64,000 bases of DNA, from positions 31,186,973 to 31,250,972 of the forward strand of contig NC_089273.1 in assembly GCF_963678975.1 (NCBI RefSeq), written 5' to 3'. The translations under genes and the position numbers were made by a program. Shown one piece after another: positions 1 to 64,000 of this stretch. Positions within the stretch are counted from its first letter, which is position 1. Each line of letters starts with the position of its first letter. This DNA comes from Dysidea avara (Eukaryota > Porifera > Demospongiae > Dictyoceratida > Dysideidae). The notes beneath the pieces were generated by a model. That model worked only from the letters and a program-made list of their open reading frames with translations. It did not search any database and was not told the origin of the DNA.

Positions 1-194
1 TGAAAATGTGCACAGAAACAGTATCTTAACTAAACGGTATACTAAATACAGCTTAACTTATGACACTTGTTTGAAGCACAATTATATTATTGAAATATTA
101 TCCAGTATGCACATTATTCCTGAGGGTATGCAGGAAGTGAAGAAAAGAAGACTGCTCAAATGCAACGTTGTCTCGTGAGAGTGCGAGCAATTAA

Positions 195-313
195 AAACTT
201 TCTAATTAAAGGGCGTGGCATCCATTTCGGTCACGAGTATTCATCCCAAATGAAATGGGATGAAGACTCAAGAATCAAATGGGAGCCACACCCTTTAATT
301 AGTGAGTTTTTCA
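195..313. repeat. Small foldback (MITE-like) element
   Basis: Two arms are inverted copies of each other. The left arm reads AATTAAAGGGCGTGGC and the right arm reads GCCACACCCTTTAATTAG, separated by about 60 bases rich in CATCCCA/TGGGATG. The 85-codon open frame across it is only the reading of the two arms and has no coding character. Probably a non-autonomous DNA transposon remnant. Confidence 0.6.
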
Positions 314-399
314 CTTATTTGTACTCTTGCAAGATGATGTCACATTTGAGCAGTACATACCACATGTATGTTATAGTCTCTGGAAAACCAGTCCTTCAA

Positions 400-830
400 G
401 ACATATGTGTCTATTAGGATGACTGTTCTATTTTAGTATCTTGATCTCGCACATGCTACACCAAGTTGGATTTTGTGTTATCACTCTGTAGCTTTAAGTC
501 TGATTCTTGCAGACTATTGAAGAACCTTTCTAGGGTCATTAATCCATCTATAGAGCAATTTTAAAATCATTTCACTGAGATGCTTGTCTGGAAGATGTGG
601 CAAGTATTTGTTTTTTTGTTTTGTTTTTCGTTGTTATTTTAATTAGCTAATCTCAATCGCATAATTGTTACACACTGTTGGTTGTTTCGCTGTATCTTCA
701 TGGTCATTAGCTTGATTTCTTTCAAACTACTCACAAAATGGTTTGAGGTTCAATAGTTAACTTATCCACGTACCAATTTTCAGCTTCTTCCCATAAGCGA
801 TTTACCCTGTAGGTCAACCGTTTTTCAAAC
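400..830 (-). repeat. Fragment of the composite repeat (body only)
   Basis: This stretch matches, with many substitutions, the body of the composite element seen at 3835-4170. Shared landmarks in the same order are a TCTATT-TAGTATC-TTGATCTCGCAC block, a GTTACACACTGTTGGTT block and CGATTTACCCTGTAGG. It lies in the same orientation as the 2.9-4.6 kb copy and lacks both the tandem array and the palindrome. It is an old truncated copy; no coding potential seen. Confidence 0.65.
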
Positions 831-1009
831 TGGCACAAATAAACAGCCTCAAAGCGAATGCTTACCTACCAGGAAGGTTTATACTAGTTCTGTGCACTCT
901 TTATTTCTCACATATACAGGTTGCTTTTAGCATAAGCCACTTTATTTACGTAGGTGTGGAAAGACAAATGAATAAGTGACCGGATCTTCAAGAACTCCAT
1001 ATGTTAGCG

Positions 1010-1365
1010 CATTTATCGAAATCCATTTTTATTACATTTTCTTTATCTAGATAGCCAAAGGCATGGCCAACTGACGTTTCAGTTCTAGAAGCCACGAACT
1101 TTTGAAGTTACAGTACTACAAAGTGGCAACAACAGAAAAATCAATTTGTACAGTGACAATATGGAAAATAAACTATAGGCGCTTAAATAAACGGTTTTAA
1201 CTTTAGAAGTAGTCCTCTACCAAGATACAACTTTCATCATCGGATTCTCCATTAACAAGTGAATCCATTGCTGGGTAAGGTTTGTCTTCCAGGCCTTTTC
1301 TACATGCTGAGCGAAGGCAAAAACATGAGAAAAAAAATGATGGCAAACCACTTGTCCAATGTATG
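1010..1365 (+). repeat. Dispersed repeat R1, copy 1
   Basis: About 340 bases are a diverged direct copy of 15206-15545. Shared blocks include TAGATAGCCAAAGG, CAATTTGTACAGTG/GATTTGTACAGTG, TAAACTATAGGCGCTTA and a block around GGATTCTCCATTAAC. Shorter related pieces lie at 11540-11620 (same strand) and 12640-12740 (opposite strand). The open frames here on both strands fall entirely inside the repeat and are not genes. Confidence 0.65.
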
Positions 1366-2200
1366 GCAAACTAACACTCATATCTTCTCTCATTGTAGGA
1401 AAACTAGTTTCACTCTGTGGCATGTTAACAGCTTATGTGTAGTCTACTTACCTGGCCTTTGATATGTGAGAGTAAAAAGCATTCCACAGTTTTATTTAAT
1501 TGTATCATGCGTCACAGCGTATAGCAGCATTAGCCACAGCGTATATTTTGAAAAAAGTCTTGTCAGATCCATGTTATTTTACAAAATACAAATCCTAACA
1601 TGGCCACTAAGAATCTTACAGAAATAATTATGCAATTGGTATTAGAAAATTGATCTTATTACTCATGATGGAAAGTTTAATATTCATCACCGTAGTAAAA
1701 AGCTACACGAATACATGCTTCTGCTTCTTTTCAGGTTCAGTGACATTTGTGCTTCAAAACTAGCTTTAGATACATGAGAGTAAAAAGCATCCCATAATGT
1801 TATTTTACACTTTAATCACATCATGCCATTCTGGGCCTCTGAGGTAAATTTAAAGTCTTAACAAAGCAGTTATTAAAGGTTGAAATCAGTAAGCAATAAC
1901 TATTTTTAGAGGTGCTTAATACACTTGTAGATGTTGGAGAAGCAGTTTGGAGATTTTGTGAGAAAGAGCTTGATGTAATTTATAAGTTTGGCTACTGAAA
2001 TGTTACTGTATAATATCGCAGTAATAAACTGATTTCAGCTTCACAAAAATTAATTTTAAATGCATTTACTAAAGAGTTATAATATGAAAGCTCTTCCTAA
2101 ATGTATGCTTCCATGGAGCCCCACTTCTGTAACTTTGCTATATGACCTCCTGAGTAAAGAAAAGCTTGACATGCCTGCATAATTTTATTTATGTGCTGTT

Positions 2201-2386
2201 TTACATTGAAGGGACAGTGTGTCGGTATCGAAGCCATTCACATAACCAGAATGCAAGCATACCAGGAATTGTAGGATCCATGACAAGGGACAGTGTGTCG
2301 GTATTGAAGCCATTCACATAACCGGAATTATACACAATTTTATGGCAAGCATACCAGGAATTGTAGGATCCATGTTTGCGCATCAC
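2201..2386. repeat. Two-copy tandem duplication
   Basis: A block beginning GGGACAGTGTGTCGGTAT, followed by AAGCCATTCACATAACC and AGCATACCAGGAATTGTAGG, occurs twice head to tail. The right copy carries a short extra insert (TTATACACAATTTTATGG). On the minus strand the duplicated block includes the end of the exon-like stretch at 2340-2655 and its possible splice donor, so any transcript there would see two similar 3' ends. Confidence 0.75.
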
Positions 2387-2655
2387 TAGTTAGCCAAGTA
2401 AGATACGTTTTTCCAGCTGCACAACACTGTAACAGACGATAAACAGGTGCCTCATGACAATCACTGTATAGCGCTTCAACAGTGACAACAGTAGCAATCT
2501 GACCACTCACCTTGTTGTGATACATGAACATAGGTTGTTGTGCAGCATTAATTTCATACAGCTGTGCTTTGTTAGGATTTCACAGCAGTAGATTAATACC
2601 ATTTACAAGATTAAAGCACACTTTACAAACTTCACCCACTACTTTATTACTTCTA
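2340..2655 (-). CDS. Exon-like open stretch, possible downstream exon(s)
   Basis: About 100 codons on the minus strand read as ordinary protein (for example EVCKVCFNLVNG, AQLYEINAAQQPMF and CCAAGKTYLTWLTSDAQ), broken by a single TGA near 2582. A 45-base intron from GTAAAT to a CTAAC...CACAG acceptor at about 2562 would remove the stop and keep frame. Further GTGAGT (2510) and GTATGC donors follow. I do not recognise the family; the helical, Leu/Cys-rich text could be ARM-like. It may be a downstream exon of the NB-ARC gene on the same strand, but exon 8 ends in phase 1 and does not join directly to the start at 2561, so another exon or a separate gene or pseudogene is needed. Confidence 0.3.
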
Positions 2656-2914
2656 CATCATGCCATTAGGTAGTGTTGCATCATAAACTTAAATGGCTTC
2701 ACCATGTAAACAATACCAATGCATTGTCCCTTTGACCATTTTATTTAGCCCAGGTACATACATAAAATGACAAATGCTTTACTGTGGTGCATTAGTTACT
2801 TTCAGTTCACTATTCAAAGCCTAGTCTTCACATGCAGATGTATTCATGGGTTATGATTGACACTTGCAGCACGCAGTACTATTTAGTTTTTTCCTGAGGT
2901 TTAGTGTATAATGA

Positions 2915-3245
2915 ATCTAATCCAAAACCACCAAGCTGTAAAAAAAGAGTGCGGCCCTGAAAAAGGCTATGGTGAAAAAAGATGTGAAATCCAAGGTGGC
3001 GGCCAAGAAATGGCTGTGATGGTAGGTTAATGGTAAAAATTTTAATAACAACAATTCAGGTGAATTTGGTGCCACTCGGTCTTGGCACAAAATTCACCTG
3101 AATTTTCGTTATTAAAATTTTTACCATTAACCTACCATCACAGCCATTTCTTGGCCGCCACCTTGGATTTCACATCTTTTTTCGTCATAGCCTTTTTCAG
3201 GGCCGCACTCTTTTTTATAGCTTGGCTGTTTTGGAATAGATTTCA
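2915..3245. repeat. Long palindrome of composite repeat, copy B
   Basis: Two arms of about 150 bases are near-perfect inverted copies around a loop at about 3060-3090 (GGTGCCACTCGGTCTTGGCAC). Landmarks of the left arm are AAGAGTGCGGCCCTGA, CCAAGGTGGCGGCC and GGTTAATGGTAAAAATTTT; the right arm has their complements. The same palindrome recurs at 61205-61540 (very similar) and 23195-23560 (diverged), each time at the end of a tandem array. The hydrophobic 74-codon frame across the right arm is a by-product. Confidence 0.9.
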
Positions 3246-3261
3246 CTTCTTTTTTTATTTA

Positions 3262-3303
3262 TATACCCCAAAGCTGGCCTATGGCCAGCTTTGGGGCTTT
3301 TTT
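3262..3303. repeat. Short hairpin with T-run at palindrome/array junction
   Basis: CCCCAAAGCTGGCC and GGCCAGCTTTGGGG form a 14-base-pair stem followed by a T-run. An equivalent hairpin (AGCTGGCCATAGGCCGG) lies at about 61166-61190 next to the third palindrome. It looks like a bacterial terminator, but it belongs to the repeat family and the DNA is eukaryotic. Confidence 0.75.
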
Positions 3304-3424
3304 TAACCTATCTTTTTTTTCTTTTTTACAGGAAGAAGAAAAGATGAAACAGGTGAATACTTTAAATATTTCTGATTTTATCAATAAATGTACAAATATA
3401 TATATAATGCATATATTTATTACA

Positions 3425-3835
3425 GAACTCTACATGGTGGTTTCTTTGTAACTGAACACTCCACAAGGTGAGTCCTTCTAGCTGATCTCTCTACAGGGTG
3501 AATTGTTTGTAACTGAACTCTCTACAAGGTAACTTCTTCTAGCTTATGTCTCTATAGGGTCACTAGTTAGTAGCTGAACTCTCTACAAGGTGACTTCTTC
3601 TAGCTGACCTTTCTACAGGGTAATTTGTTTGTAGCTGAACTCTCTACAGGTGGTTTCTTTGTAGCTGAACTCCCTACAAGGTGACTTCTTCTAGGTGAAC
3701 TACATAGTTGAACTCCCTACAAGGTAGCTTCTTCTAGATGATCTCTCTACAGGGTGAATTGTTTGTAGCTTATCTCTATACAGGTTACTAGTTTCTAGCT
3801 GATCTGTTGAATTCTTTTCAGGGTGACTGCTCTAT
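3425..3835 (-). repeat. Tandem array of about 30-bp units, copy B
   Basis: Roughly a dozen imperfect units run across this stretch. Read on the plus strand they are variants of CTCTACAAGGTGACTTCTTC plus TAGCTGAA; the complement matches the unit GTAGAGAGTTCAGCTA of the large array at 57.0-61.1 kb. The array lies between the palindrome (2915-3245) and the body (3835-4640), so this copy is inverted relative to the copies at 21.5 and 56.1 kb. Confidence 0.85.
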
Positions 3836-4640
3836 TAGAGTATCTCGATCTCGCACTTGCTACACCAAGTTTAGATTTTGTGTTATAACTCTGTGGTTTC
3901 AAGTCTGATTCTTCTACACCATTGAAGACCCTTTCTAAGATGATTACTCCATCTGTACAGCGAATTTCAAAGCATTACCCCAAGCGGTTTTTCTGGTGAG
4001 TATGGAAACTAGTTTTTTTTTTATTAGTTAATCTCGATTGCATAATTGTTACACACTGTTGGTTTTTTCGTTCTATCTTCCTGGTTTTTAGCTCGATTTC
4101 TTTCAAGCCACAAAAGGTTTGAGGTTCTATTCACCCACCGATTTTCAGGTTCTTCCTATACGCGATTTACCCTGTAGGCGTGACAACATATTGGTGTTAT
4201 TTTTCATGAATAATCACTAATAACTCTTTGCTTGTTTATCGTATTCCAGCCAACGTTGGTACCAAGATGCGCCTTTATACCCCCTTATGTGTGCCAAATT
4301 TCAAGGCAATCAGATATTGCATTCGCGTTTTATGGCGGTTTTTGTAAGTGTGCGAAAAGAGGAAGAAGAAAAAAAAAATAAGCCAATTTTTTAGAAGTCA
4401 CATATCTTGGGAACGCTTGAAGCGATTTCACTCAAATTTGGAATGTGGAGTACTGAAGTTGGAGGGAGTGTCCACAGCAAAAATCGTCTTGTTTCAACAA
4501 GGCAGCACAGAGCTACGGAGGTGCGAAAAGTGCATTTTCTTTCTTCCTGTCAATATACTCACGGGTGTTGCGCGCTGGCTTCTTGGGCCGCACGACACAC
4601 TACCGTGTGTCTTGATTATGAGATTTTCAGAAGCACAAAT
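3835..4640 (-). repeat. Body of composite repeat, copy B
   Basis: Unique-sequence part of the composite element. It includes CGATTTACCCTGTAGG, a block describing ATGCGCCTTTATACCCCC, GTGCGAAAAGAGGAAGAAG and an end with CTTCTTGGGCCGCACGACAC followed by ACACTACCGTGTGT. The same blocks, in reverse order and complement, form 56126-56930. The 107- and 92-codon frames at 4348-4685 lie within it, shift frame between copies and are not considered genes. Confidence 0.75.
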
Positions 4641-4699
4641 GTTAGAAATGTGCGAGATTCCTGGAACATAAATGGAATTATGTAAGGAATTGTCACTTA

Positions 4700-5162
4700 A
4701 GCTATGATTATATTTGTGCCAAATTCCTTTCAGGAAATGTACATAAATAATGATTATTTTTGTGATAAACATACACATTTCCAGAAATACAAGTAAGTAT
4801 TACAGAAACACCATGGAAACATTTTTTGTGCAATGTTTTAAGCTCAGAGGGAATTCTTCAAAATTAGATCACCTTGAGCTATGTATGTTTAGCATAGATC
4901 ACCCGATACAAACAACTTTATATTGGTAGAATGTATATTAAGGATTAGTTATCTGCTTACAGTTGTTACTGTTAATCCATTGCAAGCACTATAAGTTCTA
5001 TTAGAGTGGTCCACTATTTAATTTCAGCTACTTAATCTGCAGGTAGTTTGAATTTAGTGGACACTAGTAATGTGGACTTGCACCTATGCTGGCCTTCCTT
5101 TAGATCTATTTTTCTGGGAAGTTTTATTATAATGTTGGGCATTATATAGATGCAGCACCAAG
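4700..5162. other. Non-coding stretch
   Basis: AT-rich intergenic or 3' intronic DNA with a short repeated AGGAAATGTACATAAATAATG-like block at 4680-4800. No exon-like open stretch with paired splice sites was found on either strand. Confidence 0.4.
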
Positions 5163-5583
5163 TAGGCCTGAGCCTATTGTGCTTTTGAAATTGCCTATTA
5201 TGCTTTTGAGCAATGCTCCTAAATTCCCCCTACTATGCTCCAATTATGCCCAGTTGTGTCCAATTATGTTCCAAATATGCTCACATAAAATTATGCACTG
5301 ACTGCTCTATTGGAGTATCTAATGCATCTTTGAATGTTCTGCTAGAAAAACAAGTGGTGACTGTTCTATTAGAGTATATTGATCTTTAACTAGACCAGAA
5401 GTTGTAAATCTGATTTTTACTGTGTTTGCATACTAGACCATTCTGCATCATACAAAATATGCAGAGTTTCAGCTTTTTTAACAACCAATGCACAACACCT
5501 GTGCCTATTATGCTGTCATTATGCTCAATGCTTTGGCTACCTAATATGTCCCAAATTATGTTGGCATAATCGGCGGAGGCCTA
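5163..5583. mobile_element. hAT-like MITE
   Basis: Terminal inverted repeats start TAGGCCTGAGCC on the left; the complement of the right end starts TAGGCCTCCGCC. The flanks GCACCAAG (5155-5162) and ACACCGAG (5584-5591) agree in 6 of 8 positions, consistent with a decayed 8-bp target duplication as made by hAT transposases. The interior is non-coding and contains repeats of TATGCTC/CCAATTATGC and two copies of the CTATTAGAGTAT motif. Confidence 0.6.
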
Positions 5584-5681
5584 ACACCGAGTGAGAAACA
5601 TGCATATTATATACACATGATCTTCAATATACTAGTATTTTAATATCACACACAATAACAGCAGCTTTGTTAAAATCTTAC

Positions 5682-7526
5682 CATCTTGTATCTTTATTGA
5701 ATAATTATCATGAACTAATTGTACTTCATCTTCAAATTTCTCAGTAGTGATGTAGACATATAACTTTTCAATTTCATCGTCATTGTTCTGAAGTAAAGCT
5801 CTGGTAGTGTTGTTGTGTAGCTCAATATACAACTTAAACCGTGGTAATTTTTCTGCAGAAATAGCATGATACTCTTTTGTTAAAATCTGTAACTCTTCAC
5901 GTTTAGTAGTCATTGCTGCTTTTAATTCTGCATCACACTGTGTGGAAACAGTTTCAGTAAGTTCTACACATCTGGTAATTGTTGAGGTGATAAAGTGTGT
6001 TTCCAAATACTCTTTTAGAAGGGGTATCAGATTATCAAAACTCATAATTCGAAAGCACAATTGAAAATGTTCGTTAACCTTTCTGCTTAACCCCTGAGCA
6101 TTTGAAAGTGCATTATGACATTCAGTAATCAATGTAACTATTTCTTCATTAAATGATGCCAACAGGTGATAATATCTTGCGTCATTTAAGAGTGACTGTA
6201 TATTGTGCAAAATCAGCAATGCAAGATGTGGATCATGTAGTACATGCATATTAATCTCCTTCATGTAGTATGGTAAAACAATGTGTTCCATTTTTAGTTT
6301 GTTGTGCTCTAAATATTCTGGCTTGTTAAAAGGATTCACCTCATGGGATTGTTGAAACAAAAGCTGTTCCACTCTAGCAATTAATTTGTCTGTATTAAGG
6401 AAAATGAAAGGAGACAAACGAGCAACTGTTTCACTCTTGATAGTGCTCATAATATATTCACTAATAACACTGTGGACTGTCACAAACATGTATGCAGTGC
6501 TATAGCAAGGAGGCATTTGTTTTGAACATTTACTGTTCACCAACCCATATTGTTGTAGCAATGAAGTAGCTTTTTTAGCAGTCTCACCCGAAACATTCCA
6601 AAGACACTCGACTGCTTGACTTGGCAGTGATCCCCCAATTCCTGTGTATAATATCAATGAAAGCAGTTTGTCTTTTAGTTTTAGAGATTCATCCGATTCA
6701 TCCGCTTCATCCAGCAGCCCTAATGACACTTCAATACATGCGCGTACTGATAGCTGACGAATGTTATGGGATGTTTTATTATCAAAGGCTGATAATCCTT
6801 TAACAGTTAAATTACCCTGTACATCCAAAATCGCATTTTTTAAAGTAGTATGGCTTTTATTTACACTATTGTAAAGTTGACCTCTTATAAGTGTCAAAAG
6901 AAGAGGCCACTGATGTGTGCTTTGTGCCAACTCATTGATTACTTTAACGTCTTCTTTTGATAATTCACTGTATTCAAGGACTCCATTAGTCATCAAAGAT
7001 ACAGATTCTGTTAATGACATAGGACCAATGTCAATTGTCTGCTTGGATGGAATGCCAATATCGGGATTTCTGGTAGTAAGTATTATTTTGCAGTATGAAA
7101 AAGCTTTCACAATGGGCCTAGCATCTTCAACTCTCCATACATCATCAATAATGACAAGAATATTTTTGTATATTTTTGTGAGCTCCTGAATCTTCTCTTC
7201 AACATTGTTTATGTACTCATAATCTTTTCCAGCCATTTGGCAGTAGTGGTCATTCAATATTTTACCAGGATCACAAGTCTGTGGACCAAGCTCAATAAAA
7301 ATAATACCATTTGTGAAGACATATTTTACATCATGATGGTGACATAAATCTAAAGCAATTGTAGTTTTGCCAAATCCTCCAGCTCCAGCAATAGTAACCA
7401 TAACACATTCTTCACCAGGAACAAAAGTACCAGAACTGGAACAGATTGCTTGTGCAATTTTGTTAAACAGATAATGACGGCGTATATGATATTCTGGCAT
7501 TGAAGGTGGTGGCAAATACTTAAAAG
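5682..7526 (-). CDS. Exon 8: NB-ARC nucleotide-binding domain and helical C-terminus
   Basis: 1845 bases without a stop. Acceptor TTTTTTCTTGCAG at 7527, donor at 5682. Motifs in order, numbered on the joined protein: P-loop GAGGFGKTT (about 361-369), Walker B ILVIIDDVW (436-444), sensor IILTTRN (461-467), a GLPL-like QWPLLL (519-524), and VHS followed by VISEY at the MHD position (664-666). The lysine and both Walker B aspartates are intact, so nucleotide binding is expected. The MHD aspartate is replaced by serine, a position that in relatives holds the ADP state. The last 250 residues are predicted helical and match no repeat I recognise. Upstream codons before 7526 (MQRYIIFNFLFFL) are intron read-through, as are those after 5682. 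Confidence 0.9.
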
Positions 7527-10500
7527 CTGCAAGAAAAAAAAGAAAGTTAAAAATTATATACCTTTGCATGTAGTAAAAATTATCATTAGACTATGGTACG
7601 CATAGTATGCTTTGAACTTTGGTTGTTAATGAGGTATTTAAAATCCAATAGATACCCGCAGGTTGGTATCTAAACTGGTTAGATACCCATGACAAAATTT
7701 TTTGTCACATGCATCACATGTTTTGCTGGATTCCAGTCACAACAGCCATCAGAAGTCATGCTACAGTGCAAAGAAAACATTGCTGGATAATAGAGATGAT
7801 TGTATTCATCTAGGAAGCCTACCAGTGAGTTGTTTTAACACTAATTCGATCAGGAGGGTGCCATTATTGGCAGTGACTTGAGCTGCACGAGCCCTAGTCT
7901 CGTGCCCAGACCCCACCCACTGCATTGAGTAGGGTCTGGTGACATTCGCAGGAGTTTTGGGCCCTACGCCATATTTCTTTTCTGACCAATCGGACGCTTT
8001 GATTCAGGTACAACGCAATTTGATAGGCTGGAACTAGGAAAATGGCCGACTACAGCTATGGACACAAATGTGTAAACAATATGGCGGCGGGCCCAAAAAC
8101 ATAGTGTAAGTCACCAGACTCTACTCAATGCAGTGGGTGGGGTCTGGGCCCTAGTCTAAATTGGTTATTTCCCAAATCCATGGTATCTTCGCTATTTTAG
8201 AGACCTTCGGAATGGCACATAATCACCTCGGGCTTCACCCTCAGTGATTACTGTGCCATTCCTCATGTCTTTAAAATAGCAAGGATACACCCTGTACCTG
8301 GATTTATGCAATAACCTACACAAAGTTCACATTAGATATAATTATGTATGTAGTGTGGCCAAGTTAAGGCTTGCAATAAAAAACGTATAATGTAAACCCT
8401 CGATAATCAGCAGCTATCTTACTATCAGCAGTGCCTATAAATATTGGCAGGCAAAATGCAACCGAATCTGCAAGAGTCCCATATCTTCTCGCAAGCTTAA
8501 TTTCACAGTAGAATTCAACAAATGCAATGGGTGGAGTATTTACGAAATCATAAAAAATTCCGTTGTTTACACCTGTTTCACAATAAAGGAGGGTGATAAT
8601 GGAAAAACCTTGGTAGCATCATAATCTCCAAAGCAAGAGGGGTTCTAAAATCTTTGTTTCATATCAGTACTCCCTAGGAGATGGAAGATATAAGCATTAA
8701 TCTGCCTTGCATTGGATGAGTGGTTCACTATCAAGTGGTTCAGATCACGCAATTATTCCTGATTCTATTTGCCACCTATTATTCTGGCATAATGTACGCA
8801 TGCCTAATTAAGCTCGAGACAAAGCCAGAGTGCTATTTTTTTCATACTACATGAGCATGGCAGTGTTTAACTGATTAAAGTGCTTTATGGCCATCTTTAT
8901 TCAGAGTATTAACTTTGTAAACTCAAATCACGTCATTTTAAGCCATCAGACAATTGGTATGTGCCTAGTTTGGTCATAAAACAAACAGTTGCATCGTTTT
9001 GGCTACATCAGGCAATTTAAAATGCTATGCATGTGATCAACCATGTTGTATTTTCAATACAGACACAGTACTAAAATTTCCTTTTTCAGTGCTATATGGA
9101 AATAATATCACTCTTATTTGTTTACTCTTTCCCACTCAAGTGTTTAATGCAATTTTAATGCTAGTTATGCAAAAGTGACTTTCACAGTATACTTCAGATA
9201 CAACCATTGAAGCATGCACACAGGTGGACGCTTATCCACACCACTACAAATTTGCATACTGTAAATTCAATTATAATATTAATATATTACTATTATATTG
9301 TAATGCATGCATTCGTTAGCACTGATACGTACATGAATTATTGACTTACAAATTCTTTGCTTCATGGGAAGTGGGTGTGAGGGAAGTGGATGAGGATCAC
9401 TTCGCTGAGGTCTGTAAGGAGCTGAAACAACACATTTGTGTAAACATAACCCACATGACTTGATATACTCACGTTTATCTTTATTCTGTTCGTTTAAAAT
9501 TCCTGTGGGTAAACTTTGAGTTTCAAATGGTACTGTACTGACAGAATCAGTGTCTTTCCGTTCATGTCCATGTACTACATACAATATAGCACATAATAGT
9601 GATAGTACCATAGCACAATAGCATCAGTACCATTATGGTCTATCTCTGGATCAGCCTCAGTACCATTGATACTGACTATATCCGAAACAGGCTGAAACAC
9701 TTCAACATCTATGGTTGCCAAAACGATTAAAAAAACATTTATTGTAAAGAATTTGCATTACTCACCAGTGCATTGTTGTTCATTATCCACTTCCTGTGAT
9801 CTGAATACAGTGCTAACTGAAGACCGATTCTCTTCAGGCCCTAACAACAAATATTGCATGAAATTAATACACAAAAAAGCTAAGATAACAAGACAACTAC
9901 ATTTCAATACTAAATATTTTAAAATACTAATTATTATTTCATACAATTGCTATAATTAAAAATAATCACTACTATATTCACATCTCAATCAAACCAGCAT
10001 AGAGTACAAAGGTACGTATGTCCAAACAAATGGACAGACACAGTAGCCAAAATATAAGCATGCAGTCTGAATAGCAAACAAACTAATCCTTTCAACAAAC
10101 AGTAAACTAGTATATTACAGTACCCACAAAAATCACTGCTGTTAAAATTATCATAGAAATGTCATCTGTGATGAAAAGCACCTTTATGGATGATTCTTAC
10201 TATTTGTAGCAAATACACTACTACCCGTACTTATATAGAGTGATCAGATCACCACTCAAATAGCACAAAAACTATGACCTTGCATGGTGACCATTACACT
10301 TAGTGATCTAACTCTGATCAGCCGAACTTTTGCTACAGAAGACATGGAGACCAGACCGCAGCCCAAGACCGTTCATCATAAAATAAGGCTGAAACTTTAG
10401 CCGTCCACTATTTTGTTAGAGACACAATAAAATGGAATTCAAGGAATGTACAAAAATGATCGGTTTTTCCTCAGCCAGTCACAAACGTAAAATTTCCTAT

Positions 10501-13500
10501 TTTTCCATGATATGCAAGTTTCTGATTCACATAATTTAATTCATGGTAGCGTAGTGAATTTCACATGTAACCACAGTCACAAAAGACATAAACGTTTTTC
10601 ATATACCCACAAGGTTATACATATTTAGCCACCATTTGATTTCCTGCTACAGAATTTAAGATGTTTGCTTTATAGTACGACACATAAAATAAAGATAGTG
10701 GGTCATTAACAATCACAGTGGGATGTAAAGAATTTTAAAGACACCAGAACAGACAGAAAGTTAAGCATCAGCAGAAGTAACAGCTTAGGCTCAATGTCAG
10801 GCATACATTTCCAGATGGGATACCACATACTTATAAAGTGATCTAAGGAAGTTTGAGACACTAAGCTCCTTATAGGAACAGAATTCACATGGAACAGCAA
10901 TAAATCTGGTTCGTACAGAATCTACACAGCAAATAAATTACAGGCACTTAATGAATCTATCGTAACACATGACTGAAATAAGGTACAGTAAGTACTTGAT
11001 TATCCAGACACTCAACTATCCAAACAGTACGAATGACTGTAGTATTTTGATACATACTGTATGTTCTGTTAGAGTAGTTCAACAGAGCTCCATAAAAATG
11101 AATGAGATTTACCTATCCAAACAAATTCTAAACACATTGTAATTGAACTGGCACACAGGTGTTTGGATAATGGAGAACCCACTGTACAAAGATGGCAACC
11201 TGTTCGCCATGAATTTACAAATTCATGTATCTAGACATAGTGTTTTTGGTACATTTCTCCATGCACACAAAAAGGCCATTCCAACAAAGAAATGAAGATG
11301 GTACACTGCATTTACGTGTACTCCATCATAAATAAGCACCCTGCCCATTACTGTATAAACACAAAACAAAGATTTCGTTACTCTACATGAACAGGCATAT
11401 TTGTGGCCATCTCAGCAAAAACCCGTCCAGTTCGCATAACTTCCGAATTTCTTTTTATTTTCTCAGCATTATCTGCATTGTTCAAGGAATGGTTCACCAA
11501 AGTTTCAGTTGATTATGGTGAGTAGTTTTGGAATTACAGCGCTAGACAGTAGGAAGAGCAAGGAAATCGATTTGTACAGTGACTATACTAACAATAAACT
11601 ACAGGCGCTTACATTCGCAGCCTTAACTTCCATTTGGATTAGTCTACAGAGTTGGGATTTGGCTCACAGTGTTCACCATGGATTCGCAGATCAACCAAGG
11701 TTTAGTTTTCACCCAGCAGTTGCTTGCACATAGGCGTATTAAGCAGTTTTATTGAAGAAACGGCAACAATTTTGTTTACGTCTACTGCATCGTAAACAAA
11801 CGCACGTGACATGCAAACCATTGGGGCTACAGAAATTAAACAAAAACTGTGGAACTCCCCATGAGTAGGCAAGTAAGATTGTGTATAGGTTTAATTGATT
11901 TGAGTCTTTTTTTTTCTCTGAGTAATGGCTCGATTAAAACATGCAAAAATTTTTCTTTGTAACATATGTAATTTCACAAATTTTTAAATTTTTTTGTTTA
12001 TTCTCAAAACGCATGCTTGTGCGAACTAGACGGGTTTTCGCTGAGATGGACACATAATAGGTTTTATTGATTTGGGCTTTACTTCACTGTATACCAAAGC
12101 AATTAGAATATGCATGAAGTTTTTATGTGACACATGTATTTTTAACCAGCTTATTTATAGCAAAATAGAATTTTACAAATATGACAGGATTTCACTCAGC
12201 TGAATTCACAATTGCATCCGGATCTGCGAAAAAGGGACATAATCGTACAAGCCTAAATTTACAGTATAAAGCATTGAATACATTAGGCGAAATACTTGCG
12301 TATTATTTTAAAAATTCTGTAAATTGTTTTAACCCCTCTTTCTTAGTGAAGGAAGGGACTAACAATAAAACTCTGGATATCATCTTATTTGCCTGCTCAA
12401 GAGGAGTTGGAAACTCTTGGTTTCGTGGTGTAGGCCCAAGGATACGTAAGTTATGAGCATTTGTTTACGTCATGTCAAAGCGATTGTAGGCAATCGATTT
12501 TTCTTCATAAATTTTACCTTTGTATGTGGTGGAGAAGGGTGAGTAAAGGAAACACTTACCCAGTAATTGATTCCCCTGTTCATGGTGAACACAATAGTGA
12601 AAAGTTTAGCTCTGTACCTCAATCCGTTAGTAAGTTAGTCGTTTTTGTAAGCGCCTGTAATTTATTTTCCCTATACTTGCTGTACAAATCAATTTTTCTG
12701 TTGTTGCTACTCTGTAGGGCTGTAACTCCCAAAGTTATTGGCATATGAAGCTGAACCTTTGTCAGTGGGTACATTTGGCTAAGTAGATCATAAGTATTTA
12801 ATAAACAGGAATTCGAAAATGCAATTATGTCCTGTTTTTGCAGATCTGGTCATAATTATTAGATACTCTAATCAGTTGTACAAGCAATGAGTGAAAATGT
12901 CCTCAGAATTGATAATGGTTTTGGGGCATGAACCTCAGAACTGTGCTTCACATACTGTGCAAGTACAAGTATCTTCAGCTTGACATCTATCTCAGCCATT
13001 TTCACCCCCCCTTGACTAAACAATTTTGGCACAAGCATACACTTACATAATTACTGAATAATCACAAACACAACAAAACACATTTAAATTTCACATGTAA
13101 CTCACTATGTCTACAATGTTCATCTCTAGGATGTTCATGTCTAGGATGCTTTACAGCACCTAAAATTAATTAATTAAGCCAACTAGATCATCAAAGTACA
13201 AAATAAAATAAAAATGAAGGGCTGTAAAATATTTACATATCAACTCTGGGTGACTGATTGCGGGTGATTAGTCTCTAAAATAGTCCAGAAAAAGTGATGT
13301 AAAACTTTAGAACAACATCACTACATCAATGTAAAGAAGAACAAGCAGAAACACATTATAAAATGTGCTCTAAGCACTTGAGAGTAATACAACTGTAAGA
13401 GAATAGAACAAGTAGCCTGGTAATGGCTCTCTTCAAGACATAAAAATCAAGGACAAATTTTTATGTACATCTAAGATGGCAAATACTAGTCACACAAAAA

Positions 13501-16500
13501 TAAAGCTCTGTATCATCAGCATATACATTTGATGTACATATGTAAACATGGCTCACAAGAACTAGTAGAAACATACCATACATAGTGACATATTATACAG
13601 TTTTTACCAACACTTAGTGCACATACTGTATCACATAAATAAATATTTTGTTATAGTATATACACAGACTCACATGATTTTCTTATATCACTTATCACCA
13701 TGTCCAACTTGTGTGATGTGCTTATCTTCTTCAGTTGCGTGCAGAGTGTAAGTAAATCTTTTACATCACTCAAATTTACAGTCAGATATTTTATAATCAA
13801 CTGGTTAGCAACTATTGAACTCTCACAGTTGAATACATTGCCAACTTGACTATCAGTAAAGCAGTCATAGAGTTTGTCAGTAGTTCGCATGAAATCCACA
13901 GGCATCAAATCCTCTATAGTTTGCAAGTGGGACCTGAACTGCACAAAACCTGAGATGAAAAAAGATGGTACAAGTCACAAAAAATACAAGAATAAGAAAA
14001 ATCAACAGATAATACGTACACAGTAAGGATCACAGCATTAAAAACCTCTAAAGCAAGGACCTTACCTTCATCACTTAAATAACAGTTCCCTTACTTTTAC
14101 CGTAATCACATTAACAGTATGACTAAAGTAGGCATTGAATGCACATTATAATTTTTTATAACCCTTTAACCCACTGCTGTTTTAATAAATGCAAGTGCTG
14201 AAAATGCATAGTTCAGTAAAATGGATTGCATGCATGCCTTTTAACCCTTAAACCCGCATAGAACTTTTGGGGAATGCGTGTTTACACAATTTGGACACTC
14301 AAGGTGATGTTAGGTGGGGTAACTTAATTCTTATAGCCTAAAACTACATAGTGATCCTAAGTCTGTTCACTGGGCTACGGAGAAGGCTAAATGAACACTG
14401 TAACTACAGAGGCTTACTTGTTACGAAGCAATGAACAGTAACCAGTCATGTCCCCATGTTTTGAAATTCTTGCCACATTTTTAATATCGATTGTGGGTTT
14501 ATTCATGTGAGTCATATATAGCCTGATAGAAAATTTAACGGTGAAACGAAAGTATCTTGTTGCAAGTTGATAAGCAACCACCATCAAATTGTGGACCATT
14601 TTATAAAGGTATGTAAAGGGTTTACATGTTTCTTTGTTAAAAGTTATTTACACAGCTAGTTTTAGCCGTACTGCTTAGAAAACCCTTGGCATCATTGTAA
14701 TCCTTGTTACATAGGACAGATGCTTCGAACGTTACAGCGCTTTGTGCAAGCATTGTGTATTTTGGTCAATTTTTTGGCTTATGTAGATTTAGGGTTAAAA
14801 CAAAGTTCCATAACACTAAAAAAAATCTTACTGTTAAATTTTCGTTTAAATGGTTCCATACTTGGTCACATCCATCCAACCCAGAGCTTCCCACTATGAC
14901 CAAAAGAACTATGTATCACTTCGTCTTCCTTCTTCACATAACAACGTACAAAAGGCCATATGTAACTCGGCAGTACTTCATTGTATTAGATTTCTCTTGA
15001 CGTCATGTTGCTTCTCACGTGATGGCGATTAAGTTTATATATAGATATCTTAAATGTTGGACAAGCATAATGATGATACAAACGCTATGAAATGATTCAG
15101 TGCATTGTAGCGGGGAGTTCTTTGTTGTATGTTGAAGGTTTATACACAGTTAGGTACAGTAGCTTACTCTTTGTCAATTTGCAAGAACCCCACATTCTTC
15201 AAATTCCATTCCATTACATTTTCCTTTTCTAGATAGCCAAAGGGATGGTCAACTAAAGTTTCACCTTTAGAAGTCAAGAACCTTTGAAGTTACAGTGCTA
15301 CAAAGTGGCAACAGCAGTAAAGTTGATTTGTACAGTGGCAAAAAGGAAAAATAAATTACAGGCGCTTAATTAAACAATCATAACTTACAAATGCAGTCAT
15401 CTACCAAGATGTAACTTCCACCATCAGGTTCTCCATGAACAGATGAATCTATCGTTGGGTAAGTTTTGTACTCCAGGTCCTTCCTATGACCGGACCAAGG
15501 GCAAAAGCGAAAAAAAATGATAGTGAATTGTTTGTCCAACACTAATGCTTATATATTCTGTCTCTTTGGGAGTACTCAAAGATTATCTTGCGTTGGACGA
15601 TCAAGATGCTACCAAGGATTTTGGCGTAATCATCGTGAAAGAAATGCTTAAAAGTTTTACAGAATTTTTTTTACGATTTTGTAAATACTCCACCCATTGT
15701 GTAAAATTAGGCTTGTGCAAACATATGGGATTCTTGCAGATCCGGTCACTATTAATAAAATATGTTTTTCTATAAGATCAGATGAACGCTTCATGAGATA
15801 TTCCTGTTTGAAACCACATAAGCAAATTGGCAAAAGGTATTATCAAATCCAGTTTTCTGGATTATGCAGGTTTAAGGGTTAAAATCCTCTTAGCACCATA
15901 ACTACATACCCTAATAACAGAAGTAAAGTCAACTCATCACACTGCTTATACTGTATATCCAAGAGTTCATTACAACTACACTGCTTGCTGAAACAAGACT
16001 CAGGCTAGATTTTCATCCACTATCACTGTTGCACTTTGTAAATATTTTAAAACACATTTTTTACTGATGGAAGACCGATGATTGACCTTTCTAGTGATCC
16101 CTAAATTATGGGATATCTACTTAATTATGGTTCAAAAGTGAAATCTTTAATTTTTTATATTTCAAAAAATGCTGCTTGAAATTCTTCAAATTATTTTGGT
16201 AAATAATGATTGGATCATGGTTTATTTTAGGAAGCAAGAGTCTAGACACACTGCCACCTCATGTTCTAGGATTCAGACTTCAATTAATGAGGTTCCACTA
16301 TAAAATCCACCATGTACCAGGGAAAACTCTCTATACAGCAGATACATTGTCTAGACCCCCTATTAATGAACTATCCAGTGATACAGCTTCCTGCTCACCA
16401 GAAGAAATTGAGAAAGTTGTACAAGAAGTCACAGCCACATTGCCAGCAGGCCCAGATCGTTTGAACAGTTATTGCAATGAAGACAGCATTTGTTCAAAGT

Positions 16501-19500
16501 TAATTCAATATTACAAGTCCGGATGGCCAGCACGAAACCAACTATCAAGAGAGATGAAAGAGCATTGGAGGTATCGAGGTGAGTTGACTTTGAGAGGCAA
16601 CCTCTTGTTGTTTCAGTCCAGAATTGTGGTGCCAACATCAATGAGACAAATGACATTAGAGAAGATCCATGAGGGGCACCAAGGAATTCAGTGATGTCGA
16701 ATGCGAGCTTCATGCTAAGTATGGTGGCCTAGAGTATATATCCAAAGAAGTCAAAGTGTCTGTGCAAGCATGTCCCACATGTCAGAAAACTACAATATCT
16801 GTTAAGGAGCCACTGCTGACTACACCTTTACCCTTGTACCCATGAGAACGTGTAGCAGCAGATTTATTTGGACCAAATGGTTCTATTTATCTATTAGTAG
16901 TGGACTATTACTCTCAATTTATAGACATAAGAAGCTACATCCGCTAGCGTAATTACTCACCTCAAGACTATCTATGCACAATTTGGAATCCCAGCTGAGA
17001 TGATATCAGTTAATGGACCACAGCCCTACTACCCACAAGCAAATGGGTTGGCTGAAAGGGCAGTGAGGACTGTGAAATGTTTATTACAATATTCTGCTAA
17101 CCCATATAAAGCTCTCTTTAACTACAGAGCAACTGCACTGCCCAGGTGTTCATTCAGCCTGGTGTGCAACCATCTAGGTATAAGGTTCTTTGTTATCTGA
17201 GGAAGCTCTGTCCTTATTTTTCTCCCAATCAACAGTTCTGCCAAAAACTTCAGAACTTTGGATGAGCAGTACAAGAGATCCCAGAAGGATCAGTATGACA
17301 AACGTCACAGAACAGGAACATTGCCAAATCTGCCTGATGACCAGCCTGTATGGGTTGAGACAAGAGGACAGGAATATTTCTATATCCAGCCAACACTCCA
17401 AGATCATAATATTATTATGTTGTAGAAACTCCTTCCAGCGAAGCGCAAGGAATCGCACCCACTTAAGAGTTAGAACTGATACTCCAGATATTCAGCGTGA
17501 AACTTTGGCTGATGAAGGATCCTCTGCAATCTCTCATAGACCTGTGACATGTTCCCAAACTGCAACTGACATATGCTCTCCAGACCATCTGAGATTTTGA
17601 CTTACAGGGGGAGATGTTGTATAGACTGTCTTTTATGAGATTACTTAATTACTGTAACTATATAATGTATGGTGTGCATTGTTTAGAATAGAACAATTGA
17701 TCATGTGTTCACACAGGTTATACCACAGCAAGCTGACCAAACTTTAATGAAATTTTGCATGTGAGTTACACTTCAGGCTGGTTCAATACCTCATGGCCAT
17801 TGTTGAACTTAGTGTGAAGACTTTATGGCATCAATTTAGGGTCCAGCTGGTACGTTCTTGCAGGTGGAGTAGTAAACATGTCCAGTAGTCATTTACTGTA
17901 GATTCCCTAAAATTTCAGCATCTCTAAATATTTGGCACTCCCCGTGTTTTGAATGCAATGTGCTCTAAATTTCGGCAAGCACAGGAAAGTTTCTAGTTAT
18001 AAGCACGCTAATTTTTCGGCACTTGGAATACTAGTTGACGAAGGTCTCTTGAGTACTGAGGATTCCCAGTGACCTCACACAACATTCTACCTCGATGCTG
18101 GATGAAGCACCAAGTGTGAAATTGTTCAGGGAACGTACCCAACGATATCATCGTGTGACATCATTCACAGCTACCGCAAAACAATCGTTTCTGTTCACAG
18201 AATAAAATCTCTCCTGGCCTCACATCTCCTTGTATAACATGATATACCCTCAGATAATGTTTTGTTAAGCCATGGAGACCTTTAGCACTTGTGCTATAAA
18301 GCATTAATAAATAAACTAGTGTCCATTTGGTTCTACTTGGGGTACTTAGAGATAATGAGTTACTCTCTAGAATTCCTATGGATATAATTACATGAAAATA
18401 ACAAGGAGAAAACATCCTGACCACCTGGTAGACTCCTGTAAGCGTTCGAGTGTAAATCGGATGGTTGCAGGTTCGAGGCTACCTAGGTCCAGTCATGGAT
18501 TTTTTCTGCTTTCTCCAACTTTTTGGTAGCGAGATTTATCACAAGATAGCCTAATAATATTACTGATTGTGGTTTCTATTTTTATTAATTGTTGAAATCC
18601 TTAATATTATGTCTGGGTGATTGTATTCAAAAGCGATGTAGTAATGACATTGACCATCCCTCCTGGACAATGTAGGCAATCATAGTATATAGCGCTGTGG
18701 CCAAGTGAGTGCCATCGAATCGACACCTTGTGCTGTCAGCAAAAAAAGAACACAAAGGAGGACACAGGTAAGTCTATGAGCATGCATCGTACATCCTGCG
18801 GTATGCCAAAAGGCAACTGTCGGGCTAAAGCAACATCAAACAGTGAAAGAAAATCAAGTCCCTATCCTTAGCCGTTATTGAGTTGAAGGCATCAGCCAGG
18901 CAGTCAGTAGATATCTTTTACAAAAATTGTAGCAATCATCGTACAGAAGGAATTTTGGGCTTAGTTATACCTAGCAAATATTGCCAGGTACCATGAAAGT
19001 ACTGCAAGACTGGTTTTTGGTTAATACTTTTGCAAAAAAGTGAAAACCTAATAATACAGAATCCCTAATACACAGTGCTACCGTACTGTATGATATACAG
19101 TGCCTTGTTTGTAATGCAATAGATTTCAAAAATGCCTTTAAATTTTAAACCACTTGTCCTATTGCATCTTGTTATGAATACTCAAAACAGTTATAGATTT
19201 TCTTCCTTACATGATATAATATGCCATGCCATATGAGGCTATAGCTATTGATTGGTTACATAACAAGTCAGTACCTTGGACTTCACTCTGCATTGAAGAA
19301 GCTATCATCTTGGTCTCATCTGCACCATGATCCGTAAAGATCTCTAGCATACTATCAAATCGTTCTGTAGAACCATTCTGCAATGGTAGACTGATGTTGT
19401 CTAATAACATTTTCATCCTATCTTCCGTGGGAGAATTGGAATTTTTAATTTCCACATGTTGATGAAAAGTAATAATGTTTCGCTCCTCAAAGTGTGGTAA

Positions 19501-20066
19501 GAGAGATTCCAGATCTGGTAAGTTGCGTAGTTGTTCAGTGTATTTGCTTTGCACATTTGAGCAAACATCAGCATACACTATAGCACAAAAAATGCATATG
19601 TGATATAATCCATAAACCTTTATTACAGTATAGCAAGCCAAGAAAGTGACGTGCAGCCGAGAAAGCCAGATGGGTATATTGACAGGAAGAAAGAAATGGC
19701 ATTTTTTAAGCTTGCATATCCCCATGGCAAAGCAGCATGCATGAAATTTTTTGTATGGTGGACATTAAATAGAAGTATATTTGAGAATGATATTAAACAG
19801 AGCTAAATGTACTGTACTTCTAGATAAATTGTAAAGCAGTGAAAAGAGATTTACAGCTGGCACAATCAACTTCACCAATTTGGTACTTACATAAATGCTT
19901 TTATCTTTTATAAAGACGTTGATATGCCAAAATAACAAATACAAGAAGTTAGCAGTATGGACACTCTAGTACAATTACACCAATCTCCACATCTCAAGAC
20001 ATAGAAATTTAATAGCAACATATTTTACTTACATGCTTGATTACTTCTTGTTTCTGCTACTGCCAT
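5682..20066 (-). CDS. CARD-CARD-like-NB-ARC signalling ATPase (Apaf-1/NLR type), partial 3' end
   Basis: Eight minus-strand exons join in frame: 20066-20033, 19577-19275, 13949-13674, 9840-9766, 9708-9631, 9574-9473, 9421-9350 and 7526-5682. Together they give about 928 residues. Each boundary has AG/GT signals and every intron is phase 1. Residues about 12-112 and 113-204 are CARD/death-fold-like, 205-313 are a Ser/Pro/acidic linker, and 314-928 hold NB-ARC and a helical C-terminus. Family knowledge: such proteins sense a cue through the C-terminus, bind (d)ATP, oligomerise in the cytosol and recruit CARD partners such as caspases. The exon at 5682 ends in a good donor (GATG then GTAAGA), so more exons, perhaps a repeat sensor domain, lie at lower coordinates. 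The internal acceptors and matching phases make the model strong; extra exons in the long introns cannot be excluded. Confidence 0.8.
7892..8157. mobile_element. Foldback element with 9-bp target duplication
   Basis: Inverted arms of about 45 bases: left CCCAGACCCCACCCACTGCA, right its complement ending GGTGGGGTCTGGG. CCCTAGTCT occurs directly on both sides (7892-7900 and 8149-8157), apart from four extra bases (CGTG) on the left. A 9-bp duplication and long arms suggest a Mutator-type origin. The interior contains ATGGCGGCGGGCCC and no coding frame. It lies just upstream of the NB-ARC exon, inside the intron. Confidence 0.65.
8179..8293. repeat. Foldback hairpin element
   Basis: Arms GGTATCTTCGCTATTTTA...CGGAATGGCACATAATCAC and its complement surround a short centre, CTCGGGCTTCACCCTC. 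The centre resembles that of the hairpin at 29023-29175 (CTCGGCTTCACCTC), so the two may be distant members of one class. Confidence 0.7.
8449..8570 (-). repeat. Dispersed repeat R1, terminal fragment
   Basis: The blocks CCGAATCTGCAAGAGTCCCA, TTCTCGCAAGC and ATGGGTGGAGTATTTACGAA are the inverted counterpart of 15640-15755, the right end of the R1 element. It is an isolated end fragment inside the gene's intron. Confidence 0.55.
9350..9421 (-). CDS. Exon 7: Pro/His-rich linker
   Basis: 72 bases, phase 1 to phase 1, acceptor GTTGTTTCAG and donor ATTT|GTAAGT. Encodes PYRPQRSDPHPLPSHPLPMK, a proline-rich spacer directly ahead of the NB-ARC exon. It splices in frame to SFKYLPPPS at 7526. Confidence 0.65.
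9473..9574 (-). CDS. Exon 6: linker
   Basis: 102 bases, phase 1 to phase 1, acceptor TTGTATGTAG and donor AAAC|GTGAGT. Encodes HGHERKDTDSVSTVPFETQ and then GILNEQNKDK. The SSVSTVF of exon 4 and DSVSTVPF here are similar, which suggests the linker exons arose by exon duplication. Confidence 0.65.
9631..9708 (-). CDS. Exon 5: linker
   Basis: 78 bases, phase 1 to phase 1. Acceptor AACCATAG, donor AATG|GTACTG, the only donor here that keeps frame in the model, although it is weak. Encodes VEVFQPVSDIVSINGTEADP, an acidic linker with one NGT glycosylation-type sequon that would be irrelevant in the cytosol. The weak donor makes this the least certain exon of the gene. Confidence 0.5.
9766..9840 (-). 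CDS. Exon 4: linker
   Basis: 75 bases, phase 1 to phase 1, acceptor TTGTTGTTAG and donor ACTG|GTGAGT. Encodes PEENRSSVSTVF followed by SQEVDNEQQC. Low-complexity Ser/acidic text with no domain; joins the second CARD-like domain to the NB-ARC part. Confidence 0.65.
10984..11186. mobile_element. Short Tc1/mariner-type MITE
   Basis: Terminal inverted repeats of about 28 bases start TACAGTAAGTACTTGATTAT on the left and, complemented, TACAGTGGGTTCTCCATTAT on the right, both followed by CCARACAC. The element begins and ends with TA, the target site of Tc1/mariner transposases. About 200 bases, non-coding. Confidence 0.75.
11402..12054. mobile_element. MITE, TGTGRCC family member
   Basis: Left end TGTGGCCATCTCAGCAAAAA then CCCGTCCAGTTCGCA; the right end is the complement of TGTGTCCATCTCAGCGAAAA with the same following block. 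About 38-base inverted repeats. The interior includes an R1-like block (GCGCTAGACAGTAGG, GATTTGTACAGTGA). No transposase frame. Confidence 0.75.
12214..12853. mobile_element. MITE, TGTGRCC/R1 family member
   Basis: Left end ATCCGGATCTGCGAAAAAGG followed by GACATAATCG; right end, complemented, TGACCAGATCTGCAAAAACA then GGACATAATTGC. The interior carries the R1 block in reverse orientation (12640-12740). The 91- and 95-codon frames within it are repeat read-through. Confidence 0.7.
12860..13673. other. Intron, nothing else recognised
   Basis: AT-rich intronic DNA between MITE 12214-12853 and exon 3 of the NB-ARC gene. A tandem TCTAGGATGTTCATG pair lies at about 13120-13150. No exon-like stretch with paired splice sites found. 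Confidence 0.4.
13674..13949 (-). CDS. Exon 3: second CARD/death-fold-like domain
   Basis: The exon is 276 bases, phase 1 on both sides, with acceptor CATCTCAG and donor TCAT|GTGAGT. The translation (HLQTIEDLMPVD, KLYDCFTDSQVG, ANQLIIKYLTV, VKDLLTLCTQLKKIS) shows about six amphipathic helices and the LMPV...L.D.FT pattern of a CARD-like fold. A DED or death-domain assignment is possible; sequence alone does not decide. Its phase-1 symmetry means it can be inserted or skipped without disturbing frame. Confidence 0.65.
13950..15170. other. Intron, nothing clear
   Basis: Intronic DNA of the NB-ARC gene. Some blocks (around 14680-14830, GTTACAGCGCTTTGTGC and TTAGGGTTAAAA) resemble parts of the R1 elements and suggest further degraded MITE sequence. 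No gene supported. Confidence 0.35.
15176..15755 (+). mobile_element. R1 element (MITE), most complete copy
   Basis: Starts with TTTGCAAGAACCCCACAT and ends with ATATGGGATTCTTGCAGATC, which are approximate inverted repeats. It contains the block also seen at 1010-1365 with perhaps three-quarters identity by eye. The 76-codon frame at 15545 is within it and is not conserved in the other copies. Non-autonomous; intronic. Confidence 0.55.
16206..17612 (+). pseudogene. Decayed Ty3/gypsy retrotransposon pol (RNase H end to integrase)
   Basis: Ordered fragments of a gypsy-type polyprotein. The RNase H end KIHHVPGKTLYTADTLSR is at 16300-16355. An integrase zinc region follows (HEGHQGIQ, then CPTCQKT near 16770), then a core piece with DLFGP, then LLVVDYYSQF and the segment GIPAEMIS next to NGPQ, then YYPQANGLAERAVRTVK at 17020-17075. 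Damage is clear: a frameshift and stop after 16692, a TGA where Pro-Trp-Glu is usual near 16845, deletion between the NGPQ and YYPQ blocks, and Val in place of the second catalytic Asp. It is in the opposite orientation to the host gene, within the intron between exons 2 and 3. It is not functional. Confidence 0.85.
17603..17716 (+). mobile_element. Putative polypurine tract and LTR start of the gypsy remnant
   Basis: Immediately after the last pol-frame stop, CAGGGGGAGA is followed by TGTTGTATAGACTG. A purine run directly ahead of a TG start is the usual junction at the left edge of a 3' LTR. I could not find the matching 5' LTR, and the right edge is a guess at the CACACA near 17716. Confidence 0.4.
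18350..18525 (+). repeat. tRNA-derived SINE-like copy, family S1
   Basis: GGTTGCAGGTTCGAGGCTACC (18462-18482) has the form of a tRNA/Pol III B box, preceded by ACTCCTGTAAGCGTTCGAGT. The same extended block, from TTCCTATGGATA through GACAAGGAGAAAG to CCTAGGTCCAGT, recurs at 33440-33575. It is a dispersed copy rather than a tRNA gene, as no cloverleaf can be folded. A short related piece (GCAGAAAAAATCCAGACC) is at 21237-21260. Confidence 0.5.
18700..18930 (+). repeat. Dispersed repeat, pair with 31400-31590
   Basis: Blocks CTGTGGCCAAGTGAGTGCC, AGGAGGACACAGG, GCATGCATCGTA, GGCAACTGTCGGGCT and AGTCCCTATCCTTAGC are found as the complement, in reverse order, at 31400-31590. The first block resembles a Pol III A box, so a SINE is possible. 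Located in the intron between exons 2 and 3. Confidence 0.55.
19275..19577 (-). CDS. Exon 2: first CARD-like domain
   Basis: The exon is 303 bases (2+300+1, phase 1 at both ends), with acceptor GTGCTATAG and donor CAAG|GTACTG. The text has the spacing and hydrophobic pattern of a CARD: LPDLESLLPHFEERNIIT, then a Ser/Thr-rich turn before RMKMLLDNISLPLQ, then RFDSMLEIFTDHGADE. CARDs are six-helix modules that recruit caspases or adaptor CARDs. The longer open frame starting at 19725 is intron read-through that includes a fragment of the composite repeat. Confidence 0.75.
19610..19705 (+). repeat. Fragment of composite repeat body
   Basis: GTATATTGACAGGAAGAAAG and nearby GCAAGCCAAGAAAGTGACGT match the start of the composite element at 56150-56210. 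It lies in intron 1 of the CARD/NB-ARC gene and creates the false N-terminal extension of the exon 2 open frame. Confidence 0.55.
20033..20066 (-). CDS. Exon 1 of CARD/NB-ARC gene (start codon)
   Basis: ATG at 20066 opens MAVAETRSNQA and the exon ends after one base of the next codon at a consensus GTAAGT donor (20032). The phase-1 end matches the phase-1 start of the CARD exon at 19577, which begins LYADVCSNV after the join. Upstream (20067 onward) there are stops and no competing start in frame nearby. A short first exon ahead of a death-fold exon is common for this kind of protein. Confidence 0.65.
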
Positions 20067-20089
20067 TACCAGTTTGAATTATTACCTAA

Positions 20090-21530
20090 AGTGCCACATA
20101 AAATGTAAGTTAATGGATACAGTACACTGCACAACAGTAACACAGCGGCAAATGTTAACTACAAAACTACCACTGGCCGGTTCACTAAGAAATATAAAAG
20201 TGACTAATCCTTGTCCTAAGGACTTCTAGCTGTCATACTAATTATTAAATCAAGTTTGGCTAGGATTATACCAGAGAGTTTCAACTAGCTACAGCACAAG
20301 AATTGTCTTGCTACATTAAGATACACAACAGGGACACACACTGTTTTTAGGTCAGCAGGGAAGTGTGCTGATTTAAACAAGCTACCAGAAATTGAGTGTA
20401 GAAGATTCCGATTCGTGATGATATTGATGATAAAGTAGTAATGTAAGAAACAGTGGTAAGAAACAGTGGTAAAATGTTTCAGTTGTGATAGCCTTGGTGG
20501 TTGTATTACTGTGGAAAAACTGACAATAGACATCAGGCATAATTATAATGCCAGTTGAATCTTGAATAGGTAAATACACCAGTGCTAAGTTTGTGTGAAA
20601 TAAATGTCACAGGCTTCCCTAAATAGTGGTAGAAAAGTGGAGCACTGCTCTACTTTACTCAAAATTCCTTTGATGTAGTAAAAAGAATGTACATAATTAA
20701 TGAATGCTTTGATATTGGTAGCAAATTGACAGTATTACCACTCTACCTTATTTTGCTGACACTGTAGCTGCACTAATAGCAGGATGAACTCTAAAGCTTT
20801 ATCAGTCTTATATTAGAATTGGGTGGCACACTGGTACGTATCATAGGAGAAGTTACCTTTGCCGTACTGGAGGAATTTAGAAAATATCGATATACCATCT
20901 AGAGTTAGATTCCTTCCTTTACCAGTGTGAAATATAACCCTCTAATTGTATTAGAGTCAGTTTATAGCATGTTTTATCAACTGTCTATCACACTTTCCAA
21001 AAAAAAGTTCATTTGATATATAATTATATTTAAAAATACAATCCATACCATGGTATGTATTTGCACTGTGATATACTTTTCTATAGTACCATACCAGCTT
21101 TGACAAATCTCATACCACTGTTACATTTAGATATCATCTGTCTATCTGTCTGTGAATGCTATCCCACTAGGAACCTGTGAGAAGGTTAAAGCCTGTGAAT
21201 ACAGGGAGTCAGAAACATGTAACTAAAACGTTGAAGAATGCAGAAAAAATCCAGACCCAGTGGTGATGTACATGTTACCTGCATGTAGTAGAGATATCAA
21301 ACACTTGTGCAGTTTTTGTCTGGAAGGCACTATAGATATCAGGCTCACAAATGCCACCATTAGGTCCTTTCTCTTTTTGTAACAATTACTTTTCACTGGT
21401 ACGATTGCATGTGTTACATTATCAATGTTGATTTCACAGTAGCGTGATTGACACAGCTTTCTGTGAGGGTTTCTATATCTTATAGACCCTTGTAGTGAGG
21501 GATTGTTTACATTGTACGTATCAACACATA
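20090..21530. other. Intergenic, no gene recognised
   Basis: Upstream flank of the CARD/NB-ARC gene; its promoter presumably lies in the first few hundred bases, but I see no decisive TATA or initiator signal. There is a 20-base tandem duplication of GTAAGAAACAGTG at 20450-20475. No coding exons. Confidence 0.4.
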
Positions 21531-21534
21531 TGGT

Positions 21535-22265
21535 AGTGTAATGCGGCCAAGAAACCAGAGCATCACATCAGGGTATTGTTGACAGGAAGAACAATAATAT
21601 AGTTTTCACTGTGCTTCCTTTATGATGCAAGACAAGCTTTCTATGGAAATTCTCTCAATAGTCTACATACAAATTTTAGCAAAATCAATTAAAAACATCA
21701 CCAAGATATGAGTCTTTAAAAAATTGGCTTAATTTCTTTGGTTTCTTTTTCCTTTCTTTCTTGTTTTTCTTTGTCTTTTGTGTACTTACGTACAAAAACT
21801 GCCAAAAAATGCAAACACACAATCTGATTGCATGACATTTGGCACACATAAGAAGAGTTGAAAAGCAACTTTGGTACCGATTTGTGCTTGAATACAACAA
21901 ACAGTTACTGAGTTATTAACGATTACTCGCGAAAACTAATACCAATATGTTGTCATGCATATAGGGTAAACTGGTTATGGGAAGAAGCTGAAAATTGGTA
22001 CATGGATAGATTGGCTATAATGAACCTCAAACCTTGTGTGGCTTGGTAGAATTCACATTACAGACCATGAATATGTAGCACAAAAACAAACAATATGTAA
22101 CAATCATGCAATTGAGTTTTGGCAACAAAAAAGTGATTGCTTACCACACCTACCAGGCAAACCGCTTAATGGGATGAGCTATAAACTGGTGTACAGGTAG
22201 GTTAATCATCATAAAAGGATATTCACAAATTAAGATTTTTTAAAAATAAAACAATCAACTACGTG
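21535..22265 (+). repeat. Body of composite repeat, copy C
   Basis: Begins with ATGCGGCCAAGAAACCAG, followed by TTGACAGGAAGAA. It continues with the T/C-rich TTTCTTTTTCCTTTCTTTCT block, GCATGACATTTGGCACACAT, ATAGGGTAAACTGG and CTACCAGGCAAACCGCTTA. The order matches 56126-56930. Diverged relative to copy D. Confidence 0.75.
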
Positions 22266-22269
22266 TAGC

Positions 22270-23185
22270 AAGTGCTCGATTGAGATACTCTAATAGTGCA
22301 GTCACCCTAACAGAGCAGTTAACAAAGCCACTCTATTACAGTGTCAGCTGTGAAACAAAGTCACCACATAAAGAGTTCAACTATGTTACAAATCACCTGT
22401 AGAGACTTCAGCTATGATACATGTTGTCCTGTAAAGAGTTTCGTTACAGTACAAGTCACCTAATAGAGACAACAAATCAGGAGTTCAGCTACCTTCAAAG
22501 TCACATTGTAGAGAGTTCAGCTAAAAGAATGTCATCCTGCAGCTACACCCTGTAGTTACCAAATTAGCAAGTCACTCTGTAGAGAGTCCAGCTACATTAC
22601 AAGTTGCCCCTGTAGAAAGTTCAGCTGAAAGATAAGCCACCCTGTAAAGTTCAGCTATACATTACAAGCCACCCTGTGAAATATTCAGTTATGGTACAAG
22701 TCATCCTATAGAAATCTCAACTACAAAAAAAATCATCCTTTGGAGAGTTCAGCTACTGTATTTCAAGTCACCTGTAGAGAGTTCAGCTACAAACAAGTTA
22801 CACTATAGTCCTGTAGAGATGTTACAAGTCATCCTGTAGATAAAGAGTTCAAATTACAAGAACGTCATCCTGTGGAAATTTCAAATTACAAGAAAGTCAC
22901 CCTGTGGAGAGTTCACCAAGTCACACAAAGTTCAGTTACATAACAAATTTCTGTGTAGAGAGTTTGACTAGGCTATAAGTCACTTGTAGAAGTTTAAGTT
23001 TGGTTACAAGCCACCCTAGCTACAAGACAAATCACACTATAGAACAAGTCAGAGTTCAGCTCTGTAGAATGTTACAAGTCACTCTGTAGAGAGTTTAGCT
23101 ATGCCACAAGTCACCTTTAGGGAGTTCAGCTACAAACAAATCACGTTCAATAATATTACAAATCACACTGTAGAAAGTTCAGTTA
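22270..23185 (+). repeat. Tandem array of about 30-bp units, copy C
   Basis: Some 25-30 degenerate units of the form GTAGAGAGTTCAGCTA plus CAAGTCACCCT. Many units are shortened or mutated, so this is an older array than the one at 57.0-61.1 kb. A few remnant units also appear at 24110-24170. Confidence 0.85.
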
Positions 23186-23189
23186 GCCT

Positions 23190-23560
23190 ATACAATCAAT
23201 TACAAAAAGAAGTGATATCTATACCAAAACAGAGAAGCTATAAAAAGTATAGAGCCTTCCAAAAAGCTATAGTGAAAAAAAATTTGATTTTCAAAGGTGG
23301 CAGCTAAAATGTCTGTGATAGTAGGTTAACGGTAAAAATGTAATACCGATAATTCAGGTGAATTCAGTGCCAAATCCTAGGACATGACACAACACAACTG
23401 AAATGTTACTAACTTTTTTACCATTAACCTACCATCACAGCCATTTCTTAGCCACCACCTTGGATTTCACATCTTTTTTCACCCAGGCTTTTTGGATGGC
23501 AGCACACCTTTTTTCATAGCTTAGCTGCTTTCATATAGATTCTCAACAGTGACAAGGATT
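23190..23560. repeat. Long palindrome of composite repeat, copy C (diverged)
   Basis: Left arm with AAAAAGCTATAGTGAAAAAA, AAAGGTGGCAGC and TAGGTTAACGGTAAAAATG; right arm with ACCATTAACCTACCATCACA, CCACCACCTTGGATTTCACA and CTTTTTTCATAGCTTAGC. It is clearly homologous to the palindromes at 2915 and 61205, but the arms have diverged from one another. Confidence 0.8.
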
Positions 23561-24179
23561 ACCAACACCACGTCCAAAGCGCACCCACACAACAGCTGAC
23601 TTCATAGGTTATAAGGATTCTTATTATCTGTTTGAGTACCACTTTAAATGTTATAATTATAATTATAGTAAACAAATGCTCCTTTCTGGCCCAAAACAGG
23701 ATGATAACAATAAATCAATGCAGAAGACAGGATATTGAAACTAGAAACTTACCAACCATAAAATTACAGTATCTAACAATATCCCACAAAAGAAATCCCC
23801 AAGGATATTCCTTTGGACTTTTATATCAAACCTAAGTACATCCATTGTATGATACCATCTAAGGAAAGTGTGCTTTAAGTGCCCAAGTGCTAGAAGCATG
23901 TTTTATTGTCCTTTGCATGCATAAGCACACTTCACTTGAAGGTGATACAACCCACACTAACCAAACAGTTGCCATAGAAACTCATTGTACAGCTGCTACA
24001 AAGAATATAAAACACAACAAAGCCCTGAAACAAACCTACTAATATGATCTTGAAGCATGGTTAAGCCGATATTCAGCCCCAAGATCAGTTTGAAGCAAAT
24101 CACTATGTTGAAAGATTAGTTAGAAACAAGTCACCCTGTAGAGAGATCAGATAGAACGGAGTCACTGTGTAGCACTACC

Positions 24180-24420
24180 AGAGAACAGTGCCATGAACCA
24201 CCTATGGATTATCCATGAATAGTAAAATAATCCCCATAAAGTGCCATGAAAGTCATTTCATGGATATTCTATGGTAATATCTATGCCATGAAATACTCAT
24301 GAAAAGTGGAGATTTCATGGTAATTTCATAGCACTGACAAATTATTTCATGGCACAAGAAAAATTTCATGATTGCAGTGGCCATGAATTGTCAAATGTTC
24401 ATAAGCAGTGTCCATTCCTC
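24180..24420. repeat. CATGAA-rich block
   Basis: The words CCATGAA, TTTCATGG and CATGAAA recur more than ten times in 230 bases on both strands (for example GTGCCATGAAAGTCATTTCA). Likely a degenerate inverted or tandem element. No coding frame. Confidence 0.5.
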
Positions 24421-24913
24421 CCATTTCGGATTTAAGTGCTGTTACAGACATGCTGTTGCTTGGATGTTAATATTAGTTTGACGCCTGCTCTTCAGTTTTA
24501 CAGGTGACAGGTAGAGTTGGGTAGACTTCATGGTAGAGTTGGGTAGACTTCATGGTAGAGATGGGTGGACTTCATGGCAGGACCAGGTTGTGTTTTCGTC
24601 AGCTGGCAAGGTGCTGGCTACTACAAATACAATCTGTGTTATTGTGTTTACGTATTTAAATTTGTTTACAGCACTAACAGAGACAACTTTGGTATCACAG
24701 GTACTGAGGTTTCTATAAGACTAGGGCTTAACATCAGCTCAAGCATGCTTCTAGATCGTGTGTAGAGGTTTGTTTCAGGCCGTTGTTGTGTCTTATATTC
24801 TTTGTAGCAGTTATGCTCTGAGTTTCTATGACAAATAAGTGGTTTCCTAGTCCATTTTCCAGTTGTTCCGTGATTTAGTCATATCCCTAACAAAACACAT
24901 AAATGACCACTAT

Positions 24914-25606
24914 TACCGTATAATGGGTAATTTTCGAATGGCAAAAATTTCGAAAAATGCCAACTGTTTTCAAAAATAAAACTTTCGAAAATAGTTACAT
25001 AGCTAGTTACAAAATTAAAGCTGAGTTGATCAGTGGGTATAGCTAAGCCATTTTTGCAATTAGTTATCTAGTTCCACTACACAAATAATAACATATTAAT
25101 ACAACCATATCAGTGGTCCCTTTTACGTAGCTACTTGAAAACATACCTAGCTAATACGAAAAGCTACCATGCTTGAGAAAAAGCAATCTGGCCACACATG
25201 GCTACCAGTACCACCACTTTATGGTACGCTGCAATCAGTAGCCCTTTTTATGTTTCTCTGCCCACAGTTTGTTAACTACAGTTTCTAGCTAGTAGGCACT
25301 GAGCAGATTACGCTGGGCTATGGCGGCGAGTGGACGAGATCATTAATTTCGACATAAAAAGCTCCTCTCCATGGGTCCAGATCGTCTCACCTACACATGA
25401 TGTGCCCAAATCCATTGCACAGAAAGCATCATGATGGGAGAGCTAGCAATAGCGAACAACGCTTGGAGCGACGTGGTGCGGTCCATCTTAATTTAGGAAG
25501 GCGGCGCGCCATACATTGTGACATTTTCGAAATTATTTATTCGAAATGTTTGCAAGTTGATATTTTTTGAAAATTTATTCATTCGAAAAATACCCATTAT
25601 ACGGTA
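24914..25606. mobile_element. MITE with TA-flanked inverted repeats
   Basis: Left end TACCGTATAATGGGTAATTT then TCGAATGG. The right end is its complement (ATTCGAAAAATACCCATTAT then ACGGTA). TTTCGAAAA words recur inside both arms. The TA at each edge suggests a Tc1/mariner-type mobiliser. The interior has a GC-richer block at 25310-25520 with no open frame. Confidence 0.75.
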
Positions 25607-25609
25607 CCC

Positions 25610-27880
25610 ACACTTACAAAACTGTCAACAATGTTGCCATAGAGATTAACTAATAAGACAATAGTAAAACATTAATGCTTATTATTGTTCATTCTGTTGG
25701 CAAGTCTAACAAATTCTTAGACCTCCAATGGCTTGATGTTGACTCCTTCAACAATGTTGCATTGTTGGCGATGTGTTACTGTTCACTGAACTGGACTACG
25801 GATTGACCTTTTTACACATGTTACAGTTGCTTAAGGCCTTCGGGGAACCTTTAGCCCACCACTAAATGTCAGATACAAGCAGTAGAAAGAATTTCAGCAC
25901 GAATCACAACACTTATACACCCCTCACCCTTGTGTAAAGTATTGCTGTAAGGCAGTGATAGTGATACTAGAGAGTGGCAAGTTTACGATGCAATTCTAAT
26001 CATGTAAGTCTCAAATATAGTAGGCCATCTAGCACATGTAAGCAGCTATGGCGGGCAGAAACACCTCCTTAGTTGTGTGACAAGGTTGCATAAGAATTTA
26101 ATCAAGACAGATCCAGGACAAACTGTACATGTGTAGCTCGTGTATCTTAGATTATATGGCATCCTCAAATGCTGCTCTGCATGCATATTATTTGAGGATG
26201 CTGTTAGAAAGTTGACCATTAGTTAGCCATCACTATCACAGTGCTGCAGCACTACTAGAGTAAGTATACAGTATATATTAAAGTATTGTATATTTTTGAA
26301 GAAAGTTTTCACTTATCATGTAGTAATGGACTTAAATATGTCACTCCAGTAGTTCAATCTATTGAACAGTGACACTCATTGTTGTCCACACCTCAGGCCA
26401 TACTTGTGAGATCACTGCACAAACTGCCCATTACTCAAATGGCCTTACAAAAAGCTAGCTTTCCTTAGCCATTCTAATGTATAATGTAATTGTATCATCA
26501 CTGATAAGAATAATTACACAATCCCACCTGTTTCTCATTTCTCCCCCACCTAAAGAGATTTTGTGGTATAATAGTTTCACCACTAACAAAATCACATGCT
26601 TTCCCAGGAAACCATTTTGCTACTCTAAATCTCATAAAGTAACCACCAAAACATATATCTGTCTCAGTTGATGCATTATGAACAACATGATCCTAAGTTT
26701 TATTTTTTTACCAGAGGACATACAAACTTAAATTCCACTGCATGGTAGTGTCAAAGTGCCATGATGGGTGTACAGCTTGACACAGCAGCTATGCTACTGT
26801 GCAATCAATTTTAGAAGTCTCTATCTTAAACGGCTTCCAGTCAACTCGGTGTTGTATTCAGTGATACCAGACTGTCAGATGCACGAGACTACAAATTCTG
26901 TACTGGTATAACATTTCTATATTAATGTTTGTAAACAATACCATTCATAGTTATTATAATGTCGCAAACTAGTTGATATTCAAGATCTTCCATTGCATCC
27001 TAGACTTGGTTGAACGCTATAGTATATCAATAAGATCGAGTAGTAGATGAGCACAGAGTGTACCTGCTCAGTAGCTGAACGAATGTCTCAACACATCACA
27101 ATTGTTGTAGTAGTGAAGTGGATACAAAGCATGATGCTAAAAGTGAAGTGATAAGATAATCAGCATCATTTTTGTGGAATGTCGTGGTTTCATTACATAG
27201 CCACAAGTTTGAAAGGTTTCGCTTTGTAGGAGTGATACCAAACCCTGTATCACTCTTTACGGTGTGTGAGATTACAGCATTTGTTTACTCTTTCACATGT
27301 TGACACTGCACTATTTTACAAGAAACAGTCTGTGTTGATTACTTGATTTTCGGTCCAGCCATTGGTTCCAGCAGTGTATAATAAAGAAAACAAGTTTTTC
27401 TATCTCAGAGTAATCCTTCCTCTTCTCTACTATCAGTATTTTTGCTCTTGCATGTCACTCCATCTACCCCAGATTATGCCTGGATACAGCTGCTTTGAAA
27501 AATTGTCCATCTCTATAGTTTATAGCCTACAATATATATAGTGTCTCTTCACTAGCCACGTACTAATGTTAGTTAAATCTCTACTAACATGAGGAATTTA
27601 CTTTAATAAACTTTGTGCACTGGGATATATAAAATAGTTATATAATAGTTATAATTATGCACTCAGATAATTGTTATTATACTCGACCATATCAACTTCG
27701 TGACTTACAGTCTAGATCAATAGTCCTTTTTCATTTTTCATAGAAGTATTCGTTATAACTTTGTAGGGTTTCTTTACTTGACTGCTGGATTACATTATGT
27801 CAACCAAAATACCACAACCTCAATAGGAGTGTAACCATACCTTATATCTTAACAAAGAGTATACTGATAAATAGACCAAA
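25610..27880. other. Intergenic, no gene recognised
   Basis: AT-rich sequence with a short hairpin at 26160-26205 (GCATCCTCAAAT and ATTTGAGGATGC). No exon-like stretch with paired splice sites and no recognisable domain on either strand. Confidence 0.4.
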
Positions 27881-28287
27881 GCCTGCCCTACACAGTGGTG
27901 GTGGTCTGGGATTAATGTGTCAAGGCAATCTTGTGTTATAGTACAGTAAAGTGTGATAATGTTGACATGGTTAGTGGTCATATGTGATTGGTACAAAGTG
28001 ATAGGTTTAACAATACAATAAACTGGTAAGGATTCTTCTTTATAATGAACTTAACTCTCCACTGGGGAGACACTAGGGTAGGACCGGTTCCTCCTGAGGT
28101 CTTTAAACAGCCATCAAAATCCAAATCAACTGAAAATTAATACTTTAGGTAGTAGTGAACTTACTAATCATGGTTTTTAACAATATCACTAGCATTATTA
28201 ACTTTAAAAAAAAAACCCAATTCACTTCACTACACAAGATTGCCTTGACGGATAAATCCCAAACCACTACCAGTGTGTAGGACAGGC
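27881..28287. mobile_element. MITE with 55-bp inverted repeats
   Basis: Left arm GCCTGCCCTACACAGTGGTG, then GTGGTCTGGGATTAATG and TCAAGGCAATCTTGTG. The right arm is the complement, ending TGTGTAGGACAGGC. About 300 bases of non-coding interior. No convincing target duplication. Confidence 0.8.
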
Positions 28288-28380
28288 TACCAGTACACTG
28301 TTTATTGGAATATATTGTACTTTGCGTGGGAGGATCAAAGCGATGTAGCGTATTGTATTGTCCATACAGTACTAATCAAC

Positions 28381-28421
28381 TGCATAACTGTACTGTACAA
28401 GTCATACAGTACAGTTATGCA
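28381..28421. repeat. Perfect short hairpin
   Basis: GCATAACTGTACTGTACAAG followed by CATACAGTACAGTTATGC forms a stem of about 17 base pairs, immediately left of the MITE at 28433. Confidence 0.6.
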
Positions 28422-28432
28422 GAGAATATATT

Positions 28433-28683
28433 TGTGACCGGGCCTGCGAAAATAGGGCATGTGGGCACACAATTTTTGCCTACTTTTTCAAAGTTTCACC
28501 ACTCATAACATTTTGCACCATTATGCTATGAAACTGAAATTTCCAGCTATTAATAAGCATGTAATTGGCATCATGATGCAAGTTACAGAATGGAAATATA
28601 CTTTTCCAGTACTGAGATATGATCTGTAGAGTGACAGGGTGTAGTTTGTGCCCACATTCCCTGTTTTCGCAGGCCCGGTCACA
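28433..28683 (+). mobile_element. MITE, TGTGRCC family, copy 1
   Basis: Left end TGTGACCGGGCCTGCGAAAA then TAGGGCATGTGGGCAC; the right end is the complement, closing GCAGGCCCGGTCACA. The 250-base element recurs in opposite orientation at 49611-49861 with the same interior (TTGCCTACTTTTTCAAAG, CTGAGATATGA). The open frames crossing it on both strands are by-products of the inverted repeats. Confidence 0.85.
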
Positions 28684-29022
28684 TTTAAAGAATGTTACGT
28701 AAACAACACACTGTAAATTGCTAAAACCAGCCAAACTAATCCTACAAATTCGTTCTATGGCTAGGAATAGCTTGTATAAACACTTACTGATCGTCTGATC
28801 ACAAAGCTTTTAAACACAACTCCACTAAGACAGCACGATTGATCACGTGCGTGACATTGTAAATCGCTAAAACTAGTCAAACTAATCCTATTAGTTTGCT
28901 CTACGACTATAAATAGATTATATGAACACTTACTGATGTCCTTATCACAAAAAATCGCAGCGGTTTGAGTACTAGAGAAAATCGCTCCAAGCCAGATGTG
29001 GCCAGGAAGTACAATATAACAC

Positions 29023-29175
29023 TTAAAGCACCGCATTGCTTGTGTGCACAAAAAATACAATACTCGGGGGGTGTCTCGAGGCAAATACAGCACTCGGCTT
29101 CACCTCATGCTGTATTAGCCTCTCGACACCCCCCTCGTACTGTATTTTCCATACACACGTGCGGCGGTGCTTTAA
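29023..29175. repeat. Foldback hairpin element
   Basis: Arms TTAAAGCACCGCATTGCTTG..., AATACTCGGGGGGTGTCTCG and their complements pair almost throughout, around the centre CTCGGCTTCACCTC. About 150 bases. The 110-codon frames on both strands simply read the two arms. Confidence 0.75.
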
Positions 29176-29179
29176 TTCT

Positions 29180-31400
29180 AACATACAGTATGGTTACACA
29201 ACCACAGAATTGTAAAAAAGGTCAAAATGTATTGAGCCTATTGAGGCCTGTAGTATTTTCGCAGAAGTATGTACTCCAATGCTTACATCATCAGTAATTA
29301 GGGCCAAAAATGAAATGGCTTATTACAGACAGGTTTTCTGTACATAATATCATATCAGGAAGCTCTCCTAATAGGGAACACCCATCAAAGGAAGTAGCAG
29401 CATCTCAGTTGAGAAGGGTGAGCCCGTGCTAGCTATGCCATATTCGAGAAAATGAGAACGCCACTGTTCAATTTTTTAGAAACAAACATAAGCTTAAGTT
29501 ACCACTGGGACTAGTTAGCTTCGACTATATCCTTATATAGGAAGTCTTACACTGATTTTCTCTAGTTTATATTAACTAGAATCATACAATGGAATGTTTT
29601 CTTAAAAGAAAGAAGAAAAAAAAACACATTTTAAATACATATTACAGAATTCAATAGCTACAACCCATTGTTGTGATAGATGTACGTACATCAGAGTCAT
29701 ACACACACTAATGGCGGCTGGTGTGCACGACAATAGAGGCAGGTTCATGAATGAGATGATGACTTCATGAATGAGATGATGACTTCATGAATTTTAACTC
29801 TGACCAGCTAAAACCCTTAAATTCATTTGCTGTTTAGTGACATCATGAAGATACCTGGAAGGTACCCTGTTCCAAAGAGGTAGTTTCTAACTAGCTACTT
29901 TAGTTTCTACCGGACAGCACATTTGATTAAAGTAGCGTAATTTTGCTTGAAAAACTTCAGTTCCATGCCAAAACATTTGCTCGATAGCCAATCTAGTTCG
30001 AGTGCAACACTTAACCTGCTAACAAGATACATGATAGCTAGCTAGCTGCTACCTATGGCCGCGATTGAATGATTCCGTAGCGAAATTACTTTTTCAATTG
30101 TTATTTTAACAGGGAGGCAGCATCAACCAAAGCTGTTCTTCAGCTACGCCCTGCACACAACATACATACAAACACACACATATACTTATGTACAAACTAA
30201 CATTACTAAAATGTTCCTAAATAACTATTTCAAAATTGAGCAAATGACCGCCAGAGGTGAATGCAGCGCTACAAGAGAGAGTTTAGGGACTGACATGTTT
30301 CCCCTTTCGTGAATTTCTGACAGAAATCCAGCAAAACCACCAACTGCAGGCCTGATTTTTCTCTCCCAGCCGTTGGTAGCACGCACTAAGAAAATATTAT
30401 ACTAGGTTACAAGCGCAGGTGTGTACAGGAAAATAGAAAAATAAGTGTAGGTCAAAAGTTCGACAAGAAACGCTCAAGTCACAGGTCAAAGACAATAAAC
30501 GCTGCAAGTCAAGGTGAAATTTTTTCTGGTCAAGACTTTGACTGCGGTCGCAGATCTACCTACAACATGAGCCAACATGACACCCCCTTGAACTTGCTGT
30601 GTCTGCCTATAATAATGTGCAGATAGATACAGTAGTCCATTCTGGATGTCAAGACCAAATCTCTAGGTTTTTCTGTTTCCTAGGTTGGCGTCTCTAGGTT
30701 TTTCTGTTTCCTAGGTTGGCAGGCCTGCAACTGATGCAAGGAAACGGTTGTTACGTAGGTCTATGCGGTTCTTATTGACACCTCCGGATCATGGCCACTC
30801 GCGGGGCAGTCTGTGCCACATCCATAGCGAAATCGCAATTTGATAAACTCAGACTACATACACACATGTTGCTTGTAGCCAAATGTAGTTAGCTGCAGTC
30901 AGTTTCGTCGATTATAAGTTCATATGAACGAGAACGCAAAACATTCACACCTAGCTAGTTACTATTTAATCACTTAGTAGTCTTACCGGCTTCAAATCAG
31001 CACCGAGGTCAACACCACAAGCACTCCACTAATGACGGCTACGTCGCTGTATTGTATAGAACAGTTCCACGTTGTACACAACACGTAGATTGCTCCTCAA
31101 TGACTGACCGGCTAAAATCGCTCGCAATTAGTAAATTTTCGGAATAATTTGTTATTAAGTTTATTAATATAGTGCGCCACTGTTCCTCACACATATTAGA
31201 TCAGGAAGTGGGGTGTTTCTCAGGAAATATACCGTCTGTATATAAATACTTTTTTGCAGGCTGGTTTGGCGATAGTATTATTCGTATGGCCATATTATCT
31301 TGACTGTATACAGTCCAAAACCATACCATCCTGGCCCAAAAGTGTTACGACCCTAAATGTTTCCAATAGATTGCTAGCTACAAAACATTTATTAAATGAA
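29180..31400. other. Intergenic, no gene recognised
   Basis: Contains two short tandem duplications (GACTTCATGAATGAGATGAT at 29751-29785 and TCTCTAGGTTTTTCTGTTTC repeated at 30660-30720) and a partial MITE at 30440-30565. There is a GC-richer patch at 30740-31060. No coding exon could be supported on either strand. Confidence 0.4.
30440..30565 (-). mobile_element. Partial copy of the MITE at 46339
   Basis: TCAAGACTTTGACTGCGGTC then GCAGATCTACCTAC is the complement of the left end of the element at 46339-46564, and TAGGTCAAAAGTTCGACAAG and GTCACAGGTCAAAG follow its interior. The other end is missing. Confidence 0.6.
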
Positions 31401-31600
31401 ATTTCTACTGACTAACTGCCTGCCTGATGCCTTCAGACAAGAGTAACCCAACAACAGCTAAGGCTACGGGCTTGATTTCTTCACTGTTCAACGTTGCTTC
31501 AGCCCGACAGGTGCCTTTTGAAATACCGCAATACATACGATGCATGCACCATGGAGTTACCGGTGTCCTCCTTTGTGTCCCATTTCATTTTATAAGGTGT
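31400..31600 (-). repeat. Dispersed repeat, pair with 18700-18930
   Basis: Inverted copy of 18700-18930, recognised by GCCTGATGCCTTCA, CAACAGCTAAGG, CAGCCCGACAGGTGCC, ACGATGCATGC and GTGTCCTCCTTTGTGTCC. Non-coding. Confidence 0.55.
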
Positions 31601-31936
31601 TGATTCATGGTAGCGTGATGGCTTCCCTATGTTTATAAACAGGGATCATCTGGTGACTGGATTGATTGCAGAGGCACTTCTCCTACTGTTCTTTGTTTGT
31701 GGTGCTGTGTAACAGGCTGAACATGACTGAACTGAAGCCAAAGAGTAATTGATATTTGAGACACATGTTCAGACAAAAACGTTAACTCTGGTGCCATTCT
31801 TCCTTTTTGATGCAGTATGTGCAGGTTCCCCAGTCATAATAATGCTACAAAAGTAAACAAACAAATAAGTGTAAGGAATATTGTACTATCTTTACCTTAT
31901 TAGCATTGCCCGAACATTTACCTGTTAAAATTACTG

Positions 31937-31937
<1 letters not shown>

Positions 31938-31967
<30 letters not shown>

Positions 31968-31975
31968 TTCACTTG
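31938..31975. repeat. (AT)n microsatellite
   Basis: An uninterrupted TATATATA run of about 30 bases. Similar runs occur at 52341-52366 and 33100-33112. Confidence 0.9.
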
Positions 31976-32264
31976 CATTATATCCCCTTTCTGTGTGGGT
32001 ATGTCAGTAGTCTGCACTGAAATGTATGCAAAACTAGGCAGTGCAGATGTCCAAGCCTACGATCTACGTACTGTTAGTTCAACCATGTATGTGAGTACTG
32101 TTTATCCACAACTCATTTAGTTGCCATGTATAAAACCTATTCACTTTTAGTTCTCTTATTTACAATGTTTCATCAATAGGCACCAAGTCAAATGTATCTC
32201 TTTGTTAACTACGATTCACTTTGGCTGTTGCTATTCTTAATATAATACACTAGGGCATGTACAA

Positions 32265-32786
32265 ATGATTGTTTTGCTATTTACAGATATTTCACCTTCC
32301 ATTTACTATCAGGCTTACCCTTTGCAGTTTGCACTGGTGGAATGCAATACCATCCTCTTTTCCATCTTGCCATCAAGGAAGCAATTCTGCCATGCCTATA
32401 TCATGCATATATGTACTTATGACGTATTTGGTTTCATCTGTTTGGTAATTAAGCTTTGGTTTTATTTTATTAAATGTTCAGTTGTAACTACAGCTGTACG
32501 TATGTTGTGCCTAGCAATTGTTTTTCTTTTATTGCACTTCTCATGTGTATATTTTTGTGTTGCTGTATTACTTTTGTCACTTCTGCAAGTAAGTATTATA
32601 CAATGTTGGAATAAACTTTCAAAACCTTTTTATTTGCCTTTTAAGCTTTTTCTATATACCACTATTATATGTTACACAGAGTTCTTCATGCTTTTGTGTA
32701 TTTCCTTAATCGGATTTGTGAAAAGGGGTCTTCCACCCACATCAAATTCTGTACACTTAGGAGACCATAACTTAGTGTTCAAGTAA
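32265..32786 (+). CDS. 173-codon hydrophobic open frame, doubtful
   Basis: The longest plus-strand frame of this region. The translation is strongly hydrophobic (for example LCLAIVFLLLHFSCVYFCVA and LLLSLLQVSI), compatible with four to five membrane segments. But the last 25 codons lie inside the MITE at 32708-32957, the DNA is T-rich, and T-rich DNA gives hydrophobic frames by chance. No family recognised and no splice structure seen. I consider it more likely spurious than real. Confidence 0.2.
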   Translation: MIVLLFTDISPSIYYQAYPLQFALVECNTILFSILPSRKQFCHAYIMHICTYDVFGFICLVIKLWFYFIKCSVVTTAVRMLCLAIVFLLLHFSCVYFCVAVLLLSLLQVSIIQCWNKLSKPFYLPFKLFLYTTIICYTEFFMLLCISLIGFVKRGLPPTSNSVHLGDHNLVFK

Positions 32787-32957
32787 TATATTAACCTGAA
32801 ATGTTAACCATCTATTCATCTATTCACCTATGTTGGTGCTCATCCCTGACCAAATTTCAAATCAATAGCTTTCTCCAATCTGAAGGTATGAATTGTAAAA
32901 GTTGGAAAATTACTGAGTTGCATGTGTATAAGACCCCTTTTCGCAAATCCGGCCACA
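32708..32957. mobile_element. MITE, TGTGRCC family member
   Basis: Left end AATCGGATTTGTGAAAAGGG then GTCTT; right end, complemented, TGTGGCCGGATTTGCGAAAA then GGGGTCTT. About 250 bases. Same terminal pattern as the elements at 11402, 28433, 41611 and 49611. Confidence 0.75.
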
Positions 32958-33439
32958 TGTTGTGGTAATACATGTTTTGCAGCAGAACACACTTTCATAA
33001 ATAGTGGCTTCCCATATTGTCATTCACATACGGCTGCAGTTGGTTGGAAATATAATATATACACAATCAAATGTCATGTCACACAACCTTCTTCCCACAT
33101 ATATATATGCATGATTGACAAACTGCCATAAAATTTCCTGATATACTATGATTGTCACAGTATATAAATCTATTATACATCAAGCTAGATATGATATATA
33201 TTTATTTATTATACGTACAGCTAGAAATATAGACCCTGTCCTCATAAACACACATCACCAGTTCTTCAGAAATAAATTTCCTACCCTGCAGTTTACTCCG
33301 ATTTCTATGATACAACGTGTTTGAACATTAGTCACAAGTTTGACTATACAGTTAGTATTATGAATACTAGTGGTAAGGATGCAATCAGCCATGCTAAATC
33401 TGGAAAGGCTTGATGTCATTTATCACTAAACCAGCAAAG

Positions 33440-33575
33440 AAATATGAGTTCCTATGGATACATATACATGGAATTGACAAGGAGAAAGCGTACTGACTGC
33501 TGGCAGGCTCCTGTAAGCATTCAAGCGTTAATCAGATGGCTGCAGGTTCAAGACTTCCTAGGTCCAGTAATCACT
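33440..33575 (+). repeat. tRNA-derived SINE-like copy, family S1
   Basis: Second copy of the block at 18350-18525. CTCCTGTAAGCATTCAAG is followed by GATGGCTGCAGGTTCAAGAC (B-box form) and CCTAGGTCCAGTAATCAC. The 64-codon frame across it is not a gene. Confidence 0.5.
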
Positions 33576-33725
33576 AACTACCAACTTGATAGTTTGAACA
33601 AAATTGACAGCAGACTCACCATCAAGGTGAACAAATGATAACTCCTACATTTATTAAGGCTTAGTGCTGAAGGTCTGTAGGACACCTGATCCTGCAGCCT
33701 GTTTTAAAGTTGTTATAAAGTATAT

Positions 33726-34474
33726 CAGGGGTGGAGCAGGGGGCCAGTCACCCCCTCCCCCCCACCCATCTTTAGAATATTTTATGGTGTTACTCATTAA
33801 ACATATAGCTAGGCACCTTAAACATAACTCAATTTTTTGATGCAGTTTATGACTATGTATACTGATAATAAATCTGTCTCTAGCAAAAATTGTTACCCAT
33901 ATAGGCATAGCACAAGGGGAACTAGGGGTACCTTCTACATTTAGAAATTGAGATACCTTAATGGAACATTCATTTCTTTTAATAAAATTGAATTGTCATA
34001 AAAATTGTCACCTAATTCAATATCAGAAAGTTGATTTTTCGAAATTTCCTTGAGGAAACCTATGTAATAGCTACTATTCTAACTAATTCTCTCTACCTCA
34101 GTATATAGCTACTATTAGCATTCATGCTTCCAGTGTTGAACTCAGCAAATTTCACCAAATTCAATATCAGGATGTTAACTTTTCAAAATTTTGTTAGGGA
34201 GCAGCCTAAGTCTTTACACTACACTACTGTAAGTCTGGTTTTAACTTAGTAGCTATACTATTAGCATTCACACTTCCAGTGTTGAACTATCAACAAATTT
34301 TATTCAAAATTGCCACCAAATTCAATCTCAGAATGTTAAATTTTCAAAATTCTCAGGGATTGGGGTGGGGCATGCCACCCAACCCCCCCTCCCCCCTAGA
34401 AAATGCAGAAAGCACACTGTGGAGTGACTTCTACCTGTGTGCCCCCTCCCCCCTCTTAGCACAATCCACCCCTG
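33726..34474. mobile_element. hAT-like MITE with CAGGGG ends
   Basis: Left end CAGGGGTGGAGCAGGGGGCC, right end ending CACAATCCACCCCTG. The arms carry C/G runs (CCCCCTCCCCCC). The interior has two copies of a block with CCAAATTCAATATCAG and CATTCATGCTTCCAGTGTTG. CAGGGG(Y)GG termini are typical of hAT elements. The frames reading PPNPPSPL and GWGGG arise from the arms. Confidence 0.7.
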
Positions 34475-34621
34475 CATATATGTTTGAAAACTGCACACAG
34501 AAAGGTAAAATAAAATAATGATTTTAATCAACTCTAAATTCCTTGAATTACAACAAAATGTTTGCGATCTTTTCAAACTGGACTGTGCACTAAACAGCAT
34601 CTCCCTAAACATTAAAATCCC

Positions 34622-35130
34622 ATGTGTGACAATGATATAGAGGTCCCGTAGGTTTGATGCCCAGCCAGTTACGTAGCCATGTCCAGTTGGTGGTTTCCTT
34701 GAGCAAGAAACTTTTACGCACATGCTCCAGTCTATATGCCCAGCTGTTCCTGGTGTCAACTGGGGAAGCAGCCCACCTAGCTGGAACATAAGTGGGTACC
34801 TGCAGGTAACTGGGGAAGCAAATGTCAACTATCCATGTCTAGTGGTGCATTGCCAAATCATTATGCCACCTACCATGTCTGCTATGGTGCTAGTGAACAT
34901 GCACACTTCTCACACACACACACACACACACACACCCACAAGCCAAAAAAGCCTTTGGCTACTGAAAGTGATATATGGCATGGTCACACCTACCCAGTAA
35001 ATCAGCACTGGACACCTGTGTGCTACTCAGTTGTTGGGAGTCAACAAAAGCTAATCCTTTGGGACTAGTAACCCACAGGAGGCTATATACCAAGTTTCAC
35101 AGATGAAGAACATCATGTGCACCTAAGTCT
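34622..35130 (+). mobile_element. SINE copy, family S2
   Basis: Begins with a partial tRNA-like head (GTAGGTTTGATGCCCAGCC) and continues with CTTGAGCAAGAAACTTTT, TGCTCCAGTCTATATGCCCA and GTCAACTGGGGAAGCAGCCC. The same order is found on the minus strand at 43562-43212 and on the plus strand at 63530-63820. An (AC)n run sits at 34910-34935. A tRNA-derived SINE is the best explanation. Confidence 0.65.
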
Positions 35131-35139
35131 CAACTGGAC

Positions 35140-36185
35140 CTTTAGTGTGGCTATTAAAATTTATATTAATGGCAACAGCCCTGTCCATGAGGTGGAGACC
35201 ATGCAGACAGGGACATTCATACTAACTTTGCAAGTCAATTAGCAACAGAGAAATTACATCATACACTTCATGCTTTAGAGTAATGCAATGATTTGCTTGA
35301 ATTCTTTGAGTTGGGTACACCCTATAATTGCCCTTAGCCTATTCACCACTCCTGGTGATCTTCCATCTTGCATGTACATACATTTTAAGATTTCTATATA
35401 AGGGTATTCAACTTGAACCTTAATTGACTACAGCAAAATTAATAGGAGGATATACTCTAGGACCGGTTGAAACATAAATGAATAGTGTTTCTCCAGTGGC
35501 GAAAATTATATAATCCTCGGACAAGTGAGATAATTGTTACACATGGGAGGCATATGTGGTGAACTACGTTTAGAGAGATAGATGTTCTCAGTGAGTTGCT
35601 TGTGCATGTATGTTTGTACAATATGTAGTGAGTGTCTAGAAGGCATACTTTAAATTAAATAATTCTTATATACATCAAGTATGCTGGATATAATGTAGTA
35701 CAAGAATTACAGATATTTTAAGCGTACCTTTTTTTGCAAAATGTGCTATAGCAATATACAAATGCAGTATTATTGCTTGAAAACCAGACCATATACACTA
35801 ATACATTCACCCATAGTCTGTAGAATAAATTCTAAAAAGCAACATAGTAATTTTATAAATAGCCATACAACTTGTTTAACAGCAACAAAGTTGCATGTTA
35901 GCCATGCTAACAATTTAGAGTTTAGTAGCTTTCCACTGAATTTGACAATCCACACAAACAATTACTAACTTAAGATTAGTGCAACATCATAAAAAAATTA
36001 TGTATGTTTTGATAGTGCAGTGTTCAAACTATACTCTTGTGATTTTTTACGCTGAGTGACTATATTTTTTTATTTTATTAAGGCTTTAAAGCACAAGTAT
36101 AAAATATATAAACCATGATGCACATTACAGCTATACTAGCAAAATAATTATACTGCAAATAAACAAGTAGCTCTAGAGTGAATTA
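35140..36185. other. Intergenic and 3' flank of the membrane-protein gene
   Basis: AT-rich. The end of the minus-strand membrane-protein gene lies at 36188. AATAAA-type signals for its 3' end occur on the minus strand near 36060-36090 (TTTATT on the plus strand). No other gene recognised. Confidence 0.4.
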
Positions 36186-36187
36186 TG

Positions 36188-37147
36188 TTATATTACTGTA
36201 GTGGTATGTTTTTTGGTAGACATTTCTTGTTGCTGACCAGTACTACCTTCTTCCACCTCACCAGTTGGTTTAAAATAATATCCTAATAGTACTGTACCAA
36301 CTGTTCCAATCAAAGGAATTAGAAGTTCTTGTATGTCATCAAAATCATTAAAACTCCCAAGGCTGAACAGTGTAAGAACGGTAATCAGAGCCGCAATCAC
36401 TATAACTGCTGACAGAATCCATCCTAATGCATCCAAAAATATATTAAGGCTCTTGTAATTAGCTGAGTAAACAAATACTACTACCACACCATACACACAG
36501 ATAACAACCAGCAATTCACCAGCAAGAATGAGAGCTGTCTTCAATGGATCTTGAATGAATGCCAGTGAAACAAAAGGAACAAAGTGTCCCAAGTAAGCAA
36601 TACTTAGAGAGGTCAAACAATGCATCACATATTCCCTCAAGATGAACTGTTTTCTTTTGTAACGATATACAACATAGAATATTATTAAGTATATGATGGT
36701 AATAATGAAAGTAAAGCTAAGAGCAACAGATGAGGGAGCTGGGACGTCTTCTTCTTCAAGTACCTCCTCACGATGTTTGATCAATTCTGAGGCAGCAACT
36801 ATATGAAAAGCGATCAGTGGCATAACTGCTATAGCAGCTGTGATACCTTTAGCAACATCATGAGGACGTTTAAGTTTTTCAAGTGTTTCAGATTTGATTA
36901 ATTTTGGAGAGATAGTCCCTTTTATATCCTTCTTAGATTTATCTATAGCTGGAAAGATCCATGTGTATGTTGTCAAGCAGAGAAAGGCATAGAGAAGACT
37001 GCTCAATACTTCCAAGTAAAACAACATGGCATATATAGTTCGATAATGGACATCCTCATCTGAATTACTCTGTGTCTGAAAATAATACTTGCTGGCTAAG
37101 TCAAGATCTAGTTCTTCAACATATCTTCCTTGAGCATACATTCTACT
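36188..37147 (-). CDS. Terminal exon of the seven-membrane-segment protein
   Basis: The exon opens with SRMYAQGRY after the acceptor CTTCACAG and runs 319 codons to TAA at 36188. Charged loops (KKDIKG, KHREEVLEEED, RYKRKQ) separate the hydrophobic segments; the RYKRKQ loop probably faces the cytosol. An internal Met near 37141 could start a shorter form, but the open acceptor and in-frame partner exon argue for splicing. Confidence 0.75.
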   Translation of the reverse strand, partial: SRMYAQGRYVEELDLDLASKYYFQTQSNSDEDVHYRTIYAMLFYLEVLSSLLYAFLCLTTYTWIFPAIDKSKKDIKGTISPKLIKSETLEKLKRPHDVAKGITAAIAVMPLIAFHIVAASELIKHREEVLEEEDVPAPSSVALSFTFIITIIYLIIFYVVYRYKRKQFILREYVMHCLTSLSIAYLGHFVPFVSLAFIQDPLKTALILAGELLVVICVYGVVVVFVYSANYKSLNIFLDALGWILSAVIVIAALITVLTLFSLGSFNDFDDIQELLIPLIGTVGTVLLGYYFKPTGEVEEGSTGQQQEMSTKKHTTTVI

Positions 37148-40100
37148 CTGTGAAGAAAAGATGGGAGTATACCAGTTACTATTTTACAAAACATTGAATA
37201 ATGCTAGTGGAAATGATATTGCGGTGGAACGTGTGCATAAAGGTCACCTTTGGACCAGAAAATTTCAGACTTTGTATACAGGTAACTGCTATAAAACCCT
37301 GTATAAGGCAGTTGGCAGCATTTTACTGGTTATGTATAGGTAATTACTACTAAGAGGTTTGTGCAAACCATAAATTTTCTGTTTTGTCAACAAGCTATAC
37401 AGAATTAACAGCATTAATTGAATACTTTCAAGCAATGGCGCCGTATAATAGGCAGCAAGTGTGATATAATTGAAACTTTATTGAAACAGTACCAATTGCC
37501 AATTGTGGTATCAGATTATTGGCTGAACAAGTTTAACAGTGACCAATATTAGCCCCTGCGCTATGGAGAATTGGAGTTACTACATGTATACAGTTATTCC
37601 TTAGCTGGCTACTATACCCATTAGACAGGTGACCACTTAATACAAACCACAAATGCATACATTTGTATTGGAAAATATTTGAGACCTCATGACCATTGCC
37701 ATTATAAATAATTATAGCTCAAACCTTTTGTTGTTTAAACAAATCCTAGTGACAGTTACAGATTTACAATGATTAAACTAACCTGATGTAAAATCAGGGG
37801 ATAAGATTCAGTCACTAAGAAATAAAAGTGTACATGCTAAAAGTGTCAATAAAGGTTGTCCAAACAAGTGACCTCCCACCTAGTTCCAAAACTCTATGCC
37901 ACTGAACCACATCTGCCAGCTGTTCAGTTCACTTAATTTCTAGTCAACTTTACACTGTTATTTTACCAATCTTAAATATCAGTGTATAATCTACTATCTG
38001 TGAAACATTTGCAGTAATAAAGGAACATTAAAAGTTCATATGTCTACCAATGGAAACTAGATTCTTCTAGAACAATCTATAAGTGTTCTATTAGAATTCT
38101 CAAAAGTGTGCACTCTATTAGAGTATTACAAAAATATTTAACAAAATAGTCAAATAAACTCCTCAATTACTATTCATGTCAAAAAAGGTTGCCCACAGTT
38201 TGGTTTGAAACAGGGACTTCAGATCCACAATTTCACTACTGTCAGCTGCTCAGCTCTAAAATGAAAGTTCAACTTTAAACCTACTTAATATTAAAACTTC
38301 ATAGATTTACCATTGGAAAATCTGGATAGCAGAGCTGGGAAATATACCAGTATTGTTAGTAATCTGTGATATTTAAGGGCGTCTGGATTCAGTGGAATGG
38401 AATGGTGGACTGGAATGGTGGAATGGACTGGAATGGTGGACTGGAATGGTGGACTGGAATGGTGGACTGGAATGGAATGGTGGACTGGAATGGAATGGTG
38501 GAATGGAACGGTACTTTCAATTGATGGCCACCTCTTTATAAAGACCACCTTCTAACAAAGACCACCTCTTTATAAAGACCGTTTTACTTTAATGTTTAAA
38601 ATGCTGCTATCTTGTTGTTTTAGAGTGTATCCCCATAGAATGGTCTTATTGATCAGTTGTACGCCACATGCCTAGAAAATCAGAGTGATATCTGATTTGT
38701 AATACAGCAATATACCCCATGCAAAATCAGTTTGGCTGTATAAAGTGACGTCCCCATCAAACTAAAAGTAACTGACAACTAAAGGAGCTATTATTTGGGT
38801 GAGGCCAAGAAATACTGACAAATAACTTGCTATAATTTATAAAAATTTGGTCCATCATCTTTCACTCATACAGTCTTGCTGCATTCCTAATTATTTCCCT
38901 GTAACTCTAATTGGCTAGTGATTTATTATTATTAGCACTTTACAGTGACCAGCACTGAAGGTCTGACAGCAACATGTGCTACAGCCTCAGGATCACCTAA
39001 CCTAACCTAATTCAAGGACTTAGAACTAGCTGCCTTTTTTCTCCTCTACAACACCGGACTATTGAGAAAGATACCAATTTACCAGCCAATTAGATTTACA
39101 GGGAATTAATATAGTCAGACTGCACAAGTCAATGATAAAGGACCAAAATTATTGTAAATTATACTTAGATACCAGTACATTCATTTCTAGATATTAGCTT
39201 CTTTAGTTGCCAGTTGCTTTTAGTTTTGTGGACACATATTTTTTTGTATAGCCAAGCTGTTTTTTTTTGGTATGGGGTATATAGCTATTACTGTATTGTA
39301 TCATAAATCAGATATCACTGGCTTTTCTAGGGGACATAACATGTCGAACACAATTCATCAATAGACTGTCTTATATTATAGGGCTCTAAAACAATAATTC
39401 AGATATTAAAGTAAAATGGTCTTTGTAAAGAGGTTGTCTTTGTTAGAAGGTGGTCTTTTAAAAGAGATGACCACTAATCCAATCAGACCTAAAATGGAAC
39501 ATGCATGTCAACTACATAACAGCTAAAGCCAACAAAACATTGGGATTTCTCAAACGTAATATCTCATGTGCCTCAATCCATGCTAAGAAATTAGCATACA
39601 CCGTATTTATTCGTTCCCAACTCGAATATGCTGCAACAGTGTGGGCACCCTGGCAGTCTACCTTAATATCCCGGTTAGAGCAGATACAACGAAGAGCAGC
39701 CCGGTTTGTGACCAATACATACACACGTGACCCTACTGTTAGCGTAACTAACCTTATGGACCAGCTGGACTGGGAATCACTTGAAAGCAGACGATTAAAA
39801 TTAAGATTATCCATGATGTACAAAATTATCCACAATGAAATTGATATCCCATTTGATTTGTATACTAACTTTGCAACATATTCCAGTACAAGAAATTATC
39901 ATCCTTTTAACCTCCTATCATTGCAAGCATCAAAGACCTCATATCAGTCCTCATTTTTTCCAGCAACAATTCACTTTGGAATGATTTACCTAACCTAGCT
40001 AAAGACTCTAATTCACTTGAAGTATTTAAATCTATAATTAAATTATAATTTACTTATTGTATTGAATTATTTTTTTTTTTTTTGTGATTTGTCTGTACAT

Positions 40101-43100
40101 TTTTCTTCATTTCTGAAGTTGTACAGTATAGGTAAATAAATAAAATAAAATAATTGAAATTCCCTAAGTACCGTTCCATTCCACCATTCCATTCCATTCC
40201 ACCATTCCAGTCCATTCCACCATTCCAGTCCATTCCACCATTCCATTCCACTGAATCCAGACGCCCGATATTTAAGCCATACCAGTTTTGATACCGCCTG
40301 TTTTTTTTTAATACCGCCATAACATCTGGGCACTATGGGTTTGTTCATCCCATGTTTAGAAGGTAACCAGACATGTGACAATGTTTGTAGGCAGGTGGTG
40401 ATGTAGTCAGCTAACCAAACTATGTAAACAAGTTTGTTTGTGGTAATTTGTACCTGAGGTTTGCTGAGCTACCATGGGTATTTGGTGCTTTTGTTGATGT
40501 AAATGGCAGTTACTTTAATACCAATGGCTTTAACATTAATACTGTGATGTTTAGTAATACCGTAATACTTTTTTATTCTGTCTCTCTTTTGTGAGAAGTA
40601 GTATCATCGTACTTATCGTCTAACACCACGTTCACACTAGCCCAGTAGCACGGTTCAAAACGGTACGGCTCGACAAAAAGTGCAATGTGAACACCATCCG
40701 TACCGGGCCCAACTGAACCGAGCCAGCCCACCCGATTGAACCAGGCCAGCACGGTACGGTACAATTATCACTCACCAGGCGCACAAAATAATTATTTTAT
40801 AAACTCAACATGCAATGAAGAAGGGCTCAGGAACACTGTTCGACATGAGGTTCAGCACAAAAGAAACCCTAACGACAGTTATGAACTATTTGTCGTCGTG
40901 GCAGTTACTGTTTCACTCACTTCGATTCGCGGCATGATTTCTGCAGTCACAGTTTCAGCTACATGGCCACCTATCTAGTTGAAATGAAAGAATACCAGCA
41001 CAAGAGGCTTGAAGGGCAAGAGCTGCATCCAGTTTTAGTAAGTAAACTAAATAATATTTAATTGTGCGCTTATGGAAACCAGATGACTTAGCGAGCGAGA
41101 CTGCATAGTGTGAACAGAGGCAATACTGGGCCGTACCGAACCGAGTCGAACTGAACCGTGCTACCGTGCTAATGTGAATGCAGTGTTAGAAGCAGCAAAA
41201 ATTCTTTCAAACACAGACTTGCCTTGTATTATGCCCAGTTATGTTACAATGCTTGGATAAAGCTTAGGGTAATACCCATTAACCACAAAGTAGCGTGGTT
41301 TAAACCATATATTTGTAGGATATTTCGTTCATGAGATATATGCGTTTGAACACATACATGTAATCAGAGCCACTATAATAGCGTTTGCTTTTAATGGAAC
41401 ACTTTTTTTATTAACTTTGGGGTCAAAGGGCTAAACTTTGGTTCATTATTAATACTTTTCAGTGACTGTTTTGTTCAATTAAAAGCAATCAGTAACTGTT
41501 CTATTAGAGTACCTTGATCTTCACTGACACATCTTTTTGAAATTCTAAAGAAGGCACAGAATCATGCACATGCATCTTAGTTCAATAATATTTTGTGCAT
41601 TTATGTAATATGTGACCCAGTCAGGGAAAAAGGTCTTATTGTCCATGTCAGCAGATTCAATCTTTCACCAAGAACACAAAGCTACATGAATAAACTATCT
41701 AATTTCCCAATCAAAATCAGCTAGACTTGAGTGGTCTGGTTTTGCTGGCTGCTTTTTCCAAGCCCAGTGGCAATCCGTATGTGTGGTGTGGGACATTAAT
41801 GGAGTTATGGTTAGCCTGAACGTAGCTCCATGGTGTTGAATAAAGACCTGTGCTGTAGATTTTCTTTCATTTAAGCCAGTTTTGATATTTGAATGGCCCA
41901 TAATCTTTTCAATTTTATAAACAGCCCCTTTCCCTCCTTCCAGGCCCTGCCTCCCTCCCCTTTTGGAGCTCACCTGATACAGACAACCTCAGTTTAAAAA
42001 CTATCTAAAATAGTGGGAAACTTAGCTGCTGGCTACTTGAACAGCAGATGCTTTGGAAGGTAAGGAATTGGTATAAAACGCATGAAAATTGGTTCAACCA
42101 TTGGCAAGCTACAACACACAAAATACTTAAAACTGGAATTTCTCGATACTTTAAAAAAGGCAATAAGCCCTTTTCCCAGACTGGGTCACACACTTGTTTT
42201 CAATTTTGTACAAGTGCATTTTGCTCCTTCTGTCTTCCTATTATTCCAGAAACAAAATTGACACATTCCTATTTCCAAGCTGCTAAAGGCTGTCTTAAGA
42301 GTTTCATATCCTTCTGCCTCATTTCAATTCCATTACTAATTAACAAGAGTATAATATGGGGGCACACCTTCATAACTCCTGTAGTTACATAGCCAGTTAA
42401 TTATGTAATTTTTATGATCAGGGTTGAAAGCAGGTCAGATTATCCAGGTCACATTTTGTCAGCAATTATCTGCTTTATAAGGAACACTTGTGGTTTATAA
42501 ATTAATAAGATCATTTGCACTGATGGAAATGGAGTAAGTAAAATTCTAGAATATGGAAATGGAAAGCAGGAACGGGAACAACCAACAGAAAAAAAACTGG
42601 TAAAGGTCATCATGCTAATGTAAAGGTTAGATTTTATAACAAATGCTTCTTTGCAGTATTGTTGGATCCTTCCACTAAAACAATCGAAATACAGTGGAAC
42701 CTCCATTATACCCAACCTAATTAGGGGGAAGGGAGTTCATATATAATCAAATAGTATGTAAATTTGAACATCCATACATTTATATACAGAGCTTTGCTTA
42801 ATTACTCTAATAAAGCATACACTTGTTGACAAAATAGCCTAATTGAACAGTCAATTTGGTGTTCGGATAATTGAGTGTTCGGTTAAATGGGGATAATCAA
42901 GGTTTCACTGTACTTTAATAGATCAATCACCTGCAGTAAACCACTCTAATAGAGCAGTCAAAATGTTTAGCTATGCCGCTGAAATCTATTTAAAAGGCCA
43001 AAGCTATTGACACCAATTGTCGGTGTCAATAAGCTCCATCTAAAGCTATTGACACCGACCAAGGGCTACACAAAATCCATGGTTGCTGAAAAATGGCTAG

Positions 43101-46100
43101 TAACCGGAGTAAGAATTATGCTCATTACGTACAAAGTAAAGCAAAGCAAAGCATATGACAGCCATGAATAATACAGCTATTGGTGCACAGACATCCCAGT
43201 GCTGGTTCACTGCAGGTACTTGATCATAGGCTCTGTGCAGACAAATCCTCTCAAGGCAGGGCTAGTGAACTGCAGTAGGACTGTCCAGAGGAGAGGTCCC
43301 AGAACCTGAAGTAACACAATGACCCCAGCACTATTAAACAAGACAAGGACAGTTGGGCATTTACATTCCCAGTAAGTGCAAGACTGGGTGGGAAGCTTTC
43401 CTAATTGACAACAGGCCACCAGGTCCCCAATGTACAGCTGGGTAGACTGGAACAATGTGATCAAAAATACAGTTTCTTGCTCAAGAAAACAACAACACCA
43501 AATTGGCATAACCGGGCATCAAACTTGGAACCTTTTGATTACCAGGCCAATGCGCTAGCCACTTGGCTATAACATGGTGCCTCAAGGCACACATGCATGT
43601 GTACAAGATTGTGTGCTTCGTTTATACATATCAAAAAATATGGCTCAGAAATGAAACTAAAATATTTCCGCATACTAAACGTACAATTACGGTGATTTTC
43701 TGTTTTTTTTTTATTGTAGGGAGACTGAGTTGTTCAAGTAGCCAATTGATTTATCAGCAGTTGGTGGATGTAGAAGTTAAAAGAATTTGTAGTAACAAAG
43801 GACTAATCCTTCTGCTTTGCCAGAAATACTGTTGTCTAGGCTGTCATTATACCGCTAGAGGATATTGGAAACGGACGATGAAACTGAGTTACCCTGTGAA
43901 AGTTCGATACATTCAGTGATGGTAACAGTGAGAATGGAGCGGGAAGATCGTAGAATTACTAAAGGATACTTCTAGTAGTAACAGTGATGAACGGTCGCCA
44001 TCTTTGGATATATCCCAGCTGCCAATCATCAGTCATCAAGGATCAAGGCAGCAGTACTGTACTAGTGCCAAGGTTGATAAAATTTTGTTACTCTTGAAGT
44101 TCAGAGGCGGTGAAAAGCAGTGAATTTATAGTTTGTCTTCACTGACAATGTTAGAACAGTGGTATGTATTTCAGAGGATTGAACATGGCTTGAGACTCTT
44201 ATTATATTGAACCAGGTACTGTTAAGAAACCAACTGCTGACTATCAGATTCTCAGTCTAAGGCTCAGTCAATGTGAGCTGTTTTGGTGCCGCCCTACTAT
44301 TGGTAGCGTAAGTGACCGATTATCGAACGGTACCTATTATCGAACATAAAAATCACGTAACGTATTCGAAAGTTTAAAATTATATTCCGCATACTCGTAA
44401 GGTGTTTATATGGAGAATTCCGATAGTGTAGCCTATTCTTACTGAGTATTCTATCCTTTAGAGTTTATGTGTGGACATCACAACAGTCTTGATACTCACC
44501 ACCACTGACGAATCTTTGAAGAAAAAGAACACAGAAATTGCCGTGAAAGAACTACAACTAGAGGGTGACTTTGGCAGCGGAATTGGCCAACTGTTCATCG
44601 TTTTTCTGAGTAAAAGATATATCCACGAAGACTGTACAGAAGGGGTTGCTGTAAGCTAGGATGATAAGACTGTGTTATTGTTCGTAATGTGCTAATTTTT
44701 TACTGTACGTATTTAACACTAAACGATTCACCGTTGTAACTCACAAGTGAATGCTTGTATCAAAACTATATTTCATCATGGTACTTCAGATAATATGTTG
44801 ATATAATAATCAAGAGTGTGTAGGTTGCACTGAGGTCACCAGAGAAGAAAAGGTGCAAAACGTTCGATAATTGATTAACGGAAATTAATGGGCGTTCGAT
44901 AATAGGTATCGGTGTTCGATAATTCATACTTTACGGAATGCAGAAATCCACTCATAACACGGACACTAATCGGATACTATTGCTCAAGCTTACGTGAGGT
45001 ATTCTACGAGAAAGGCGCTACCTCCTGCTGAAATTTCCAGGTTGACACTACTTTCCTGGAGACATTTATGAAGTAAAGTATAAACCTTGTTCGATAATCA
45101 GTCACTTACGCTATTTAAGTTTATTCAGACTGATGGCACTTCGTCACAGTGGAATAGTGCATGTCTTGCATTTGTGTTGCAGCTACGCAAATAATCAATG
45201 AAATAAATGTATGCACAGAATGTATGTGTATGTATTCTGTAATGTTGTAATCTGTTCCTTGCATTTTGAAGAGATGTGTGTGTTGTGTTCTCTTCTGGCA
45301 GTCACTCAAGAGTCTTGGGCAGTATGACAGTGTGTGTATTGTTTTGGTTTCTATTATTTTTGTTATTGGTGTTGAAAGTGTTGTGTATCTGGTGATTGTT
45401 CTCCTTTTCCTTCAGTGTTTTAAATTAGTTGCATACTAGCACACAAAACAATATCACTTTGTCTTACATCTATTTTTCTACTTGGTGTGCTGTTTCCCTT
45501 CCATCACAGTTTGCCACATTGTCAGCAGAAGATCTTGCGCATCACTCTATGAGCAACTGTGTGTTTGGGTGGGTGTGTAAGTATGGTAACTGATTTTTAT
45601 ATCTCAAGTGTGTTATTTTATTGGTTGTACCATTATATGCCAGCTGTGTAATGTCATTAGTGAATATACCACAAACCACAAATTTGTACATGAATTTAGT
45701 CAAGATTAAGTTGTAGGAATTCCAACTTATTAAGCATAGTTACTTACACAGTGAACAAACTTCATTTGTAGTGCTTGTTGTAGCCATTGAATTGACTGTT
45801 GAGACTAGCGAAGAAAGGTAAATCACCATTAGTTATGCACTTGTATCGAAATGCAATTTTGGCGGTGTATCAGTCTGCTTTTCCTAGCCGGTTTATAGTG
45901 TCAGTACAATGAAACGTTACTGTAGAACGTATTACTGACCGATATTTATGCTATTCGTCCCTCAGTAGTGCTACAAACAAACCTTTTCCCCTCCTGGTGA
46001 ATCCCACAATACATTGCGTATTGGGCGCTTCTGCTGGAACCCGCACTTCATTGCCAAAAGGCGGATATTGGAAAGCCAGTCAGGCTACAGCATTGTCGAT

Positions 46101-47140
46101 AAAATGGCTTGCTATATGATGTACTTTTAGTTTCTGACCAATATAAGGCAATTTACGTTAAGATGGGGATGTACTTTAACAAAATGCAATTATTTTTTAT
46201 GGCCTTCCCAATAGGAGCAATACATTTTCCATAATTTCTAATTTTTTATGGGCGTGGTCTTTGAATGACTTTATATTAAGAATATATTCAGACTTTTTGA
46301 CATGACTTAATTACACATGCATGTCAAGTAGGTACGCGCTGTAGGTAGATCTGCGACCGCGGTCAAAGTCTTGACCGGCCGAAATTTCGCTTTGACCTGT
46401 GACTAAGAGCCTTTTTCGACCTTTGACCGGTGACTTAGCGACGATATTTCAGCACTTTTCGATAGTGGGTTGGAAGCTTTTACCCTTGACCGTTGAATTG
46501 GCACGATTTTGGTGGCCTTGACCTTTGACTTAGACTTTGACCCCGGTCACAGATCTACCTACAGTGAGTGCCTGTGTGTCACCCCCTTGCATGTGTACAC
46601 ATAAAGGGTTGTTGGACAATATAGCTAGCTAGAAACAACAAATTAAACACCTACCAAGTATGTTAGTCGTGCCAGAAGATCTTTTTGAGCAGTTTCCTGT
46701 ATACAAGGTAGCCTTATAGCGACACTTTCTTCATTGACACTGATAGAGAATAATGATAGCCAAAATAGTGCGTTAGGTCCAAGCAGAAAAACTGGCGAAG
46801 TGCTCCAAATGTAGCTCCGTTCCACAAGAGCACAAGTATTGTCACTATCATCCGGTTCACTTGATGGAATCTGAAAGAGGTAGGTTATTTTGATGTACTC
46901 GGTGGGGTCTTCGCCGGTTCTGTAGAAGTTGCGAGCAAGTGTAGCGATCTGCTCATCGTCAGCTCTAAGGAATGCTTCTAGAGTTTCAAAATTGGTGATA
47001 CAGGATTCAGTTTCATCCGAAAAGTAGCGACATTCTTCGAGGGTGACGTTAGAGGTAATGTGTGCATTCGATTGCAATACAACTATGACAACAATTACAA
47101 AAGCGACAAGTAATCCGTCAAATAAACCTGTCTTCACCAT
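36188..47140 (-). CDS. Signal-peptide, seven-membrane-segment protein of unknown family
   Basis: Two minus-strand exons, 47140-46655 and 37147-36188, join at phase 0 (TACTTG|GTAGGT donor, TTCTTCACAG acceptor) to give about 481 residues. The first exon encodes a signal peptide (GLLVAFVIVVIVVL), an extracellular region with four Cys and an NVT sequon, and a hydrophobic stretch FLLGPNALFWLSLFSI. The second has seven hydrophobic segments, for example LFYLEVLSSLLYAFLCLTT, TAAIAVMPLIAFHIVAA and LLVVICVYGVVVVFVY, then a polar tail rich in Gln, Lys and Thr. I do not recognise the family; a receptor or transporter at the plasma membrane is possible. The 9.5-kb intron is full of transposons. Further small exons in it cannot be excluded, but the direct join is already in frame. 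Confidence 0.65.
37150..38360. other. Intron, nothing recognised
   Basis: Part of the long intron of the membrane-protein gene. Contains two CTCTATTAGAG-type motifs (38090-38125). No exon or complete transposon seen. Confidence 0.4.
38377..40266. mobile_element. Foldback (Mutator-like) element with GGAATGG arms and 9-bp target duplication
   Basis: The arms start GGGCGTCTGGATTCAGTGGA on the left and end with the complement on the right (CACTGAATCCAGACGCCC). Both continue into repeats of GGAATGG/TGGACT over 100-150 bases and then GGAACGGTACTT. GATATTTAA is repeated directly outside both ends (38368-38376 and 40267-40275), a 9-bp target duplication as produced by Mutator-type transposases. A second nested inverted pair (CTTTATAAAGACCACC and GGTCTTTGTAAAGAGG) lies at 38530-38580 and 39415-39475. 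It lies in the intron of the membrane-protein gene. Confidence 0.8.
39491..40047 (+). pseudogene. LINE (CR1/jockey-type) reverse transcriptase C-terminal fragment
   Basis: The frame reads AKANKTLGFLKRNI, LEYAATVWAPW, LEQIQRRAARFVTNTY and LDWESLESRRLKLRLSMMYK, the standard C-terminal part of non-LTR retrotransposon polyproteins. A one-base shift in the T-run at about 39953-39958 moves the true end into another frame, where NSLWNDLP, the usual closing motif, and a TAA at 40045-40047 follow. A tail of AAATAAAATAAAATA at 40131-40155 fits a LINE 3' end. It is 5'-truncated and nested in the foldback element. Confidence 0.85.
40619..41190. mobile_element. MITE with about 40-bp inverted repeats
   Basis: Left end TCTAACACCACGTTCACACT then AGCCCAGTAGCACGGTTC. 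The right end is the complement (GAACCGTGCTACCGTGCTAA, TGTGAATGCAGTGTTAGA). Interior arms carry GTACCG/CGGTAC words. No transposase. Confidence 0.75.
41611..42190. mobile_element. MITE, TGTGRCC family member
   Basis: Left end TGTGACCCAGTCAGGGAAAA then AGGTCTTATTG; right end, complemented, TGTGACCCAGTCTGGGAAAA then GGGCTTATTG. About 32-base inverted repeats. The 92-, 62- and 114-codon frames on both strands overlap it and are not supported as genes. Confidence 0.8.
42690..42912. mobile_element. Short Tc1/mariner (pogo-like) MITE
   Basis: Starts TACAGTGGAACCTCCATTAT and ends GATAATCAAGGTTTCACTGTA, so the termini are TACAGTGRAACCT in inverted orientation with TA at each edge. CAGTGRAACCTC ends are typical of pogo/Tigger-derived MITEs. 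The interior has GTTCGGATAATTGAGTGTTC. Confidence 0.75.
43005..43061. repeat. TATTGACACC hairpin and repeat
   Basis: ATTGACACCAATTGTCGGTG followed by TCAAT is a near-perfect hairpin, and AAAGCTATTGACACCGACC repeats its left half about 35 bases on. It may be a tiny foldback or a protein-binding site. Function unknown. Confidence 0.45.
43212..43562 (-). mobile_element. SINE copy with tRNA-like head, family S2
   Basis: On the minus strand from 43562: TAGCCAAGTGGCTAGCGC (A-box form), GGTTCCAAGTTTGATGCC (B-box form), then CTTGAGCAAGAAACTGT, CCAGTCTACCCAGCTGT and GGGGACCTGGTGGCC. It shares the core with 34622 and 63530. The promoter boxes and truncated dispersed copies identify it as a tRNA-derived SINE rather than a tRNA gene. 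Confidence 0.75.
43718..43919 (+). CDS. Exon-like open stretch of unknown nature
   Basis: After a strong acceptor-like tract (TTTTTTTTTTATTGTAG at 43704-43719) the frame reads RLSCSSSQLIYQQLVDVEVK, then about 45 codons with five cysteines to a TGA at 43919. No family recognised, no clear upstream donor partner, and it sits between a SINE and a MITE. It could be the last exon of a small gene or decayed transposon text. Confidence 0.2.
44305..45112. mobile_element. MITE with TTATCGAAC-rich ends
   Basis: Starts AGCGTAAGTGACCGATTATC then GAACGG; ends GTTCGATAATCAGTCACTTA then CGCT. GTTCGATAAT occurs at least four more times inside. A 62-codon frame at 44471 (LTTTDESLKKKNTEIAVKEL) lies inside and may be a captured exon fragment, but has no recognisable relative. 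Confidence 0.75.
45115..46335. other. Intron, no gene recognised
   Basis: Upstream part of the membrane-protein gene's intron. GT-rich at 45205-45420. No exon supported. Confidence 0.4.
46339..46564. mobile_element. MITE made of GTCAAAG/TTGACC words
   Basis: Ends CTGTAGGTAGATCTGCGACC and, complemented on the right, CTGTAGGTAGATCTGTGACC. The interior repeats TTGACC, GACCTTTGACC and GTGACTTAG. A partial copy lies at 30440-30565. Just downstream of exon 1 of the membrane-protein gene, in its intron. Confidence 0.8.
46655..47140 (-). CDS. Exon 1 of the seven-membrane-segment protein
   Basis: 162 codons from ATG at 47140 (context ACGATGG). The charged start MVKTG leads into a hydrophobic signal core and probable cleavage after QSNA. 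Then TLEECRYFSDETESC supplies paired cysteines. The frame runs on past 46655 for a few codons into the intron before a stop, as expected for read-through at the donor GTAGGT. Confidence 0.7.
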
Positions 47141-47456
47141 CGTTCCTTAATATAGCTAGTCGCCACCGCAGTCAGCGGGCCACATTTAAAGTAAACGAAG
47201 GTTCATGGTGCACCAAGGTTCATTGATTGGTCAGTGACCTCACCTCTTTAATTACCTTAATTGACCTCACCTCTTTAATTTATTTTTAAAGGTAGCTATA
47301 AGTACTTAACATTTCAAAAAATAATTATGATTATGCAATCAGTGGGGAAAGCCCAATCTAACTCAACCGCAGGCTAAGGAGTTCTGGCCTCGGTTCTGGC
47401 AGAAGCCAACAAGCTAATAAACATGTAATGGCTGATCATAGCGAAGCAGACAAAGT

Positions 47457-47924
47457 CAGGGGCGGATCCAGGAGTTGGCAAGGGGAGGGGCACAAACAAG
47501 CTAAGTTGTAAATGGTTAGGGAGAGCCAGATTCTCTAGTTCAGTGTTGCATTTTTAAGGCAACAAATAATCACCTCTTAGTAGTGTTTCACTGTTGATTT
47601 TTGCCTTTTCAGATGGTTGTGAAGTCTTAAAAGTTGTTTAAAAGGCTCTGAATGTCTTAAACAAATGCAACACGATAATTATTTTTTGAGGCGCTAAGTA
47701 CGTACGAAGGTGCTTGGTGACGATTTCACAGGTAATTTGACTTTGGTTCGCTTTGATTTCTGGTGAATTTGTAACAACTGCTAGTAAAATGTGCATATTT
47801 TCATGAGTTTCTTGGCCCAACAAAGTTTAGTAGCTATTTTAATCAGAAGTATGACTGCCAGTGGCTCCTCCACAAATTGAGGGGGGGGCATTTGCCCCAA
47901 ATGCCCCATCCTGGATCCGCCATT
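47457..47924. mobile_element. hAT-like MITE with CAGGGGCGGATCC ends
   Basis: Left end CAGGGGCGGATCCAGGAG, right end CCATCCTGGATCCGCCATTG. The internal block with GGTGAATTTGTAACAACTGC, TTGCCCCAAATGCCCCATCC is shared with 62210-62550 and the end sequence with 54916-55803. Located about 320 bases upstream of the membrane-protein start codon, on the side where its promoter should be. Confidence 0.75.
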
Positions 47925-48234
47925 GAAAGTACACATTATGTGGTTGTACTCAGCCTACCACTACTCATCAGTATGTTTTGAACTTGATTTGGGTGGTTGT
48001 CCCAGTGCCTTGACACAGGGCCGCTTCACGTATCACATAGCTAGCTAACAAAGTTCTAGCTACACTGTTTGCCTAATGAATTTGCTAAATTGACATGACA
48101 CCATGCGCACAAGTCTGTTCTTCAAGTTTTTGTTAACGGGACTAAGAGAGATTTACCATCTTACCAGTAAGCTTTATACTGACACCCCGGCAATCATACA
48201 AGTATAAGTCCATTAATCACCTAACCTCTCTTCA

Positions 48235-48850
48235 TCTCTCAGTAGACCAGATTCGGTATTGGTTTCTAATGATGCCATCATTTTGTTTGAAATGTCAGTT
48301 GTTACCAATACTAAGCATCATCTGTCAGCTGCTATAACAGCAGAAAACTAGATTGCTATAGCTGGACCTCCAATGTACTGGCCTGTATGTCCAGCTTGTT
48401 ATAATTGAGATTGGTTGCTTAGGACACTTTAAACCTGTGACGCTAACCGACATATCCCGTGCATGTAAGTTACCATCCAGAGCTATTATGCCATTGCTTG
48501 ATCAAGCTGACAGAATTCCAATATCCTGTTCATACAGCATTTTCAATGCTCTCTCCTCAGAACTGTGGGATCTGACAGATCTGTTAAAGTAAGTAATTTA
48601 ACTAATAATTGATGTTGGTGTGTGTTTTGTGTCTTTTTGTGTGTGTGTGTTTGCCTTGCCAGGGCTCCAGCTGCTTTAAAGCTTCTTGGCACCCCTGCGT
48701 CTAGGCAACTTACTAGTATTTGTTTCCTGTACACTTGTTGTAAACCATAAGACATAAACCAATCAATCTTTCAGACTACACCATATCATCCAGATATTGT
48801 TCTTTACAATGATAAAAACAACAAGAATAATTTTCATGGCTAGAGATCGG
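48235..48850 (+). pseudogene. Decayed retroelement-linked PD-(D/E)XK-like endonuclease domain
   Basis: Pieces in order: RPDSVLVSNDAIILFEMSVV at 48245-48305, then after a frameshift and stop, LYVQLVIIEIGCLGHFKPVT and LPSRAIMPLLDQADRIPIS, ending NALSSELWDLTDLLK. RPD-x-V...(E) followed by a second (I)E(I/V)G strand is the pattern of the endonuclease-like tail found in many invertebrate retroelement proteins. A possible GT...AG join at 48595-48661 leads to APAALKLLGTPASRQL and a stop at 48752. A second related piece, YHPDIVLYNDKNNK, follows at 48780-48825. Multiple breaks mark it as a pseudogene. Confidence 0.5.
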
Positions 48851-48859
48851 TTAGGGGAA

Positions 48860-49600
48860 ACTTGAACACTTTATTTATTGCAGTATTTAAAAAAATATAT
48901 AATTGCTGTATTTTTTCTTCCTTACTAGTGGGGAATCTTATTGCCTAATCGGTGGCCGTGTGTGTCTGAGGACTCACTCACTTACTAGTTATATTTCTAT
49001 CTTGACTATTCATCAATAATGACAATTTTCTCTCAGCAACATCTGATCCAACTGAACCCATTACGATAGCATAATGACCACTCCTCTTCTTTGATAGCAG
49101 ACATTTATGGAACACAATTATTTGATTGACCATCCCACCTGTTGCAGAGAAAACAAGATGAGTAAAAGTGTTATACTAGACCTAACGAATGCAAGCTTGG
49201 CATAAGTATATACCTCTTAGTTGCCCAGGGTGCCTCACCCACCAACCATGACATACACTTGATTGACTTAATGGTTGCTATGGCAAACTGGCATTGTAGT
49301 GTGTTGTGAGGTGTGCTAGTGCAGAGAGGTGTGTGTAAGCTTGTGAGTAGTATAGCTATGTCAGTATACCTTTCTGTCTGTGTATGCATGGGGTCTGAAG
49401 ATCAGTTCCCCCTCCCAGATGGCAGTCACTTACAATGTTTTACGCTTTAGATTTTCTAGAGATGAGGAATGCTGGCAGATAATACGTCTAGTGTGTTATA
49501 GTTCAGTTGCAAGTAATATGTAACTAGTTACTTTTACAAAGTAACTTGCCCAACACTGTTACTAAATATGTACTAAGTACTTATGTACGTATTAGGTATG
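48860..49600. other. Intergenic, no gene recognised
   Basis: No Parkin RING0, RING1 or IBR text was found here in any frame, although such exons would be expected upstream of the Parkin 3' exons. GT-rich patch at 49290-49390. Confidence 0.4.
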
Positions 49601-49610
49601 CATGTACATA

Positions 49611-49861
49611 TGTGACTGGGCCTGCGAAAACAGGGCATGTGGGCACAAACTACACCCCATCACTCTACAGGTCATATCTCAGTACTGGAACAGAATATTT
49701 GCATTCTGTAACCTGCATCATAACGCCAATTAAATGCTTACTAATAGCTAAACATTGCATTGCCATAGCATAATGGTACAAAAAGTTATGAGTGATGAAA
49801 GTTTGAAAAAGTAGGCAAAAATCATGTGCCCACATGCCCTATTTTCGCAGGCCCAGTCACA
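49611..49861 (-). mobile_element. MITE, TGTGRCC family, copy 2
   Basis: Inverted relative to 28433-28683, with the same ends (TGTGACTGGGCCTGCGAAAA and complement) and the same interior (GTTTGAAAAAGTAGGCAAAA). The two copies appear roughly 85-90% identical by eye, so this family moved fairly recently. Confidence 0.85.
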
Positions 49862-49869
49862 TATTAGGG

Positions 49870-51170
49870 GGTGTAGTGGGTACACGGAGCAGGTGTTGCA
49901 CCCCCTCAGGTGTTTATACTGTTTAGACCTGGATTTTTTATGCAAAGCAGTTTATGCACAATTAGCTATCTATAGTATTATGTAGTCTGCATTGATCAAG
50001 AGTTGTAGTAGTCATGTGTAGTTCATTGAGTAGTTCAGTTACGCACTTAAAGAATGGCATATACAAAGGACCATGTGTATTTTGTTTGTAGCAGGCTAAA
50101 TGTGCCCGGTGCTATACAGTTGCAAGTTTTAGACTCAATAACTGAAGATTCGTGAAAGTCCAGGAAACTTGAGATCATACAGTCTCTGTCATACCTGTCA
50201 CAGTGGCAAAACTGTTGGAAAACACATATCTAATATGAAGACTGTGGCCTGCTATGCAATCATCAAAGAGCTTACTGCTGTGTCATTCTTCTCCGACACT
50301 TGTACTCTTGATAAAGGTGAGCAGTTTGTGCAGGATCTCAGAAAGGCATTTTTATATCATCTTATTAGAATTCCTTCATAAATTGCTGCGGTTTTTGCTT
50401 ATGTGTATCTCACTGATTGCCAGCAGAAGGTCAAGTTTAGTAACTGCATGCTACGCTTTCTGAAAAGTTTCACAGCTACTGGGCAGCATTCCTTGCAAGA
50501 GAAGTGCATTGGGGTCCCTTTTGTTTTGGAATTTATGTTATGTAATGGAATGCCTTACCAGGTGTAGCATGGTGTCCTAGAAGATGACTCTGTTGTGGAG
50601 ATGACCGCTCCTCCATATCTGATCATGAAATATATACTCTGTGAATATTAAATATGTGATTGGTCCTTGGGAGTTGTGATTGATACAGTGGCCAAAACCT
50701 ATTATTTTGCTACTAAATAAACCTGAAGCTCAAGGTGGGGTATTTTGTATACATAGTTGAGACTACCTAAAAAGTTTGCATTTACGTATGTTTGAAGAAA
50801 TATATACAGTACTATATATAATTGTCATGACAGTCCTAACTGTTAAAGTGAGAAGAGGGCTTGTGTAACTTAATGTATGGTAGAAGGGAGTTCTCACTGA
50901 CTAGAGGGGTTCTGGGAGCATATTATACCAAATTATGTTAGGAAACGTTTGAAAAACAACTGTGATGAGATTGAATCTGGAAGCAATTACAATCTGAGAG
51001 AAATGGTTGAGCTTGATCTGTGAACTGATGAGGGGATAAAATTAAAAAAAAAACAAAAAAAAAAAAAAAAAAAAAACAGCAACAACTGCAGTATGCTAGT
51101 AAGGTTTGAAACTGACTGTTATTGCAATTTAATTTAATAATATACCATAGAAATGTTTACTATGATGCAG
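49870..51170. other. Region upstream of Parkin 3' exons; no exon recognised
   Basis: Open stretches at 50060-50160 and 50170-50390 (for example KTVGKHISNMKTVACY) show weak coding character but match nothing I know. I searched for the cysteine patterns of RING1 and IBR and did not find them. A 35-base A-run interrupted by one C sits at 51043-51076. Confidence 0.35.
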
Positions 51171-52585
51171 GTTATTCCACCACTGAATACGGCCTCTTTG
51201 ATCAAAAGGTATGTCAATACTTGAACTGATATGGACCAGCAAAATGAGCTACAGCTCTGATTATAGTTGGACTGTCTGCCAAATTGAATAGGTTATAGCT
51301 ATATATATACCAGTATCAGTAGATTGAAGACTGCTAATGAACATGAATCAAGACACAAATTTCATCAATCCATGAAATACATGAACCGCATCTTCTCTAA
51401 TTCGGACAATGAACAATCATGACTCAAGGATGCCTTAAGCTTCCCCCAGATAAGGGTTGTATAAAAAGGCTTCAGAATGGTTACAGGTAAACGTTTCTGG
51501 TGGATACAAATCAAATATGTAACCGGATCTGTGAAAATGGGTCTAATACCGTTTCCAGATTCCCAAGTCATTCAACTCCTCATGTTTTTAACCTATCACC
51601 TTACAATTACACCAAGCAATAGCAGTGACTAAGGTAGGGGAGAGAAATAAACTGGTACCTTATTCACACGTCAAGTTATGGGTCGCCAAGTACAGGCAAC
51701 CAGAAAAGCATCATAGACAGTATCACATAATTACAAGTAACAATATTTCATACAAAGTGTGGATATGTGAGAAATAGTTTAAGTCTTACTGGATTTTACT
51801 ATAGCAACAATCATTGAAAGCTCTAGTAATTACACGAGGACATACTTTTTACTACCACTAATAGATAGGAAACCGCAAACTTATGGACAGTCAGTAATGA
51901 CTTAATGAGTATAGTAGCTAGAATAGAAAGCAACTCTGTGATTATGTAGTGTATAAGTTGTTCATGTGTTGTTGTTTGTATGCATTCATGTTTGGATTCA
52001 TTGTATTTATTAGGCTGATATTATGGTTGTGCTAAATTGACAGTTAATCCTTTATGTGTATTTACAGAGCCGGTTTGATTCCATAGATGGCAGACAAGCT
52101 AGGTGGGTAGATGCCAACAAGCAGTGTATCAACGATATCACAAAGAACTGCCCCAGATGTAAATCTGCTATTGAAAAGAATGGTAATCCTTGTGTAATAT
52201 TATAGTAATGATCAAGAGACAAAACCAATAATAACACATGGATAATACAATGATTATCATTTCCCCTAGCAGCTCAATACTTGTTGGTGCGAATATCTAA
52301 AATAACCTCAAAACTATAGCATAGCTACTGATATACATCGTGACATATATATATATATATATATATTTATTAATTTTATGTTCATGACTTTCTGAATTTT
52401 ACTGTAATACAGTGTACTAGTGTATGTGGATCCAGTATGTATGTACACCATATACACATCTCTGATACCATCATACAGGAGGGTGCAATCATGTGACATG
52501 TCTCATCTGCAAGTTTGAGTTCTGTTGGCCTTGTCTTTTGGAGTGGAACAGAAACTGTCAAGATGATCATTGGTTTGAGGACTAA
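51171..52585 (+). CDS. PRKN: Parkin C-terminal exons (linker and RING2), 5' part missing
   Basis: Three exons, 51171-51208, 52068-52182 and 52479-52585, join in frame (entry phase 1, then 0, then 1). They read YSTTEYGLFDQK, then RFDSIDGRQARWVDANKQC ahead of NCPRCKSAIEKN, then GGCNHVTCLIC, FEFCWPC and WNRNCQDDHWFED with TAA at 52583. All eight RING2 zinc ligands (CPRC, C, C, FCWPC, C, H) are present, as are the catalytic Cys and His of GGCNH and the Glu of FEFC. Parkin is an RBR E3 ligase that moves ubiquitin from E2 to this Cys during mitophagy. The split inside KN-G|GC matches the last human intron as I recall it. UBL, RING0, RING1 and IBR exons are absent in the 4 kb upstream, so this is a partial copy. 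Confidence 0.85.
52341..52366. repeat. (AT)n microsatellite in the last Parkin intron
   Basis: TATATATA run of about 25 bases between the last two Parkin C-terminal exons. Confidence 0.85.
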
Positions 52586-52797
52586 AACGCTCATCTAGTT
52601 TTAACTAGAGTTGAATTTTCTTAGAAAAGTGTATAAAATATATGCAATTATGTTTGTTGCATAATAGTGTAGTAGGTTTAAGTCAGGCAAAGTAAGAGTG
52701 TCCATGGTTTGTATACATGTGCCACATACGTGAATTACCTTCACATGTGATAACGCCTTTATGCTCGCCTTTAAGGTTTTAAGATATTGGACAATTT

Positions 52798-53152
52798 AGG
52801 GCCACCCACAGGGGAGGGGGGGAGGGAAACTGAGGTATTTTTCCCCGAGCCCCAGCCTGAAAGGGGCCCCAGGATACCGGCCCCTTGAATACCTCCTTAA
52901 AAGATCGATATACTCTAATAGAGCAGTCACAGTATTCTTCAGAGTAGCAGTGTAGCAGGCGTATAAATAAGGAGATATGGTTGGTGAGGCTGGGGTAGAT
53001 ATTGTCATAGTCAGTATGTAATGACCTTTTTTTTTTGGTCTTCGTCTTACAGCTTGGGTGAAGTTATATAATTCAAAATGCAAGCCTCCTTGCCCCTGGG
53101 GCCCCACTTTAACTCTTTGCCCTGGGCCCCTTAATTTCTCTGGGCGGCCCTG
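52798..53152. mobile_element. hAT-like MITE with AGGGCC ends
   Basis: Left end AGGGCCACCCACAGGGGAGG; right end, complemented, CAGGGCCGCCCAGAGAAATT. G/C-rich arms (GAGCCCCAGCC, GGGCCCC) enclose a non-coding centre with one CTCTAATAGAGCAGTCA motif. It starts about 210 bases after the Parkin stop. The 130-codon minus frame here reads the arms and is rejected as a gene. Confidence 0.65.
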
Positions 53153-53159
53153 CTGCAAA

Positions 53160-53860
53160 GAAAGAGTTAATAGGAGAATATCAAACATCCAGTATACAGT
53201 ACCTCTACAATAGTCTACAGCAATAAATGATTCTGTGTATAAATCAAAATGATTCTGAACAAATAATAAAATCTTTACTGAAAAACAATCTTAAAACAAT
53301 CTTCACATAATAGAGTATCTTTGGCTCATGATGTTTCATAGAGGTTCTGTATTAGTTGGATACTCTCTCCTTTATTATTAATTCATATGGTTTGTCACAC
53401 AACGTTTGCACTCATTTTAACACCCAGCTGCAGTATATTGTTACCATAATTATGTTTTCTGAACACTGTGCAATACACACAGCTGTATATTCACAACTAC
53501 TGTTGTAATTGGTAAATATAGTGAATACCAATCCAAAAGCCATTTTAATAAAACAGTTATTAGTGGGCTACTCTTAGCTATTTTCCATATGCACAGTGAG
53601 CATAGTTTTTTGTCATGTTGCCAAGAAAGGAAAGACTTTAATACTTTTCCTTCCGCTTGTTACATTTAGCAATATGCAAGTAATTGTATACATTATAGTC
53701 ACAGTACATGTGGTACTTATTGAATTCAGTAACAAACAACCTTGTGCTAAACTTAATACATATTTGACTCTGAGTTCAATCATTATACAGTGAGTAATGG
53801 TACATGTACTGACACAAAATAATGGAATAACTTATTGCTGAACAATCAATATAATTTTTT
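53160..53860. other. Intergenic, no gene recognised
   Basis: AT-rich stretch between two MITEs; no open frame of interest and no splice pairs. Confidence 0.4.
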
Positions 53861-53869
53861 TTTTTTAGC

Positions 53870-54734
53870 CAGTGTTTATTCTAGGATTTCTCCTTCGGGG
53901 GGGAATCAGGAATTTTGGGGGTGACCAGGTGCCTGAGAGTCTAAATATAGTTGTCCAAGTTCACTATAATTTGAAATAGTTGTGAAACTAGTCATTTAAG
54001 GCTGTATCATGAGTGTTGATCTTGATTTTTGTGCGGATTGGGTGAAGCCAAATTCTATGGTTGGTAGAGCATGACACATACTGATGACATAATGATGTAA
54101 TATCTAGGACAACCATGCATGTGCACCTCATGTAGGCAATTATTCTATTAGTGGTGCACTGCATTTGTTGAATCTGGTGAATACAATTTGTGTGAGATCA
54201 CTAAGATATTATTGTACTGACTATCATTGCATATATAATACCAACAACATGGGTGGATGTCTTCCAAGAAACTTCTAGGCTATTTCAAATTGAATATTAG
54301 GGTCTTTTCATGGTTTATAGAATTTTTTTAAAATCAGGCTTTCTGAGATGTAATCTGGCAGTATATTTACTGGCTGTGCATGCCATTTTGGTTTAGAATA
54401 TTTTATAAAATTACAGTAACTCTCTGAGAGGACATTTTGCTATTATGCATGCTATTTAAGAAACTGGGTAAACTTGGGCTCTTGTTGTATATGTACCCTA
54501 GGAGACTTTTAAACATTAAATGATCTGATACTGAATCTGAGAGCATTTTAAGGTTGCATACGCAATTTTTAACCTGGGAAAATTTTACATAAACACTCTT
54601 GAGAGAACATTCTAAAGTTTTGTGTGTCATTTAAAAAAAAGCTTAACTTAAGTATAGTGTAGCAGTTACTCACAATTTTAAGGGGGAATTTCCCCCTCCC
54701 TAACAGCCCTAGAAATAGGCTAGAATAAACACTG
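53870..54734. mobile_element. hAT MITE with exact 8-bp target duplication
   Basis: Ends CAGTGTTTATTCTAGG and its complement CCTAGAAATAGGCTAGAATA then AACACTG. TTTTTAGC is repeated exactly on both sides (53862-53869 and 54735-54742), the 8-bp duplication typical of hAT transposition. The interior is non-coding and the right half reads as degraded copies of the left (TTTTAAACATT/CTGAGAG words). Confidence 0.85.
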
Positions 54735-54915
54735 TTTTTAGCTACAATAAAGAGTTTAAATAAAGACTATCAAAAATACATGTTGTGCACCAAACTGACT
54801 TGCACTCAGTTTTGCATAAAAATTATGCGCCTATCAATGTCAAACCTCACCCCCCACCCAGGGGTCCCCATACAACCACTGGGGATTTGATATCTACATC
54901 TTACCCCACCATTGG

Positions 54916-55803
54916 CAGGGGCGGATCTAGGATTTATAAATGGGGGGGGGGCTAACTCAAGGTACTAATCTCTTGGGTAGAGGTGTGCAAAGCACATTTC
55001 CCAGCATGCAAAGCATGCTGGAACTAGAGGCGTCTGGGGGCATGCCCCCCCCAGGAAAATTTTGAAAAATAGATGCTAAAATACTGCAATTTGGAGACAT
55101 TTCCACATAAAATTCATAATATTTTCTGCCTGTAGATATTTTATATACTGCCTTTAGATTATAGGTATGGCTCTCTGACTGAAGTATTTTGCTAATGGAA
55201 AAGTTTGGGTAGGTACAGGCAACCAAGTACATGATGCACCCCTCTCACAATTGCACAACACTGAATAGGTGCATGTTAGAATAATAATATGTTGAAAGTG
55301 GAAAATTTTGAAATTTGAACGATACAAGATTGAATCTGAGAGCATTTTCAATGGAAATTGTGTACCTGGATTAAGTATTGTCATACATATTAACTACGTA
55401 CACAAGTAGATGAATGAAGCCCTTTAAACAGACCAATGCACTTCATTGTATGTATAGGTGCAGGCAGATTTGGAAAAATTCCATAACAGAACCAACTACA
55501 TGTTTCCAGTGAATGTTCTATTAGAGTAGTTAGCTGACTGCTCTATTAGAGTATCTCGATCTTGTACACCTCCAATGCTGATCCGGGTCCTTGTTGCATA
55601 AACTTTAGCATAAATCCACTGGTAATACCTTGGAAAAATGTTTATAAGGTAGTTTTATGAGTATTTGTATTATTAGTGATCATATAATTATGCTAAGACA
55701 AAATTTCAGTTATAATACTCAGCATATTGATCAAGTAAAGCCTAAATATGAAGGGTGGGGGGCTTCAGCCCCCAAATCCCCCCCCCCCCTGGATCCGCCC
55801 CTG
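54916..55803. mobile_element. hAT-like MITE with CAGGGGCGGATC ends
   Basis: Left end CAGGGGCGGATCTAGGATTT, right end CCCTGGATCCGCCCCTG; G-runs (GGGGGGGG) and C-runs lie just inside. ATTGG flanks both ends directly (54911-54915 and 55804-55808), possibly part of an older 8-bp duplication. The interior has two adjacent CTATTAGAGTA motifs at 55510-55560. Confidence 0.8.
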
Positions 55804-56125
55804 ATTGGGGCTTTTTTATTGTGGCAGTTTGCTAAACAAAAATTATTTCAAAATTCTTTATAGAAACCCCTCTTTCGAATGGGGACATAGTGGGGTTTTG
55901 ACGTTCAAGCTTCTTAGCCCCAGTACTGGGAAATTTTCCAAATCCCCACTCTGGGTTGGGCATGACATTGATAGGTGCATTAAAATTGCCATGGTATTAA
56001 ATTATTAAATACGTATACAGCTATAGCCATGCATGGCCAGCTAATTTCTACACTCATACGGCAGTACAATACTTCCAATTGCATCCTTTAGGTGAAAATA
56101 ATATCATGAACCTGGCTAGCGATCA

Positions 56126-56930
56126 AGACACACGATAGTGTGTCGTGCGGCCCAAGAAGCCGGCGCGCCACACCGTGAGTATATTAACAGGAAGAAAGAA
56201 AACGCAATTTTCACACCTATGTAGCTCTGTGATCCCTTATCCGATTGGAACCAAAATTGCTAGAGACGTGCCGCCCAGTTAGGGGAGTCTACATACCAAA
56301 TTTGGAGAAAATCGCTCCAGCCATTTCCGAGATACGAGCGAACAAAATTTCGTTTTAATTTCTTCGTTTTTTTCTTCTTCTTCTTCTTCTTCTTCTTCTT
56401 CTTCTTCTTCATCTTCTTCATTTCGCACACTTCGCAAAATTCGCCATAAAACACGAATGCGTGCTCGGATCGGGCTGAAATTTGGCACACTTAAAGGGCT
56501 CATTAAGGAGGATCTCCGTATCAACTTTGGTAGGAATCCGATGAACATTCACGGAGTTATGACCGATTATTTGCGTAAAATAAGGTCGAAGGTCTGTCAC
56601 GCCTACAGGGTAAACCCCTTGGAGGAATCAGTTGAAAATTGATATGTAGATGGAGCAACCATCGTAGGAGTGCCTTTTTGTGGTTTGAAAGGAATCGGGA
56701 TAAAGACCATGGAGATATGACACAAAACCCAACCTGTGTCAAAATTACGCGATCGATTTTTATGAATAAAAAACTATTAGTTTTCGTGTCTACCAGGCAA
56801 ACCGCTTAGACCAACGAGCTGAAAATCAGTATGTAGCTTAAATAATCATCATAGAAAGTCCTTGCAGTAGTACAGAAGAATCGGATTACAAATCACAGAG
56901 TTATGGTTCGAAAGGCAACTACGTGCAGCA
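56126..56930 (+). repeat. Body of composite repeat, copy D
   Basis: Starts with AAGACACACGATAGTGTGTC then GTGCGGCCCAAGAAGC. It contains GTATATTAACAGGAAGAAAG, a block with AATCGCTCCAGCCATTTCCG, a (TTC)n run at 56375-56412, TTCGCCATAAAACACGAATG, CTACAGGGTAAACCCC and CTACCAGGCAAACCGCTTA. It ends with GAGATCGAGATACTCTAATA, where the tandem array begins. Same order as copies B (inverted) and C. Poly-Glu/Lys frames on the minus strand come from the TTC run. Confidence 0.85.
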
Positions 56931-56994
56931 AATGCGAGATCGAGATACTCTAATAGAACAGTCACCCTAATAAATCATTCAGCTGCATTTATAA

Positions 56995-59900
56995 TTTACT
57001 CAGTAATATTACATTGCAAGTTATTCTGTAGAGGATTCAGCTACAAACAAGTCACCCTGTAGTCAGATCAGCTAGAAGAAGATACCTTATAGATTGTTCA
57101 GCTACAAAGAAGCCATCATATAGAGAGTTCAGCTCAAATAAATCACCCTGTAGAGAATTCAGCTACAAACAAATTACCCTATAGAGAGATTAGCTAGAAG
57201 GAGTTACCTTGTAGAGACTTCAGTTACAAAGAAACAATCATGCAAAGAGTTTAGCTGCAAACAAATCACCCAGTAGAAAGTTCCGCTATGAACAGATCAC
57301 ACTGTAGAGAGTTCAGTTAGAAACAAGTCATCTTGTAGATAGATCAGCTAGAAGAAGTCACTTTGTAGAGAGTTCAGCTACAAAGAAACCACCATGTAAG
57401 AGAGTTCAGCTGCAAACAAATCACCCTGTAGAGAGTTCAGCTAGGAACAAGTCACCCTGTACAGAGATCAGCTAGAAACAAGTCATCCTGTAGAGAGTTC
57501 AGCTAGAAGAAATTACATTGTAGAAAGTTCAGCTACAAAGAAACTACCATGTAGAGAGTTCAGCTACAAACAAATCACCCTGTAGAAAGATCAGCTAGAA
57601 GAAGTTACCTTGTAGAGACTTCAGCTACAAATAAGTCACCCTGTAGAGAGTTCAGCTAGAAACAAGTCATTATGTAGAGAGATCAGCTAGAAACAAGCCA
57701 CCCGTAGAGAGTTCAGCTAGAAGAAATTACATTGTAGAGAGTTCAGCTACAAACAAATCACCCTGTAGAGAGTTCAGCTAGAAACAAGTCACCCGTAGAG
57801 AGATCAGCTAGAAACAAGTCATCCTGTAGAGAGTTCAGCTAGAAGAAATTACATTGTAGAAAGTTCAGCTACAAAGAAACTACCATGTAGAGAGTTCAGC
57901 TGCAAACAAATCGCCCTGTAGAGAATTCAGCTACAAACAAATTACCCTGTAGAAAGATCAGCTAAAAGAAGTTACCTTGTAGAGAGTTCAGCTACAAATA
58001 AATCACCCTGTAGAGACTTCAGCTAGAAACAAGTCACCCTGTAGAGAGATCAGCTAGAAACAGGCCACCAGTAGAGAGTCCAGCTAGAAGAAGTTACATT
58101 GTAGAGAGTTCAGCTACAAAGAAACTACCATGTAGAGAGTTCAGCTACAAACAAATCGCCCTGTAGAGAATTCAGCTACAAACAAATCACCCTGTAGAAA
58201 GATCAGCTAGAAGAAGTTACCTTGTAGAGACTTCAGCTACAAAAAAGTCACCCTGTAGAGAGTTCAGCTAGAAACAAGTCATTATGTAGAGAGATCAGCT
58301 AGAAACAAGCCACCCGTAGAGAGTTCAGCTAGAAGAAATTACATTGTAGAGAGTTCAGCTACAAAGAAACTACCATGTAGAGAGTTCAGCTGCAAACAAA
58401 TTGCCCTGTAGAGAATTCAGCTACAAAAAAATTACCCTGTAGAAAGATCAGCTAGAAGAAGTTACCTTGTAGAGAGTTCAGCTACAAATAAATCACCCTG
58501 TAGAGACTTCAGCTAGAAACAAGTCACCCTGTAGAGAGATCAGCTAGAAACAAGCCACCCGTAGAGAGTTCAGCTAGAAGAAGTTACATTGTAGAGAGTT
58601 CAGCTACAAAGAAACTACCATGTAGAGAGTTCAGCTGCAAACAAATTGCCCTGTAGAGAATTTAGCTACACACAAATCACCCTGTAGAAAGATCAGCTAG
58701 AAGAAGTTACCTTGTAGAGAGTTCAGCTAGAAACAAGTCCCCCTGTAGAGAGATCAGCTAGAAACAGGCCACCCGTAGAGAGTCCAGCTAGAAGAAGTTA
58801 CATTGTAGAGAGTTCAGCTACAAAGAAACTACCATGTAGAGAATTCAGCTACAAACAAACCACCCTGTAGAGAATTCAGCTACAAACAAATCACCCTGTA
58901 GAAAGATCAGCTAGAAGAAGTTACCTTGTAGAGACTTCAGCTACAAATAAGCCACCCTGTAGAGAGTTCAGCTAGAAACAAGCCACCCATAGAGAGTTCA
59001 GCTAGAAGAAATTACCTTGTAGAGAGTTCAACTACAAACAAATCACCCTGTAGAGAGTTCAGCTACAAGCAAGTCACCTTGTAGAGAGTTCAGCTAGAAG
59101 AAGTTACATTGTAGAGAGTTCAGCTACAAAGAAACTACCATGTAGAGAGTTCAGCTGCAAACAAATTGCCCTGTAGAGAATTCAGCTACAAACAAATCAC
59201 CCTGTAGAAAGGTCAGCTAGAAGAAGTTACCTTGTAGAGAGTTCAGCTACAAACAAATCACCCTGTAGAGAGTTCAGCTAGAAACAAGTTACCCGTAGAG
59301 AGATCAGCTAGAAACAAGTCATCCTGTAGAGAGTTCAGCTAGAAGAAGTTACATTGTAGAGAGTTCAGCTACAAAGAAACTACCATGTAGAGAGTTCAGC
59401 TTCAAACAAATTGCCCTGTAGAGAATTCAGCTACAAACAATCACCCTGTAGAAAGATTAGCTAGAAGAAGTTACCTTGTAGAGAGTTCAGCTACAAACAA
59501 ATCACCCTGTAGAGAGTTCAGCTACAAACAAGTCACCCTGTAGAGAATTCAGCTAAAAACAAGCCACCCGTAGAGAGTTCAGCTAGAAGAAGTTACATTG
59601 TAGAGAGTTCAGCTACAAAGAAACTACCATGTAGAGAATTCAGCTACAAACAAATCACCCTATAGAAAGATCAGCTAGAAGAAGTTACCTTGTAGAGAGT
59701 TCAGCTACAAATAAATCACCCTCTAGAGAGTTCAGCTACAAACAAGTCATCCGGTAGAGAGATCAGCTAAAAGGATCACCTTGCAGAGAGGTCAGCTACA
59801 AAGAAATCACCATGTAGAGAGTGTAGCTGCAAAGAAATCACCCTGTAGAAAATTCAGCCACAAACAAATTGCCCTGTAGAAAGATCATTTAGAAGAAGTT

Positions 59901-61110
59901 ACCTTGTGGAGAGTTCAGCTACAGAGAAACCATTCTGTAAAGAGCTCAGCTGCAAACAAATCACCTGTACAGAATTCAGCTACAAACAAATCACCCTGTA
60001 CAGAGATCAGCTAGAAGAAGTCACCTTGTAGATCGTTCAGCTACAAACAAATCACCCTGTAGAGAGATCAGCTAGAAGAAGTCACCTTGTAGAGAGTTTA
60101 GCTACAAAAAAACCACCATGTAGAGAGTTCAGCTGCAAAGAAATCACCCTGTAGAAAATTCAGCCACAAACAAATTTCCCTGTAGAAAGTTCAGTTAGAA
60201 GAAGTTACCTTGTAGAGAGTTCAGCTACAAAGTAACCATTCTGTAAAGAGCTCAGCTGCAAACAAATCACCTGTACAGAATTCAGCTACAAACAAATCAC
60301 CCTGTAGAAAGATCAGCTAGAAGAAGTTACCTTGTAGACAGTTCAGCTACAAACAAGTTACCCTGTAGAGAGTTCAGCTAGAAGAAGTTACATTGTAGAG
60401 AGTTCAGCTACAAAGAAACTACCTTGTAGAGAGTTCAGCTTCAAACAAATTGCCCTGTAGAGAATTCAGCTACAAACAAATCACCCTGTAGAAAGATCAG
60501 CTAGAAGAAGTTACCTTGTAGAGAGTTCAGCTACAAACAAGTCACCCTGTAGAGAGTTCAGCTAGAAACAAGTCACCCTGTAGAGAGATCAGCTAGAAAC
60601 AAGTCACCATGTAGAGAGTTCAGCTAGAAGAAGTTACATTGTAGAGAGTTTAGCTACAAAGAAACTACCATGTAGAGAGTTCAGCTTCAAACAAATTGCC
60701 CTGTAGAGAATTCAGCTACAAACAAATCACCCTGTAGAAAGATCAGTTAGAAGAAGTTACCTTGTAGAGAATTCAGCTACAAACAAATCACCCTGTAGAG
60801 AGTTCAGCTACAAACAAGTCACCCTGTAGAGAGATTAACTAGAAACAAGCCACCCGTAGAGAGTTCAGCTAGAAGAAGTTACATTGTAGAGAGTTCAGCA
60901 GTTTAGCTGCAAACAAATCGCCCAGTAGAGAATTCAGCTACAAACAAATCACCCTGTAGAAAGATCAGCTAGAAGAAGTTACCTTGTCGAGAGTTCAGCT
61001 ACAAACAAATCACCGTGTAGAGAGTTCAGCTACAAACAAGTCATCCGGTAGAGAGATCAGCTAGAAGGATCACCTTGCAGAGAGGTCAGCTACAAAGAAA
61101 TCACCCTGCT
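56995..61110 (+). repeat. Large tandem array of 30-31-bp units with higher-order period
   Basis: Roughly 130 units, each beginning GTAGAGAGTTCAGCTA (or GTAGAAAGATCAGCTA) and ending in a small set of variants: GAAGAAGTTACATT, CAAAGAAACTACCAT, CAAACAAATTGCCCT, CAAACAAATCACCCT, GAAGAAGTTACCTT or GAAACAAGTCACCCT. The variants follow a repeating order. The ACATT unit recurs near 58095, 58341, 58585, 59105, 59350 and 59595, that is about every 245 bases or eight units, with occasional shortened or lengthened blocks. No coding frame. It forms the middle of composite repeat copy D. Confidence 0.95.
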
Positions 61111-61159
61111 TCATCTTTTCTTCTTCCTGTAGTAAAGAAATAAATGATAGGTTAAAAAG

Positions 61160-61545
61160 CCCTAAAGCTGGCCATAGGCCGGTTTTGGGGTATACAAATA
61201 CAAAAAGAAGTGAAATCTAATCCAAAACAGCCAAGCTGTAAAAAAAGAGTGCGGCCCTGAGAAAGGCTATGGTGAAAAAAGATGTGAAATCCAAGGTGGC
61301 GGCCAAGAAATGGCTGTGATGGTAGGTTAATGGTAAAAATTTTAATAATGACAATTCAGGTGAATTTTGTGCGGCACCAAATTCACCTGAATTGTTGTTA
61401 TTAAAATTTTTACCATTAACCTACCATCACAGCCATTTCTTGGCCGCCACCTTGGATTTCACATCTTTTTTCACCATAGCCTTTCTCAGGGCCGCACTCT
61501 TTTTTTACAGCTTGGCTGTTTTGGATTAGATTAAATTTACATGAA
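61160..61545. repeat. Long palindrome of composite repeat, copy D
   Basis: Arms of about 155 bases on each side of a short loop near 61365-61375 (TTTTGTGCGGCACCAAA) are almost perfect inverted copies. The left arm has AAGAGTGCGGCCCTGAGAAA, CCAAGGTGGCGGCC and GGTTAATGGTAAAAATTTT. It is nearly identical to the palindrome at 2915-3245. The hairpin AGCTGGCCATAGGCCGG precedes it. It ends about 225 bases before the parkin start codon. Confidence 0.9.
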
Positions 61546-61599
61546 TACCTGCGCAAAAACCTATAAATTCACGTGCTTAAAAACGCATGCGCACTGAGC

Positions 61600-61769
61600 A
61601 TTGACTTGTATACTTGTCTAAGGTAGTATTTGGTCCCTCCCCTTTCTAAGAAAAGGAGTGACAGTGAAAGAGATTTCAAATCACTACGTGTTAGCACATA
61701 AACAAGTGGCATACGTAGTATACAACGTAACCGCCGGGATCGCTTCGACAACGCGCCTCGGTTAGTCAA
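61600..61769 (+). promoter_or_regulatory. Likely promoter and 5' UTR of parkin
   Basis: A GC- and CpG-richer patch (CGTAACCGCCGGGATCGCTT, ACGCGCCTCGG at 61727-61760) lies directly upstream of the UBL start codon, in contrast to the AT-rich surroundings. It sits immediately downstream of the composite repeat palindrome, so little room remains for other upstream control sequence. No TATA box is seen; the exact start site is unknown. Confidence 0.4.
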
Positions 61770-63481
61770 ATGGCGGGTACATTTCCTGTAAGCGTGAAAG
61801 AGTCGGGTGGCAGGAACTACGTGATAGAAGTGAGAGCTAATTGGAATGTAGCGCAGGTTAAGGATGCGATCGTGAGGCAAAGCGGACTACAGCCAAACCA
61901 GTTCAAACTGATTTTCGCTGGTATGGCACTGAAAGACAATATGACGCTACAGGTGAACAGTTGATGTGTTGCATGCGCATAATTTCATTTGTGGGTGGGG
62001 CTATGCAACTGAATTACTAGATATAAAACTTACAAAATACGTACAAAGTATTTTACAGTCTACTTACTAATTTCTGTCTATTGTATTTTGGATAGAGGCA
62101 TTAAGTTTATTTAGCTAGCTATGCTAGGGTAAAAAATACCTGTATAATATCAATGGACTGAATGGACTGTACAAATGTCTACTGTAATTGCTGTTACAGG
62201 AGCTGCAACTTGGTTGCCTTTGAACATAGTTGTCTTATTAAGTCCCTCTAAAATAATTATCTTAAACCCCGATAATTATTTTAGAGGCACTTAATAAGAA
62301 CGAAGGTGCTAGTGGCAGTTTGGCAGCTGTTTTAACTTTGGTTTCAGGTGAGTTTGCAATAAATGATGGCAGCCGGTTTCCATGAGTTATTTTGGTCTGA
62401 CAAGGTGTATAGTATTTCTATCAAAAGAAGTATGGTATGGCTCTTCCACAGAGCACAGATCCGTTACACCCCAGGAGTGTAAAGGATCTATGTACAGAGA
62501 GAGAGGAGGGTGGGTATTTGCCCCAAATGCCCCATCCTGGATCCTCCATTGGTATATCTATAAGTCTTTTTGTCAAATCAATGGTTTTCATCAGATCTTC
62601 TGCACAACACTGTGTAGCTAGCTAGCTAAGTGGGTAGCTAGCTAGCAAAGCGGGTAGAGGTTTACTGTTGTTCATTATGGCAAGGCCATATATATTACTG
62701 CCCATATAGGAGTTAGTATTAGTGGTACTGTACAGAACACTATTTTTGCTGTGTCATCGCTATCTTGAGGTTCATTAGTTGGTGAAAACTTCACCATTAT
62801 TTTCATTATAAATTTTCATTCAATATTATTTTGACATGAAAACATCTTCCCTAGGGTATTGGAGTACAGAACACTAGCACACTTCATTGTATTCGGGGTA
62901 ATTATGCCAGTGTTAATGTGGCAGTTTCCTCAAAGCCACTTGCTGATGTCAATCTTGGTGCTGCTGAGCCAGAGAGAGGTGAAGCTATGTACCGTTAATT
63001 TTACATCACTGCTACAGTGTGTGACTATGTACAAGTTAGTGGTTGCATTAGTAGTGCAATCAATGTGTGTTATATATGTATGTATGTATGTGGCTACAAT
63101 GCAAACTAGTTTGTTAACGATCACTACAGCTCATCACTGTGTGCTGAACTATAGCTCCACATGAATTAAAGATTTAAAATATTCTACAACTTATCCTTAT
63201 TGCAGTCTTTATTTTTAAGTGTGCACAGATTTACATTTCATTTATACTACATTGCTATAATACACATTATCAACAATAAAGAATAAGTAAAAAAGAAAAG
63301 TATATTATGTACTATGTTTAAAGACATTTAGCTACATAGCTATCGTGTTGTTATTCTTTCAGATAGCCGCAGGAGAACACAATTTTATGTGTACTGCAAG
63401 AATCCCTGTGATGCTGTAGCACCAGGAAAACTGAGGGTCCGTTGTGCTAAGTGCAAGGATACTTCCTTTGTGCTCTCTCAG
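61770..63481 (+). CDS. PRKN: Parkin, 5' exons: UBL domain to RING0 (continues past window)
   Basis: Exons 61770-61952, 62855-62978 and 63363-63481 join at phases 0 and 1 to give 142 residues. Exon 1 begins MAGTFPVSVKESGG and ends LKDNMTLQ, a ubiquitin-like fold with LIFAGMALKDN. Exon 2 closes the UBL (GVQNTSTLHCIRGN) and gives a linker. Exon 3 opens RING0 with FYVYCKNPCDAVAPGKLRVR followed by CAKCKDTSFVLSQ, supplying its first zinc cysteines. The introns after TLQ and after VLSQ match human parkin introns after Gln57 and Gln178 as I recall them. Parkin is a cytosolic RBR E3 ligase; the UBL keeps it inactive until PINK1 phosphorylation. The remaining domains should lie beyond 64000. Start chosen at the only Met ahead of the fold. 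Confidence 0.9.
62210..62550. mobile_element. MITE-like sequence in parkin intron 1
   Basis: CTCTAAAATAATTATCTTAA and CGATAATTATTTTAGAG form a hairpin at 62255-62290. The following block, GTGCTAGTGGCAGTTTGG through TTGCCCCAAATGCCCCATCC and TGGATCCTCCATTGG, is shared with the element at 47457-47924. The left terminus is not clear. Confidence 0.55.
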
Positions 63482-63529
63482 GTATGTGTGTGCGTGCATG
63501 CATATGTGTGTGTGTGTGCATTGCTCCGC

Positions 63530-63820
63530 CAGTCCACCCAGCTGTTTAAGTGGGAGCCTGATGGCTGGTGTCAAGTTACTGTCAACTGGGGAAGCAGCCC
63601 ACCCATGCAGCTGTTATATCAATGGGTACTTAGTATTACATAACTGGGGAAACAAATGCCAACTACTCATGTCTCACACAGTGGGTGAAGGTCTAGGTGG
63701 GACTTCAGGCGCCCACACCATCACCTGTGGGACATGGTACAACCTCCTGTAAGGTACTAGTCCTACCCCAGGAGGACTTGCCTGCACCGATTCCTAGTAC
63801 TTGAGTAGCACACAGGTGTT
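63530..63820 (+). mobile_element. SINE copy, family S2, in parkin intron 3
   Basis: CCAGTCCACCCAGCTGTTTA, GTCAACTGGGGAAGCAGCCC, CAAATGCCAACTACTCATGTC and GGTGGGACTTCAGGCGCCC match the SINE cores at 34722 and 43450. It starts about 50 bases after the RING0 exon donor. The 102-codon and 84-codon frames crossing exon 3 and this SINE are read-through. Confidence 0.65.
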
Positions 63821-64000
63821 TACTTTTTTTCTCGTTCAATGTTGTAACAATGATTAATGCTTATAAAAATGTAGTAAGAGCAAAGCAAGAGTTATTGCTA
63901 TAAACAATTTAACATCTATAGTACCATGTCACATCATATCAACTTTCCATTATATTTCTACAACTACGTGCCATAATGCATCACTTTGTAAGATCACAAT

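Follow-up and report, generated by a model that had tools for sequence, protein, structure and literature searches.

A probable Helitron-like, non-autonomous transposon of Dysidea avara with a tandem array and a long terminal palindrome

The three copies found in the window (i.e., the whole stretch of 64,000 nucleotides that was analysed) form one mobile family. This family is probably a non-autonomous Helitron-like rolling-circle transposon, nearest to Helitron2/HINE, whose palindrome would be kept near perfect by arm recopying. Its modules follow a fixed order, i.e., 5' end, body, tandem array, short hairpin, palindrome and 3' end. The original prediction had described this order in three parts for the three window copies; it is confirmed, with exact limits now given by the junctions (Table 1). 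Modules occurring independently and never in this order had been named as the opposite outcome: the order is kept in 14 of the 14 copies traced end to end (the three window copies, L039-L043, L032, L012+L044, L015+L045, L022+L046, L020+L047 and L098+L078). That prediction had not recognised that the element inserts between A and T, that its 5' end is TC with a hairpin, or that the palindrome tip occurs in two orientations.

Table 1. Features of the family in the window (positions are those of the window; a slash marks a junction between element and host)
Feature	Position	Strand	Description
Copy 1, complete element	56123..61530	+	5408 bp; junctions A/TC...TTAGA/T; twin L039
Copy 1, conserved 5' end	56123..56202	+	TCAA and hairpin GACACAC-GATA-GTGTGTC, then GTGCGGCCC
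Copy 1, body	56123..56990	+	(TTC)n microsatellite inside, 56360-56419
Copy 1, tandem array	57026..61108	+	30/31-bp unit, 4.08 kb; L039 array equally long
Copy 1, pre-palindrome module	61109..61215	+	short hairpin, GGCC-ATA-GGCC core; 89.6% to copy 2
Copy 1, terminal palindrome	61216..61530	+	315 bp, "flip", short-loop type; TCTAATCC...GGATTAGA/T
Copy 2, complete element	2916..4615	-	1700 bp, other subfamily; AT-rich spacer separates array from pre-palindrome module
Copy 3, complete but old	21521..23539	+	2019 bp; arms 72% complementary; without pre-palindrome hairpin
Body fragment	412..813	-	64% match over 403 bp
Short 5'-body fragment, weak match	19671..19706	+	86% over 36 bp

The body of copy 1 contains no open frame of at least 130 aa in the ORF listing. 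It aligns (56120-56990) to 4616-3808 (69%) and to parts of 21900-22310, and the palindrome of copy 1 aligns to 3254-2888 (92%) and to 23202-23531 (76%). Between copies 1 and 2, identity is 94.9% for the first 80 bp and 95.4% for the 3' module vs. 70.0% for the body, i.e., the element ends are conserved while the interior drifts. The likeness of the palindromes, previously read as a mark of young ends, is thus no sign of youth. In the array of copy 1, higher periods of 92 and 245 are superimposed on the basic unit; the array of copy 3 is degenerate (the tandem-repeat finder reports just 22826-22915). A palindrome with an adjacent hairpin had been announced for every full copy, and this stands for copies 1 and 2; copy 3 lacks the hairpin. 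Likewise, one of the two proposed body-only fragments is retained and the other is reduced to a short match (Table 1). The motif GAGATACTCTAATAGA(A/G)CAGTCAC, found at the body end, is repeated at several other window positions; it seems to be a dispersed repeat in its own right.

In the 550.8-Mb genome, pattern counts find 14,024 5' termini, or about one every 39 kb; palindrome-arm ends number 22,691, and the reversed-pattern controls give 0. Copy 1 and its twin L039, on another contig, are 99.98% identical over 5408 bp; copy 1 is therefore young, and the whole unit, array included, moved recently. Copy 1 and L040 are 99.91% identical and differ in addition by one array block of 428 bp; L012 and L015 are 99.86% identical, with array blocks of 551 and 183 bp. 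Array length thus changes in blocks of many units. The largest arrays among the copies read reach 5.2 kb. Pattern searches for relatives in viral-contig and genome-contig collections returned 0 exact matches. For the NB-ARC protein, identity to relatives reaches 72% among the at least 120 matches listed.

The family ends are TCAAGACACAC (5') and TTAGA (3'). The 5' terminus is TC directly followed by a hairpin (exception: L033, reading TT); the hairpin GACACAC-loop-GTGTGTC is present in 11 of 11 copies compared and is decayed in window copy 3. The flanks are uniform: all 37 distinct 5' flanks have an A before the TC, and T directly follows TTAGA in 48 of 48 3' flanks (45 of host sequence and three of element sequence, i.e., the first module of L008, L014 and L067). 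The 48 flanks prefer T-TAA-WW-TTAC. A resemblance of this flank to TAATATTAC, a motif at the replication origin of small circular DNA viruses, was given no weight; the two middle positions of the flank are split about evenly (TA 13 and AT 12 of 48). Once joined, the flanks of L032 run unbroken through copies of a host repeat (8 places over 1-260, at least 87%). Among the four host-repeat copies aligned, L090 is an intact empty site, CAAGAGAAA/TTATATTAAC; L092 has a single substitution next to the junction, and L089 and L091 are short of three bases there. Insertion takes place between a host A and a host T without target duplication; a 2-bp AT duplication would give identical junctions. Defined ends, an empty site, near-identical copies at unrelated loci and the block-wise differences in array length give good support to the predicted mobile, non-autonomous, satellite-carrying element.

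When the first 60 bases are compared with the last 60, the longest inverted match is the 9-bp GTGCGGCCC. It is subterminal, at +23 and 33-34 nt from the 3' end, and is present in 10 of 11 copies (L042 has 7 bp); 24 of 2000 mononucleotide shuffles reach this length. Beyond it, no inverted repeats join the two element ends. The 3' end reads TTAGA/T and not CTRR. The palindrome of canonical Helitrons (16-20 nt, some 11 nt short of the 3' end) is absent, and a palindrome of 313-328 nt that extends to the very end is found instead. The TT/T-rich insertion preference of Helitron2/Helentron is replaced by A/T. Other features of that group are present: a hairpin at both termini, central tandem repeats and a microsatellite.

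The comparison with known systems, as far as the sections of the papers compared go, leads to the following. (i) HINEs (PMC7492417; for mites and Drosophila, PMC4067079), among them Cg_HINE of the Pacific oyster, a non-autonomous Helentron of the HINE/DINE-1/pearl type (PMC7492417), share with the family a left flank with microsatellite, a central array in one orientation and a right flank with palindrome; they are also non-coding, dispersed and without target duplication. HINEs differ by insertion at TT; in mites the palindrome is 5-10 bp, near the end, and subTIRs of 11-15 bp lie 2-4 nt from the 5' end (PMC4067079), vs. the 9-bp match here. Unlike theirs, the family arrays, with a 30/31-bp unit, attain the multi-kilobase sizes given above. 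(ii) FoHeli1/2 of Fusarium, of Helitron2 type, have the TC start, the immediate hairpin, hairpins at both termini, an inverted repeat lying some 30-50 bp inside the 3' end and a non-CTRR terminus there; they encode Rep/helicase, end in ATTTT and prefer another site, and the sections compared make no mention of a long palindrome or an array (PMC5148889). (iii) Canonical Helitrons such as Helraiser share the 5' TC, the A/T insertion without duplication and the 3' hairpin terminator, but the Helraiser 3' end is CTAG with a 19-bp palindrome 11 nt before it (PMC4778049). The claim that the layout matched no described family is thus not upheld, since non-autonomous elements of Helentron/Helitron2 type share its plan (central tandem repeats, terminal hairpins). 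What is unusual is the TTAGA 3' end, the very long terminal palindrome (exceeding by more than tenfold the length of Helitron hairpins in the literature compared) and the co-evolving arms with a two-way tip. Among the titles and abstract openings listed from the open-licence literature, none described a Helitron-like element whose long terminal palindrome occurs in two orientations.

The genome is rich in Helitron Rep domains (at least 150 matches, 150 candidates having been scored of 230). In a small sample of these loci, the proposed search for an autonomous relative sharing the ends found none: the family 5' end was seen in 0 of 8 stretches (3 kb upstream) and the 3' motif in 0 of 5 (2.5 kb past the Rep open frame). 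The oyster element is likewise without a relatable autonomous partner in the part of PMC7492417 compared. Body and array pieces lie near two sampled Rep genes (L087 and L093), by estimate about as many as the family density predicts.

The palindrome was compared in 48 elements (313-328 bp). The inverted arms are 98% complementary at 61214-61532 and 96% at 2941-3216. As a single strand, 61215-61530 folds at -191 kcal/mol vs. a mean of -35 for 100 shuffles (z -37). The palindrome starts with A/TCTAATCC and ends with GGATTAGA/T; because of this start, a TTAGA/T site is present on the opposite strand, i.e., both borders carry the same putative cut site. Tip and loop are found both ways (28 flip, 20 flop). 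The mismatches at columns 136-137 are mirrored between the two classes, though outside the motifs used for calling the state; among the 15 asymmetric inner columns, 138 and 146 are not cleanly mirrored and 144 is uninformative. The arms differ 78 times within the outer 130 columns and 169 times within the 30 columns that follow; the loop columns account for 156 differences. Two outer variants, 34 A>T in 13 elements and 45 G>C in 16, always affect both arms. Counted per element over the outer 125 columns, 31 left and 38 right departures are one-armed vs. 41 two-armed. The one-armed variants are mostly private (21 left, 24 right); the nine common to 2-4 elements occur at A-runs, at CpG sites or in scattered elements. 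They are read as mutation after insertion. The commonest heritable changes in the outer 125-130 columns are two-armed, while the inner 35-40 nt and the loop are asymmetric and present in both orientations. Arms evolving together and two tip orientations point to hairpin or cruciform intermediates. L050 and L077 have the same 3' host flank and opposite tip orientations. They were not retained as one shared insertion: upstream of the 3' module they have different sequences, which suggests two insertions at one host-repeat site.

A terminal palindrome in two tip orientations is also a property of parvovirus hairpins; that of the family differs in being one-sided and in an orientation inherited by lineage, and no viral gene was seen. 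In a parvovirus-like rolling hairpin, the palindrome would be the replication primer, folding back to prime the second strand, and a Rep nick at TTAGA/T of the opposite strand would resolve the terminus and so flip the tip. Such a mode would account for the same cut site on opposite strands at both borders, for the frequency of both states and for the heritable asymmetry gathered in the tip stem, as would follow from priming at the tip and renewed copying of the outer arm. It is nonetheless quite unlikely. The flip state needs 8 changes on the tree, compared with 15.6 on average after shuffling, and none of 500 shuffles gave so few (most branches are weakly supported), i.e., it appears inherited; flipping at each cycle predicts about half and half in young groups, and the 313-316-nt class has 12 flip and 1 flop; moreover the long palindrome is at one end only, the 5' end being a 7-bp stem. 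An ordinary Helitron, with flips and arm homogenisation due to template switching or gene conversion in the host chromosome and unrelated to transposition, is a possible, though doubtful, explanation. Long inverted repeats undergo such events, and the flips are occasional and passed on to later copies. It is less easily reconciled with the sharp step from a near-symmetric outer arm to an asymmetric tip, which is not obvious from random conversion tracts. Moreover copy 1, L002 and L003, twins at different loci, have identical tip states and fully symmetric outer arms, so the process would not be very fast in place. Such dynamics are compatible with the preferred explanation except for its final step.

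Two further readings bear on the ends. It is very unlikely that the family is a foldback element or a cut-and-paste DNA transposon that duplicates a 2-bp AT target: AT does stand at both junctions (the L032 flanks overlap by two bases) and a long inverted repeat is present, but the palindrome is confined to one end and the terminal 60 bases share at most the subterminal 9 bp. That the palindrome is an independent MITE adjoining arrays by chance is extremely improbable. In L035 and L067 the pre-palindrome module flanks it on either side, which implies a longer palindromic unit, present or past. Against this, in 46 of the 48 palindromes either array (32) or spacer (14) lies before the 3' module (other, 2), three spacer-type loci extended upstream reveal body and array, and in the complete copies read the element terminates, on its 3' side, with the outer end of the palindrome.

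Under the preferred rolling-circle reading, Rep/helicase from another element would nick at A/TC and strand displacement would proceed 5' to 3' across body and array; the palindrome would serve as terminator, and the strand would be cleaved after TTAGA. As passive cargo, the array would grow and shrink via slippage or unequal exchange. In the single-stranded or cruciform palindrome, the tip stem may snap back and let one outer arm be recopied from its partner, which would explain why the palindrome is near perfect; occasional resolution of the hairpin the other way round would invert the tip. A more specific form, i.e., a eukaryotic rolling-circle transposon with a hairpin-ended intermediate (tip snap-back, outer arm resynthesised, Rep cut at the mirrored TTAGA/T, tip sometimes flipped), is unlikely. 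If true, it would connect two kinds of HUH replication, the Helitron type and the parvovirus type, within a single family.

The element spreads satellite arrays genome-wide and is a natural experiment on satellites riding on, and growing inside, rolling-circle transposons. Its palindrome keeps its own history, in two-armed mutations and both tip orientations over the 48 copies. This record allows questions on Helitron-type 3' terminator processing and on the occurrence of hairpin-ended intermediates to be put to sequence only. Rfam gave 10 matches, all under the curated scores, 9 on the palindrome and one on the array; those on the palindrome are to miRNA, snoRNA and small-RNA models, types favouring long hairpins. 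A frame of about 23 codons with a terminal stop can be read by eye in the palindrome and is a candidate coding remnant.

The composite repeat is a real and very abundant mobile family, and the fixed three-part order that the original prediction proposed is borne out by all 14 copies covered end to end, whose modules are in the same order. In the window (G000:C2:31186973-31250972 of an assembly of 550.8 Mb and 108 contigs, eukaryotic judging from size and content), each copy starts with a 5' TC and hairpin; then come the body, the tandem array, (a spacer), the module with the short hairpin, the palindrome and the 3' end. Copy 3 is judged old because its palindrome arms are 72% complementary, the short hairpin is missing, the 5' hairpin is decayed and the array is degenerate.

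Features of the window
Feature	Position	Strand
Element copy 1	56123-61530	+
Element copy 2	2916-4615	-
Element copy 3, old	21521-23539	+
GAGATACTCTAATAGA(A/G)CAGTCAC motif	22280-22309, 52905-52934, 55530-55559, 5353-5382, 56940-56969	
Open frame, 645 aa, NB-ARC domain	5632-7569	-
GGAATG-type short tandem repeats, mutually inverted, ~1.7 kb apart	38392-38512 and 40170-40251	
Inverted repeat pair, 89%, ~21 kb apart	28430-28684 and 49610-49864	

The genome-wide search with palindrome and body returned many further loci (L numbers; C numbers are contigs). The best 40 of 230 palindrome candidates were scored (identity 93-100%), as were the best 40 of 3,699 body candidates. In 30/30 fetched body loci (L009-L038) the body is followed downstream by array units, at a distance of ~0.6 kb in L025. 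The 14 end-to-end copies are the three of the window, L039, L040, L041, L042, L043, L032, L012+L044, L015+L045, L022+L046, L020+L047 and L098+L078; those outside the window are best-scoring matches, so that old copies are under-represented. The body of L042 is interrupted by a ~0.9 kb insert and the array of L046 by a foreign one. The upstream extensions of L099 and L100 both contain body and array; the element 5' end lies beyond the fetched stretch in L099 and was not found in the extension of L100. Of the 89 exact 5' ends in the first 6.48 Mb of C1, 36 are followed within 8 kb by an exact 3' motif and 12 are preceded by one; the mean is 7.9 for random places (18 at most in 1000) and 24.0 with random strands (35 at most).

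Allowing up to 2 mismatches, the genome contains 7,010 + 7,014 5' termini and 11,351 + 11,340 palindrome-arm ends (up to two per palindrome), the reversed-pattern control being 0 in both cases. Copy 1 and L039 (C6) are 99.98% identical across 5,408 bp, with arrays of the same length (4,083 bp). Leaving out one array block of 428 bp and 15 bp close to the microsatellite, copy 1 and L040 (C14) are 99.91% identical; L012 and L015 reach 99.86% without their two array blocks (551 and 183 bp), and L041 and L020 reach 95.4%, with 21 gaps of at least 10 bp. Since near-identical copies differ by such blocks, array length shifts blockwise (~6, 14 and 18 units) with very few point differences accumulating; the array can move intact as well. 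The conserved portion of the element is its ends, because copies 1 and 2 agree in the first 80 bp (94.9%) and in the 3' module (95.4%), and diverge in the body (70.0%).

In the proposed check of ends and target duplications, A precedes the 5' TC in 37/37 distinct flanks, and T follows the 3' TTAGA in 48/48, three of which (L008 first module, L014, L067) are element sequence and not host. The 3' flank preference is T-T-A-A-W-W-T-T-A-C. The host sequence around L032 is itself a repeat that has inverted ends. Among the best 40 of 2,537 candidates scored with its joined flanks, 8 places cover positions 1-260 at 87% or more. In an alignment of four of them, L090 is continuous across the junction, L092 carries a single substitution next to it, and three bases are missing at this point from L089 and L091. 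Insertion thus places the element between A and T, the joined flanks of this one empty site matching uninterrupted host-repeat copies (L090 intact); a 2-bp AT target duplication would predict the same sequence as A|T insertion without duplication. Some ends are irregular: (i) in L014 the TTAGA of one copy directly adjoins the TC of the next; (ii) in L037 a 77-bp 5' stub immediately precedes a full body; (iii) L008 has two consecutive 3' modules. Such ends are expected from circles or restarted copying, but from nested insertion too.

From 86 distinct arm-bounded sequences, most palindromes being present in both readings, 48 palindromes were retained in element orientation. L035, flanked on both sides by the short hairpin module, was left out; L067, which runs on into an inverted short hairpin module, is represented by one reading. 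Among the 48, the two arms disagree at 78 cells of the outer 130 columns and at 169 cells of the 30 columns that follow; the loop columns contribute 156. Within the outermost 125 columns, 41 changed cells affect both arms, 31 the left only and 38 the right only. The two-armed changes represent 10 different variants, of which four recur between elements: 34 A>T (13 elements) and 45 G>C (16 elements), never one-armed, 47 G>A (4 elements, one-armed once) and 89 G>C (2 elements). Private variants make up most of the one-armed changes (21 in the left arm, 24 in the right); nine others recur in 2-4 elements each and are located at A-runs, at CpG sites or in elements that are scattered.

Inner mismatches and loop sequence divide the palindromes into two mirror-image classes (flip, 28; flop, 20), called from tip motifs, so that the tip columns are mirrored by construction. 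Independently of these motifs, column 136 is mirrored (T/C in 15 flips, C/T in 4 flops, one exception), as is column 137 (G/A in 19 flips, A/G in 16 flops); mirroring is not clean at columns 138 and 146. Flips and flops number 12 and 1 among palindromes of 313-316 nt, 7 and 4 at 319-321 nt, and 9 and 15 at 325 nt or more. On a tree built from the upstream module and left arm, poorly supported overall (30/42 inner branches open), 8 changes of orientation are required, of which well supported branches force at least 3; shuffles need 15.6 on average, and 0/500 are as low as 8. Tip inversion has therefore occurred several times, yet orientation is inherited. L050 and L077, of opposite orientation, have a 3' host flank in common (91.7% identical over 120 bases) and apparently lie at the same site of a host repeat.

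The family is most simply explained as a Helitron-type transposon that is moved in trans: it has the TC start, A|T target, lack of duplication, 3' hairpin and end-to-end copying of Helitrons. The hairpin right at the 5' end and a 3' end other than CTRR point rather towards the Helitron2 side, as does the subterminal inverted 9-mer GTGCGGCCC (at +23 and at 33 nt before the 3' end; length reached in 24/2,000 shuffles). The 3' hairpin of Helraiser is described as a termination signal in PMC4778049; by extension, the palindrome of >300 bp would be an extreme terminator. Since the two arms stay similar everywhere but around the tip, the sequences suggest that the tip stem pairs first and would prime recopying of the remaining palindrome, either during transposition or in the chromosome. 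We regard the family as a novel form of non-autonomous satellite-carrying Helitron-like element, in which the flipping, self-homogenising terminal palindrome merits further work.

Helitron_like_N has at least 150 matches in the genome (150 of 230 candidates scored) and matched 0/14 control genomes; matches lie in long open frames (e.g., at C4:21413385, C8:9720204, C13:5649197), which reach up to 2,798 codons. Against this number, the search for an autonomous relative with the same ends was negative in the stretches covered, i.e., 0/8 upstream (3 kb, L081-L088) and 0/5 downstream (2.5 kb, L093-L097). Inverted pieces of body and array occur in L087 and L093, about as often as we estimate from one copy per 39 kb. 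A DUF6570 domain is present in 2/4 upstream stretches tested (L086, L088).

The ~30-base motif GAGATACTCTAATAGA(A/G)CAGTCAC is the end of the body and is independently dispersed too; it also occurs in helicase flanks L081, L084 and L097 and within a GGGGCGGATCCAG-ended insert of L046. A second body and array (L046:4769-7112), 81% identical and inverted, lies ~400 bp beyond the palindrome of a complete copy. In a sister subfamily, a partial MITE-like repeat (with GTGACCGGATTTGCGAAAAG-type ends) lies between the array and the spacer (upstream of the palindrome in L054, L062, L063, L066, L074, L075, L078 and L079; also L098-L100), and the subfamily seems to have been amplified together with it. 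L069, of the same group, has a different sequence at that place.
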